DNA of 64,000 nt from Cymodocea nodosa. Lineage: Eukaryota > Streptophyta > Magnoliopsida > Alismatales > Cymodoceaceae. Made by a program: the position numbers and the translations under genes. Positions within the stretch are counted from its first letter, which is position 1. Every line of letters starts with the position of its first letter. The notes under the pieces were generated by a model, which made no database searches, was not told the origin of the DNA, and was given only the letters and a program-made list of their open reading frames with translations. Below, piece after piece: positions 1-64,000 of this stretch. Location of the stretch: the NCBI GenBank assembly GCA_036874045.1, contig JAZBRI010000004.1, positions 1,674,001-1,738,000 on the forward strand, written 5' to 3'.

Positions 1-742
1 AATCTGTTTTCCCTATTTCCAATCAAGTATTATCAAGTTTTCCTTTGCATTTTTAGTTTCAATTATATTAATTAATTTCCTTTTCCTTACAAGCGTGTCT
101 ACAATCATGAAGTGGGATTATATTATATTATTATGGTGTCACTCTCACTTGTTGAAAAAAAAAAAAAAACTAGCTTTATGATGTTGCCCCTTGTAGTTTC
201 TTTGTTCTGTGTCTATAATCATAATATAATTTTGCAGTTGTAGCTGGCTGGTTTTTGATAATTCAAAATTTCTTTTGTGATGGGATTTCCCAATGTAATT
301 GATTCCCATCTTAAAAAGGTTAACTAGAAATAGGGAGTTTTAAGAAAACTGGCATTTCTGAAAACATAAAACAGAGGATTTTTCTGCATATTATTTTATG
401 ATGGCAAGGTATCAATATTGAAATTTGGGGTTGTTTTAAGAGGGAAATAAATTGTGATATACTCAAGACACTACAACATGAGAAATATTGGTGCTCTTGT
501 ATGATAACAAGACCAAAATTTTGATAAAATGACATTTGCATAACATGGTCTGGGACAAAACTCTCTCTCTTTCTCAATGTTACTCGGCTTCTGTAGCACT
601 AATTTGTCTGTTAAATTGAAGTACTTTTGATGGCTTCTGAATCCAGTCATCTATTTTGGGTTTTCACCATTTTATGTTGAGACCTTTGTTCTTCCATTTT
701 TTGAAAAATTTCAAATCTTTTCTCAACATTCATTTGTTTCAG
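1..742 (+). other. Intronic sequence upstream of first visible helicase exon
   Basis: AT-rich sequence ending in a pyrimidine-rich stretch and an AG acceptor just before the exon at 743. I see no open frame resembling helicase motifs, so this is probably intron of the gene that runs in from the left. The short minus-strand frame at 320-577 has no recognisable content. Confidence 0.5.
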
Positions 743-2451
743 AATAATTTGAAGAAGAACTGGTTTGAACGAAATGCTGAATCTATGGAATTGCTGATTG
801 ACAAATCAGATAGTGATGAAGAAGTAGTTAAGAGCCATAGACAGAAGAAAGTTGACTCCCTTCAGTTAAGGAAGCTGCAGCAGGTGTTTTTCTTGATTCA
901 ATAATTCCTACAAATGCAGCCAGCTCATGCATGCCATAAAATTTTGTTCATTTGGTCTAAAGACTTGAAATTTGAACAAATCGATCAAAATATGCTATAT
1001 ACTTATGTTATACTCAATTTTGTCTGAAAAATTGAACCATAATTAAATACAGGATGGAGACTGATGGTTCAACCACATTGAACAAAAGCTGCTTCGCATG
1101 TGGTTGAGTCATTGATTCAATTTTAGTGGTTGAGATAAAACTAAGCCATCTACAATCATGGTTTAGTATCCAAGGCAGTGATTATGTTTTTAATTGTTTA
1201 GTAATATAGAAAATTCAATGAGTACATTTTTTCTTATTTGTTAGTACTTTCCTTGTACCACATGCCAATTTCATGAACTTATGATCATACTTTATTGATT
1301 GTAGGAGTTAAACGTGCACTTGGTGAAGCCCTTGCAGCCAAAACAATTTTCACATCGTTTCTTGGCCGGGGTATGTTTCAGTTGTTGGGAGTTTGTCTTC
1401 TTTCGTGAATCAGTTGTATTTGCATTTTTCAGTTACATTCATAAGTCAGTAAAAATATGTTGATCAGATATCTCAACTGGTTTCATTTGTATATGCATGT
1501 TTCAGTTGCTTTCATGTGCCTGCAAAATATGTTGATTAGTTATCTCAACTGTTCTCTTTTATATGTCAATTATGATCCTGTTGATCACAAGCACAACAGG
1601 CATGAAGACCGTTTAGTTGAACCTGTACTTTTCTCTATACTTGCTATAAATAATAGATTTTGTGCTGGGAATAGTTTCTTTAATTTTTTTGTTTTCTTCT
1701 CTGTTTTTGATAGCTCTTAATAATCTGGGTGTGGTATTTCTTATAAACTATTTTTTATGCCTTGTTAGTTAACCTTCATTTACCATGGAATTTGTCATCA
1801 TGGTCTTGCATACTGAATTCTTGATTTCATGGTGTTGTCAGGCTGGTGTTTCTCCATTATTGCAGCAGCAGTTGGAAGAATTGTCAAAGAATAATAGAAA
1901 AGCTTCAGCGAATGAGAAAAAGCCAAAGCTTGTTGTAATCGGTCAAGATTGTGTTGAGCCACTTAAAGCACTCCAAGATTTTGGTCATGAGGTATCTATA
2001 TGTTTCACATATATTTAACAATGACGTACAAATTCTGCATTAAATCTTTTGGTTTCTAGGTAAGCTAATGATCATACAAGAGATTCTCTCTTGGATTTGG
2101 GCAAACGTCTCAAGGAATTTGTGGCAAATTTTATGATTTCATTCCTTATATACAATGGATTTTTCTTGTTTGACGCTATCTCAGAACCCAATATATGATC
2201 TCTTTGTATCTCACGGTTTCTTACATTTTCTACCAGGTCTGTTTAAGTGCTGAAAAGAGAGCGCAAACAAGGAAGCTTTCGGAGCATTGGAAAAGAAAAC
2301 GGAAACTAGATAAAAAATGTAGTACCAGTTGTTGTCTGTTATTTTTAACCAGAAATGTGACTTTTGGAATCAACTCTGACGATCTCGTGAAAAAACTTTT
2401 CCAGCTGAACGTGAGCAAAGAAGAAAGAAGAAGAAAATGACAGCAATTTAA
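743..2451 (+). CDS. RH13: DEAD-box RNA helicase 13-like (DDX24/Mak5 type), C-terminal part only
   Basis: Five exons join in frame: 743-883, 1305-1370, 1842-1991, 2237-2318 and 2405-2451 (TAA). The first four introns boundaries keep phase 0 except the last junction, which is phase 1; all introns are GT-AG. The joined 161-residue tail contains [61 protein letters not shown] and a very basic end rich in KRKRK and RRKKKK. From memory of the family, this order matches the region after the helicase core of plant RH13 and animal DDX24, nucleolar helicases of 60S ribosome assembly. Seen: frame, splice sites and basic tail. Inferred: family identity, because motifs I-VI lie outside the window. The basic tail would suit nucleolar targeting. 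The gene is partial at its 5' side only through the window edge. Confidence 0.75.
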
Positions 2452-3055
2452 CCGGAAGGTGACAGTTGTAGCATTACCGTGGAAACGTTTTTTGGTAATG
2501 CATGGTCCAATATTTTGGTTGCTATTTTCATTTGCATTTCATGAATGTCTTCGCAATTGGGCATTCACCAAGCCTCTTCATTCACCCCATTCCTGTTTAA
2601 TTTGTTTTATACTTCGTCAGAGCATATATTGAAGCTGAAAGGGTGAAGAGCTGATGGAGAAAGGATGCTGCCAAATGCTGTGTTTGATTAACGAAGTCAA
2701 ATATGAGCTTAGTGTAGAAGCTGAAATGATTAAGAGCTGCTCATATGGAATGCATATTTGTTAGATATCGTCGTGCATTCATCAAAAACGAGCTCCGTTT
2801 CGGATCTTGCTCATCTTTTCGGCCTTCGCTCATAAATGACACGTAAGTTAATTTGTCGTACCATTATAGTAACGAATGAATCCAAGTTGAAATAATGTTG
2901 TACCATTATCTCTTAGATTCTAATCGATACGGGCTTATGCGCTGTTTTTAGTGGAATATGGTAATTTAATTAATAATGCGGTGATTCTTTGAATTTAAAT
3001 AATAAATCTTCCAACTTGTTGAATTTTAAAAGAATGATTTACATGAACATATCAA
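2452..3055 (+). other. 3' flank of helicase gene
   Basis: Begins directly after the TAA stop. It is moderately AT-rich without open frames and becomes strongly AT-rich after about 2950 (AATAATAAATC near 2998 is a possible polyadenylation signal). Probably 3' UTR plus intergenic DNA. Confidence 0.4.
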
Positions 3056-3300
3056 ATGAGTTAGGTTGGCATGAGCCGGTCTGACTCAGCTCATAATAAA
3101 TTGGTCTGACCTGGCTTGATCTAAAAAATTAGGTTGGGTTGAATTGAGAAATTTATAAATTTTAGTCTGCAGGTGGCGCTGGGTTAGCTTGTGGGCTGCT
3201 TTAGGTTAGCCTGTGGATCGTCACAGGCCAGCTCGTGGGTTGCTACAGGTCGGCCTATGGGTTGGCTCGTGGGCTTGCAGGCTTATAGGTTCCTTTTCAT
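3056..3300. repeat. GC-richer repeat, possible hAT terminal fragment
   Basis: A GC-richer island in AT-rich DNA. It starts TTAGGTTGGCATGAGCCGG, which resembles the ends of many plant hAT elements, and is followed by a run of related short words (GTGGGCTGCT, GTGGGTTGCT, GGGTTGGCTCGTGGGC). No matching opposite end or target duplication is clear, although 8757-8803 (CCCATGGGCTGAGCTGACTC) is loosely complementary. Confidence 0.3.
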
Positions 3301-3759
3301 TTAATTAATAGTAAAATATTAAGTTAAAGTTTTTTAAGTAAAATAATTTTTTTTAATGATATATAATTAAATATTAATTTTGAATGGTGATTGTTATTTT
3401 TTTAATTTCTTTTGACTTATGTAAGTTATAAAAAATTAAAATAAAACTTAAGCTTTTACGATAATAAGATCCATCACTTATTATTAATTGAGTTTGATTT
3501 AAAATTTTACATAGTATCAAAGTAACTTTTACCTTTATAACGAAGGTCACTTTTTAAATATAATATATTTATTATTATTATATTAATAAATTATATCATT
3601 ACATTAATATAATATATTTATTATTATTATATTAATAAATTATTATTATTATTAAATTAATCATTATTATATTTATTATTTTTTGATTGATAAATTAAAA
3701 AAATTTAAACATTAAAAAATTCTAAAGAATATTTTGAATGTTAGAAAACATTCAATTGA
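3301..3759. repeat. AT-rich spacer with short direct repeat
   Basis: Almost entirely A/T. A unit of about 33 bp (AATATATTTATTATTATTAT and following) occurs twice, near 3560-3593 and 3609-3642. No gene is visible. Confidence 0.5.
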
Positions 3760-4286
3760 ATTACTTTCTTAGACCTATTCACAAACATAAAATTCTTTTC
3801 CTAGACCTCTTAGACTGTTAATAAATTTAATAAATTTAGAAAATATGTTAGTAATAGATTCATTATTAAGCTTTTTAAATAATTCATACTTTCTGAGTAA
3901 GATACTGATTTTATTATATTTCACTTAGCTAATACCTTTAAAAGTTATTTAAAGAGTATTTCAAGCCTTGTAAGTAGATTTATATGTTGAGACTTTGTTA
4001 AATAATTTAGGAGTTAATGCATAATAAATGATATTTAACTTCCAAACATTTATCTAGATGATTCTCTCATTCTCCTTAATTCAATCATCCTTATGATTGG
4101 TTGTAAGAGGTGTTTCACGAATCACTACTTTTAAGTGTCTTACATCTAAACTCCTAAGGAAACATTTCATCTTGTTTTTCTAGTAAATAAGGGAGGACGA
4201 TAGATATTATGACCTTCTCTATGAAGTGATGTTATAAATCTTAGATGGTTAAATCTTAATAAGGATTAACCTACTCTAATACCAAT
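3760..4286 (-). pseudogene. SIRE-like Copia gag fragment with primer-binding site
   Basis: This is a diverged second copy of the gag segment at 6600-7052: both share, in order, motifs such as CATCTAAA..CCTAAGGAAACA and TTTCTAGTA.. followed by a primer-binding site. The minus strand next to the LTR reads TTGGTATTAGAGTAGG (complement at 4270-4285), close to the initiator-Met tRNA site used by Copia elements. Stops interrupt every frame. Confidence 0.55.
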
Positions 4287-5776
4287 TGTTAAGATTGAAT
4301 GACTCATTAGAGGGGAGTGAATGGTGATATGTGTCTAATTAAAATTATTTCTAACTTATATGGTTGGAGTATATGCACAAATATTAGAAATAGATAAATG
4401 AAACATGTATAGTGGAAATGAAAGATAAGAACACAAAATTTTTAGGTAGTTTACCAACTCTTCTTGTCCACCCTAAGATCACTTAGGTTTCACTAAGTGT
4501 TCTTACACTTACTTTTAAGTCGAATTAAAAACTAACATCTTGAGTTTTTAGGTCGAAGTTCTCAACCTACAATTCATAAGCTTTCAAGTCGAAGCTTTGC
4601 AATCAACCTTTGTGAGACTTTCAGGTCGAAACCACAAATCAACACTGTGTAACTTTCTGATTAAAATCATGAACCAATGATCTTTCTTGAATTTGACTTT
4701 CAATGCATAGAGAGCTTTGATAATCTTTTTGTATTTTCAACTTTCACAAATTCTTAATCTATTCTCTATTGTGTGTAATTTGAATTATACTTTCTTTTGT
4801 AATAGTAAATGATTTGCAATATATTCTCTCTTTCTATTTTTTCTTATTGAATGATTTGGTTATATTTATATCTATAATTCTAACGATCATCTTATATTCA
4901 ACGGTATCAATTTACTGTACTTGATCTTTAATGTAATAGAATTTATTGTATTGCTAATTTTCAATGATAACAATCTGCTGTACTTGATTCTTGACAGTCT
5001 TCTAAATAGTAAGTTACTATTTGATATCTTATTGAATAGTTTTCTATCAATCTTCTTCCAAGTTGTTAAGTTATCGCTAACTTAACAAGTTGTTCTTCCT
5101 TATCTTTGTAAATACTCATTGAGTTATGCTAATTCAATGAGTTCTATCACGTGAGATTCCTTTGTTGTACACGTGATGCCTGTCCTTGACATTTTTCTAG
5201 TCATTAAGTTATTGCTAACTTAATGAGTTTTTCTACTTGTCTTTTGTAAATACATGTTGAGTTATGTTAACTCAATGAGTTATGTTATGTGAAACTTGTC
5301 ATTTTTCCAGGTCGTTAAGTTATCGTTAACTTAATGAGTTGTTCTTTTTTATTTACATGTTGAGTTATCTAACTCAATGAGTTATGCACATGAGATTTGT
5401 TAACTTAACAAGTTGTGTACGTGAGAGTTGTTTTTGTAAATACATGTTGAGTTATACTAACTCAACGAGTTATACTGCCTTATAAGCCTATAAATATACG
5501 TTGAGTTACCTAACTCAATGAGTTCTACTATCTTGTAAACTTGTAAGTATACGTTGAGTTATTTAATTTAACGAATTCTTCCTTTTATTTATACACGTTA
5601 AGTTACCTAACTCAACAAGTTATTCTTTAACTTAATGAGTTCTTCTAGAGTATCTATTTACTAACTTGTGCAACATTTGTTTGACTTGTTTGATTTCTGT
5701 TTGACTTTAATGTTTCAGCTATACTTGTGAAATACATCTTAATTCTTCAAATAGATTTTTACATTATCAAAATACA
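4287..5776 (-). mobile_element. SIRE-like Copia LTR (left copy)
   Basis: A 1.49-kb LTR with TG...CA ends (TGTTAAGATTG at 4287, ATACA at 5776). It pairs with 7053-8321: both begin with a GAGGGG.GTGAA(T/C)GGTGA motif 30 bp in, share a run of LTR words, contain an array of TAACTCAA hairpins (about 5050-5640), and end in TTTTTACATTATCAAA. A primer-binding site lies at the low-coordinate side, so in minus-strand terms this is a 5' LTR. No polypurine tract flanks its other side, so it is not a simple 3' partner of the right LTR. Confidence 0.65.
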
Positions 5777-7052
5777 ATGGCTCTAACAGTTAATCCTTAA
5801 AACATTGAATCTATTGTCTCTTGGCAGCTACATGTATTTGAATCTTCTCTTGATGACAAAAATTGTAGTGCCATTTCTGTAAGAATGGATCACACTACCA
5901 TAGTAAGTTATTTCTTATGGTGTAGTATACTCTAGGTTAAATTTGGTTGCACCTAATCTTTGTGATCTTATGATTTTATTTAATTTATTTTCTCCATTAG
6001 TGAATTTACAAATAGTATTCTTTAAATCTGCAATTTCAACTTTCAAATTTTTATTCTCTTCTTTTAGATCATAATTACTATAGCTATAATTGTCCAATTT
6101 AGTTTTCAAGTTCCAATATCAACTTAACCTTTTCTAATTCAGTAAATCCATCTTCTAAATAAGAATTTAAACTCTTAACTTCTTATAATTTTTACACTTA
6201 ACATATAAATTATTTACAATTGAAAGTTAAACATCTACATCTAAATTATCATCTTCTACATCTAAACAATGAGGAGAAGTGAAACAAACCTCTTGTGTTA
6301 TAAAGATTAAATGTAGATAGCAAGCCTGAATGTGTCTCTATTTTTTACACTTGTAGTATGTAAGGGATTTTTGATTTGGAGGTGTTGATTTTGCTTTCTC
6401 GTTTCAGCATTTTTTTGAAATTTCTTATCAATGGTAGTATTTCATCATCATTTAAGCTTGGTTGCTCTTTTATCGAAGGAAATACCAATTATTTCTTATT
6501 TTCAGTTCTTCCCTTAGTGGCTCATTTCTTTTCCTTTCATTTCTTCATTTGCACTTCATGGGTAAGAAAATTGCCTAATAGATCTTCAATAGAATAGTTG
6601 TTTAGATCTTTTAAGTCTTGTATTGATGTGAACTTTTTTTTCTACTCAATAGTTAAGTTTTTTAGGATCTTTTGTACTTGTTTACGCATAGAAAATTCCT
6701 TCCTAAGCCCTCTCAGGTTATTTACAATCTTTGTAAAGATTTTACTATATTGTTTAGCAGTGAGTGTATAATAAATTGCATTCATTCCCTAAGCATCTAA
6801 TTGGATGAGTTTCTCATCTTCCTTAATCTAGTCATCTTCATGGTTGGTTGGAAGTAGTGCTCCTCGGATTACTATCCTTTAGAGCTTTACATCTGAGCAC
6901 CTGAAGAAGCACTTCATCTTATTTTTCTAGTATTTATAATTGATACCATTAAATAGGGAAGGTTGATGAATATTTTGTTCTCCTGTAAAATTTAATATCA
7001 TGATCTCAGACAGTTAAATCTATAAATGAGATCATCCCACTTTAATATCAAA
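5777..7052 (-). pseudogene. SIRE-like Copia gag, decayed
   Basis: Minus-strand frames include a UBN2-type gag piece (YSIEDLLGNFLTHEVQMKK, near 6470-6540) and, at 5915-6109, a coiled-coil segment with KEENKNLKVEIADLKNTICK and an ending like the SIRE gag (NKIIRSQRLGATKFNL). The order LTR (7053-8321), primer-binding site TTGATATTAAAGTGGG (complement 7036-7051), gag is that of a minus-strand Copia element. Several stops and shifts make it non-functional. Protease, integrase and RT are absent. Confidence 0.6.
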
Positions 7053-8321
7053 TGTTATGATCATATAGATTTACTAGAGGAGGGGGTGAACGGTGAGTAG
7101 TGGTTGTTTTAAATAATTGTATATGATTTTTAATTTATAAGAGAATAGATAATTAAAACAATTATGATTATGACAAATAATGCAAATGAATAAAATGAAT
7201 AAGAGAAACACATGAGAAACTTTTTAGTGGTTCATCTTAAATGGTTAGTCCACCTTCAAGACACAACTTGAGTTTTACTATCAAGTTTACTTACAACTCT
7301 TGCTTTAGGGTAGAAGTAAGAACCAACTACAACTTTAGATTTCTAGTTGTATCTCTAATCAACAACATTTGAAGTTTTCTAGTTTAAACTTCTAAAATCA
7401 GTTAGCTTGTCTTCAATTAGAGTTTGCATGTAGAGAGCTTTCAACATTTAACATTTGAAATTGTTTGAGAATTCTTTACTAAACTTGAGTTGATCGTGAA
7501 CTTCAATGATTTTGGATTTTCTCTTTTTGCTCTTATCGAATATATGAATGTAATTGTTCACTTTATTAATGTTCTCAATTCATTCTTATATCAAAGAATG
7601 TAATGATCAAATTTTCTCTAATGTTATTTATTTTACTATACTTACTAACCTACTAATTCTAAAAATAGAAAGTTATTGTTTGATTTACTATCAAATATTT
7701 TCTAGATCAGATATTTGTCAATCTTCTGTGAAGTTGTTAAGTTATTGTTAACTTAACAAGTTGTTCTACTTATGTCTTTGTAAAGATACATTAAGTTATG
7801 TTAACTCAACGAGTTATTCTTTTTGTTAACACAAGATTTTTGTCACGTGAAATCTGCTAACTTAACGAGTTGTTTTGTCTTGTAAACTTATAATGACATG
7901 TTAAGTTATCTTAACTCAATGAGTTATTCTTTTTGATTGCACGTAATGTCTATCATATGGATTTTGCTAACTTAATGAGTTAGTTGTTACTAACTTAATG
8001 AATTGTTTTGTCTTATAAACCTGAAACTTGTAAGGACATGTTGAGCTATCTTAACTCAACAAGTTATTCTTTTTGATTGCACATGATGTTTGTCACGTGA
8101 ATTCTACTAACTTAATGAGTTGGTTGTTGCTAACTCAATGAGCCATTCTGCTTATATAGTTGTAAAGATATGTTGAGTTAATCTTAATCAACAAGTTGTT
8201 CCTTTAGTCCATGATAAATTTTTGCTTCATTCCAATAGTTTTTGTTTGTTTCTAATTCTTTATTTATATTTGTGAAATACATTATAATACCTTACGTAGA
8301 TTTTTACATTATCAAATTACA
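7053..8321 (-). mobile_element. SIRE-like Copia LTR (right copy)
   Basis: A 1.27-kb LTR, TGTTATGATC...TTACA, partner in sequence to 4287-5776. It carries a dense array of short palindromes of the GTTAAGTTA-TAACTTAAC / GTTGAGTTA-TAACTCAAC type between about 7735 and 8200. The primer-binding site at its low-coordinate side fixes it as the 5' LTR of the gag at 5777-7052. Confidence 0.65.
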
Positions 8322-10599
8322 AAAGTTATTTCAATTCTTACTCAAAATTGTCATTAGTAATGTTATTAAAGATAAAGTCATTGAAGTTGTATATCATTTT
8401 TACAAATAAGTTAACTTAAGAGTTAAAGTTAAAAATATGAACTTTATGTTTTGTGAAAGAAAAAGAAAAAATTGAATGAACGTGAGTTTAAAAAAATTCT
8501 AATATCTTTTTTTATTTATAAATTTTTTCATCACTTTTTTTTTTTCTCTCTCTCTCTTTCTTCCGTTCTTTTAATTTTTAACTTTTTTACTATTATCAAC
8601 GTTTATTCAACGTTCACAAAAATACAAATATTATTTCAATGTTCGTAAACGAACGTTGTTTCAACATTCGTAAAAATATGAATGTTATTTCAATGTACGT
8701 AAACGAATGTTTAGTGTTTGTAACGTTATTTTTTAAACGGACATTACATTCACCCGCAAACCCATGGGCTGAGCTGACTCGACCTGTCGACCGTTATTTT
8801 TAAAATGGCATTCGAAATGATTAGGAGATTCACATCCTGTAACCGGCATGTTGATATAAGGAGATGACAGGAAAAATTGTTGGTACATGAAAAGTATTTG
8901 TTTGATCAAATATGATTGTATATTTTGAGGTAATATTGAAACTCGACCATAGATCAGTTGTAGGATTAATTTTAAACCAACATATTAGTTATTCTTGTTG
9001 ATTAGGCCACACACACTGTCAATTGCAACAAATAAATACATTAATATTAGCTCCTATTGAATAAATGACGCAAACTTCAAGAATATATATAAATTAGTCT
9101 ATCAAATAACTTATTTTTCTTAGAAGTAAGGGAGTGTGTGAACCTAGAAATTTTTTTGTTATTTTCTAAGTATTTATGTATCAAATAGATTTATGAAAGA
9201 TTTTGTCATTTTTCTTTTGTATATAAGAAATTTTTTTTTTTCATTTTTTGACCTCTTGATCTTTGAAATTGATAGAAAATAAAGAAATAAAAAAAATAAA
9301 TTATCATAGAATATATTAATAACATATAATTTTGATATAAAAATTATTTATGTTATTAATAAATGAGAATTTATATTACGAAAGATACGTAGAATGATAA
9401 AGACATATGAAATGTATTTTATGTTGTAACTATTGTCAAAAATAATTTTATTTTGTATTGTCTATGATAAATTTTTTTATTCTTTATAATAAATAAATAT
9501 AAAAAATATTTAATTTATCAATTTTAACATTTTTTATTCTACAAATAAACATATATATTTTATATTTTATGATTTTTTCTTTTATACATAAATATCTTAA
9601 TTTTTTACTAAACTTTTTGTTTTTTTTTTTTCTATCATTTTCTTTTCATTATCTGACAGATGTACAAAATAATACATAAAATTGTTCACATAAGAAGATA
9701 ATGTATAATATCCACACATATTTAATAAGAACCGATTGAATGGCGTAGATCGTTAGTTGCCATTGACTCTATTTGAATAACGAAAAGCTTATAACAAACG
9801 TGACATATTCATGGGAGTTATCTTATGATTTAAATAAAATATTATTTATTTTAACATAGTAATTTAATATTAAAAAAATAAAGAAAAGAATTCATATTAA
9901 ATGAATATATTAATTTAATATTTAAAAAGTATTTATTTATTTTAAATATAATTTTTATATTAAACTCAAAAACCAGCGTCCACACGCAAAGTCCACGAAA
10001 ACATAGACTCGCGAACGGTAACGTGCACGCGATCGACACGATCATGCACACGTAGGAAAAGGGAAATAAAATAAAATAAAATAAAATAAAGAATCATGAT
10101 TGATGCCAACATCACTGGCCGCTGTGTTTGAATTTTGTCAGTATGGTTTAATATCATCAATGAGTAGATTAATATAATCTCAAAAAATTATGTTAAGTTA
10201 GCTAATGACATCTCTAATAAAAACGACGTACTTAAAATGTATTTATTGTGAAGATAATAGCATTCCCTTTTTTAGGATGAACATCAAAATAGGAAAAGAG
10301 ATCATTTACTTTTAACATGTTATTTAGGATGACAATTTTATCAATACATTTTCAAATTCTGATCCATCTTGAAAGTTAGGTTGATATTGCAAAAGTTGAA
10401 AAAGAAAAAGAAAAAGAATTCTTTTTTCTTTTATTATTCTTATTCGATCTTTTGTTATTTTGTCTCTTTTGACGTTAAATTATTATCATTTCTATTCCTT
10501 TTGTTATTATTACTCTTAAAATCTTTATGTAATTTTTGTTTACTTGAACGTTATCTATCTATCAAATAGATTTCTTTATAAAGTAGAGATAATCAGATA
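8322..10599. other. AT-rich intergenic DNA with minor repeats
   Basis: No gene is visible. It holds a tandem pair of about 54-bp units (8608-8661 and 8662-8714, each with CAACGTTCAC/CAACATTCG and TTATTTCAATGT), many A/T runs, a GC-richer stretch at 9966-10060 with GTGCACGCGATCGACACGAT, and an AAATA pentanucleotide run near 10064-10090. Short frames here have no family resemblance. Confidence 0.5.
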
Positions 10600-11211
10600 G
10601 ATAATGGAAACAATAGATTTTTTTATTATAAAAAAAGAAAAGTGAATCCACCCAAACCTCGCCACAATCGTGACTGTTCGAACGTGATTCCTACCCACCT
10701 GTCTACGCCGACATTATTATATCCAAAAAAATTCTCGTCAAATACTTGTACCCGAGATGTCGTCGTAGGCATGTATCGGTAGTTTCAATCCAAAGTTAAG
10801 ATTTATTTAAAGTAGGTAGTATTATTATAAGTCATGGGTAACGATAATAACATTTCAGCGTTGGGACCACAAGCCGATAATATATTTTACAACCGACCGC
10901 TACTGGCAACAAAAAGCAACACACGGCTTCAAGGTCGGTTGTCGGGTTCGCATCCCCACAATATGGGTCATTCTTTTTTTTTAATACTGAATTAAAAATT
11001 TAATAGTAAGTATGAGCCTGATATTTAAATCATATCGTTAAAAGATACAGTGTATTACGGTTTTTTTTTTTTTTTTTTCTTTTTCTCAAGCAAATCGAGG
11101 GTTAGTCGCTGCCAAGTTTGGGGCTTGGAGCTGTGAAGTAGTCAAACGTCGGAAACCATCACGTTTCCTGGCAAGCGCTGGTGGTGTTCGGAACAAGTAT
11201 CGCCTCCGTCC
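10600..11211 (+). promoter_or_regulatory. 5' flank and probable 5' UTR of the sugar transporter
   Basis: The last 170 bp before the start codon are GC-richer than the DNA upstream, as expected for 5' UTR. A run of about 18 T residues lies near 11060-11080. I see no convincing TATA box. Around 10940-10985, GGGTTCGCATCCCC (similar to a tRNA B box) is followed by a T-rich stretch, so a small SINE remnant is possible but weak. Confidence 0.35.
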
Positions 11212-14200
11212 ATGGCGTCTGAGTGCTCCGACCACGACAAGCCCCTCTTGCCCGAGAGATTTCCGCACCGGAACGTAGGGCTCCTCCTCCTCCCCCTCTT
11301 CTCCTAATTTTCTCTCTTGTGATGTATCTTGTTTTTAGTTTTGGAAAACGTGATTTGTTCGTTGCTGTCCTGTGTAGAACGGGAGCGGAGACATCGAGAG
11401 CAGGGAAGAGGCGCTGCTTAGCGGGGCGGAGGGGCACAAGGAGACTTACTCCATCAAAGCTGTCATCTTGCCGTTAGTTTTCTACGTCTTTTTCCTGTTC
11501 CTTTCTTTCGGCTTGCGATTCCGTTGGTCGTCTTCGAGAGTTGCTCCTCTCTTCTGAGTGGCTTTTCTGGGGTGGTTCAGGTTCTTGTTCCCGGCTTTAG
11601 GGGGGCTGCTTTATGGTTATGATATTGGTGCTACTTCTGGTGCCACCATTTCATTGGAGGTACGCTGCTTTTTTATTGCGATGGTTCTTGGTACTTAATT
11701 GGTAACCAGAGTGAACGTTTTCTGTGTGCAAAGGAGGTTTGATACATGTCCGAAGTGACTATTTGCAAAAAAAAGAGTCCAGTAATTCCACAATCTCTTA
11801 GGTTGAATCAACGTTGAGTAAATGCCTGAGTAACAGAAAAAAAGTAGGAACTTTGCAGACACGTCATATTTACATCGTACATAATCGATAGGGTGTAAAC
11901 GGAATGAATTCGAGCCAAATATACATCATGCGAATTCGTAAACTATTTGAATAATTAATCTGACTATTTAATCCATAACTGACAGTATAACTATACATGT
12001 CATCGGGTTAAGGCTGGTACGGTCTGATTTTCCAAACGATGTTAGGGCTGCCCTCTCGGTTCATTAGCACAGCCTGGTTGGAGAATCAATGCTGGTGTGG
12101 TTCAGAGAGAACCGAGCCAACGCAATCCTTCTTTTTAACCATTGAATAATGGTTAAAAAATGGTCAGGCAATAGTTATTTTTTGTAAATTTTGTAGGAAA
12201 TTCCTTACGTTTTATTTATTTTATTTTAAATAAGTCCTAAGTTTAAAAAATTTATTTTTTAGTTCTTATTTTTAATTTTCCTTGAAAAAGTTCCTAAATT
12301 TTCTAAAATTACACTTAAGTCTACCTTCTTTTCAAGAGATTATAAATACCTCCACTCCTTTCCCCTTTCTTCACATATATATATTTTTTTCTTCTAACTC
12401 TCAAGTCTTAGCTCTTTACTCTCTTTCTTAAGTCTTTATTTCCACAATATTCCTAATTCTCTTATTCTCTTTGGAACACTCTCTAACAAGAATGACAAGA
12501 AGGAGAAGCATCATATATGATATCAACAACTTTGACTTCAAATACCAAAATACTCAAGAGCCAACTTTAAATGAGGTGTCACCGATAATGCATTAGATCA
12601 TGAGATCTACTTTGATGTTGTTATTGTCTATAAGGAGGTCGAGGAGAGTTGAAGTCAAAACGAACCTTACAATCAAGTTAAAGGTGTTGAATGATAGAAT
12701 TATGGGGGTGATGCTTATAAAAGAGAGGGTATTTTGTAATAAAAGCGTGTAGGCAAGATGCACTAATATCCTCTATTTCTTCTCATGTCAATAGGGCCTC
12801 CATATATATAGTTGCATCAAGATAAAGGGCAAACAATGGCTAGAAAATTGTCCTAACATTCAACAGAATTGGTTGACCAAATGTTTCAATGTTCAACTAC
12901 TCATTTTTCCATCCTAGTTAACAGTTAACCTATTTGCCATTTATTTTTTCAATGAATGCTGCAGAATGGTTGACTGAATTGTTTCCTGGCCAATAATTTG
13001 GTTATCCAACCAATCAACAGTTGACCTAACTCCTCATTGTAATAATTTTCAATTAACCAACCTAAAATCAGTTGACTGAATCTATACAAACCTCTATATG
13101 CATACATTAACTTATAATTAATAATGATTTTATGTTCCTTAAGCATGTAAATTCACTAAAATATTTCAATTGACTGTTAGGAGACAGTTAACTGATTGTG
13201 TGTTTGTGCAGAAATCTAAGTATCATGGTTTCTATGATGATTCATGTTTCTAGCCTATATCAAATGCAATTTTAAGAATCACGAGGGAAAGTTACAGACA
13301 TTCAAGACATAAGAAAAAATCAAATTAACAATTATATTTTCATGCCAATCTTCTTGTTCTTCAATCAGCTTCACTTATTCTTTTCTTCATCTACTTTAAT
13401 CTCCTTCACCTTCACTTGATCTTTCTACCTCTTACTTTCTTGATGTTCTCTTTTTGATTATTCTTAATCATAGCCTTGTTTGATTTTTCTACTTTGTATT
13501 TCCTATAATAACCTTCATCTATACAATTTTATGTTTATCATTAAGTTTTATATCATCAAAATCAATAAAGAAAGATTTCCCAAACAGAAAGAAAATCTAG
13601 GTTTAAAGAAGATATCTTAGAAACTTTAATGAGTATTAAAAATTAAGAGTTTGCTGGTCATTATGCTCAGCAAGAATAAAATGATTGGATAAATGATTTT
13701 ACAAACATAAATTTTAGGGTAGACTAAGAGGAAGTAACTGCTTTTTTTCCTTTTATTTTTGTAATAATGTAAAATTTCCTTTATTATGTACTTTTTATTT
13801 CTTTTATTATTTGAAATTTAAACTCCAATAAAGTGAAAGTACAATATTTTTTGTAAACTATATTTAAGTAATAAAATCAATTTTAATTTTTATTGTCTTC
13901 TAGTATTGTGATAATGCTTGGCACAAAAATGCAGTATGAAGCACAATATGAATCAGCACAATGAGCTAGTATGACACAGCATGGTTGAGCCATGCGCCAT
14001 ACTTGGGCCACCTCATTAGGAGTTTGGGTTGGCACAACATGGTAGAATAGTGCTGTGCATGATTCAATATGGATTGAGTGAACCTAGCATGACATGATTT
14101 ACATTTATAGGAATAACCAAATCTATTAATAAACCAAATCCAAATAATCCAAGCCCAAATATCCAAATTTGAATATTAATAATACATTTTTCTACATTTT

Positions 14201-17200
14201 ATTTTGTAGAGTCAACACAAATATAAATTGAGTAGTGTGACATATTAAATGCAATTTTTTTTCTAAATATGATATTTTAAAGCCTACTATAATTTTGTAC
14301 CTTTTTATATGTATGATATCATGGTAAATGTGCATGCATATATTATTTTGATTAATATCTGAATACCATATAAAGGGATTTGGATTGGTAGATATCTAAA
14401 TGACAGCTAAATTGATCCAGAGTATAGAATATTTGGATTAAGCAGTAATGGATTCAAATTGACAGATATCCGAGTGGTAACATATGCTTGGATTTTAATC
14501 AATGGATATGATAAAGGTGCAAATTCCGTTCACATATTATTGAATATCAATTTTGGAAACTGAATTTGGTTTGTTGGATATCAGATTTGGAATTTCTTGT
14601 GTCCAAATTTGGTACAGATTTCAATTATCTTTTTATAGGCCTTTTAATTAGATGTCTTCTCTAATGTCATAGATATTTTTAGGAATAACCATGTTTGCAT
14701 CAGGTAGTAAATAAGTCGGTTTATTATGTGCATCTGGTACTTGGCCATGGGGTCCTAAACTACTCTTGCAAATCTTGGAAGTCATGAAAGAAATGAGAAA
14801 TGGAAACTATGCATTTTAATTACGATTGGCTCCCATTTCATAATCATCTGATTCTTCCGTATTCTTACTTGCAAAGATTTCTGATAGCAAGAGTCATGGG
14901 TTCTTCCATATAGATGTAGGAATTCTGCTAACTCAATCTGCACATTCTAACCTAACTTCAGAATTCATATTAAACTGTGTTCTGGTATAATATAGAGTCA
15001 ATTTTTCCATCATAATTGTTAAGGGTCTGTTTTCTAGGTATGGATTAATAATATCTTTATGCACATCAATCAGGGAATGCTGCTTGCTGTTAAGCAATTC
15101 TAAAAGCTAACGTGCCACTAGTTGTAAACCATTAATTTTATGGAAATTATATATCTTTTCTTGTTAACTTCATAGAATTTTTTTCCTAAACTGAAAAAAC
15201 TCACAAACCTTTTCAAAAGAGTTTTACATGTCAGACAGTCACAAGGGTCCTGTCTTTTTGTCAACAGTGCAAGAAATCTCATTTTCTATTTTCTGTTGTG
15301 CATTTGTAAATTATTGTAGCTATCTCTAAGCTGTTGCTAAATGGTTAGTGGTTTACCTGACTGTTCTAAATGCCAATTTGAACATGTCCATGTGCTACTG
15401 CTACTACATTTTTATTTTTATTATCCACTGAAAACCTTCTCTTTTTTTTTCACTCATTCCAGTCATCCACACTGAGTGGAACAACATGGTACAATCTCTC
15501 TTCTGTAGAGATAGGCCTTCAGGTTTGAACCAATATATAAATTTGTCATTTATGTGAATCCTATTTTTTTCATATTTATACATGTCCTAGAAAATTAACA
15601 CTAAACCTTATCATGCAAAATTTTCAGGTCAGTGGCTCGCTATATGGTGCTTTGATTGGATCTGTTTTGGCATATACAATTGCTGATTTCTTAGGTCTGG
15701 CATGCTTCATATTTGTTGCCCAGAAATATTTTAAAATTATATTTCATAAATTTTAATATTTTATGAATGCAATTGTATTGAAGGAAGACGGCGGGAGTTG
15801 ATTCTTTCAGCTTGTTTGTATCTCACTGGGGCTTTACTGACAGCAATTGCACCCAACTTCCCTGTTTTGGTGATTGGGCGCTTTATATATGGCATAGGGA
15901 TTGGACTGGTAATATTTCCTATTGCCTTGGATTTTTTACATTCTCTTCAGTAGTTTTGTCACAGACATTTTTTTTGGATTCATGGATACCTTTTTTTGAT
16001 AATGATAATGTTAGTCTCATTTTCTGTTTTATAGTACAGTCAGAAAGCACCTTACTAGTTATACCATCCACTGTTGGTCAGACATGCTTAATTTCAGTTT
16101 TGAATAAATGACCTGTTTACACCAGTAGTGAATGGTGAGTGATCTCTACCATTTTGTATCAAAATGATTTGTAACATGAAATGATTTTTCTTCATCCTCA
16201 TTCTCATAGTTATATCTAGATATTTATTTTTAACTTACCAAATAAATATATAATTTCTGTATTTATTTTCTTTTTATGTTTCTTTTCCTGTATAGAAAGA
16301 TGTTAGAGTTAAATAGAGCCATTATGTTTTGATAAAGGAGGTGATGGTCTCACATTGAAAATTGTATATTTTATCCCACTATGTAACCACTAGAGTTAAA
16401 TAGTCATTATGTTTTATAAAGGGTAATAGTCTCATATCAATAGTTGTCTATGTTACCCTATTATGTAACCACTATCCTAGCTAACGATTACCATCCTCCC
16501 TCCACCACTCCCTATTTTCTCCTCTTGTACCTGCACCTAGCCAGGCCCTCTAGACTCCAGTGCTTCTGCTTCTCTTGTCCGGTCTCTTCAGCATCATTGT
16601 TGCCTTTGTTCCGGCCCTCCAACACTCTGCACCCAAGAAACCTTGGCTTACCAAGTGCCTTAAAAAGCATGGGTGCTGCATTGATGTGGCATGCAGATTG
16701 GTCCCGAATGCAGCTATTTTACAACAATTACTATTATCCTTGCCTGCATAATGCATACTACAATTGCCTACTTCCATTCAATTATTTTACTTTGCTGTTT
16801 TAGTTGTGTTTCAGTATCTTTTAACTTGTGCATCATAGATACTTTAACTTAAAGGAGATAGTTAAAGTTAAATAAAGTTATTATATTTTAATTGAGTATT
16901 AATCTCACATTGGAAGTTATGTATTTTATCTCACAATATGATCACTATTTCATCTCTTACTGGTAAAAAACAATTTCTCTTCTTACAGAGGCTTTATTAT
17001 ACCTGTATACTTGCGTTCAGTTGCTAATCATGTCAAATTGCATTGCTCATTGCTTTACCAATTATGTGTAAAAAAATATTTTGCATCAGCAACAATTGTT
17101 CGTGCCACCTGCACTGTCATGATTATATCATGATTTTAATTTACCAAACATATAATTATTTTTTAATTCTTTGATGCTTATTTTCCTGGTCAACTTGCTG

Positions 17201-20200
17201 GAAATATTGAGGCAGTATCAAATTGGATTTCAGTTTTAGATACCCCTTTTTCTGGTTGTCTTGATTTCATTTCAATACATTTATTCTAAGCAGCTTACCT
17301 GATAGAACTTGCCAGCTTAAGGATTTTTAGCTAATGCTACAACTTTCTACACGTGGTTGTAGGTAATTTGGGTATTGTAAAGATTTTACCTAACATGAGC
17401 AAAATACTAGAATTCATTGTGCAAATAACAAATAATTTGAGAAGGTTGGCATATCAAATGTCTGTATGATTTTCATGTTCTTGGACAAGTATGTAATATT
17501 CATGATCAATATTGTGCAACTAGTAACTAACACATATAGGCTCTACAAGATTCTTATATTAAATAGCTGCATATCTTGTGATGACTCTAATATGTTTGTG
17601 TCAATTTTGATTTTGTGATCAAAATAATTTGCTTAATTTCTAGATCCATGACAAATAGCTGTTTCTTTTTGTATTGGTTAGCTTCTGCAATGCAGATTTA
17701 ACTATCTATTATGAAGTTTTAAATGCACTACTTTTCTTGTTTCAGGCTATGCATGCTGCTCCAATGTACATAGCAGAGACTGCACCAAGCCAAATTCGAG
17801 GCAGGCTTATTTCATTAAAAGAATTCTTTATAGTCCTTGGGATGCTTGTAAGTGATGAAGCACTGAATTTACTGCTGCTTCCTTGAGTGTTACTGATCTT
17901 CACATATTTGAATTAAGTAATATTAAAAGGTTTAATCATTATGCAGCTTGGTTATGTGTCCAGCAGTGTCTATGTTGAACTTGTTGCAGGGTGGCGCTAT
18001 ATGTATGCAAGTGGTAGTATTTTTTCCCTTATTATGCTAGCTGGAATGTGGTGGTTGTCACCATCACCCCGTTGGCTGCTATTATGTGCCATACAGGGGA
18101 GGGGAAATATGGATGATGCAAAAGAGTTTGCAATTTGCTGTTATTGCAAAATCAGAGGTCGCCCAGTTGATAGTTCAGCATCAGAAGAAATAGGTCTAAT
18201 TTTAGTTGAACTTTCATATTCTGATCAGGTCAAAGAAGTTTCACTTAAAGAATTATTTGAAGGAAAAGGTTTGAAAGCTATGGTGATTGGTGTAGGATTA
18301 GTCTTTTTCCAGCAGGTAAATGCAATATAATGCATTTTCAATGTAGTTGCTTTATTGTCAGCTTTTTTTACATTAGAGACTATTGTTGGTGTTAGAATCT
18401 ATGATTGTGTGATTTTATATTTATGTACTTTAAGGGGTATAATCAAGTTATTGGATGTCTATTTATATTAATTCATTCATATATATATATTAGCCAACAT
18501 AAAGCCTTGATATGTAGAAGTTACATAAAAGGGACAATATAATTTAAGCAACATGGAACTAAACTTGCAATATCCATATAATCTTAATACATTATCTACT
18601 CTAATACTCTTCTTCAAGCTAGAGCATATATATATCTATTATGCCCAACTTATTACATAATGTTTTAAAAATCCTAATGCCTAAACCTTTGATGAAAATA
18701 TCTGTAAATTGCTTTGAAGATTGCGTATGCAAAGTAGTAATTAAACCTTTCACTACCATGTTGCAAATGTTGTGATAATCATCTTCAATATACTTAGTGC
18801 ATTAATGGAATGTAATATTGTTTACTAATTGTCATGGTGCATAGGCATATGAGTTTGGGTTGCAAAACTAGATACTCTACCTTTATACTAGACTTTGAAA
18901 TCATATTCTACTTTTTACTCTATTAAATAACAAGATTTACACCAACATAGGTACAAAATCAGAAGTAGACTTTTCTAAGTTTCTATCATCTCTGTCACCT
19001 ACATATTCTGAGTCTGATTAAGCCTCGATCTTCAAGTGGTTCTCTTGTATACAAAACCTCTACCATGGGCATTCTTAACATAAGCTACAATATAAAGAGT
19101 CTCTTGCCAATGATTCTCCTTTGGCTCATATATGAATTGACTGAGTTAACTTATTGCATAAGTTATGTCTAGTCTCTTTACAATCAGATGGATCAACTTC
19201 TTAATCAAGCTTTTATACTATCGTGGATCTTCTACAGACTCTGATACTGTCCTAAAAAGAAAAATTAGGATCAAATGGAGTACTCTTAGGCTTGTAGCCT
19301 AAGACTTTGATCTCCTACAATAAATCAAGTGCATATTTTCTTTGAAACAAGGCCATTTTTCCTTTGAAGTATATAAATTCAATACCCAGAAAATATTTAA
19401 GTTTACCCATTCCTTTGTAACAAAATATTTTCTTAAGTAATCTTTAGTGTCGGCAATAGCTTCTAAATCATTATCTGTCAATAAAATGTTGTCCATGTAC
19501 ACTGTTAGAACCTTACAATTAATATTTGCCCTTTTGTATGATACAAAGTGATCCATTGCACAACCACAAAAACCTCTATCATTACATTGTTGAATTTCTT
19601 AAACCATGCTTGTCACCTTTGTTTGAATGTACAGATTACCTTTACACCTTATTCTTCCCTTAAGCAGTATATTCTAAGGGTTGTTTCATAAATACTTGCT
19701 CAATTAGATTTTCATGCAAAAAAAAATTTACACATCAAGCTACACTAGCTCTCATGACTAATTAAGAGCGATGGAAAGTAACTCTCAAATAAAGCTATGA
19801 CAAGCTATTGAAGAGGATTTAACATAGTCAATATCATATGTTTGAATAAAACCTCAGGCTACCAATTGAGATTTAGATCTATTTGGTTTGTACTTAATGG
19901 TATATAACCATCTACAAGTAACTAGACTTACTTTTGTAGGACTAGCCACCAAGTCTTATGAACCGTATAATCTTAAAACTTTTAGTTCATCTATTATTGC
20001 TTTCCAATATGGTAGTTGAAGTATCTCCTAATAGTTTCTAGGTATGGACTCAAAAGAGATGGATAGGAAAAATCTACAAAAGGTAAGGTAAAGATTATCA
20101 TAGGACACAAAATTAAAAATAGGATGGGTGGTACAAGAAAATTAATATTTACCCTTTTGTAGTGCTATCAGGACATCAAGGTTTGAGGTGATAGGAGTTG

Positions 20201-23200
20201 ATGTGTCTAGACTTGCATTTGTGATTGAAATTGGTTATAATGGACGAGGAGGTTCTACTATCGTTGATGATATACCTACAATGGATGATGAGTTTGATCA
20301 ATCACCACTTAAAGTCACTATCAAGTGGCCAGAAGAGGAGGATTGTCAAGTGGTATTTACTAGACTCAAATTAGGACTGCAATTCAAAAAATGTAACAAC
20401 TGTAGATATGCAATATTTCTTAGTGGAATGATGAAAATAGTGATAGTCTCTTTATGTCCTTGAATAATTGGTAAAAACATACTTGATTAATCTAAGGGAC
20501 AACTTATCTAGACCAAGAGAGAGATACTAAACAAAAATTATACAACCGAACACCTTGGAAGGTAAGGAAAATGACTCTGATTTGGGATGAAGCTAGTGGA
20601 GTATTATCTCACCACCTAAGGGAGCTAAAAGCACCCTATTAACGAGAAAGGTTTCATCAAATTATCGGTATTTTGGTACTTTCATTTGTAATATAATGAT
20701 GCAAGCAACATTCAAGATATGCCAATATTTTTGTTCTATTACACCATTTTGCTATGAAGAATGTGGACTAGTTTGATGTAACACACTCAAAGAAACCCAA
20801 AAAAATGAAAATCCTTTTATAGAAATTCAAGAGTATTATCAGTATGCAAATACCTTGGAGTAATAGAAAGTTGAGTATTTATTTTAACAAAAATTTATTT
20901 AACAATATCTATAATATGCTTACAATCTTCTAACAAGTAGATCCATGACACCCTAATGTAGTCATCGACAAAAATGATATAACCAAGGCTTCAAATATTA
21001 GTATTGTATTGAGAATCAGTTCTTTGGAAAAAGGAAATGCATTATGATCAAAGATTGTATAGGTGGAAACATAATACTTTGAAAAAAGTCAAATTACCTT
21101 AAATTTCAAGTTGAAACTCAAGAATAAGATATAATAAGCATATAAAAAAACAGAAATTTTTTAGGTGTTAAGAGTCTATTATTGTGTGGTTTTATATTTT
21201 TGTACTTTAAGAGGTATAATCGAGTTATTAGATATCCATTTGTATTCACTCCTATATATTGTCTCTTTTAGTCTCTCATTTAGTGAGAATGAACACATAA
21301 TCCTATGTTCTTCTCTCCTCACATGTTCTAACAGCATGATTTTTTCTGTATTGAATCCAGATTACTGGACAACCTAGTGTACTCTATTATGCAGCTACAA
21401 TTCTTCAGGTTTTAAGAATTCATTTTTTTTCATGGATTATCATTGTTATTTTAATTTTCTGTCTTTATGCAATTCACTTATAGAAAAATTCACACTTCAA
21501 CTATTATTGAACTTGTTGACAGAGTGCAGGATTTACTGCAGCATCTGATGCTACACGGGTTTCAGTTCTTCTAGGTCTGCTCAAGGTATAGTGTAGTTAA
21601 TTTATGATAGGCATGCAATGCTTTGTTTGTGTTCCTTTATATTCTTAAAGCCTTTATACAGATGATTGTGCTTTTAAGGAGCTTACGAGAGTTGCTTACT
21701 ATATGTCCTGTTTATTCTATGGTCATACCATGTTGACAAGTTTTGATGGATGAAATAAGTTAACCTTTGCATAATTAGTGCGTAACATAATTCCATTTTT
21801 TGCATGTTCTATTTGATAGCATATTGTTATTGACATACAATTTATATGATGAATGCATTATATATAAGGTTAGCTTAGGCCTTCTATAGTCTATATGTTG
21901 AAATCATCGAATTTTCATATTGACATGCACTTATTTCTAGATAAATTGAGTGATTATATTTCTAGTGATGGTCCTCTATATATATATGCCACTTTGGTGA
22001 TTGTGTTAATAAATATGCATATAAATCAGTCTTACCTTGGTGTACTGTGAATGTGTTACCAACAAATGATGTATTTTATGTTTTCAATTTTGTAGTTGAT
22101 AATGACTGGGGTTGCCGTTCTTGTGGTTGATAAACTTGGTAGAAGACCTCTATTGCTCGGAGGTGTTAGTGGGATAGTAAGTTTCTCATTTTCTTTTAGA
22201 CTTTTGTGATTAGTTTTTGAAATGTGTTTCTGTAAAGTACCTGTTGGTGCTAACCTTAAAAGACCATTGTGAATCAAGTTCAATGATGAACTATGTTTAA
22301 ACATTTGCATTTGAAATTTTGAACACATTTTAAATTTTGTACATTTGTACTCTTATGCATATTTTTTAATTCAGAGTCAATATTTTGTGCAATCCTAGGC
22401 ATCAATGCTTTTTCTGTTTCATGAATTGGTTCTCTTTTCTTTCATGTTATTATTATTATTACATAGATGTTAAGATTATCTACAGGATGACCCATTTTCA
22501 TTTATCATTTATAGCATGCATAACTGTTTGACATGGTAATTTGTCTTTGATGATGTATAGGCTCTCTCTCTCTTCCTTCTGGCTGCTTATTATACACTGC
22601 TGAAGGATTTAGCTTTTGTTGCTGTGATTGCTTTGCTGCTTTATGTCGGCTGTTATCAGGTGACTATTTTCATTTGGTTATATTCCTTGGAATTTGCTTA
22701 TGATCAGAAAATTTTTGGAGATGTAACAGATCTAATTTATGGTGTTGATGTAACGTAACCATATGCCATTAAAAATATTCAGTCAATTTTGCATTTAGTG
22801 ACTGCAATTATTTAGATATAAAGATTCAATGTTCTTGATGGTAAAGAGATATTGATGAATAAATATTAAATATCATGAAATATGGGAAATAAAATTGCTA
22901 AAATTAAAAATCAAATGGGAAAGATACATAATAATAATATTCCTGAGGATAGAAGCACATCAAAGCAGAGCCACAACCTATACAACTTAAATTCCGTATA
23001 TTTTCACATACAATTAACAATATAAGAATAAAAATGGCTCAAATAGCTTTTTAAATATCAAAATAAAATAGTAAAAAAAATAGTCACATAGAAGGTGAGT
23101 CTAGTAATTTTATTTTGAGGGTATTTGAGAAAAAACATGCAAAGTCACAAATAGGAAAGAACTGAAAGTTATTGGATAGAGTTCTAATTTATGAAATCAT

Positions 23201-24414
23201 GAATGTATTGATTTTTTGGCCATTGGAATTCTGCAATCATTGATGCCAATTTGATCGAAAATGTACTAAAGTTGGTTCAGTTTTACAACTTTTGGAAGTT
23301 TTCACCCTCTAATGTCATGATGAAATTTGGTATGATTCTTGTTGCCATTTGTCTGGACGATTTGAAAGAAACACTAAAATCTCTCTTATTGAAGGGTAGG
23401 ACAATTACATCTGGTTTTATCTGGGGCATTTACTAATTTATTTTCAAATCATTTGAGTGTTATGGAATGACATTTTGCTGAAAATTGGGATGAGTATCAT
23501 GCACACCATGTATTCTACAATATACTCATGCTAATGTTTCCTATTGGAAATCCATTGAATTATGGAAAAAATATATTTAATCAGTGAAACTTTTTGCAGT
23601 TATCATTTGGTCCTATTGGTTGGCTGATGATATCAGAGATCTTTCCATTGCGTTTGCGGGGGCGTAGCCTCAGTATTGCCGTACTGGTCAATTTTGCTTC
23701 AAATGCCTTGGTGACATTTGCATTCTCACCACTCGAGGCATGTTCTTTTAACTGAAATCTTATTCTTGTATTTCAATCAAGTTATTGAATATTTCCAATG
23801 ACAAATTTCATCATTAGACCAATCTAGGCATTAAGTCATGCTTTTTTTTTGTAACACAATGTCGACACTGTTCAGTGTCAGCATTCTTGGAACAAGTTGG
23901 TTGTTCATGTTACTAAGAGAGTACGCACTTTTCTACGAGCAATGGGTCTTGCTGAACTTTGTTAAAGACACTAAAAACGATATTTTGTTACTAGCTCTCA
24001 TCCTAAATGTCTTTCTGCGGTAAATTTTGGATTCCAATGCCCTCGTCTATTAATCTATTGTCAACCTAAGAATAAGATGCCCTTGTAATAAATCTCAAGT
24101 CCATACCATTTTTTTTTTCTATTGTCTTGAGATGTAATAAATCTTAAGTTATTAATCTACTATTTCCACTGTTTTGAACAGTACAACCATGATGTGTATT
24201 GGCAACTGATATGTTTTGAGTTACCCTTTTCTTAAATCAATTTCTGATTTGAATTTTACTTGATTTTGTGGTGGTGTTACAGACAATTTTGGGCACTGGA
24301 TTGCTATTTGCATCTTTTGGGGTGATAGCCATATTTTCTCTTGCTTTCATATTCTTCAAAGTGAAGGAAACCAAGGGATTGACTCTGGAGGAAATCGAGG
24401 CCAAGATTTTGTAG
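11212..24414 (+). CDS. Sugar/H+ symporter, VGT1 / D-xylose-proton symporter-like
   Basis: Fourteen exons: 11212-11274, 11378-11472, 11581-11659, 15463-15522, 15628-15694, 15784-15908, 17746-17847, 17947-18315, 21361-21408, 21523-21585, 22096-22176, 22561-22659, 23600-23737 and 24283-24414. They give 506 residues with no internal stop, close to the 503 of Arabidopsis VGT1. Start context is CCATGG. Sugar porter signatures in order: LGRRRE (about 121-126), IGRFIYGIGIGL (152-163), PRWLL (238-242), QQITGQ (319-324), LGRRPLL (371-377), LRLRGR (434-439) and a C-terminal ETKGLTLEEIE (492-502). Twelve hydrophobic segments are expected for this major facilitator family; the Arabidopsis relative moves glucose into the vacuole. 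Location and substrate here are inferred. All introns are GT-AG except intron 13, which has a GC donor. Intron 8 contains a Copia element. Coding sequence looks intact. Confidence 0.93.
11660..15462 (+). other. Transporter intron 3 (3.8 kb) with probable decayed transposon
   Basis: Between exons ending LEG-type GAG|gtacgc and CAG|TCATCC. A block from about 12000 to 14100 has GC-richer edges (GGTTAAGGCTGGTACGGTCT at 12006; GGGTTGGCACAACATGG near 14023) around AT-rich DNA, and 12490-12700 contains frames with many stops. It looks like an old DNA element, perhaps hAT-like, but I cannot define ends or a transposase. Confidence 0.35.
16303..16955 (+). repeat. Three copies of an about 87-bp repeat in intron 6
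   Basis: Units near 16303-16390, 16391-16476 and 16858-16953 share TTAAATA.AG..ATTATGTTTT, a TCTCA(C/T)AT(T/C)... word and CCACTATGTAACCACTA-like ends. The first two are adjacent; the third is 380 bp away, with a GC-richer segment between them (16480-16760). They lie wholly inside intron 6 (15909-17745). They look like fragments of a dispersed repeat. Confidence 0.55.
18390..21333 (-). mobile_element. Decayed Copia retrotransposon in transporter intron 8
   Basis: Direct LTR copies: 18390 to about 18606 (starts TGTTAGAATC) and 21166-21333 (starts TGTTAAGAGTC, ends TTCTAACA). Their first 105 bp align clearly; the rest has diverged. Minus-strand reverse transcriptase is recognisable at 19299-19556 (VYMDNILLTDNDLEAI, the YVDD-type active site region changed to YMDN) and near 19680-19760 (FLHENLIEQVFMKQP). 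The CTTCTTCAAGCTAGAGCATA following the left LTR matches the complement of a Copia polypurine region. No protein is intact. I could not find a matching target duplication (flanks GTTGG and GCATG). Confidence 0.7.
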
Positions 24415-25289
24415 AAGGTCCGGATAAGAATCAATCGTAATACTTTTATTGCTTCTTACGAAGCTTATGGTGTCATACTTCTGTGTTCATGTCTGTTATT
24501 ACAAACTTCTCTTCATATTATTGTGCTCATGTACCATCCGTGTAAATTTCTGCATTCTAGTATCTTTTTCATGCCCGATCAAACGCTCACCTGGAAGGTT
24601 CTTTTCATTTTTCCTTCTTGTGTTAGATTCTCACTACTGTCAATCAGAACACATCTTTTTTTATTGCTTCCGGTGAGGTAATGTCAAAAGCTTCTTTTAT
24701 GATTGATGGTAAAAATTTATTCATTTTTATAGTCTATAAAGGGTAAAGCTGTTGTGGCCATTCACATTATTTTTTGATATATCCAAAATAGTATACCAAA
24801 TTTAGTGTTGGTATATCATTTATATAATTCATAAAAAAAATAAGAATATGATCGTGCAATTTATATTGTCAATAAATTAATCTTAACCCAATTTTCCAAG
24901 TGCATGCCAACCACAACTTCTTTGTCCAATGTGCTTGTCCTTTTGGATGCAATGCCACGTTACTCTTTTAAGTGTTCAAGCGTATTGATATCTCCATCAA
25001 TGGTCGGTATATTTCATTCTCCTCTGTCAATGTTTTCCTTTATTACAATTTTCTCCATCGATGTTCTTGATCGTGCTTTCTTCTACCATGTTGTCTTCTC
25101 TCACATGCGAGGAGTTAGAGCAGAAAGTGTGAGAATGTATCATGAGTTAAGTACTTCTTTATCGCATGCTCCTTTGCTACGCCCTCTTCCCTTGGATTTA
25201 ATTACAACCGTTTGGCATCAGCACCCATAATATTTTCTGTAATTTATGATATAATTTAAACATAATCAATTAAATCTAATGACTTAAAT
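24415..25289 (+). other. 3' flank of transporter gene
   Basis: Contains the 3' UTR (the region after TAG at 24412-24414 is T-rich) and then intergenic DNA. A 108-codon open frame at 24904-25230 has no domain I recognise and no splice or promoter context. Confidence 0.4.
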
Positions 25290-25395
25290 AATATTCAAAT
25301 TATATATAATAAGAGGATTAGACTTGTCATTGAGAGGTAGACTTGAAAAAAAGGAAAGTAGGAAACAATTTCTCAGCGATCCTCATGCTTCTACC
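25290..25395. repeat. Edge of duplicated block (interrupted by Copia element)
   Basis: Matches 59880-59967: both contain TATAATAAG(A/G)GGATTAGACT, AACAATTTC and CTCATG(C/A)TTCT. The match resumes at 28323 after the intervening Copia element, so 25290-25395 and 28323 onward were once continuous. Confidence 0.7.
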
Positions 25396-28322
25396 AGTTA
25401 ACAAAGGTTAAATGATGCAGAAGAGAAAAATAAACTTGTAGAGAGGGAGAGAGAGACGAAGGGGAAGATGATAAAAGAGACATACATGTGATGTGATTTT
25501 CAGTATACATGTATAGGTATATATAGAGCCTCTTGAACATTGGAAAGTTCTATATTAGGCACTATATAATATGCATGGTTGTACCCTAGTATATATAGAA
25601 TATTGAATCTCCTATTTCTAGTAAGGAGTTAAATGGGTTCCTTTATCAATAATCAACATGTCCCCTCAAGCTGACGGTGGGATTCCCAGAGATAGCTTGG
25701 AACAAAAATTTGAGAACACTTGTGGCTGCATTGGATTTGTAAGAGGATTAACAATTTGTTGTGTCGAGCTAATATGTCATATACGAAAATTATGTTGCTT
25801 TATATGATCACGAAGGAAATGTTTCGATTGTGAGTGTAGAATAGGATTTTCGGCGAGATATATGGAGTTGATGTTATCACATCATGGGGTAACTGTAATG
25901 TAAGAGGTATATGAAGTTCACAAAATAAAGACTGCAACCATAATATCTCACAAGCTGCAATCGTGAGGGCCCGAGACTTTGCTTCAGTGCTTGATCTAGA
26001 CACTACATGTTGTTTACGGGAGCTTCAAGATATGAGATTTTTTCTAAGAAATATACAGTATCTGGATTGTGATCGTCAATCGTCCAGATCTCTTGTGCAA
26101 TCGGCGTTGCTGAAAGCTTGTAGTTGTGATGAGCTTGTTCGTTGATAACATAGACCATGGCTTACTATTTTCTTTAGGTATTGGACAATTCTTTTTACTA
26201 CCTTGAAATGCTTAATGGTAGGAGATCCTAGAAACTGACATGCCTTATTAACAGAGTATGATATGTTTGGTCTTGTGATGCTCAAATACTGTAGTACTTC
26301 GACTAAGCTATGGTATTCTGTAGGATTTTCCAGTGTTGCACTATCAGCTTGGGTGAGCTTGATAGTTGTCGCCATGGGAGTTTTGCATGACCTTACTCCT
26401 TCAAGTTTGAATTTCTTCAACAGATCAACTAAGTATTTAGATTACAAGAGATGTAGAACATCTTTGGTTCATCGAACTTCTACTCCAAGGAAGTAGTGGA
26501 GATCACCTACATCCTTTAGAGCAAATGTACTTGCTAAAAAATCAATTGTATTTTGGATGATATGGGGGGATGAACCGGTCACAATAATGTCATCAATGTA
26601 GACTAAAATATATGTGACTAAGTTATTGCAACATTTGATAAATAATGAAGCATCGCACTTTGATTCTTGAAAACCAATAGTATGTAGAAAACCTTTGAGG
26701 TAGTGGAACCAAGCTCTAGGGGCTTGTTTAAGCCCATATAGTGATTTTTGAAGTTTGCAAATGTGTGTTGGAAATTGTTGATTAAGGAATTCTAGAGGCT
26801 GATTCATATAGATGTCTTTAGTTAGTTCCCTGTGAAGAAATGCATTGGATACATCCACTTAGACGCATATCCTAACCATTATTGAAAGCATGACTGAGAA
26901 GTACCTTGATGGTAACTAGTTTGATGACCGAGCTGAAGGTTTCTTTATAATCTACTCGTTTTGAGCAACAAGCATTGCCTTGAATTGCTCCATTGATCCA
27001 TCTGGTTTCTCTTTAACTTGGTATGCCCATTTATTGCTAATGATATTGGTTCATGGTGGTCGAGGAACTAGATGCTATGTGGAGTTTTTAGTCAATGCAT
27101 CATATTCTTCTTGCATTGCTTTCTTCCATCTAGGGTCTTTGAGAGCTTGAGTGACATTATTGGGTGTATCGTGGGGGCCTTATGCAGTGAGTGCATATTT
27201 GAGGTTGGGTTTGTATATTCCTCTTGAAGCTCGAGTGATCGATCGACCATCTTGTGCATTAGGTTCTGTTGCAATACGAGTATGTTCTCTTGATTTAGAG
27301 ATATCAATGCTGCTTTCTGGTGTTGTGGAGTTGGACTCATCCGGTGTCGTAGTGTCCTCACTATGATTGTTCTAATCATTATTCGGTGATGTAGTTGATT
27401 GGGTTCCTGTAGGATGACTGCATGGTAAAATAATAGGTATTGGATTAGGAGTATGTACCTCATCTGATGCTGATATGGTGCTGGAATGATTCAGTTGAGT
27501 ATTCAATGAAAAATCCACTTCATTGAAAACAACATCGCGAGAGATAGAGTCTATCATGTTTTGATGAGTAGCATAGATAGCCTTTGTGACTTGTTGAGTA
27601 TCCAAGGAAAATACAAGATACAATGTGGAAATTAAATTTATTCGTGAGGTAAGGGTGCAAGTTTGGGTAGAACCTACACCCAAACACCTTGAGGAAGTCA
27701 TAATCTAGTTTTGATATGAAGAGAGCTTCAAGAGGACTGATATTCTAAGAAGAAGTTGGTCTTGTTTACGCCAAGCAAGAGTATCAGGATGGGTTGCTTC
27801 AGCAGCATCACAAAGATTTGAATGAATGGAGCAAGGAGAAGTGGCATCCACATAGCCTAGTAAGTCATGAGCCTTCAACAAGGCCATGAAAGTGGCTCGC
27901 CATATGACATAGTTGCCATTGTCAAGCTTAATCAGATGCGTCGATTGAATGTTGACAAAGGAGATGAAGGAAGTTTGAATATGGTGGAACCAGAAGGAGT
28001 GGAAGCGTGGCTTGACAAAGTCGACATCCTGTGCAAACCTGGCTCTGATATCAAGTTAACAAAGGCTAAAGGATGCGAAAGAAAAAAAAAAAAAACTTGT
28101 AGAGAGAGAAAGAGAGACGAAAAGGAAGATGATAAAAGAGAGGTTTTCTCTGCATGTGATTTACAATATACATGTACAAGTATAAATAGAGCCTCTCGAA
28201 CATTGGAAAGTTCTATATTAGGCATACTATATAATATGCATGGTTGTACCCTAGTATATATAGAATATTGAATCTCCTATTTCTGGTAAGGAGTTAATGG
28301 GTTCCTTTATCAATAATCAACA
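25396..28322 (-). mobile_element. Truncated Copia retrotransposon with both LTRs
   Basis: LTRs 25396-25658 and 28054-28322 are about 265 bp and very similar, sharing AGTTAACAAAGG at one end and TATCAATAATCAACA at the other. The primer-binding site TGATATCAGAGCC (complement 28041-28053) abuts the right LTR and a polypurine tract TTGAGGGGACA abuts the left, giving minus-strand orientation. Internal minus-strand pieces: gag start (ALLKAHDLLGYVDATSPC, 27705-27887), integrase end (SISRDVVFNE, 27372-27701), RT with YIDD (26469-26858: LYGLKQAPRAWF, YIDDIIVTGS), then RNase H (26076-26420, and SRSSTEAKSRAL at 25800-26003). Most of gag, protease and integrase are deleted and stops are present. Target duplication CTACC / TTGCC (25391-25395, 28323-28327), with CTGCC at the empty site near 59968. 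Confidence 0.9.
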
Positions 28323-29337
28323 TTGCCTAAAATTGTTCCAATAAAGTATGACAAGTAACCACTCATTGAGGATATAAGACAATAATAATAGGTCTCATCT
28401 GTTTTAACAATTATCAGAAGTATTTTAGTAACTTAATTTGGTAGTATCTATATAGTTTTGTATTACGCTAAATTGTCTCAAGTTTAGGTTAAAAATTACT
28501 AATATAAAAAATATTAGTAAACTAAACACGGCCCAAAATGCTACATCATTCATTGAACCTAGTCTTAAGCCTGGTAAGATAAAAAAAGTTTGTGACAAGA
28601 AAACATCATATTTTTAATCCCTAATATTACACCACATAATTTGCAAATCTATAAGTGTTTTTTTTTTCTTCTTTTTTTTTAAACCATGCCTTAATTCTAT
28701 CACTTAACATTACTAATCTATGCTACCATCAATGAGCAACACCTTCGGTCGATCATCCCAAAGGTTTATGAAGAAAGAATTCTTAAGCTCATGCTTAGGA
28801 ATATAATTACTAATATATAAAAATTAATAACCCATGTTGTTTGATTAACTAAACTCTCTCCTAATTAATATTGACTTACTTTTGAGCTACATTTAACATG
28901 TAGGCATAATATTGCCTACTTGTTGTGGTGGGTGTTTCTGACTTGAGGACGATCTTTATCATAGCTGTGAATTTTATTTGCCGATACTTTCCTCTTTACT
29001 TTGACAAAAACAAAAAAAAACCATGTAGGAAGGCATGATGGTTTTTTTTTTTCTTAAAAAAACAACGCGTATAGCAGCCCGACTGAAGTTTCCAGCTGGA
29101 GTTATAACGAAAAATTCAAAAGTGAATACAATGTACAATATTGCATGCAAAGGTTGCTTCCAGGAAGGGGAAGCCAGTATGTACAGAGAATTAATATTGC
29201 TGCTGCGTCGAACCGAGAGTATATATGCTTATGCTACACCAGCCAGACACCCAAAAAATAGAAGACGACCTCAAGCCTCAAACAAATCTCTTCCGTGTGG
29301 GATCTCCTTTCATTTCACATCAAAAAGTAGCGTCGGA
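28323..29337. repeat. Duplicated-block flank downstream of HAL3-like copy 1
   Basis: Collinear with 59968-61137: shared words include GCCTAAAATTGTTCCAATAA, CCCATGTTGTTT.ATTAACTAA and AGCTACATTTAACAT. The part nearest the gene (29125-29337) also matches 53450-53660 and 61000-61137 (TTGCTTCCAGGAAGGGGAAG; CCAGCCAGACACCCAAAAAA). That shared part is the probable 3' UTR of the HAL3-like gene. Confidence 0.7.
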
Positions 29338-30361
29338 TCATCGCGGGTTCCTGGGAAAGGGACCATGGTAGCACCTCACCGCGTTGTAGAGATCAGCAGG
29401 CTCTGCCATTAAGGCGACGACCAACTCCCCAGAGGGTAGTTTCCTTGTGCTGGGCATGATCAAACTCATGCCAAGGTGGCTGGTATTGGCGAGGTGCTGC
29501 TCCGTGATGGTGTTATTCCACATGGAGTCGTTCATGGAGGGCGCGATGTACAGAGGCTTCCTGTAGTCCCATCCCCTTACGATGCACGTCAACAGATTGT
29601 CACAGTGTCCTGCAGATATCTAGGGAAGAAGGTAGACAATCGCCAGGACATGAGAAATATTCCCTGCCCCAAGTATGACCCAACTGGTAACATTCACAAT
29701 ATCGATCTCAAGCAAAATAACCCAAAGTGCTTGCTGGCCATGTTTTCTTTTTATCTAGCTATGGTTATTTTCCCTTAAAATCTTCCTAGAAACGTCTTCT
29801 TATCTTCTCATAACGATATAGGGTTCTATCTTCTATCATGCTGATGTAAGATAATTATTAATTTCTATGCTTTGAAGCTCATGCGAAAACGATAATCCAC
29901 TGAAATCAGTGCATAAATGCGTATAAACCACACGTTAGAGGAACACACAAAGAATTTGGAAAAAGGGAACGATTTCGGAAATAATTTCTTTAAGTACAAG
30001 AGAGGCAGATCACCTTTGCAAGAGTATTCGCCGTCAACGGGGCGATGACCATGAGGTCGGCCCACGTCCACAAGTCCAACTGTAGAGCGCTGCCGTTGAT
30101 CCCCTTCCAGCAAGGCCACTCCACAGCGTCTGTGTACAAGCGAATGCCATCCGGAATCTCAGACCTGTCAATGAATTCCAACGACGACTTCGTGACCACC
30201 GCTTTCACTTCAGCCCACTCCAAGAAGTACCGGCAGAGGCTCGGGAACCTGGTCGCGGACACCGATCCGGTGGCCGCCAAGAGAACCCGGGGCTTCCGCT
30301 GGGAAATCGGGTGCTTTGGTTGGATTGTTTCCTGTGCGAGCCCCTTTCCCTTTTCAGACAT
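29338..30361 (-). CDS. HAL3-like flavoprotein (PPCDC fold), copy 1
   Basis: Exons 30014-30361 and 29338-29619, GT-AG intron of 394 bp, joined in phase 0: 209 residues, the same length as Arabidopsis HAL3a, an FMN-dependent phosphopantothenoylcysteine decarboxylase of coenzyme A synthesis. Seen: KPRVLLAATGSVSATRF (about 23-39), ADLMVIAPLTANTLAK (101-116), CDNLLTCIVRGWDY (122-135), APSMNDSMW (142-150) and MAEP (187-190). Asn146 and Met149 of the PxMNxxMW clamp are kept. The catalytic His is replaced by Gln94 (ALQLDL) and the catalytic Cys by Ser179 (LPSGE). So decarboxylase activity is unlikely although FMN binding and trimer fold may persist. The start is the first ATG in frame; the frame stays open upstream but has no ATG. 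A TATA box lies about 220 bp upstream. May be a functional regulator or a recent pseudogene. Confidence 0.8.
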
Positions 30362-30582
30362 TGCGTCCAAGCTGGACGAAAGAATTCCCTGCTTGTAATT
30401 TGGATCTACGACGGAAAGAAACGCACGACGATCGTGATTCGAGCTCACCTCTTCTAGGGTGTCGTCGACGGCCGCCGTGGAGAGAGATCGATTCAGTGGT
30501 ACAGCGAAGGAAGACGAGAAGAAGCGTACGTGAGGAGCGGGAAGGTGTCTGTGTCTGGTATTGTTCTAACTGTGTCTTCTTT

Positions 30583-30592
30583 AAATTTATAG
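30583..30592 (-). promoter_or_regulatory. TATA box of HAL3-like copy 1
   Basis: Minus strand reads CTATAAATTT, about 222 bp upstream of the chosen start. The same box with the same neighbours (GGAGT...TTTAAATACT before, AAAGAAGACAC after) is present in all three copies. Confidence 0.65.
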
Positions 30593-30689
30593 AGTATTTA
30601 AATTTCGAAATAACTCCTCAAGTTTATTATTATTAGGACAACATCCATTTAATTTTATAAAAACTCGTGTAAACATCTTATCATTAGGA

Positions 30690-31438
30690 ATTTTTGTGGC
30701 AACCCATTCAACACTTGGGAATTCATTCCTTCAATAAGAGCTTCGGGTGAAGTCCTTATCTACTAGAGTAGCTATTGCTACTTAATCTCTGATGTTTTCA
30801 ACGGAAGCTTCTCCCTTACTTTAAGGATTACTTCCTTAGCCAAACAATTAAATTTGTTCTTAACTAGCATTTATGGCCCAACACTTCATGATAGAAAACC
30901 TCTCTTTTTATCCGAACTCATGGATTTATCCAACAAGGTAAATAGTTTATGAGTGTTGGGAGGAGACTTTAGCTTCATTATATTTTCTTAGGAAAAATTA
31001 AAGAATAATCTTTGTAGACTATACTTCATGGTAAATTTTAATAGTTTCATTAGATCTTATAACCTAATTCATTTCTAGCATAATTATGTAAACTACACTT
31101 GATCTAACTTTTAGGATTGTGCTACTCAATAAAGACTAGATAGATTCCTAGTCTCTCTTGATTGGGATACCCTTAACCTCAAAGTTGTTTGTGTGGAAAA
31201 AGGATGAATTATATCAAACTACTCCTTTATAATTCTAGATATGAATCCCATTAAATTGGGCCCTTCCCCCTTTATGTTTTATAAGTCTTGAATCTATCAA
31301 GAGAGATTTGATGAGTTGATTAAAATTTCTTGGTCCTCTATCTTTTTTGAGGGAAACCTAATTATTTCATTAAATGATAAACTCAAGTTCATTAAATCTA
31401 AAATTAAGCTTTAACCTTCATTTGCAAATAATAACTCT
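30690..31438 (+). mobile_element. LINE (L1-type) fragment, endonuclease region
   Basis: Plus-strand frames, with stops, read like an L1 endonuclease: LTSIYGPTLHDRKPLFLSEL, VLGGDFSFI and RLDRFLVSLDWD. It is collinear with 55640-56650 (TTCTCCCTTACTTTAAGGAT, TCATCCAACAAGGTAAATA...), the LINE upstream of HAL3-like copy 2, but lacks the MITE there. It is cut off on the right by the Copia LTR at 31439. Confidence 0.75.
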
Positions 31439-34400
31439 TATCATATATTGTTTTTGTTAGTTTTCTATTAATTTGTTATTCTTCTATTCTTTGATAAATG
31501 TAAATATCGGATTTGAGTATCCATTTTATTACCTAATTTTGTACACCATATATTGTTTTGGTCGACTACCTTAGTTGAGTGAATAATAATAATAAAGGGT
31601 AAATTATTTACACTTCTTTGTATTATTTATATCGATCAATCTCTCAATTGTCTCTTGCACATGGAGTTGGAGACATGATTTCTTACTAAAGGTTTGAAGA
31701 TTGCTAGCTTTCATCATGGTATCAAAGTAGGTTTAAACATGAATGTTTTCTCGAGTGAGATCATTCAACACTCAAGATATTTTTTTGATTTAAGGTTATC
31801 TACTCTAGACAACGTTAGATCTTGTGTGTCTATGTTTATTCACATTGAATAATTGTAGATATTTCTATTATGGTGGATTCTTGTGCCTTCTTTGCCCTAC
31901 TCTTTGCGTTAAGGCTTATCCTTATTGGAGATTTGGTTTTCTACACCTTGTTCATATCGATCTATTAGTTTTTTGTTCTATATTTTCATTTATTCTGTTG
32001 TGTCTTCTTCTTTGTCATGTCTACATTGGATATAGACATTGTTAACGATTATGATGTAGTGGACTATAATCCTTTCATATTAAGTAGCTCATAGTGGACT
32101 ATAATCCTTTCATATTAAGTAGCTCAGACAAATTGCAATACTATTCTTGTCACTAAAAAGTTCAATGGAAATAATTATTCTACTTGGAGTAGGGTGATGC
32201 GTAAAGTATTGAAAGTTAGAAACAAATTAGGATTCGTGGATGGTTCAATTCCTCCACCATCCTTGAAACTTTATCCTAAGAAGTATAAAGTTTGGAGTCG
32301 ATGTGATGATATGGTGGTTCATTGGTTAGTAAATTCTTTGGAACTTGAAATGGTTGAAAGTGTTTCATATATGGAGCATAACAAACAAATTTGAGATGAT
32401 TTAGAGGCACGACATGGTCAAGAAAATGAACCAAAAATATATGAATCGTATTAAGATTTGGATAAAATCATGCAAGATTAGTCATTTGTTTTTGCTTATT
32501 ATACACGCTTAAAAACTATATGGGATTGGTTAGCTTGTTATGAACCTTTGCCTCCTTGTAGTCATTCTGTAGCTGTTCATGTTGAAAGAGCTAAAAAGCG
32601 TAAAATTATGAAGTTTTTATTAGAACTTAATGAAACTTATTTTGTAGTAAGGGGACAAATACTTTTAAATAAACCTCTCCCTAATTTGGGAGGAGTTTAT
32701 AGTCTAATATTGCAAGAAGAAAAGCATCATCAAGTTGCTCAGTCTTTTGGTTCTATAGAGAATTTGGTTATGTTGAGTGGTAGAAATAGTTAATTCAACA
32801 AAATAAAATTTTCAGATAAAGCAAAAATGAATAATAAAGGAGGACAAAAAGGTGAAAAGAAATTATATTGTTCACATTATGAAAATATTAGCCACACCAT
32901 TGATTGTTATTTTTGGATTAATGGTTTTCGTCCAAGTCATGAACTTCACAAGTTATTTCTTAGAAAATAACAAAGTATCAATAATAGCAACCAAAATAGT
33001 CTTTTTGTTAACAATGTTGCTACTAATAGCAATAAGAACAATACAAAAGTTGATTCTAGTGTTGCAAATAATGCTTTTGTTCCACAAATTACCTTAGAAC
33101 AATATGAATATCTTGTAAATTTGTTGAGTACTTCACATATAAATCCTAAACAACCTATTAGCAACATGTTAGGTATAAAGTTTTGTCTACATTCCCAATA
33201 TCGAGCTAATTTAGCCAAGAATATTTCTACTCTTTTGCTTCTATAGGCAAGTATGTTTAGACGGTAGGCATTAGTGCCACAGACTACATGTATGGTAATA
33301 TTAATATGATGTAAAGTTTAGTTAAGCATAATGGCGGACATGTTCAAATAAAGGGAATTGGGATTGCAATTATTAATAAAAATTTACGTTTGCCAAATAT
33401 ACTTTATCTTCCAAATTTTTAGTTCAATTTATTGTTTATTGCAAAGTTTTAGATCAAATTGATGATATAGTTCAATTTTATTCACAAGCCTGTTTATTCA
33501 AGACCTTCACTTAAAAACAACAATAGCAGTGGCTAAGCATTTATTTGCCTTATTTTTTGGGACTAGAGATTATGAAATCAGGTTCTAGTACTCTAATTTC
33601 CCAACAAAAATACACTTTGGATTTGTTATATGTTGTTGGAATGTTAGGATGCATGGACAAGTCTACACCTATTGATGAAAACTATAAAGCTAATGAAACT
33701 AGTCCAAAACTTTCAAACCCTAAACAATATCAAAGATTACTAGGGAGACTTATATATTTGATAGTTATATGGCCTGATAGCAATTATTTAGGTAGCCATT
33801 TCAAACAACTTATGCAGAATCCTAAGGAAAGTCATTTGAAAGGAGTTGTGCAGATTTTACATTATCTTAAAAACACTCTTAGTCATGGAATTTTTCTTTC
33901 TTCTAAAGGTCCTTTCAAGCTTATAGTTTATTATGATGTTGATTTTACTCGAAGATTCATGTTTGGCTACACTGTCTTTCTTAGGACCACATTAATATCA
34001 TGGAAATCTAAAAAGTAACCTGCTATTGCTTGTTCTTTTGTTGAAGCTGAATGTTGATCATTATCTTCAATAGTTAAAGTTCTTTGGTTACATGCTTTAC
34101 TCAAAAATTTACAAGTTTCTCAAACTTCTACCACACACATTCATTGTGATAATGTTGCTACCATATATATTGTCAAAAATCTCATATTTCATGAATGCAC
34201 TAAGCACATTGAGCTGGATTGTCACTTCGTTTGGGAGAAGTTCCTTGTTGGAATCATTATCCTTGTATATGTTTGGAGTGTAGAATAGGTTGTAGACATA
34301 CTTACAAACCCTTTGGGTCATTCACCTTCCATGAATTTCTTGGCTAAATTAGGCATTCTTGACATCTTCGCTTTAGTTCAAGGGAGAGTCTTGTCATATA

Positions 34401-34646
34401 TTGTTTCTATTTGTTTTCTATTATTATGTTATTCTTCTATTCTTTAATAAATGTAAATATCAGATTTGAGTATCCATTTGATTACTTGATTTTGTACACT
34501 ATATATTGTTTTGTTTAGTTACCCTAGTTGAGTGAATAAAAAAAAGAGAGGGTAAATTATTTATGCCTCTTTGTGTTGCTTTAAATCGATTAATCTCTCA
34601 ATCATCTCTTGTGCATGTAGGTTTGAAGATCGTTTGGCTTCTATTA
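31439..34646 (+). mobile_element. Truncated Copia retrotransposon, plus strand
   Basis: LTRs 31439-31716 and 34392-34646 are alike (TCATATATTGTTT start; GGGTAAATTATTTA.. inside). Primer-binding site TGGTATCAAAGTAGG starts at 31717 and polypurine AAGGGAGAGTC precedes the 3' LTR. Gag pieces: 32194-32394 (RNKLGFVDGSIPPPS) and 32548-32793 (RGQILLNKPLPNLGGVYSLI). RT end and RNase H: 33545-34018 (YFLGLEIMKSGSSTLISQQK, KGVVQILHYLKNTLSHG) and following frames. Integrase and most of RT are missing and stops are frequent. ACTCT occurs at 31434-31438 and 34649-34653, a possible target duplication. Confidence 0.85.
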
Positions 34647-35570
34647 AAACTCTTGTCACACTTAGTCACTTAGTTAATGAGTAGGCAACACAAAAACTCT
34701 TATACACTTAATCAATCAATGTGTAGGCAGTCTAAAAACTCTTGCTACACTTAAGATCTATTTGTGTATATTTCTCACCAAGAAAGGAAATGATAAGAGA
34801 GTTTAGAAATGGAAAATGGAGATAATAGAACATAACAAAAAATATGGTAATGTTTGTGCATCAAAATGAAATGACAAGAAATTAAATTTAAGGCATTTGT
34901 GTAGTTACAAGAAATGATAGAGAATTAAAAATATAATACTTTTATTTAGAAATTAATTAATAAATTATATGAAATTTTTTTAAAAATATTATATTTCAAG
35001 TAGATTATTTTAAAATTAAATTTTTCTAAACAAGTTATAGAAAAAAATAAAATTTCATAAAAGAAAGACATAACAAGCTCATAAATAATACAAAATACCA
35101 ACAACATTATTCATTACAATATAACATTTTTCTTGTACCAATACAATACTTTTTATGCTACATATTATTATTTTGTTACATAAATAACATAATTTATTCA
35201 TGCATTTGGTGAGTTGCTCTTTTACTTTGTTTAATACTTAAAGTACTAGTACAATGTATTTCTTTTTTTTAACAAATTTAAGAGAAGAAGATGGAATATT
35301 AATCTCAAATGTGGAGCAAGTCAATATACAGATAACACCAAAACTTCTCCACAGTATATTCGGATTGAAGAATGAAGGAATAGAAATTTTGAAAGAAACA
35401 ACTATAGTGGAATATACTAAATAAGAAATAAAATAGTACATAGTCAATGATCCTAGAGTGCCATTACTTAACAAATTGAAGTATTTAAATGGAAAGGCAC
35501 ATATGGTAGCAACTATATTGGTGAAGACTGTTGTATCGATGTTTATTTAGAGTTAAATTAGAACTTGTTT
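34647..35570 (+). other. AT-rich spacer with possible retroelement coding remnant
   Basis: Mostly A/T. The plus strand at about 35266-35520 reads, with few stops, EEDGILISNVEQVNIQITPK then LLHSIFGLKNEGIEIL, resembling the plant-transposon N-terminal domain found ahead of gag in some gypsy elements. I cannot fix its ends. The minus-strand frame at 35238-35474 is the complement. Confidence 0.3.
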
Positions 35571-36470
35571 GATTTGTTTTTATACATATATTAATAAATT
35601 CTTTTAAGGTAAACAAACAATTTTTCACACAAATTAGATATTAAGTCTAATTTGTATTTTTTTTTTAACTGCAAGTGGATAGTGTCTATTATATTTGTAT
35701 GCAAGTGCAAGTTGATCTCACAAAGATTGAGTAAGAATTATGTACTATTTTGACATTTATACTAGAGTTTATATGTGTTTAATCAAGCTCTCCGTTGATT
35801 TACAGTTAACTCAACGGACTTAGTTCATAGAGTTACAGCTAACTCAATAGACTATCCTCGTAGATTTAAGTTAACTCCACAAGCTTATCTAGTAAATTTC
35901 AATTAAATGATGCTATTCACAAAGGAATTTGGTCATCTATTGGGTGATTCCATAGAATGTAAATAATATTAATTAAGCTTTTTAATGTTAGTTAACTTGA
36001 GATTTATCATTAATCAACACTAACATTCAAATATTTTGAGTAGTAACCATTAAGATTTTTTTAGTATTTTGTACAAATCAATTTTAGTAATCTATAAAAT
36101 TGTTTTTTATTTTTTGAATCAAATAAACATGAAACATTCACAATATTGATAATAATAACATTAATTACGACACAAAATAAACAATACAACACATAAATAC
36201 TAAATATAAACACAAATAATTAATTTTTTGTTATTTTTGTTTTGATATGTTCTTGAAGATGAATGAAAGGTGAATTGTAAAAATTCTATATTGATAGTAA
36301 GAACTTTCATCACTACATGTAACATGATTACACCATTGAAAACTTAATCACTTACAATCTCACCTCATCTTCCTATAGAATCGTAAACTAAGACTTGTAA
36401 GTTGATCTCTTCTTCAATATATTGGCATCAACCTGAAACCAAAGCTAGAAGCTTTACGATTGTTTGTTTA
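35571..36470 (-). repeat. Extra direct copy of the outer 0.9 kb of the gypsy LTR
   Basis: Collinear with 36483-37370: both begin AACTTGTTTGATTTGT.TTTATACATATATT and end AGAAGCTTTACGAT, with the same order of words between (TTGAGTAAGAATT, TTAACATCAATTAAGC-like, GTTACAGCTAAC). It stops abruptly at GAAGCTTTACGAT, where the second copy continues into the rest of the LTR. A partial duplication or second truncated LTR. Confidence 0.7.
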
Positions 36471-36482
36471 AGTTTTATCATA

Positions 36483-38564
36483 ACTTGTTTGATTTGTCTT
36501 TATACATATATTAATAAATTCTTTTAGGGTAAACAAATAACTTTTCACACAAATTAGATATTAAATTCAATTTGTATTTTACTGTAAGTGCACAATGTCT
36601 ATTGCATTTGTGTGCAAGTATAGGTCAATCCCATAAAGATTGAGTAAGAATTGTGTACTATTTTGATTTTTATACTAGAGTTTATATGTGTTCAATTAAG
36701 CTCTCTATTGATTTACAGTTAACTCAACAGACTTAGTTTGTGGAATTACAGCTAACACAACAAACTATCCTCGTGGACTTAAGTTAACTCCATGAGCCTA
36801 CCTAGTAGCTTCCAGTTAAATACTACTATTCACAAAGGAATTCGGCTATCCATTGGGTGGTTCCATAGAATGTAAATAACATCAATTAAGCTTTTTAATG
36901 TTAGTTAATTTGAGATTTATCATTAATCAACACTAAAATTCAAATATTTCAAATAATAACCATTAAGATATTTTTGTATTCTGTATGAATCAATTTTAGT
37001 AATCTATAAAACTATTTTCTATTTTCTGAATCAAATAAATATGAAACATTGATAATATTGACAATGATAACATTAATCACGATACAATACAACACATAAA
37101 TACTAAATGTAAACATAGATAATTAGTTTTTTTGGTATTTTTATTTTGATATGTTCCTGAAGATGAATAAAATGTGAAATATAAAAATTCTTTATCGATA
37201 GTAAGAACTTCTGTTACTATATGCGACGCGATTATACCATTAAAAACTTAATCACTTACAATCTTACCTCTTCTCCTTATAGAATCGTGAACTAAGTCTT
37301 ATAAATTAATCTCCTCTTTAGTATATTGACATCAATCTAAAACCAAGATTAGAAGCTTTACGATCTCCTAAGATATAAGTCAATGCTTGGTGAAAATGAC
37401 TTCCCTTCCTACAACGCGATCACTCCTCACAGTGATTGCCAATTACTATGTTTGGCTCAAAATCGACCTGACATCCGGAAAGTATCCTCATAGACCTTCG
37501 ATGGTTGGTGATTTTGGTGATGTTGTGGAGCTTCAGGGAACTTTCAACACCTCCTACAATTAGCATGATCCTCCACCTTCATACACACACCTCGTCTTTC
37601 TCCTCTTCTTTTATATTTCTTTCAATAGTAACTACTTCTATCTAAATGATTAGTTGGATTTCCTTCATTCATATCAACGATGGTGATTTTTTCTTCATTT
37701 CACAAGTTAATTCCTACGTGATATGTGCAATCGTAGTTTTCCTTCAAATTTCCTGTTTCTACAACTACTCATAGTGGCATGTTAGAAAATAACTAGTTCG
37801 TGGAGTTAGTGTAACTCAACGGACTTACTTTGTTGACTTAACTATAAAATACGTGTAATAAAGAATAACTTATAAGCTTATAACACTAACGTAATGTGTT
37901 ACCTTAGTGTATATAGTTATGCTAACTTAATGAGTTAAACATGTGCAGCTCACATGATATAGTAAAACATTTAAATTCAACACGTGTGTAATTCTAACTT
38001 ACGAATAAAAAGATATTTCAATAGTTACAAACTATAAGTATCTTATGCTTATATGCATTTCGAATAGTTAGCATCTAACCTTCTGAAAGATAACTTAAGT
38101 CAAATTTTCAAATCACAACACATGTCCTCAGTAATTTTTATGATAAAAAGGGTATTTCGAATACTTGCAAACCTAACTATCCAATGCTTAGACACATTTC
38201 GGATAGTTAGCATTTAACTTATTAAAAATCTACTTAAGTCATTTATTAAGGTAAAAACACGTGTCTTTTATAAAATAATAAAGTATTTTTTAAACGTTCA
38301 AAACATAACTGTTTGGTACATGAAATGTAACTCTCTGAAATAACAAGCATTTTGGATACTTAGGAATTACAAAGACTATAACTCACCAACAATTCAAAAA
38401 TATACTTAATTAACACTAATTCCCTAAAATTATGCAGATTCTTTCATTAAGATATATAATCGTGTAATTATAATATAATGACTTAATTCTCATATGATAA
38501 GCTAAATATTATACAATTAACCATTATTTAATAGTTAATATTATGCACTTTTTCATTCTAAACA
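36483..38564 (-). mobile_element. Athila-like Ty3/gypsy 3' LTR, minus strand
   Basis: About 2.08 kb. On the minus strand it begins TGTTTAGAATGAAAAAGTGC directly after a polypurine tract ATGGGGGAAG (complement 38565-38574). It is the inverted partner of 41344 to about 43490, matching along its length. It contains hairpin words (GTTAACTCAAC), TCGGATAGTTA repeats, an ACACGTGT at 38249 region, and a short antisense open frame at 37396-37563. The outer end is uncertain by tens of bases. Confidence 0.75.
37396..37563 (+). CDS. Short open frame within gypsy LTR, antisense to the element
   Basis: Fifty-five codons from ATG to TAG: MTSLPTTRSLLTVIANYYVW, then LKIDLTSGKYPHRPSMVGDF. The inverted LTR carries the same reading (42311-42592, MASLLATRSLLTMVV..., WLGIDPTSGKYPHRPPMVGD). 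The frame is kept although the DNA has diverged, which hints at real coding or at a captured gene piece. I do not recognise the family. Confidence 0.3.
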   Translation: MTSLPTTRSLLTVIANYYVWLKIDLTSGKYPHRPSMVGDFGDVVELQGTFNTSYN

Positions 38565-40479
38565 CTTCCCCCATACTTAACTTTTGCTAGTCCCTTAGCA
38601 AACTCATATGATTTAATTAACAAGTCTTTCTAAAGTGTTAAAACTATTTCTTTCCTTCATAAATCAATATTCATTATGAGAAATATTTCTTCATTTAATA
38701 TCTTCAGAATACTAATATTAGATTAATATAAAATATTCTGTATAATTCAGTAATCCAATTTAACATTGTTTTTCCTCTCCCAACCTGCAAATATATTTCA
38801 AACATATGTAAATTACATACAAAATATACTAGCATCACATAGGTGGTAATTATATTATCAATTTTTTTCTTTTCAAACATTTGTTATCCTAAATTTTCCA
38901 ATATGATTTCCAAAATAAATTTCAACTACATACGAATCAAAACACAATTCAACTCAATATGGTTAAAACAAGAAGAATAATGAATTGTATCTCAAATAAA
39001 CAACTTCAAAAGTCTAAGTCTAGATTCATACTTCAGTAATCATAAATAACAGAGAATATACTCAATTAAAAAATATCTGTATTTTCACAAAACACTTTTA
39101 TCTTTTCAGAACAATATATGCATATTTTTACTTTAAAAGTTAATTTGAAAAACTTGAATCATACAAGAACTTTCTAGTGTACCCATGTATCGAGCTTTCA
39201 GTCAACAATCCTAGATTTGATTAGGATCTTAGGTTGCTAGATTTAAAGAGTCATTTTTTAGGTAAAAAATCCTTATATACCTATCTACTCAAGTACAAAA
39301 GGCTCATGATCAAACAACTCAATAAACTCTCAAAATTTTCTCTTTTTTTTCTTTTCAACATAGTACATATACGTATTTCATTAATACAGATGTAATAAAA
39401 CACAAACCTCATATAATCCCGCTTCTACAATCTCTTGAAAAATATGAATCCATATCAATAAGCTCATACTTTTTCTATAGTTTAATAAGATTTACACAAA
39501 TTATTCTACAAGTTTAATCAATCAAATTAAATATATCCTTGATCATATGTATTTCATTTAATCCAAAAATCAACATTTCAGCTCTTTTAAGATTTTAGAT
39601 AATTTCCTGAGTTTCAGTTAAGCATTCTGATTTCTTTTTAAAATCGTGAAACTGTTAAATTCATAAAATTTAATAAAAACAAAAGATATTATATCTAGAT
39701 TTGTATTAATAGTAAAAGTTTGTAGCATCTTATATAAGATTCTAAATATAACATTCAAGCAGTTACAGTTCTCAAAAAAAAAAAAAAATTTTACATTTTC
39801 AACTATCGAAAGGTTTCATATAGTTTTTAGATAGTTATAGGAAATTTCAAAAAGTTACAACAAAATTCATAAAAGATTTCAGTTTTCATAGAAATTTATA
39901 GCATAATCTTAATTCCTCTAATTAACAAGATTACTTGGATTTTAATCTAATTACCTCCCCCTCATACCTACATTTTGCATTATCCTCAATGTAAAAGATT
40001 TACAATAAATACAGTAAATGTTAGTAGGCATAAATATTGTTTCATTGACTTAGCACCTAACTCAACGAACTTAATTCATTGAGTTAATGAATAACTCCAT
40101 GAACTGTGCTTGAATGTAAATTCAAGATAAGTAATCAATCACATACCTTGTTCTTTTGTATCTCCATTAATATCTTTCGACTTTTGATTCTAACAAACTT
40201 TTCATTCTCAAATAAAAGTAAAATACATAACAAAATAACAACTAACAACAAAACATAAATTATTAAATCAGTGCCTTGTGTGGAACCTAGGCTCTTATGC
40301 CTTTGGTGGCTCACAAGCAAGCCAGTTGGTTTCTCAAAACAGATACCAACAAACTAAATTGATATTTTGTTTTTATTTTCTTTTTCTTGTAAGATAAATA
40401 AAACATAAACTAAAGTTTTTTTTAAAAAAAAAAAAATAAATGTAGAATACACACAACATTAAAAATACAAAATCACAAC
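38565..40479 (-). mobile_element. Gypsy internal 3' region with polypurine tracts
   Basis: Noncoding, AT-rich. On the minus strand, 39935-39995 reads TTGAGGATAATGCAAAATGT followed by AGGTATGAGGGGGAGG, the signal that follows pol in Athila-type elements, and 38565-38600 reads GGGACTAGCAAAAGTTAAGT then ATGGGGGAAG next to the LTR. No RT or integrase motif occurs between them or upstream to gag. Confidence 0.65.
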
Positions 40480-41343
40480 CTAAGAACATGATTGAAAAGT
40501 AGTGACAAATGGAATAAACGTGTCAGTCCAAGCAAAACCTTTAGATATAATTCTTCTTGTCATTAATTTTGTTTTAATGCAGTCTACTTTTCTTTTTAAC
40601 TTGTAAACTTGTAGTATGTTATTAACACTAAATACAAGTGTATTACCATTAATGAATTGAAATGCAAAAAATGATCCTTTTTTGTTCCAATATAATGTAG
40701 TTGTTTCTATTTCTATATATATTTCAATATATTCCTCTTTCCACTTCCATTCATTCAGATCTTTCATAATCCATATTTGAAATTTCATCAATTCATCCCA
40801 CCATCTTACTAGACATAAAGTAGGATCATCATATTCATTATACCACACTTCTAATTGAATTTTATCATGTTCTATAGATGGTGGTTCAGCTATATCATTA
40901 GGTATAGGTAATATTTCTATAAAGTCAACATTATAACTATCTATGATTACTATATATAAATTAGATTTAAATGCAACTGATATATCCATGACTAGATATA
41001 TATATCCATCAAGTATGACATATATATTGTTAACTAATTCTTTCTCTCTTAGATATATCATAATATTTTCATTTCAAGATATATTTAGAAAATTTTACAC
41101 ACTTAAACATAACTCTTCATCCTAATTTCCAATTGGTCTCCAATAATACAATCTTTTAGGAATAGTCGAATTTTTATCAGAAAATGTTAAAGCTAACCCA
41201 CAATTTTCAGTTGGTACTTCAAATCTATTAGGTCTTCCTATATTTCATTCTTCGCTAGTAATAAGATTTCTAATCAAAATATCAGGTAACATAATAGCAT
41301 ACCTTGGTTTGGTTCTATAAATAATCAATCCTTCATTTATCCT
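40480..41343 (-). pseudogene. F-box protein gene, C-terminal part (inside gypsy element)
   Basis: The open frame 40480-41061 (193 codons) has ILPIPNDIAEPPSIEHDKIQ, LEVWYNEYDDPTLCLVRWWD, FQIWIMKDLNEWKWKEEYIE and FFAFQFINGNTLVFSVNN. This resembles the F-box associated region of plant F-box proteins, where xxVWxLxDyxxxEW is followed by a short strand-rich tail. Upstream frames to 41343 continue in the same style (NRFEVPTENCGLALTFSDKN) with two stops. It is separated from its F-box (43513-43820) by an inverted LTR. Family assignment of this half alone is moderate; the pairing with a clear F-box supports it. Confidence 0.55.
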
Positions 41344-43490
41344 TGTTTAAAATGAAAAAGTGCATATTATTAATAGTTAAATGATGGTTAATTGCATAAT
41401 ATTTAGCTTATCATATGAGAATTAAGCCATTATGTTATAATTGCACTGTTATATGCTTTAATTGAAGAATCTACTTAATTTTGGGGAATTAATGTTAATT
41501 TAGTACATTTATGAACTGTCGGTAAGTTGCAGGCTGTGAAATTCTTAAGTATCCGAATTTTCTGATATTTCAGACAGTTATGTTTAACATACCGAACAAA
41601 TTCAGATAGTTATGTTTAACAGACCGAATATGTATCGGATAGTTATGTTTAAATTGCCAAGTAGTTATGTTTTGAGAGAATAATTTATTATTTCCTGAAG
41701 TACGCATGTCGAAACTAGAATAAATGACTTAAGTGAACTTTCAGTGAGTTATCTATAACTATCCGAAATTACAGTTGAGCATCGGATAGTTATCCCTGTA
41801 ACTCTCCGAAATCTCTTTTTATTTATAAAATAGTTGAGGACACGTGTCATGTTCTAGGAAAGTGACTTAAGTGAACTTTCGGTGAGTTAGCTGTAACTAT
41901 CCGAAATGCATCTAAGCATCGGATAGTTATACTTGTAACTCTCCGAAATGTTATTTTATGATTAAAACTGCTGCTGACATGTGTCGAGATCTAGTAGATT
42001 TACTTAAGTTATGTATCAGTGAGTTATCTGTAACTATTTGAAATGCATCTGAGCATCGGATAGTTAAGTTTATAAGTATCTGAAATACACCTGGGCATCG
42101 GATAGTTAAATTTATGCACGTGTTTTATAGTTAAATCAACGAAGAAAGTCTGTTGAGTTATTTGTAACTCCACGGACTATATATTGTCTAATATGCCACT
42201 ATAGCAGTTGCAGAAACAGGACAGTTGGAAGGAAAAACCATGTTTGCACGTATCGCACAAGAGAAGGAAGCATCGCCATTGATATGAATGAAGGAAATCC
42301 AACCGATCATTCAAGTAGAAGCAGTTACTACTGAAGAAATATAAAAGAAAAAAAGAAAAAAAGAAGAGGGATGATCGATGTGTGATCGATGGACGGATAG
42401 TGTGTGCAGAGGAGGATGAGCATCGCAATTCTCTAAAGTACCACACCAACCATCACCACCATCATCACCACCATAATCACCAACCATCGGAGGTCTGTGA
42501 GGATACTTGCCTGATGTCGGGTCGATTCCGAGCCAAACACAATGCCTGACAACCATTGTGAGAAGTGATCGCGTCGCGAGAAGAGAAGCCATTTTCACCA
42601 AGCGCCAACTCATATTTCAAGAGATTGTAAAGCTTTTAGCCTTAACTTCGAGTTGATGCCTGTATGCTATAGAGGAGATCATCTTGCAATTCTAGACTCG
42701 CAATTCTATAGGGAGAGGAGACAGAATTGTAAGTGGTTTAATTTTCAGTGGTGTAATCACATTGCAAGTAGTGTCGGAAGTAATTACTGTCAAGTGATAT
42801 TACTTTACATTTCACCTTTCGCCCATTTCCATGTTCACATCAAAACAAAAATACCAAAAACAATTTATCTTTGTTTGTATATTGTATTTGAGTGTTGTAT
42901 TGTTTGTGTTGTATCGTGATTAATGTTATCTGTATCAGTTTTGTGATTATTTTATGTTAGTTTTAATTTTACAGTTTACTGAAATTGGTTCGTACGAAAG
43001 ACTTAAAGATTTTAATGGTTACTGTTTGAATCATCTGAATGTTAGTATTGCTTAATGATAAATCCAATGTTTACTAGCATTAAAATGCTTAATTGATGTT
43101 ATTTACAATCTGTGGAATCGCCCAATAGTTAGCTGAATTCCTCTGTATATAGCAATATTATAAAGAAGAGACAGGCTCGTGGAGTTAACTTAAGTCCACG
43201 AGGATAGTCCATTGAGTTAGCCATAACTCAACGAACTTTGTCCGTTGAGTTAACTATAACTCAACGGAGTACTTATTGAATATAAATTTGAATTGTTAAC
43301 AATCAAACAGTTCTTAAATTCGTCAGCAATTCCCTGTGGGATCGACCTGTGCTTGCACACTAATACAATAGACACTATGCACTTGCAGTTAAAGTACAAA
43401 TTGGAATTAATATCTAAATTGTATTAAAGGTTGTTTGTTTACTTCTAAAAGAAAGAATAGTTATAAAGATAAATTAACTAAGTAAAAACA
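41344..43490 (+). mobile_element. Athila-like gypsy LTR, plus strand, inserted in F-box sequence
   Basis: About 2.15 kb, beginning TGTTTAAAATGAAAAAGTGC. It is the reverse complement of 36483-38564. It carries about three 138-bp tandem units (41725-41862, 41863-41999, 42000-42120) with TAACTATCCGAAAT...CATCGGATAGTTA palindromes and CACGTG cores, an ACC/ATC microsatellite near 42440-42490, and a 3' end with hairpin words. No primer-binding site or gag follows, so it may be a solo LTR. Its right end and target duplication are not clear. Confidence 0.7.
42311..42592 (-). CDS. Open frame within gypsy LTR, antisense to the LTR
   Basis: Ninety-three codons from an ATG: MASLLATRSLLTMVVRHCVW, then LGIDPTSGKYPHRPPMVGDY, a Gly/Asp-rich stretch and a low-complexity hydrophobic end. 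The first 50 residues align with the frame at 37396-37563 in the other LTR. The N-terminus is short, hydroxylated and basic, like an organelle-targeting sequence, but this is inference. Not recognised. Confidence 0.3.
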   Translation of the reverse strand: MASLLATRSLLTMVVRHCVWLGIDPTSGKYPHRPPMVGDYGGDDGGDGWCGTLENCDAHPPLHTLSVHRSHIDHPSSFFLFFFYISSVVTAST

Positions 43491-43512
43491 GAAGTAACAA
43501 ATCTAAGTTTTT

Positions 43513-43820
43513 CTAGTGTAGTGCTGGGAAAACCCAAACAATCCCCATAATATGATCTATTCCTTTTAATATATTAGTTGGAATTCCAGTATTTTCTTTC
43601 ATGTTCAGATATTCATAACTGATTGAACTACGATTAAATGACTTCCATAAAAATCCATCTCTAATATTCGTCATCTTTTTAGCTTGTAGTCTATGAAAAT
43701 ATTTTTCTCTAATACATTCTTTAATTTGTCTTGATACACAACACAATTTGCATAGATCTTTAGCAATAAATTACTCAATACTTCCCTCAGTGTATCTAGT
43801 GGTAATTTCATCAATTCCAT
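43513..43820 (-). pseudogene. F-box protein gene, N-terminal F-box part (frameshifted)
   Basis: From the ATG at 43820, one frame gives MELMKLPLDTLREVLSNLLL and a second, after a shift near 43755, gives DLCKLCCVSRQIKECIREKY. Together they form a typical F-box (LPxDxLxEILSxLxxKxLxxxxCVS.xxxxxI), the Skp1-binding motif of SCF ubiquitin ligase subunits. The frame runs on to a stop at 43513. It lies immediately downstream of gag in the element orientation and the rest of the gene is at 40480-41343, beyond the inserted LTR. Decayed by frameshift and insertion. Confidence 0.65.
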
Positions 43821-44039
43821 ATGTTGTGATTCTGTATAACATAAACAAAATTTAAATAGAGATAAAATTAACATAGCTACTTACATACCTCTACGGAGTT
43901 AGGTCATAACTCAATGGACTAAGTTCGTTGAGTTAAGTAATAATACTACTAACTATAATTAAACTTTCATTTTTTTATGTTTTTTTTTCTATATTTTTTC
44001 TACTTACTATATTATACATAGTTGCTAATAATTGTGCTA

Positions 44040-45360
44040 CTTCATTCAACTTCCCTCCCTAAGGAGGTATCAATTTCATTAACAGTTCTATTCACAAGAT
44101 TTGGTACTTCTTGAATTGACAGTCCTCTAATTGGTCTAACTTTTATTGAATCCTTCTATCTAGGAGGTATATTTCTATTCATATTTTGATTTGCAGTACT
44201 TCCAAATACATGATCTAGATGATTGTTTAATTGTTGAATTATCTTTTCTAATTTCTCTATTCTAAATCCTTATTCAATTAATACTTCATAACTTATATTT
44301 TTGTCATTTATATTTTCTCCTCCTTGGAAATTGTTATTTCTTCAAGATAAATTTGAGTAATTTCTCCAATTAGGATTATAAGAATTTCCAAAATTACCTT
44401 TCTGATTTCTAGCATAAATAATATCTAAGTCATTAATATTTGCATTCTTTTCTACTAGTTTTTGATTTAATGATAACTCCTCTATTTTCTTTGTTAACTT
44501 AGTTAATTTAACTTCAAGCATAGTGCTTGAATCTATTTCATGCATTCCCCTTGGCAATATTTTTTTATCTGTAATAGTTTCAATCGAGTTTTTCTACTAA
44601 GTAGTTCTTTTTGCAAAGTTTTCTAAGTATGCACATGCTTCTTCACTACACAGTTTTAAAAATCTATTCTAACAAGTAAATTCTAATAAAGATTTAGTTG
44701 AAACATCTATGCCTTCATAAATTATACCTATTAATTGTACTTTACTCATTGCATGATGTGGACATTGAGTCAGTAAATCTTTAAATCGTTCAAACTATTT
44801 TTAGAATGATTCTCTCTATTTTTGGCTACACATTAATATTTTCTTTTTCTTTTTAATCGTTTAATGTGTTAATGTGTTGGATAATATTTTTCTAGAAAAA
44901 TAAAGCAAAATTCAATCCATGTAAAAATTGAATGAGGTGATAGAGTATAACCATCTTTTAACAGTATCTTTTAAAACAAAAGGAATATATCTAAGTTTAA
45001 TAGCATTAATACTCATGTTCGACATTTTCATCATTTGACAAACTTCATTAAATTCTCTAAGGAAATAATAGGCATTTTCTCTTTCTAATCCATGAAAGTG
45101 TGGCAATTGACTAATATAATTAGATTTTAGTTCAAACCTATTTCTCTCAAGTTTGACAATCAAATATATGAAGGTTTATCAACTAATTCAGGATACAGAA
45201 TTTTCCTTAATGGTTTTTCTATTGGAGCAACCATATCTTCGTTCTTCTTTAAAGAAAGGTTAGCTACACCCTTAAGGATTTCGTTAAAGTCCAATTCAGA
45301 AAATGTTTCAGTATACCTCTGTATTGAATAATCCTATGTAGGTGTTCTTACTAATCATTT
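44040..45360 (-). pseudogene. Ty3/gypsy gag (Athila/Tat-like), decayed
   Basis: Minus-strand pieces in order: PIEKPLRKILYPELVDKPSY (about 45180-45240), FELKSNYISQLPHFHGLERE and NAYYFLREFNEVCQMMKMSN with LKDTVKRWLYSI (44912-45163), then YNPNWRNYSNLS (44342-44557) and EKLEKIIQQLNNHLDHVFG. This order and the HGLE..F.REF..VC and YNPGWRNHPN-type motifs are those of plant gypsy gag. Several stops and shifts. No protease, RT, RNase H or integrase follows; F-box sequence does. Confidence 0.75.
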
Positions 45361-47029
45361 AGTGCTAGGAAAACGAGTCTATGTGCTCATAAACTCTTAC
45401 CATAAAGTAAAATGCAGAAGATTAATTACATACCAGTCTAAAGCCTTATTTTCAATAAATAGTTGTTGACGGATGAAGTTGAATCAACTGCTTCTCCTTC
45501 CAGTTCCCTAACGAATTCTCTTTCCTCTTCTCTATTGTTGGTAACCAATAAATAACATTATTTTCTATATTTATAATGCACGTCCATAATGTAAATAAAT
45601 CTCGTTGCAAGAACATGTCTTGTAATGTGCGATATGGTCCCTATTTTTATGGATATGTATTCCACTTCTAATTTTTAAATTTCAGTAACCACTAAACCCA
45701 TGAAGTCTAGTTCATGGAGAAAAGAATAACCATTAAGCTAACTCTATGGACTAAGTTTGTTGAGTTACAGATAACTCAACGAAGTAACCTCAATTATTGC
45801 TCTTAACTTAACGAACTAACCTCATTGAGTTATAGCTAACTCAACAAACTAGCTTCGTCTTCTATTTGCTAACTCCACGGACTAACTATGTTGAGTTACA
45901 AATAACTCAACAAAGTGATCTTATATTTTATTATTGACTTTGTGGAGTTAACTCCACGAACTAACTTCATTGAGTTAAAACTTAGCAAATTTTCCTAAAA
46001 AATCTTACTTCTCATCTTAACTTCTATATTTTTTTTCCTGCATATTATCAACTTAAATAAAGTTAAATACATTATATTAATGCAGTGTTCTAATTTAAAC
46101 TCAATTAAATCGGAACATTATATGCATATTTAACTTACAATTCCTTTTTTGTTATGTAGAAATTAAATTTCACTTTTCGGTATGCAAATATATCCAGTTA
46201 TTTTGCACTTAACCACATCATTTATAAAATTTTAAAACTTATCCTTCAAAACTTTAAATAGATCTTCAATACAGTTCTCAATTACATCATTCATTCACAA
46301 TCACACAATTTCAGAAACATATTGATGTTCAACCATTAATATATATATATATCGTTTACAGTACATTCAGTTAGATATTTATTTTTTAGTACAAGTAGAT
46401 GAATAATATAATTAATCTCTATTTCTTAATTCATCTACTTCCTTCTAGAGTTTTTTTAATTGTTGTTCCAATTGATTTATACGTTCTACAACTCCTGTAA
46501 AGTCTCTAGAATGTCCAGCACTTTTAGTAGCGGCATAAGTTCTGAATTCCTTTATTGAAATGGCTCTAGATCTCATCCTTTTAGATGTCCATTTCATGAA
46601 GTCAATTTCTTCCACCATCAGTAGTGGAATTAGATATCCATAAAATAATTTCTTCTTTACTGCTCTCAACTTGGAGATAAATACTTTGTACCAATTTTTA
46701 CAACTGTTTTGTTGAGTTATGTGATAACTCCATGGACTCAATTTGGTCATGTAGTTCAGTAAAATAAACATAATAAAACGAGTTATGTAAATGTAACACG
46801 TACTATATAGGTGTAAACAACATTTAATAATATTTTTAGGAGATATTTTTCAATAATTTCAAAATAATACTTAGTTAACGTTAATTCCTTTTAATTATAC
46901 ATATATTTCAATTAAGCCTTAGATTTCTGCAATTGTAACATAATAACCTAATTCTTATTTGCACCCATATAACATGTCCTTAATTGTTAATTTAAGTTTT
47001 AAGAATTATGTACTTTTTCACTCTAAATA
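45361..47029 (-). mobile_element. Gypsy 5' leader and incomplete 5' LTR
   Basis: The outer 170 bp (46860-47029) match the inner end of the LTR at 38395-38564 (GTTAATTCC, AATTATGCACTTTTTCA-type words), ending in TCTAAATA, so this is the outer start of a minus-strand 5' LTR. The rest of a 2-kb LTR is not collinear. 45740-45990 holds a dense set of GTTGAGTTA/TAACTCAAC hairpins. 46445-46771 has a minus-strand frame (LFYGYLIPLLMVEEIDFMKW) like the plant-transposon domain of some gypsy elements. Confidence 0.5.
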
Positions 47030-47039
47030 AGCGGTACAA

Positions 47040-49945
47040 GCCATTTATCTAGACATGTAACTAATTTTTCATCTAAAAATCTTGAAAAAATAAAATGCTT
47101 CAAACACAACTTAATTTTAACGTAACAATATTATGATCCTAGTAATGCTACAGAATTACATGTTAAATTTATTACTATTCAAAATTTACCAATTAATTTT
47201 GGTGATAGCCAATATTTTCAAGAATATATTTCACAAGTTTATTGTCCATAATTTAAAAAATTACTAGAAATTCAATTAGGCAATATATTATTGAACTTTA
47301 TAATAAACTTAGAATGAAATTAGTTAATGTAATAGGTTCTATTAACACATCTATAACATGTGCATTTGATATTTAAGAGGGTAAAACTAAAATAAGATAT
47401 ATTGCTATTATTGCACATTTTATTGATGATAATTGGGTTTTAAAAAAAAATTAATAGGATTTAGAAGAATAAATCATCCACATAATGCTCAAAATATTTT
47501 TTTCTACTATTATGAAAATTTTTGAATTTTATGGAATTAAAGAAAAAGTAGGTAGTATTACATTTGATAATGCATCTAGTAATAATGCAACTATCTCTAT
47601 GTTTAAAAATAGATTAACTCTACCAAATGGTTTTGATTTATTTCATCAAAGATATATATGTCATGTAATTAATCTTATAGTTCAAGTAGGTGTTGAAAAA
47701 TTAAAATCTTTTGTAGAAAATATTAGAAATGCATTAGCTTACATTTTAACTAATGGTAGACGATAATAATAATTTAATTATGTATGTGATTCATTTGATT
47801 TACCACATAAAACATTTACAATAGATGTCCCTTATAGGTGGAATTTATTATATTTAATGTTAAATAATTGTTTACCTTATAAACAAGGTATAAAAACTTA
47901 TTATAATAGTAGAATATATGATAGTACAACACTACTAGAGGAAAACGATTTTGCAATAGTTAATTATTTTATTAAATTTTTAAAACCATTTTATAATGCA
48001 ATAGAACATTTATTAAGAATATATTATTGTACATCTATTTATGCAATCCACCACTTATATAATATTGTAAGAGTTTTTAATAATTATAGTAATTATCTAT
48101 TTTTTACACCTATAGTTTTCAAAATGAAAGAAAATTTTTTTAAATATTGGAATAAGATATCTCTTTTATATACATTAATTGTTTGTTTAGATCTTAGGAC
48201 TAAAGTAAAAGTTGTTAAAAAATTAATAAATGCAATACAAACTTGTTTAAACGTAGAACTTGACATAATAATTTAAAATGTAGAAGAAAGTTTAAATAAT
48301 ATGTTTGATATGTATGATACAAAATATAGAACACAAGATACACAACAAACACAAAATATATCTTATTTTTCACAACCATCGTCATTATCGTCAACATTTA
48401 ATTATAGTATATTTGTTGATGAATATAGTGATTTTAACATAACAAATAATCAAGAATTAATTAATTTTAATAATATTAATCATAACTATTTAATAAGAGA
48501 TAATCCTATTTTTCTAGATTTTGATGTAATAAATTGGTGAAAAACAAAAAAACATATATTTCCTATTTTTTCATTAATGACTAGAGATTTACTAACATTT
48601 CCAACTTCTTTTATAACATGTGAATTGACATTTAGTATTAGTGTCAATATATTAGATGATAGAAGAGTAGGATTAAAAGATGATATTTTAAAAGTATTAA
48701 TGTGTGTTAAATATTAGGAGCTTATTCATGTTTGTAGACAAAAAGATGTCTTCACCAATGAATTTGTAAATTTAAATATTTAAATGTAATTATGCACATT
48801 AAATGTAAAAATATTTGATGTAATTACAAAAATAATGTATTTTTAATTTGAATTTAGAAATAAAATAATTATTTTAATTTTATGACTTGTGTTTGAATGT
48901 ATTGATGGATGATGAATTGTAAATGATGAGTTGATGATGTCTTAATATTGATGTTAATGTGATGAATCATGAATAATGACTTATATTTGATCTTTATGTA
49001 TTTATAAATAAAATAATGTATTTGAATGATGAATAATTAATTACTAGATAACATTGTAATTATTATTATTATTTTAATTTAAAATCAAAAAATAAATATA
49101 AAAAAATCAAAAACTTTGGTTGGACCCTTTGATTGGATTGAAATAAAAAAATAAAAAATTACAATTGGATCAAAGTTTAAAGTGGTATGATAAAAGCTAA
49201 TAAATAAATAACTTTGATTCGATCAAATTTAAAAAAATCAAAAACTCCAATTAGATCGAAGTTATAATCAAAAAAATTGATTAGACTAAAGTTAAAATCA
49301 ATTACTTTGGTCAAATCAAAGTTGACTTCGATCTAATTAAAGTTTTTAATTTTTTTTAAAACTCAACTAGACCGACTAAAGTGAGCTTCAATTTGATTGA
49401 AGTTGTAACTTTGGTACGACCAAAGTTAAAATTCAATTGAACCAAAACTTTTTATTTTTAAAACTTTGTTACTTCAATTTGATTGAGTCAGATTGAAGTC
49501 TTTTATTTTTTTTAAACTTTCTTTTAAAACTTGATTGGACTGTAGTTTACTAGTTGATCGATCGAAGTTATAACTTCAATCCGATTGAAGTTAAAATTTG
49601 GTCAAATTGAAATTTTTTATTTTTAAAACTTCATTACTTCGATTCGAGTTCAATCAAGTTGGACTGAAGTTATTTATTTTTTTGGTCCAATCAAAGTTAA
49701 ACTTCAGTTTGAAGTTTTTGATTTTTTTTAATTTTTTATTTTAAATTAAAATAAAAAATTTACATATTATATATTTTAAAAAAGTTATAAAAGTGAATCC
49801 ATGGTTCGGCCCAGGCCCAGCCCATGCGAACTTGGGCTACAATCTGGACTGGATTGGACCATCTCAAAAAGTTTCTTAATTTTTCAACTTGACCTGTAGT
49901 CTGAATAGATTGATACTCTTTAGGTTGGGTCCATCTACACTGCAA
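47040..49945 (+). mobile_element. Decayed hAT transposon with RICESLEEPER-type transposase
   Basis: Plus-strand frames 47230-48780, with a few stops, read as a hAT transposase: TRNSIRQYIIELYNKLRMKL, AHFIDDNWVLKKKLIGF, SITFDNASSNNATISMFKNR, FHQRYICHVINLIVQ (47485-47766), DSTTLLEENDFAIVNYFIKF (47857-48276), and a C-terminal dimerisation domain LTFPTSFITCELTFS...DDRRVGL near 48585-48680. The BED zinc finger is absent, as the gypsy LTR end abuts at 47029. After the coding region, 49070-49740 is an array of AACTTCAATC/GATTGAAGTT palindromic words. The right end, read on the minus strand (about 49945 to 49790), matches the left end of the small element at 60129, down to GGATTCACTTTTATAA. Confidence 0.8.
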
Positions 49946-50440
49946 CCACCATTTTTCCAATTTTGAGCATCGTTGGTCCTCTTGTGTGCAGTTACAGAAG
50001 GTAGACGATGTACCAAAAGAGGGAGCTCTCTAATTAGGGCATCTAAAACCCTTTTGATTCACTATCATGCTTGGTCGCTCAAAATTCTCGCTCTTTGGCT
50101 CACACACCTTAGCCATCTGGTATCCACATTCAATCTTACCTTGTTCATGCCTGCTCACTTGCACATCTCTAATTCCTCTCTCGACTAAATGTTGTTCCAT
50201 GTAGATGAGATTCACTCTAAGCCTTAAGAGGTGTTTGTGACACCTAGAATGTTGGTAATTAAAAAGTTAAGAATAAATTCTCAACATTCTAATGTTTATG
50301 TCATATTGAAAAGTTAAGAATTTTTTATAACTTTTCAAGATATAAATAAATAGCATTTACCAACTTTCAGACTAAAGATGGTCTAAAAGTTAAGAAACTC
50401 TAATGCAAAGAAAAAATCCTTCAATGTGATTATATTATAT
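49946..50440. other. Intergenic, no gene seen
   Basis: Short frames without family resemblance. TAAGAGGTGTTTGTGAC near 50226 resembles the start of the Tourist-like MITE at 55703 but I find no opposite end. Confidence 0.4.
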
Positions 50441-51170
50441 TATAAACATGATTATATTATATTATATTATTTAATTATTTATTATTATAATTTTTTTTTA
50501 AATTACTTTGCATATACTTTAATATAATTAAAGTATATATTGTTAATATAATGAAATATATATTATAATAATTATTTTTAATTTATTATTTCATTAATAA
50601 TAAAATATTAATTACTTTATTATTGTTAATATCATTTAATTTTATTTTATAATATTAAAATCACAAATATTATTTTATTTAATTCATATTATTGTTTTGT
50701 TATTTATTATTATTTTATTATTTAAAATTAATTATAATTAAAGTTTATATTGTTAATATAATTAAAGTATAATATATTAATATAATATACCTTTTTATTC
50801 CATTAAAGTATATTAACCAAAGTATTATATTATTTTAATTATTACTTTCTAATGTACTTTGTATAATATATTATTTTTTTAATTAAAATTACTTTGTATA
50901 TACTTTAATATAATTAAAGTACATATAGGTAATATAATAAAATATATATTGTTATAATTGTTTTTTTAAATTACTTTGCATATACTTTAATATAATTAAA
51001 GTATATATTGTTAATATAATAAAATATGTATTATTATACTTTTTTAATTTATTATATTATTATTATTTTCATTAATAATAAAAATATTAAGTACTTTATT
51101 ATTGTTAGTATCTTTTAATTTTATTTTATAATATTAAAATAATAAATATTATTTTATTTAATTACATCTG
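50440..51170. repeat. AT-rich block with duplicated about 190-bp unit
   Basis: TTACTTTGCATATACTTTAA and the following 190 bp occur at about 50500-50690 and 50968-51166, with a shorter third copy at 50885-50960. The units include ATAATTAAAGTATAT palindromes. No gene. Confidence 0.65.
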
Positions 51171-51560
51171 TCAAGAACCTACAAAAAGAACGAGAAGAAA
51201 CAGAAACAAACGCACCCAGATGACAAAGGAAAGGAAGTGATGATGTTTTGGCATTGGTCGTCTGCTTTGGCCACTCAACTGGCCGTTGCGTCAATCGCAC
51301 GTCTTATTCTTGCCGTCGGCTGGCTGCGGTCTCTCGGTGTGACTGTCACAGCCCGTGCGTGTGTGCGACACCTCCAACATCGTTTGACTCACTTGATCCG
51401 TGTTGTCGAGGTTGCATTCGCATGTGTTCCTCCACGTTGAATCGTCCAACCAGTTGGCAGAGTTGCTCGTCCTATCCGTGGCAGTGCTCACGTGTGAAAA
51501 TAATTTGGTTCATTTGCAGCCGCACACAATTCCGACCAGGGAAGAGTTAGGAGGTACATT
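51170..51560. other. GC-richer island, possible gene fragment
   Basis: A sharp rise in GC within AT-rich DNA, open in more than one frame (51237-51440, 51248-51550). I recognise no domain and see no splice sites that join it to other coding DNA. Confidence 0.25.
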
Positions 51561-52084
51561 TATGTCTAGTTATCAAATATTTATTTTTATAAAAATTTTG
51601 AAGTTAAATATGATTAGTTAAGAGTAGCATTAGGATAAGTGATTAATTAAAAAGTTTTTGTATAGTGTTCATAAGCGGTAGTGGTAACTTTGCTTAGACA
51701 TAAGTAAACAATAAGTATATGTACCTATTTAACTTACATATAATATTTTAGATTTTATTTTTATCATTACTTTTAATTGAATTGAAGGATGACGAAGAAG
51801 AAAAGTAAGAAATTATCATAAAGAAAAGACGAAAATGAAAGCAAATAAAAAAAAGGAAACGATGAAAAGGAAATGACCATTTGCAAAATATGCTTGAACA
51901 TGCCTCACTCGAAATAATATTTGCAAAATATGCATATTTGATAAAGTCAAATATACGTGCATGGTTAATACATATATGTTTGAAAACACAAGGCTAATAT
52001 ATAATGATACATCCAAAAAAAAAAAATTAAAATATGTATCATCCATCATATACATATATGCATAACATTAAAATAAAGGCATAT
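51561..52084. other. AT-rich spacer
   Basis: No gene. Purine-rich around 51785-51870 and ending in an A run before the minisatellite. Confidence 0.4.
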
Positions 52085-52325
52085 ATAAAAATATCCTTGT
52101 GCACTTTTCAAATTATTAAAATATCATTATGTACTTCTGAGTTACCAAGTATCCTTTATGAACTCCTAAATTCCCAATATGCCCTCATGCACCCTCAAAT
52201 TACCAAAATAATGCTATGCACATCTAAATTTTCAAATTACCTTTATGCACATCCAAATTTCCAAAATATCTCTATGCACATCTAAACTTCTAAAATATCC
52301 CTTTGTATGTCCAAATGACCAAAAT
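52085..52325. repeat. Minisatellite, about 36-bp unit
   Basis: Degenerate tandem units built on TATGCACATCTAAATTTCCA and AAAATATCC. The open frame 52034-52285 is only the translation of this repeat. Confidence 0.75.
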
Positions 52326-52680
52326 AACCATATATATATATCCTAAAATACAAAATACTTCTAGATATATGCTTAAATTATTTAAAATCACAAAATACTC
52401 ATAGATATAAACTTAAACTATCTAAAATATAAAATAGTCCTAAATATGAGTTTAAATTATTTAAAATATAAAGTGATCTTAAATATAAGTTTAAATTACC
52501 TAAAATATAAAACACTTCTAGATATATATGAGTGAAAAATATTTAAAATCATAAAATACTCCTAAATATAAGTTTAAACTATCTAAAATCATAACATACT
52601 CCTAATATGAGTCTAAATTATTTAAAATATAAAATAAACTGCTCTTAAATATGAGCTTAAGCTATCTAATTCCTTACTTA
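52326..52680. repeat. Minisatellite, about 43-bp unit
   Basis: Adjacent to the previous array but with a different unit based on ATACTCCTAAATATAAGTTT, AAACTATCTAAAATATAAA. About eight degenerate units. Confidence 0.75.
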
Positions 52681-52901
52681 AGCATAAGAAATAAATATTC
52701 AAATGATTAAAATATCAATGTTTTTAGATAAAAACTTAATTTATCCTACAAAATCTAATATGAGTGTAAACTACCCTCACATGTTCTTTGAACCCCTAAT
52801 AATAGATTTTTGGATATTATCTATTGATTTATTTATAAATTTCAATTGTACAACACTATTTTGTATTTTCTACTATAAACAATGAAATCTAATATATTTT
52901 C

Positions 52902-52932
<31 letters not shown>

Positions 52933-53440
52933 ATGTAATTGATATGATATAAATGAGGTATTCTTCTTTAAAAGATATAAAGTATAAAATTACTAGTTAA
53001 TTCTTAAGTAATCCTATATATTGGAAATGCATATCCCACATAACAATAATATTTGTAACATGAAAAAGATCCACGTAAAATATAACAGATGGAGATGTAG
53101 GCATCATGGACATATTCAAGAAGTCCTCTTCACAGACGTGAACAAAAGTTGTTTCTCTTCGTATGGCTTGCTTGAGGTTATTTTTCAGTGTTATTCATGG
53201 TTATCATTCATGTTCTTATTACTTTCTTCCTATTTAGCTGATCCGATGTTGTTACGACAAGCAAACTCCTCTGCACCTTTTCTCTTTTCTATAAATATCT
53301 CAAAGAAAGTATGGGGCAACCGGATGTCTCCTTTCCGTAACCAAACAGAGGAGTCACCACGTCATGATGCTCTCACAACGCGATCAGGGCGAATGACACA
53401 AGCTGTAGCAAAGTGATCAACGCGATCAAAGTGAAAGACA
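52681..53440. other. Intergenic with (TA)n microsatellite
   Basis: A TA dinucleotide run of about 26 bp at 52903-52929. The open frame 53021-53416 has no recognised domain. Confidence 0.45.
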
Positions 53441-53660
53441 ATGGGCACGTACATCATTACATACAAATGTTGCTTCCAGGAAGGGGAAGCCGGTACGTAC
53501 AGGTGAAGAACTAATATTGCTGCGGCGTCGAACCGAGAGTATATATGCTTATGCTACACCAGCCAGACACCCAAAAAATAGAAGACGACCTCAAGCCTCA
53601 AAACAAATCTCTTCCGTGTGGCATCTCTCCTTTCGTTTCACGTCAAAAGGTAGCGTCGGA

Positions 53661-54540
53661 TCATCGCGGGTTCCCGGGAGAGAAACTATAGCTGGATCTC
53701 ACCGTGTAGTAGATGTCAGCGGGCTCTCCCATTAAGCCGGTGACCAAGTCCCCAAACGCTAGCCTCGTTGTGACGGGCATGATCAAAATCATACCAAGCT
53801 GTCTGGTCTTGGCGAGTTGCTGCTCTGTGGCTCTGTTATTCCACAAGAAGATGTGCATGGAGGGCGCGATGTACAGAGGCTTGGTGTAGTCCCATCCCCT
53901 TACGATGCACGTCAACAGATTGTCACAGAGTCCTGCAGAAATCTAGGGAAGAAGGTAGGCAATCGTCAGGACATGAAAAATAATTAACGAAACTGTACTG
54001 ACGACAGAGTATACAGATAATTAAACCATTTCTATACTTTTGAAGCTTATGCGAAAACGATAATCCACAGAAGTCGGTGCATAAATGCGTATCAACCACA
54101 CATTAGAAGAACACACAAAGAACACTGAAAAAGAGAACGATTTCAGAAGTAATTTCGAAGATCAAACAACAGAGGCGGATCACCTTTGAAAGACTATTCG
54201 CCGACAACGGGGCGATGACCATGAGGTCGGCCCACTGCCGCAACTCCACATGTAGAGCCAGGTTGTCGATCCACCTCCAGCTTGACCAGTCATCATTGTC
54301 TGTGTACAACGGAATCCCATTCGGAATCGCAGTGACGTCCATGAAATTCAACGACGAATTCGTGAACACCACTACCACTTCAGCCCACTCCAAGAAGCAC
54401 CGGCAGAGGGTCGGAAACATCCACGCGGACAGAAATCCGGTGGCCGCTAAGATAACCCGGGGCCTCCGCTGGGAAATCAGGCGCTTTGGTTGGATTATTT
54501 TCTCGGCGGAGGTCAATACCCTTCCGGACGTTTTGTTCAT
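53661..54540 (-). CDS. HAL3-like flavoprotein (PPCDC fold), copy 2
   Basis: Exons 54184-54540 and 53661-53942, intron 241 bp GT-AG, 212 residues. Keeps RPRVILAATG (about 27-36), ADLMVIAPLSANSLSK (104-119), CDNLLTCIVRGWDY (125-138) and MGEP. The catalytic His is present at His97 (ALHVEL). Two other key positions are lost: PxMNxxMW reads PSMHIFLW (His149 for Asn, Leu152 for Met), and the catalytic Cys is Phe182 (LAFGD). FMN-dependent decarboxylation of phosphopantothenoylcysteine is therefore improbable. The leader MNKTSGRVLTSAEKIIQPKR is shared with copy 3, so these two are the closer pair. Start chosen at the first ATG; the frame is open about 45 codons further but begins at GTG. Open throughout, with TATA box and matching 3' flank. 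Confidence 0.78.
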
Positions 54541-54764
54541 GTCGCTGGACGAAAGAATTCCCTGCTTGTAATTTTGATCCAAGACCGAAAGAAACACACG
54601 ACGATCGTGATTCGAGCTCACCTTTTCTAGGGTGTCGTCGACGGTGGCCGTGGAGAGAGATCGATTCAGTGGCACGGCAAAGAAAGACGAGAAGAAGAAG
54701 CGTACGTGAGGAGCGGGAAGGTGTCTGTGTCTGTGTCTGGTATTGTTCTAATGGTGTCTTCTTT

Positions 54765-54774
54765 AAATTTATAG
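54765..54774 (-). promoter_or_regulatory. TATA box of HAL3-like copy 2
   Basis: Minus strand CTATAAATTT, about 225 bp upstream of the start, in the same context as copies 1 and 3. Confidence 0.65.
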
Positions 54775-54849
54775 AGTATTTAAATTTCGAAAAAACTCCT
54801 CAAGTTTCGGATTATTAGGACAGCATCCATTTAATTTTTTAAAACTACT

Positions 54850-55525
54850 TACGTGTTCATAGAGCCTATTTTTCCTGTAACTCTGTCTTAATGAAATAAT
54901 ATAAGCAAATTGAGTGCCGCGCTTATAAGCTATAACATTAAAGAAAATTTAATTAGTTAAGTTTTCTCAAATATAATCAATAAATAGATTAAAACTTAAA
55001 AATAAACAAAATAAAAGAACAGAAAGCTCTAGTGTATCTAAATAGGAACAAGAAGGGACATCACCGATCGCCTGAGCATTCCATCTATTCATCGTTTTTC
55101 GTTTTATTTTCTTAACACTAACGTAAGAAATTCAACCGTAAGTGTAAGTCCAAGAATTTGAACCTGTGTCAATAATACCTTAGAAATTCTTTGTCACCAT
55201 TTATAAACACCTCTAGATATAATATTCTCTTATTTTATTTCAATTTAAGCAATGACAAGTCAAAGAAGAAACCCCCAAGGTTCTCCATAAGCTCTGATGA
55301 GATTCTCTTAATTACATGAGGACAAATTCTTTCCTGAGACTCGTTTAATGAATTACATTATTTTATTAATGGTTTAGCAATCTCCACAAATAATTCTAAT
55401 AAACTCTTTTACACCCTTCAAAAAAATTTTAACCTTTCTGCTGTTGATCTAGATGTTCTGAATAAAAATACCCAAACTTTACATAGCTACAAGATTTAAT
55501 CAAGTTTTTTCTCTTAATCATCTGC
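54850..55525. other. Upstream flank of HAL3-like copy 2
   Basis: 54840-55090 is similar to 63250-63490 (TTTTTCCTGTAACTCT, AAACAAAATAAAAGAACA, GCCTGAG), so the duplicated block extends this far. The rest is AT-rich without a gene. Confidence 0.5.
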
Positions 55526-57630
55526 CATGAAATTGCTAGCTTAGAATATTAGGGATTTAGGTTTTCGTAAAACACAAGAGCTTAGAAATATTATTTCTCG
55601 TAATAAATTTGATATTACTGTTATTACTGAAACTAAACTTAAAAACTCCTAGAGTCCTTTCCATTAGGAATTTCTATGGTAATTAACCTATTCGACTCCT
55701 AAGAAGATGTTTGTGTACTCGAAAAAAACACGCAAGCTGATTCAAAGGGTTCATTGGGCACAAGCAATTGAATGAAAAAATTTTCCATCAATTTCAATGA
55801 ATTTAGGGTGAGAAAACAGTGAAAAATGATGGGTGAAACTACCTTTTATATCAAGAAAAATGATGAAAAAATGTTGGCTACACAAACACTTAAAAAATAG
55901 TAATAAATTTTCTACTATTTTCTTTTTTAATATTTTCTACTATTTTTTAAATATACAAACACCTTCTAAGAATTCATTTATCCAACTAGAACTTCTTATG
56001 GAATCCTAATCGTCTAGAAGAGCTCTTATTACTCAATTTTTGATCTTTTCAAAGGAAGTTTCTCCCTTACTTTAAGGATTACTCCTTTATCCTATCAATT
56101 AAATATGTTCTTATCTGGCATTTATGGCCCCAACACTCCATGACAAAAAAACCTCTTTTTATCCGGCATCATAGATTCATCCAACAAGGTAAATAATTTA
56201 TTGGTGTTGCGAGGAGAGTTTAGCTTTATTAGATTTTCTCATGAAAAGTCAAACAATAATCTTTATCGACACTTCGTGGTAGATTTTAATAGTTTCATTA
56301 GATCTTATAACCAAATTGATTTCCTGCCTAATATTGTTAACTACATCTGATCTAACTTTGAGGATTGTGTTACTCAATCAAGACTTGATAGATTCCTACT
56401 CCCTCCCTAGGATTCCATTAACCCTAAAGTTATTTGTGTGGGAAAAGCGTGAACTATATCAGACCACACCTTCATGATTCTGGACACGAATCTCATTAAA
56501 TGGGATCCTTCCCTCTTTAAGTTTTATAAGTCTTGGACCTAGTGAAGGGATTTGATGAGTTGATTAAAACTTCCTGTTCCTCTATTTCCTTTAAGGGAAA
56601 TCCAATTATTACATTAGTTGATAAACTCATGTTCATTAAATCTAAATTTAATCCTGAAACTACTCTCAAGGCTATATAAAGGAAACAATAATTTATTAGA
56701 TAACTTGAATAATATTGAAAAAGCTATACAAAGTTTGGATATCAAGGCTGAAACTACTCTCTAACTTTAAAGCTAAAAAAGAAAAACTCTTTACTCTTAA
56801 ATAGGAACATAATAATCTTCTCATACAAAGTGTAGAATCCAGTAACTCAAAGAGGAGGATTCTAGCATTATCTTCTTACATAAAGTGACTAAAGTCGAGC
56901 CAGGAAAAACTTTATATCTTTTATCACCGTTAATGGAGTTTCTTGTGATATAATATTGATTCTATTTTGGAGACTATTATTAATCACTTGTCAAATCTAT
57001 TTACTCATAACCATTCCTTCAATATTGACATTGATTGGGCTAATACCTTTCCTAATAAAATCTCTAATCTAGATCAGCTTGAAATTTTCTTTTTTGTAGA
57101 GAAAATAAAACAAGTTATTTTCTCCTTGCTTGGAGATAAATCTCTTAGTCTAGATAGTTTTTCAATTTTCTTTTTTCAAAAATGTTGAGGTACCGTTAAA
57201 GAGAACCTATTAAATTATTTTAACTTCTTCCTTAAATATAATGATATTAATATTCTTTATCCTTTGAATAGAACTTTCATTGGTCTTATCCTTCAACATT
57301 AAGGGCTTCTTCTGTGACAAATTTTAGACCTATAAGTCTTCTTAATAATACCTATAAAATTCTAGTTAAATGGCTAACTACTAGACTAAACCTTATTCTT
57401 AATGATTTAACTTCCAATACCCAAAGTGCTTCTTTGAAGAGTACAAATATATATGATTGCTTCTTTACAACTTAGGAATTCCTACACTTTCTACACATCA
57501 AAAAAATTTAGGGACTTGTGCTAAAAACAGACTTTGAAAAAACTATTGATATGGTTAATTGGTCATTCCTCTTTGATTATTTAAAATGATTAAGTTTTGG
57601 GGAAAAATTGATTAGATAGATGAGAAAGTA
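55526..57630 (+). mobile_element. LINE (L1-type) retrotransposon remnant
   Basis: Starts with an endonuclease N-terminus after an ATG (MKLLA then NIRDLGFRKTQELRNIISRN, FDITVITETKLKNS, 55528-55650). Endonuclease continues to about 56600. 56967-57188 is an ORF2 linker (NHLSNLFTHNHSF), and 57300-57600 reads RPISLLNNTYKILVKWLTTR and LVLKTDFEKTIDMVNWSFLF, the finger and active-site approach of L1 reverse transcriptase. Many stops. It carries a MITE at 55703-55966 and is broken at 57630 by another element. Confidence 0.8.
55703..55966. mobile_element. Tourist-like MITE (PIF/Harbinger type)
   Basis: 264 bp flanked by TAA on both sides (55700-55702, 55967-55969). Inverted ends GAAGATGTTTGTGTA and, reversed, GAAGGTGTTTGTAT. 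Short, noncoding and AT-rich. The related LINE copy at about 30705-30725 lacks it and reads straight through. Confidence 0.8.
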
Positions 57631-59879
57631 TGTTGGATCGAAATTACTTAAGAAGAGAGGTGAATTAAGCTTTTTTTTAAACCATCTTATGAACTAATTA
57701 CAGTTCGTGAAGATATTTAAAGATAGTTTAATAAAAATTTTCAAAGTGCGTAAAACAGTTTATAATTAAAGCACACAAAACTTTTTATAGTGATTCCAAA
57801 ATTGAGTATGCCCACTCCTTGAATTCTACTCAAGTAACCACTATACAATTGAAGTTTTTGATTTACTTCCTTTTGCTTTACAATTGAAGTAACCTAGTGT
57901 TACACCATTTGCTTCCTTAACTTAGCACCAATCGTAGGCTAAGGACAAAAACTACACCATAACTAATTGAGAACCTATTTCGTTCAATCTCCCAAACACC
58001 ACGAATCAATAAAGTACAATACTCATTGTGTTCATGTAAATACCACAAAAAACTCCTTCTATGTTAAAATACCATGAACTAACTAGAAATACTTTCTATT
58101 AGTTTTATCCTCTACTTACAACCCAAATGGAGTGAATTTTGTAAGAATTTTAAAATCTCTAGAAAAATTTTGTAGTCAAAATATAAAATGGTATATATTT
58201 TTCTTAAAACTATGAAAACTCTAATCAAGTTGGAAAATATTTGACTACTTTCTTCTATGTTGTTTATTCTATGTTAGTTTCTCTTTTATACATGCATATG
58301 ATTTGCTCATATTGACAACTAACTCTCTTCCTCATGTAATAGATTCTTACAAGTACCAGGCCATGGGATGCAAGTCATCGACTACTACGCCTCTATATTT
58401 GAAGGCATTGAGATACTAAACCATGACACTCAATGAAGAAGGCAAAGAGCAGCTACATGAATGGGGGATTGCACAAGAGATGTTAGATCTAACAAGGGTC
58501 CTCGTACACAAGAACCTCCTATCTACTTGACGTATAGGATCCTAAATACCATGTCTTCTGCTTAAGGTACCATGAGTTGATAGTCATACTAAAGGAAGTA
58601 TGATATCTTTGTCCGCTCCCACTTAAATCAACACTCTCAATGTATTACCAAAATTGAGACTTGGTCTACCAACTTAGCCTCTTTACAGGGCAGTCATCAG
58701 TAGAGGTAAAAAAGCTAGTATTCGAGGATGATAAGACCCACTCGTTGAACATAGGAGAGTTGTCTCCTGCCATTGCCTTGATACAAGTAGGTGAACATTG
58801 TGCATGGCTCAAGTGCTTCACCCTCCACTTCTTAGGTGTAATGAATAGATCCTAATTTACATACACTTAAAGAGTTTGGCAGCTCCATGGTTGTGGTGGT
58901 AACAACCATTGTTAACTTTCTTGCACTTAGTTATGTTGCTAATTTTATGTTCGTTACCATTGGATATTGCATGATGGTTCAATTCTAGCATGATGTTGCA
59001 TTTAAACACTATGCTGTTGCATGATAATTGTATTGATGGGATTTGTGTGGTATGCATGATATTAACCTAATCATGATACTATTGGTTGATGACATTGAAA
59101 CCAACCATGCCTTTTATTAGTGGATCTAACCATGTCGGTGTGGTGGCATTGTAGATCTGGTAATAGAATAAACAGACCGTAGTAGACCCAACCATGAAAG
59201 AATGAAACTGTAGTAGACTCATCTACGGGAGGATGAAACCATGACAAGGAATAAAAATTAATCTATGATTATTCTTTCTTCTTATGGCTAAGTAGTTCCC
59301 ATACGAGCTGTGTTGCTAATAATAGATCTACATTGGATGGTGTGCACTTTTCTACCACTGCCACTTTTACTCTTGAATATGACATGTTGCTTGACTTAAT
59401 TGTTAAATGGTTGTTTCCCATGCTCAACAATGGTTAGCGAGAATGCTTGTTGAGCTATGGCTCATTAAATGTTGTTTATTCTTTTAGGTAGACAGGAGGA
59501 CTTCCAGGTAACTCGAGAGCGGGAGGATCACCGTTAGGATCATCCCGTCAGGTGGCGGCGGCATTCTTTTAGGAACTATTGACTAGCGTTATTACTGAAT
59601 TTGATGTTTGAACAACTGTTGGTTGTACTTATGGCATGTGACACGTTATGGAGATTTGTATATTTTTTGGTTTGCACAATATAGAAAAGTGGGGGGTGCT
59701 ATGTGCTTTGTTTTTTTTTTGAAATTTTTATTCGTTTAGCAAGTTCGGCCTTGCAAATTTAAGAATGTGGGGGGTGAGGGGGGATTTTTTCACGTAAATT
59801 TTTATTTATTTGTTTTATGTGAAATCTCTCTTCTGAAAGATCTGTCGTGATTGTCATTCCCACCTCGGGGTAGGACATA
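57631..59879 (+). mobile_element. Decayed LTR retroelement remnant
   Basis: Begins TGTTGGATCG...AAGAGAGGTGAATTAAGC, the style of LTR ends at 4287 and 7053, exactly where the LINE stops. Towards the right end, 59690-59790 has two polypurine tracts (AAAAGTGGGGGGTGC, GAATGTGGGGGGTGAGGGGG) as at the 3' side of gypsy elements, leaving about 90 bp before the next block. Between them, 58330-59560 has no RT or gag motif I recognise. Class and limits are uncertain. Confidence 0.45.
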
Positions 59880-60128
59880 AACAATCTTCAAATTACATAT
59901 AATAAGGGGATTAGACTTCTTTCATGTATAAAACAATTTCACGGAGATTCTCATGATTCTGCCTAAAATTGTTCCAATAAGGTATGGTAAGTAACTAATA
60001 TAAAATTGTTACCAATATATAAAAGTTAATAGCCCATGTTGTTTCATTAACTAAAGTCTCTCTTAATTAATATTGACTCACTTTTGAGCTACTTTTAACA
60101 TATAGGCATAGTATTGCCTACCTGTGGT
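59880..60128. repeat. Duplicated block (third copy), left part with empty Copia site
   Basis: Collinear with 25290-25395 joined to 28323-28925. Across the point where the 25396-28322 Copia element sits, this copy reads CATGATTCTGCCTAAAATTG without interruption. Confidence 0.75.
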
Positions 60129-60845
60129 TAGAAGTATCAATGGGCTGGGTTATCAACCTGTTTAGGCTACAAGGTAGGTTGAAAATTTTTTTAGTTTTTT
60201 CAAGATAGCCTGGCCTATAGCCTAAGCTAGTGGGAGTTGGGACTTGGGCTAACCTATAGATTCACTTTTATAATTTTTAAAAAATATGTAATATGTAATT
60301 TTTTATTTTAATTTAAAATAAAGAAATAAATATAAAAAAAAATTTAAAAAAAATCAAAAATTTCGATTAGATTGAAGTTCAACTTCAATCAACAAAAGTT
60401 CAACTTCAATCGAACCAAAGAAATAAAAAATAAAAAATAAAAAACTTCAATCAACTTAGTCGAAAAAAAGTAAAGAAGTTTTAAAAATAAAAAACTTTAG
60501 TTCAATCGAATTTTAACTTTGATTAGATCAAAGTTATAACTTTAGTCAGACAACTTCAATTCAACTAAGTTTAAAAAAAACAGTTTAACTTCAATCTAAT
60601 TGAAGTTTTTTATTTTTTTTAAACTTAATTGGACCAAAGTTACAACTTTGATCAAATCAAAGTTTTTTATTATTTTATTTTTTTAACTTTGATCAGACCA
60701 CTTTGAACTTTGGTCCAATGAAAATTTTTTATTTTTTTTATTTTGGTCCATCTTAACTTTTTAATATATTATAGTGTGATGCAACCTAATTTTTTAAATC
60801 AAACTAGACCGGCCTACAATGGCCCCAGCCCATTTGGCACATTTA
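60129..60845. mobile_element. Non-autonomous hAT element
   Basis: 717 bp flanked by 8-bp repeats CCTGTGGT (60121-60128) and CTTGTGGT (60846-60853). Inverted ends TAGAAGTATCAATGGGCTGG and, reversed, TAAATGTGCCAAATGGGCTG. The interior (60350-60740) is an array of AACTTCAATC and AACTTTGATC palindromic words, as in the larger hAT element at 47040-49945, and no coding. The related block near 28918-28930 has no insertion. Confidence 0.85.
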
Positions 60846-61137
60846 CTTGTGGTGGTTGTTTTTGACTTTATTGATACTTTCTTTCCTCTCTGCATGGGAA
60901 AAAAAACATGCAGCATGAGATTTTTTTTTTCTAAAATGAACAAAACAAATCAGTGTGAATACAATAGGTACGTACATTGTTACATACAAAGGTTGCTTAC
61001 AGGAAGGGGAAGCCAGTACGTACGGATGAAGAATTAATGCTACACCAGCCAGACACCCAAAAAATAGAAGAGGACCTCAAGCCTCAGACAAATCTCTTCC
61101 GTGTGGGATCTCGTTTCGTTTCACAACTTTCCTCCCA
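60846..61137 (-). other. 3' flank of HAL3-like copy 3
   Basis: Resumes the match to 28925-29337. Contains GGTTGCTTACAGGAAGGGGA and CCAGCCAGACACCCAAAAAA, shared with the 3' flanks of the other two copies. Confidence 0.6.
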
Positions 61138-62950
61138 TCAAAAAGTAGCGTCGGATCGTCGCTGGTTCCTGGGAAAGAAGGTATAATTGGACCTCACCGT
61201 GTGGTAGATATGATCGGGCTCTGCCATTAAGCCGACGACCAGCACACCAGAGACTAGTCTCCTTGAAATGGGCATGACCGACCTGATACCAAGCTGGTAG
61301 GCCTTGTAGATCTGCTGTTCTGTGATGATGTTATGCCACATGAGGTCGTTCATGGAGGGCGCAATGTACAGAGGCTTGCTGTAGTCCCATCCCCGTACGA
61401 TGCACGTCAACAGATTGTCACAGAATCCTGTGGTAATCTAGGGAAGAAAGTAGACAATCGTCAGGACTTGAAAATTATTCCCTGCCCCATGTATGACCCA
61501 ACTGATAAGATTCACAATATCGATCTCAAGCAAAGTAACCCCAAGTGTTTGCTGCCCATGCTTTTCATCAATGGTTATTTTCCAATGAAATCGTCCTAGA
61601 GACGACTCTTCATATCTTCCCATAAATTATATCAGAGAGTAAAATAATTAAATTGTATGAATCTTAAGAACAGATGCTTATAAATACATTATAGAAATTT
61701 CACTTCAATTGAACAGTTGTTGGTTCTTATCTAAATGTCTTACAGTTGATTGATTGATTTTCATTGAATTTCAACTATTGGTTTTCAAATCAAAAAAACC
61801 TTAAAGAATATAACTTAAATTAAGTTAAAATTTTAACATACAAGATATTATACTCTATATATTAACCAATTATATGATCTTTTACTTTTTAAAAAAAACA
61901 AAGAGATGCTTCTAAAAAGTTATGTTAATGACGTTTTGCCTAAAATTTAATTCAAGATATTCTCTGCTTGTAAATACTATGATACAACAGAAGATCAACT
62001 GCTAATAATGATAAAATGTTTTTGTTAGAGAATTCCCACAGAATACACTATCTGGCCATCAACTGCATTACCATTGGTCGCGACATGTGTAGACTAGTCT
62101 ATTCTAGGGCAGACGGTGTGGTACAATATGTTGAGTAAATGTCTCACCTTTTTTTTTGAAAGAGTAGAAGTTTCACTTGTATTATAACTTAAGATCCATT
62201 TGTCACTGCTAATTTATGCATGATACTTGCATAAATTCATAGTATGGGTCACTTGAAGGCTTACAAAATATAAAAGTTCACAGATGAAGAGGCATATTGA
62301 GTAAAAGATAAAACTGAATCTGACCTTATACCAATCACTTTTGTGTAGACAGAAACCATGAAAATTTTTCCTTCAATGCCGTGATAAATAACGATATAGG
62401 GTTCCATCTTCTATCATGCTGGTGTAAGATAATTATTAATTTCCATACTTCGAAGCTTACGCGAAAACGATAATCCACAGAAGTCGGTGCATAAATGCGT
62501 ATCAACCACACATTAGAAGAACACACAAAGAATACTGAAAAAGAGAACGACTTCAGAAATAATTTCGAAGATCAAACAACAGAGGCGGATCACCTTTGCA
62601 AGAGTATTCGCCGACAACGGGGCGATAATCATGAGGTCGGCCCAATTCTGCAACTCCAAATGTAGAGCCTGGCCGTTGACCCTCCTCCATGCTGGCCAGT
62701 CCTCATTGTCCGTGTACAGCGGAATCTCATACGGAATCGCAGGGATGTCGATGAAATGCAACGACGAATTCGTGAACACCGCTGCCACTTCAGCCCACTC
62801 CAAGAAGCACCGGCAGATGGTCGGAAACCTGGCCGCGCACAGACATCCAGTGGCCGCCAAGATAACCCGGGGCTTCCGCTGGGAAATCGGGCGCTTTGGT
62901 TGGATTATTTTCTCGGCGGAGGTCAATACCCTTCCGGACGTTACGTTCAT
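61138..62950 (-). CDS. HAL3-like flavoprotein (PPCDC fold), copy 3
   Basis: Exons 62594-62950 and 61138-61437, GT-AG intron of 1156 bp, 218 residues. Keeps KPRVILAATG (about 26-36), His97 (ALHLEL), ADLMIIAPLSANTLAK (104-119), CDNLLTCIVRGWDY (125-138), the full clamp PSMNDLMW (Asn149, Met152) and MAEP. The catalytic Cys is Ser182 (LVSGV). It is therefore the least damaged of the three: only the Cys of the HAL3 active set is missing. In yeast, Hal3 and Vhs3 supply the His and Cab3 supplies the Cys in a mixed trimer, so a partner-dependent role is conceivable; that is inference. The last 16 residues differ from the other copies because of a later stop. TATA box at 63170-63179. Confidence 0.8.
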
Positions 62951-63169
62951 GTCGCTGGACGAAAGAATTCCCTGCTTGTAATTTGGATCTACGACGGAAA
63001 GAAACGCACGACGATCGTGATTCGAGCTCACCTCTTCTAAGGTGTCGTCGACGGCGGCCGTGGAGAGAGATCGATTCAGCGGCACGGCAAAGAAAGACGA
63101 GAAGAAAAAGCGTACGTGAGGAGCGGGAAGGTGTCTTGTGTCTGGTATTGTTCTAACTGTGTCTTCTTT

Positions 63170-63179
63170 AAATTTATAG
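63170..63179 (-). promoter_or_regulatory. TATA box of HAL3-like copy 3
   Basis: Minus strand CTATAAATTT, about 220 bp upstream of the start, same context as the other copies. Confidence 0.65.
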
Positions 63180-64000
63180 AGTATTTAAATTTCAAAAAAA
63201 CTCCTCAAGTTTCGGATTGTCGAGACACGTCACGTCACCATCCATTTAATTTTATAAAACTACTCGCTCATAAAGCCCATTTTTCCTGTAACTCTATTTT
63301 AGTAAAATGATAGAAGGAAGTTGAATACAGCGCTTACAAGTTATAACTTTAAAAAATTTTAATCAATTAATTTTTCTCAAATACATTTAGATAAAAAAAT
63401 AAACAAAATAAAAGAACAAAAAACTGTCCTATCGGAATCAGGCATGACCGACTCGAGGAACCGAAAGGAACGTCGCCGACTGCCTGAGTCGCCTAACACG
63501 CGAGAGTGATCTCGTGCTCTTCCTCCTCCTCGCCCGCCGTCCAGTCGGAAGACGAAGACCACACCTATGGGAGATATGGACGTCTGGAGAGGCCATCGTC
63601 CGGCGAGAGTTAGTTTCATGATGGCCGACGTTCCCCCTGGCCAGAAACCGCAAGCCTTGCCATCGTAAGCCGACGGACAGAGTGGCATCTTCACCTTCAC
63701 GTCCAGAAACCAGAGATGCCATCTTTTAATCCAAGATTCCCACAGGGAATCAGAAATACCATTTTTGATCCAGGTAATAAATATCTCCCGTCGTACACAA
63801 ATTAGAAATTCCATCCATCCAACGCCCGAATGTCTGGTAACAACATGATTCATAATTACCAAAAATTCAAAGACTCTTTATATCTTCCATGTGCACGAAC
63901 AAAAGAAAGTGAAAAAAACAAGTAAACTTCCTACATTCAGGGAAGGGTAAAGGAGACGAGTTATATAACAACGGTAAATGTTAAGTCTGAAGAAAAAATT
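63180..64000. other. Upstream flank of HAL3-like copy 3 with GC-rich segment
   Basis: 63250-63490 matches the flank of copy 2. 63420-63780 is strongly GC-rich and open on the minus strand in two frames (63377-63862 and 63438-63722, the latter rich in Arg). No domain is recognisable and the two frames exclude each other. It may be an exon or a decayed gene. Confidence 0.35.

Follow-up and report, generated by a model that had tools for sequence, protein, structure and literature searches.

The Athila lineage of LTR retroelements (Athila4, Calypso, Diaspora) shares with the locus analyzed here an LTR of about 2.1 kb, a TGGCGCCGTTGCCGGGGA primer-binding site (PBS) a few bases past the LTR, a Retrotrans_gag domain and a Transposase_32 ORF behind pol. 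The relevant passages on Diaspora describe a 2524-bp LTR with a tRNA-Asp PBS 5 bp after it (PMC1142308), and those on sunflower Athila place Transposase_32 in a 3′ additional ORF (PMC11728184). Other elements resemble the locus in gene content. According to the passages concerned, pol-less Athila families of Arabidopsis have members in which gag is followed by a third gene in sense orientation (PMC2410132), an orchid Ty3/gypsy family has retained a host-type domain, an AlkB-type m6A demethylase, as an additional ORF through its diversification (PMC9289625), and maize Bs1 and LTR elements of rice and sorghum contain host gene sequence (PMC3726574, PMC13317346). Transduced genes are said to occur in one or a few copies (PMC7264820).

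The locus lies on the minus strand of Cymodocea nodosa contig JAZBRI010000004.1, within a window of 64,000 nucleotides (the whole stretch of DNA analyzed), and runs from gag through an F-box/FBA gene and post-pol signals to a polypurine tract (PPT) and a 3′ LTR. This order had been proposed in an earlier note and is confirmed by sequence reading and profile matches; the F-box and the element share their orientation, as that note had also stated. Compared to the Athila lineage, the Transposase_32 ORF is followed first by the capsid gene, which apparently does not occupy the LTR-protease interval, and then by an F-box gene. Compared to the pol-less Arabidopsis families, which combine gag with an env-like ORF, pol lies upstream of gag where it is kept and the F-box follows gag. 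The orchid family carries a different domain, and the relevant passages of its description mention no displaced capsid gene (PMC9289625). Unlike the maize, rice and sorghum captures, the window F-box has at least 149 close relatives among those scored. The main texts of PMC3726574, PMC13317346, PMC7264820, PMC9289625 and PMC2410132 contain the term “F-box” 0 times, and the titles and abstract openings of the literature matches listed hold no description of an LTR retrotransposon with a resident F-box gene, or of gag behind pol. We consider it probable that the locus is a 5′-truncated, decayed copy of a high-copy Athila-type Ty3/gypsy family with F-box/FBA as a resident 3′ gene. It contains the following features:

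46858..47027, minus strand: first 170 nt of a more distant family LTR
46001..46697, minus strand: C-terminal end of the Transposase_32 ORF (Athila-type) and following non-coding DNA; start of family homology
45361..46000, minus strand: gag leader with TAACTCAAC/GTTGAGTTA palindromes related to the LTR end
44044..45360, minus strand: decayed gag with capsid domain Retrotrans_gag, 11 in-frame stops in 377 codons
43821..44043, minus strand: spacer with a palindrome and, shortly ahead of the F-box, a likely 3′ splice site (AG at 43833-43832)
43541..43820, minus strand: F-box gene part 1 (F-box domain), one frame shift
41344..43540, plus strand: nested antisense solo LTR, subfamily B
40481..41338, minus strand: F-box gene part 2 (F-box-associated domain), 4 in-frame stops
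38577..40480, minus strand: post-F-box non-coding region with hairpins, the GAGGATAATG...GGGGGAGG signal and a pre-PPT hairpin
38565..38576, minus strand: polypurine tract GTATGGGGGAAG
36461..38564, minus strand: 3′ LTR, subfamily A
35540..36460, minus strand: tandem duplication of the 3′ LTR's last 0.9 kb

The earlier note had seen no RT, RNase H or integrase here, and none is present in the three minus frames of 38565-47030. Homology of the window copy to other family copies ends at 46697, and the copy is without pol because this homology stops short of it. At its upstream end, the Transposase_32 ORF of copy C5 matches the window by tblastn at 46696-46592 (35 aa, 63%, E 2.7e-10). Retrotrans_gag (PF03732) is found within 45175-44044 of the minus strand at 26.1 bits and E 1.1e-5 with X written at stops, and in the unselected whole frame at E 2.1e-4, below the cut-off. 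The F-box domain (PF00646) at 43820-43513 is matched at E 9.4e-7 with one frame step written as X, and at 0.0069 without that step. The F-box-associated half (41073-40483) matches FBA_1 (E 0.0035) and TIGR01640 (E 0.0024) over the same stretch, both below the curated cut-off. In-frame stops occur in gag and in the F-box gene alike, in keeping with the decay that had been described for both. The post-pol GAGGATAATG/GGGGGAGG signal was read in the sequence at about 39990-39945, and an Rfam search gave 0 matches.

A nested LTR, from a related subfamily and in opposite orientation, fills the 2.2 kb that separate the F-box halves; the halves are one gene split by this antisense solo LTR. Its 5-bp target duplication reads GGGAT (43545-43541) and AGGAT (41343-41339), 4/5 matching, and the insertion is absent from the F-box site in all ten copies fetched from the genome. 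A right end at 43486 proved wrong: the genome search places it at about 43541, and the sequence with its target duplication at 43540. No 5′ LTR of the window copy's own was found. The LTR fragment at 47027-46858, which was considered for this role, mismatches the 3′ LTR at 47/168 positions, a larger share than the 26/175 of the nested LTR (Fisher p 0.0036); it is probably not the window copy's own 5′ LTR.

To establish how often the gag/F-box junction recurs, we searched the window's own genome (374.6 Mb). The gag end and F-box start match at 24 further loci at 86-90% (among 40 scored of 9595 candidates), and gag and F-box travel together in the same orientation, with a common junction at many loci. 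The earlier note had named the lack of any other copy with this junction as an outcome that would refute its reading, and the genome does not show that outcome. Ten of the 24 were fetched in long stretches; L002 was covered in 4.4 kb only, and L003-L008 represent fragments of six among these ten. An unbroken run of gag end, spacer and F-box start is present in 10/10. The F-box continues into the post region in five (C18, C15a, C5, C11 and C21), and PPT and LTR then follow in four (C18, C15a, C5 and C21); the PPT lies at the same place in C15a and C5, differs by one base in C18 and is more altered in C21. A protein search with the F-box scored 150 of 5575 candidates, the window included, all with E below 1e-98. 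We sampled 20 of these loci (within ranks 2-100 every seventh, then 106, 113 and the final row, plus ranks 28 and 88, picked for an open frame). Gag lies upstream in 15, and spacer, leader or LTR of the family in 4 more; the remaining locus, L044, has a truncated FBA only.

We further characterized the F-box frame in 24 copies, namely the window, 5 of the 10 fetched and 18 of the 20 sampled, with L042 and L044 (partial F-box) excluded. It contains 57 stops in 9075 codons versus 937 and 1247 in the other frames. The frame is stop-free in 4/24 (L029, L033, L043, extending beyond the usual stop, and L045), a count that is not a rate given the two open-frame picks. TAG occupies codon 160 in 15/24 copies, so that, barring readthrough of this stop, a large part of subfamily A spread while lacking a full F-box frame. 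In two stop-free copies PF00646 is matched at E 5.5e-10 and 5.3e-9, above the curated cut-off of 20.5 bits (39.2 in L033, 36.1 in L045). FBA_1 (E 0.0035-0.012) and TIGR01640 (E 0.0024-0.0072) stay under their cut-offs, with none listed for L045. The predicted structure of the FBA half has a pLDDT of 33, a PDB search gave 0 matches, and the viral contigs searched gave no lead. The domain content fits the captured host gene that had been suggested, but a host parent was not identified: an FBA_1 family search of the genome found none, and its controls gave no signal either.

Between subfamilies A and B, gaps per kb number 1.5 in gag, 3.8 in the F-box, 19.2 in the leader and 56.5 in the spacer, from 5 A copies (10 for the F-box) in pairs that are not independent. 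The gag and F-box frames are conserved between the two subfamilies. Selection signals on the F-box frame are weak: by codon position, shared variable sites number 101/80/111, transversions 17/16/33, singletons 83/91/78 and fixed A-B differences 21/12/23, and median dN/dS is 0.42 versus 0.48 and 0.59 in the wrong frames. The AG 11 bases ahead of the F-box start, a likely 3′ splice site, is retained in 23/27 copies as read (22 with the strict word AGAATC).

Inspection of other copies revealed pol genes upstream of gag. C5, in which more of the upstream part is retained, carries, on one strand, RT (RVT_1 E 2.5e-10, plus 4.1e-6 in a second frame), integrase (Integrase_H2C2 E 1.2e-10, rve E 6.1e-6), Transposase_32 (PF20167, E 2.8e-6, 27.8 bits versus a curated cut-off of 45), leader, gag, F-box, post region and LTR. 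C17a likewise has an integrase (H2C2 1.5e-11, rve 2e-7) upstream of its gag and F-box. Between integrase and gag, C5 and C17a show only short matches to the palindromic part of the LTR, with short antisense pieces inside an extra stretch of C17a, and neither has a full LTR in this interval. The integrase-bearing C14 has no match at the predicted F-box site, which resembles copia (L070). At L058, an RT/integrase block directly before a B-type LTR was considered as a partner's pol; no PPT is visible ahead of this LTR, and the block was read as an insertion target.

We compared independently made lists of 150, 150, 40 and 40 places for pairs linked on one strand, over distance ranges chosen after the C5 spacing was known; the lists are the best matches of thousands of candidates and overlap little, and most loci lie outside the comparison. 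The Transposase_32 ORF precedes the F-box in 13 pairs at 3.7-5.8 kb (upstream control 0, opposite strand 2), and integrase precedes the Transposase_32 ORF in 6 pairs including C5 (controls 0 and 0), spaced by 2990-3057 nt in five loci and 3776 in one. Integrase and F-box form 2 pairs (controls 0 and 0), and RT and F-box a single pair at 8641 nt, versus 8582 in C5 minus its insertion (controls 0 upstream, 1 opposite). Links between RT and integrase, between RT and the ORF, and between all three lists and the junction list exist at C5 only, the source of the queries. At C15:4533483, integrase, ORF and F-box occur at the C5 spacing.

The search motif for the PBS, of tRNA-Asp type, had been set before it was found in the family. 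The PBS lies just past the LTR, exact in L052, with 1 mismatch in L068 and with 2 in L067 and L011; no such site occurs in the window copy, whose own 5′ LTR was not found. In copy B2, LTR end, PBS (1 mismatch) and zinc knuckle CEFCNSEGHDISDC are followed by an integrase core of 84 nt, 98.8% identical to C5. Its Transposase_32/leader/gag part starts 3298 nt on (3380 in C5), with 2409 nt between integrase and ORF unread, and the F-box follows. B2 is internally deleted, upstream of gag rather than at the F-box position. The knuckle pattern is absent from 22/22 gag stretches beside the F-box (11 of them partial) and present in 3/5 stretches behind the PBS, the exceptions being L052 and one of two C18 stretches. 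No Retrotrans_gag occurs in the 1.26 kb behind the L052 PBS, a stretch whose end we take to lie before the protease. In L067, a distant relative, about 1.1 kb separates the 2-mismatch PBS from Asp_protease_2; separately, a copia-type gag (PF14223) precedes the PBS there. The capsid gene follows the third ORF in C5, C17a and B2, which is not the Athila order of gag, pol and third ORF. The F-box thus apparently lies behind the pol genes rather than replacing them, the capsid portion of gag having seemingly been shifted past pol along with it.

According to the earlier note, the element would instead be non-autonomous, pol having given way to an F-box gene captured from the host, which would lie between gag and the post-pol region. 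The window F-box does sit between gag and post-pol signals with no pol, but the family homology of this copy ends before the pol position, and evidence against replacement comes from C5, with RT and integrase upstream of gag/F-box, from C17a, with an integrase there, and from a few further loci where the spacing agrees. Nor is a non-autonomous element supported: C5 bears RT and integrase and C17a integrase, the window copy is truncated before pol, and B2 was deleted upstream of gag. Pol replacement is largely contradicted at the family level, and we regard it as very improbable; it remains viable as a stage in how the module arose, since a second element may have had the F-box instead of pol if the family is a fusion of two.

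Somewhat less improbable, yet still doubtful, are two separate families, a pol element without F-box and a pol-less gag/F-box element inserting beside it or recombining with it in LTR-sharing head-to-tail arrays. Such arrays occur (C4a, C15b), Athila families without pol that have gag plus a third gene are, according to the relevant passages of PMC2410132, common in Arabidopsis, B2 is internally deleted, and RT was read beside an F-box unit in C5 only. However, this would leave unaccounted for the missing full LTR between integrase and gag in C5 and C17a, the narrow integrase-ORF spacing at five loci, the three genes at C15:4533483 and the integrase remnant close behind B2's own PBS. The decay of the parts at this locus could also suggest an ordinary F-box gene of the host, beside which pieces of gag and LTR lie by chance, and F-box/FBA genes are common in plants. 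This is refuted by the junction shared among many dispersed loci, with family sequence upstream in 19/20 sampled F-box loci, and its probability is negligible.

For an Athila-type family with a resident F-box gene, the order pieced together from several copies would be 5′ LTR, tRNA-Asp-type PBS, zinc-knuckle ORF without capsid domain, protease, RT, RNase H, integrase, Transposase_32 ORF, palindromic leader, gag (capsid), F-box/FBA, post region, PPT and 3′ LTR; protease and RNase H are parts that we infer for the F-box family. The capsid gene would have moved behind pol, perhaps via head-to-tail fusion of two elements, an idea suggested by the resemblance of the leader to the LTR end. The F-box may be translated from a spliced RNA via the conserved acceptor before its ATG, like env in retroviruses, and its product may serve as an SCF substrate receptor whose benefit to the element could lie, for instance, in countering silencing factors or setting the Gag level. 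The window copy would have lost its 5′ part, decayed and received the nested LTR into its F-box. A bolder scenario, tentative though conceivable, is a split-gag lineage with knuckle and pol at the 5′ side and the capsid gene relocated behind pol to a 3′ F-box module, with capsid and F-box genes expressed from spliced RNA, in which the F-box protein would direct a host ubiquitin ligase against a silencing or restriction factor and so permit the very high copy number.

The displaced capsid gene, if confirmed, departs from the usual gag-pol order. Few of the additional ORFs in plant LTR retroelements can be recognised, and the function of most is unknown; an F-box kept across two subfamilies of a high-copy family offers a function that is recognisable and testable. 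Some plant viruses exploit host protein destruction, as with polerovirus P0. Retention of the F-box suggests that a retroelement may likewise make use of the host protein-destruction machinery.

The window contains a decayed LTR retroelement copy in which domain matches bore out the gag (PF03732) and F-box (PF00646) read in the earlier note. Its F-box-associated region is present as low-scoring matches to FBA_1 and TIGR01640, and the predicted post-pol signal, polypurine tract (PPT) and LTR were all found. The features discussed here are as follows.

35540-46697, minus strand: decayed LTR retroelement copy (window copy)
41344-43540, orientation opposite to the copy: nested LTR
47027-46858: LTR start fragment
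47028-48315, plus strand: hAT-type transposase remnant (PF14372), by eye starting exactly at the LTR fragment
35263-35532, plus strand: N-terminal part of a Transposase_32 ORF, on the strand opposite to the copy and adjoining its duplicated LTR tail
5050-8200: arrays of a TTGAGTTA/TAACTCAA palindrome in a seemingly unrelated repeat
29122-30667, 53425-55028 and 60949-63425: three diverged copies of a repeat; the first two hold ORFs with a match to Flavoprotein (PF02441), of the phosphopantothenoylcysteine decarboxylase type

The DNA separating the two F-box halves is a second LTR of opposite orientation (41344-43540), bracketed in the window sequence by a 5-bp duplication (GGGAT/AGGAT), its right end being placed at about 43541 from genome copies. 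Thus, the window F-box is a single gene interrupted by a nested solo LTR. This LTR is 69% identical to the 3' LTR of the window copy in a local comparison, and 78% of aligned bases are identical in a global one. A second stretch of the genome (L002, C3:14537775-14542134) carries an antisense LTR of the B subfamily type at the identical F-box position (after nt 279), with a piece of the post region, the non-coding DNA behind the F-box gene, following it; the two LTRs may come from one insertion that was later copied. The tail of the 3' LTR is duplicated in the window copy, and the LTR start fragment is probably not its own 5' LTR. The Transposase_32 segment matches the family ORF (68% over 90 aa, tblastn) and belongs to another family copy.

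The genome of the window was searched (374,616,459 bases in 28 contigs; window, C4:1674001-1738000). The shared gag/F-box junction for which the earlier note had proposed a search was found at at least 24 other loci (86-90%; query 44400-43000, 40 places scored), and was contiguous in all 10 copies fetched. The best 150 of 5575 candidates in an F-box protein search were all close relatives, the window included. Gag lies upstream of the F-box in 15 of 20 sampled loci, with other family sequence in four more. Since the junction also recurs at other loci, the association characterises a repeat family, not the window locus alone. Copies C4a (L013/L014) and C15b (L019/L020) form head-to-tail arrays running from post region through LTR into the 5' portion of the copy that follows, the neighbours having one LTR in common with no primer-binding site (PBS) behind it.

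The proposal that the F-box gene replaced pol did not hold, as reverse transcriptase (RT) and integrase lie upstream of the module in copy C5, and integrase in C17a. In C5, an RT fragment is followed by integrase zinc-binding and core domains, a Transposase_32 ORF 3 kb further on, and then leader, gag, F-box, post region and LTR. The C17a integrase domains are placed relative to the module as in C5, and other fetched copies are colinear with C5 upstream over shorter distances. Homology of the window copy to family copies stops at about 46697, before any of the pol sequence is reached; its missing pol reflects truncation. Two separate families, one bearing pol and one a pol-less gag/F-box element, would also account for the locus; RT beside the F-box unit was read in C5 only, and copy B2 was read on either side of a 2409-nt interval beyond its integrase core. 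We compiled best-match lists independently for RT, integrase, the Transposase_32 ORF and the F-box, and counted same-strand pairs at about the C5 spacing. These numbered at least 13 for ORF-to-F-box, at least five besides C5 for integrase-to-ORF, at least two for integrase-to-F-box and at least one for RT-to-F-box. Among the matches listed, an upstream-side control gave no same-strand pairs in any comparison, an opposite-strand control gave two and one pairs in two of them, and RT and integrase paired at C5 only, indicating that the lists overlap little. One predicted site (L070) gave no match and holds copia-like sequence.

We consider two separate families unlikely, and regard the window locus as probably a truncated, decayed copy of an Athila-type family with a resident 3' F-box gene. 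Long LTRs and a 3' ORF containing Transposase_32 are described for Athila elements, and a tRNA-Asp PBS for Diaspora, an Athila element (PMC1142308, PMC11728184). Arabidopsis has Athila families that lack pol but carry gag and a third gene (PMC2410132), and additional ORFs in retroelements, some with host-type domains, have also been described (PMC7264820, PMC9289625). Neither an F-box as a resident element gene nor a capsid gene behind pol appears among the literature matches listed.

At the 5' end of the family, an LTR end is followed by TGGCGCCGTTGCCGGGGA in stretch L052 and, with one mismatch, in L068 (copy B2). The ORF behind the PBS carries a zinc knuckle pattern in three of five stretches checked (L068, L061 and one of C18), the pattern being absent from L052 and the other C18 stretch. 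L052 and L068 are 91% identical behind the PBS; the L052 stretch has no Retrotrans_gag match, and its continuation is what we take to be the stretch preceding the protease. In L067, a more distant relative, 1.1 kb separates a two-mismatch PBS, itself preceded by a copia-type gag, from an aspartyl protease. The knuckle ORF of B2 passes straight into the integrase core, which makes B2 an internally deleted family member. Because a knuckle ORF follows the PBS while gag genes adjoining the F-box have no knuckle (22 of 22 stretches), we read gag as split in two, with the knuckle ahead of pol and the capsid behind it. The leader ahead of the capsid gene is similar to the LTR end, and the DNA preceding it ends, in most copies of subfamily A, in TTTGCTAAG, which is also found in the pre-PPT hairpin; two elements fused head to tail may account for both features. 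The TTGAGTTA/TAACTCAA motif recurs throughout the non-coding DNA of the family.

The F-box frame is open across 1139 columns in 24 copies, with 57 stops in 9075 codons, against 937 and 1247 in the other two frames; four of the 24 have no stop, a count that gives no rate as the set includes two loci picked for an open frame. In the B copies, in-frame stops number two (B1) and one (B2), and 36 to 45 in the remaining frames. Between subfamilies A and B, identity is 0.871 in gag and 0.846 in the F-box versus 0.814 in the leader and 0.818 in the spacer, and gaps are far fewer in the two genes. Shared transversions are most frequent at third codon positions (33, versus 17 and 16). F-box dN/dS is barely under wrong-frame values, and other selection measures are weak. 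The TAG that 15 of 24 copies carry at codon 160 argues against the protein being strictly required. This change is from TGG, and TGG codons 125, 166, 182 and 364 are altered in four to five copies each, which suggests methylation-driven decay. Both B copies are among the 23 of 27 copies that retain a putative 3' splice site ahead of the F-box start (22 of 27 when a strict word is required). Donor-like words AGGTATGT flank the F-box gene at 40141-40148 and 43883-43890 on the minus strand; the word occurs nowhere else on either window strand, and that near the F-box start varies in other copies.

The analysis shows the anatomy and conservation of the element. We propose that the element would make an F-box protein from a spliced RNA, and that this protein would bring a host SCF ligase to a target whose recruitment benefits the element. 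The most attractive candidate target would be a silencing factor, as suggested by the analogy with viral F-box proteins.
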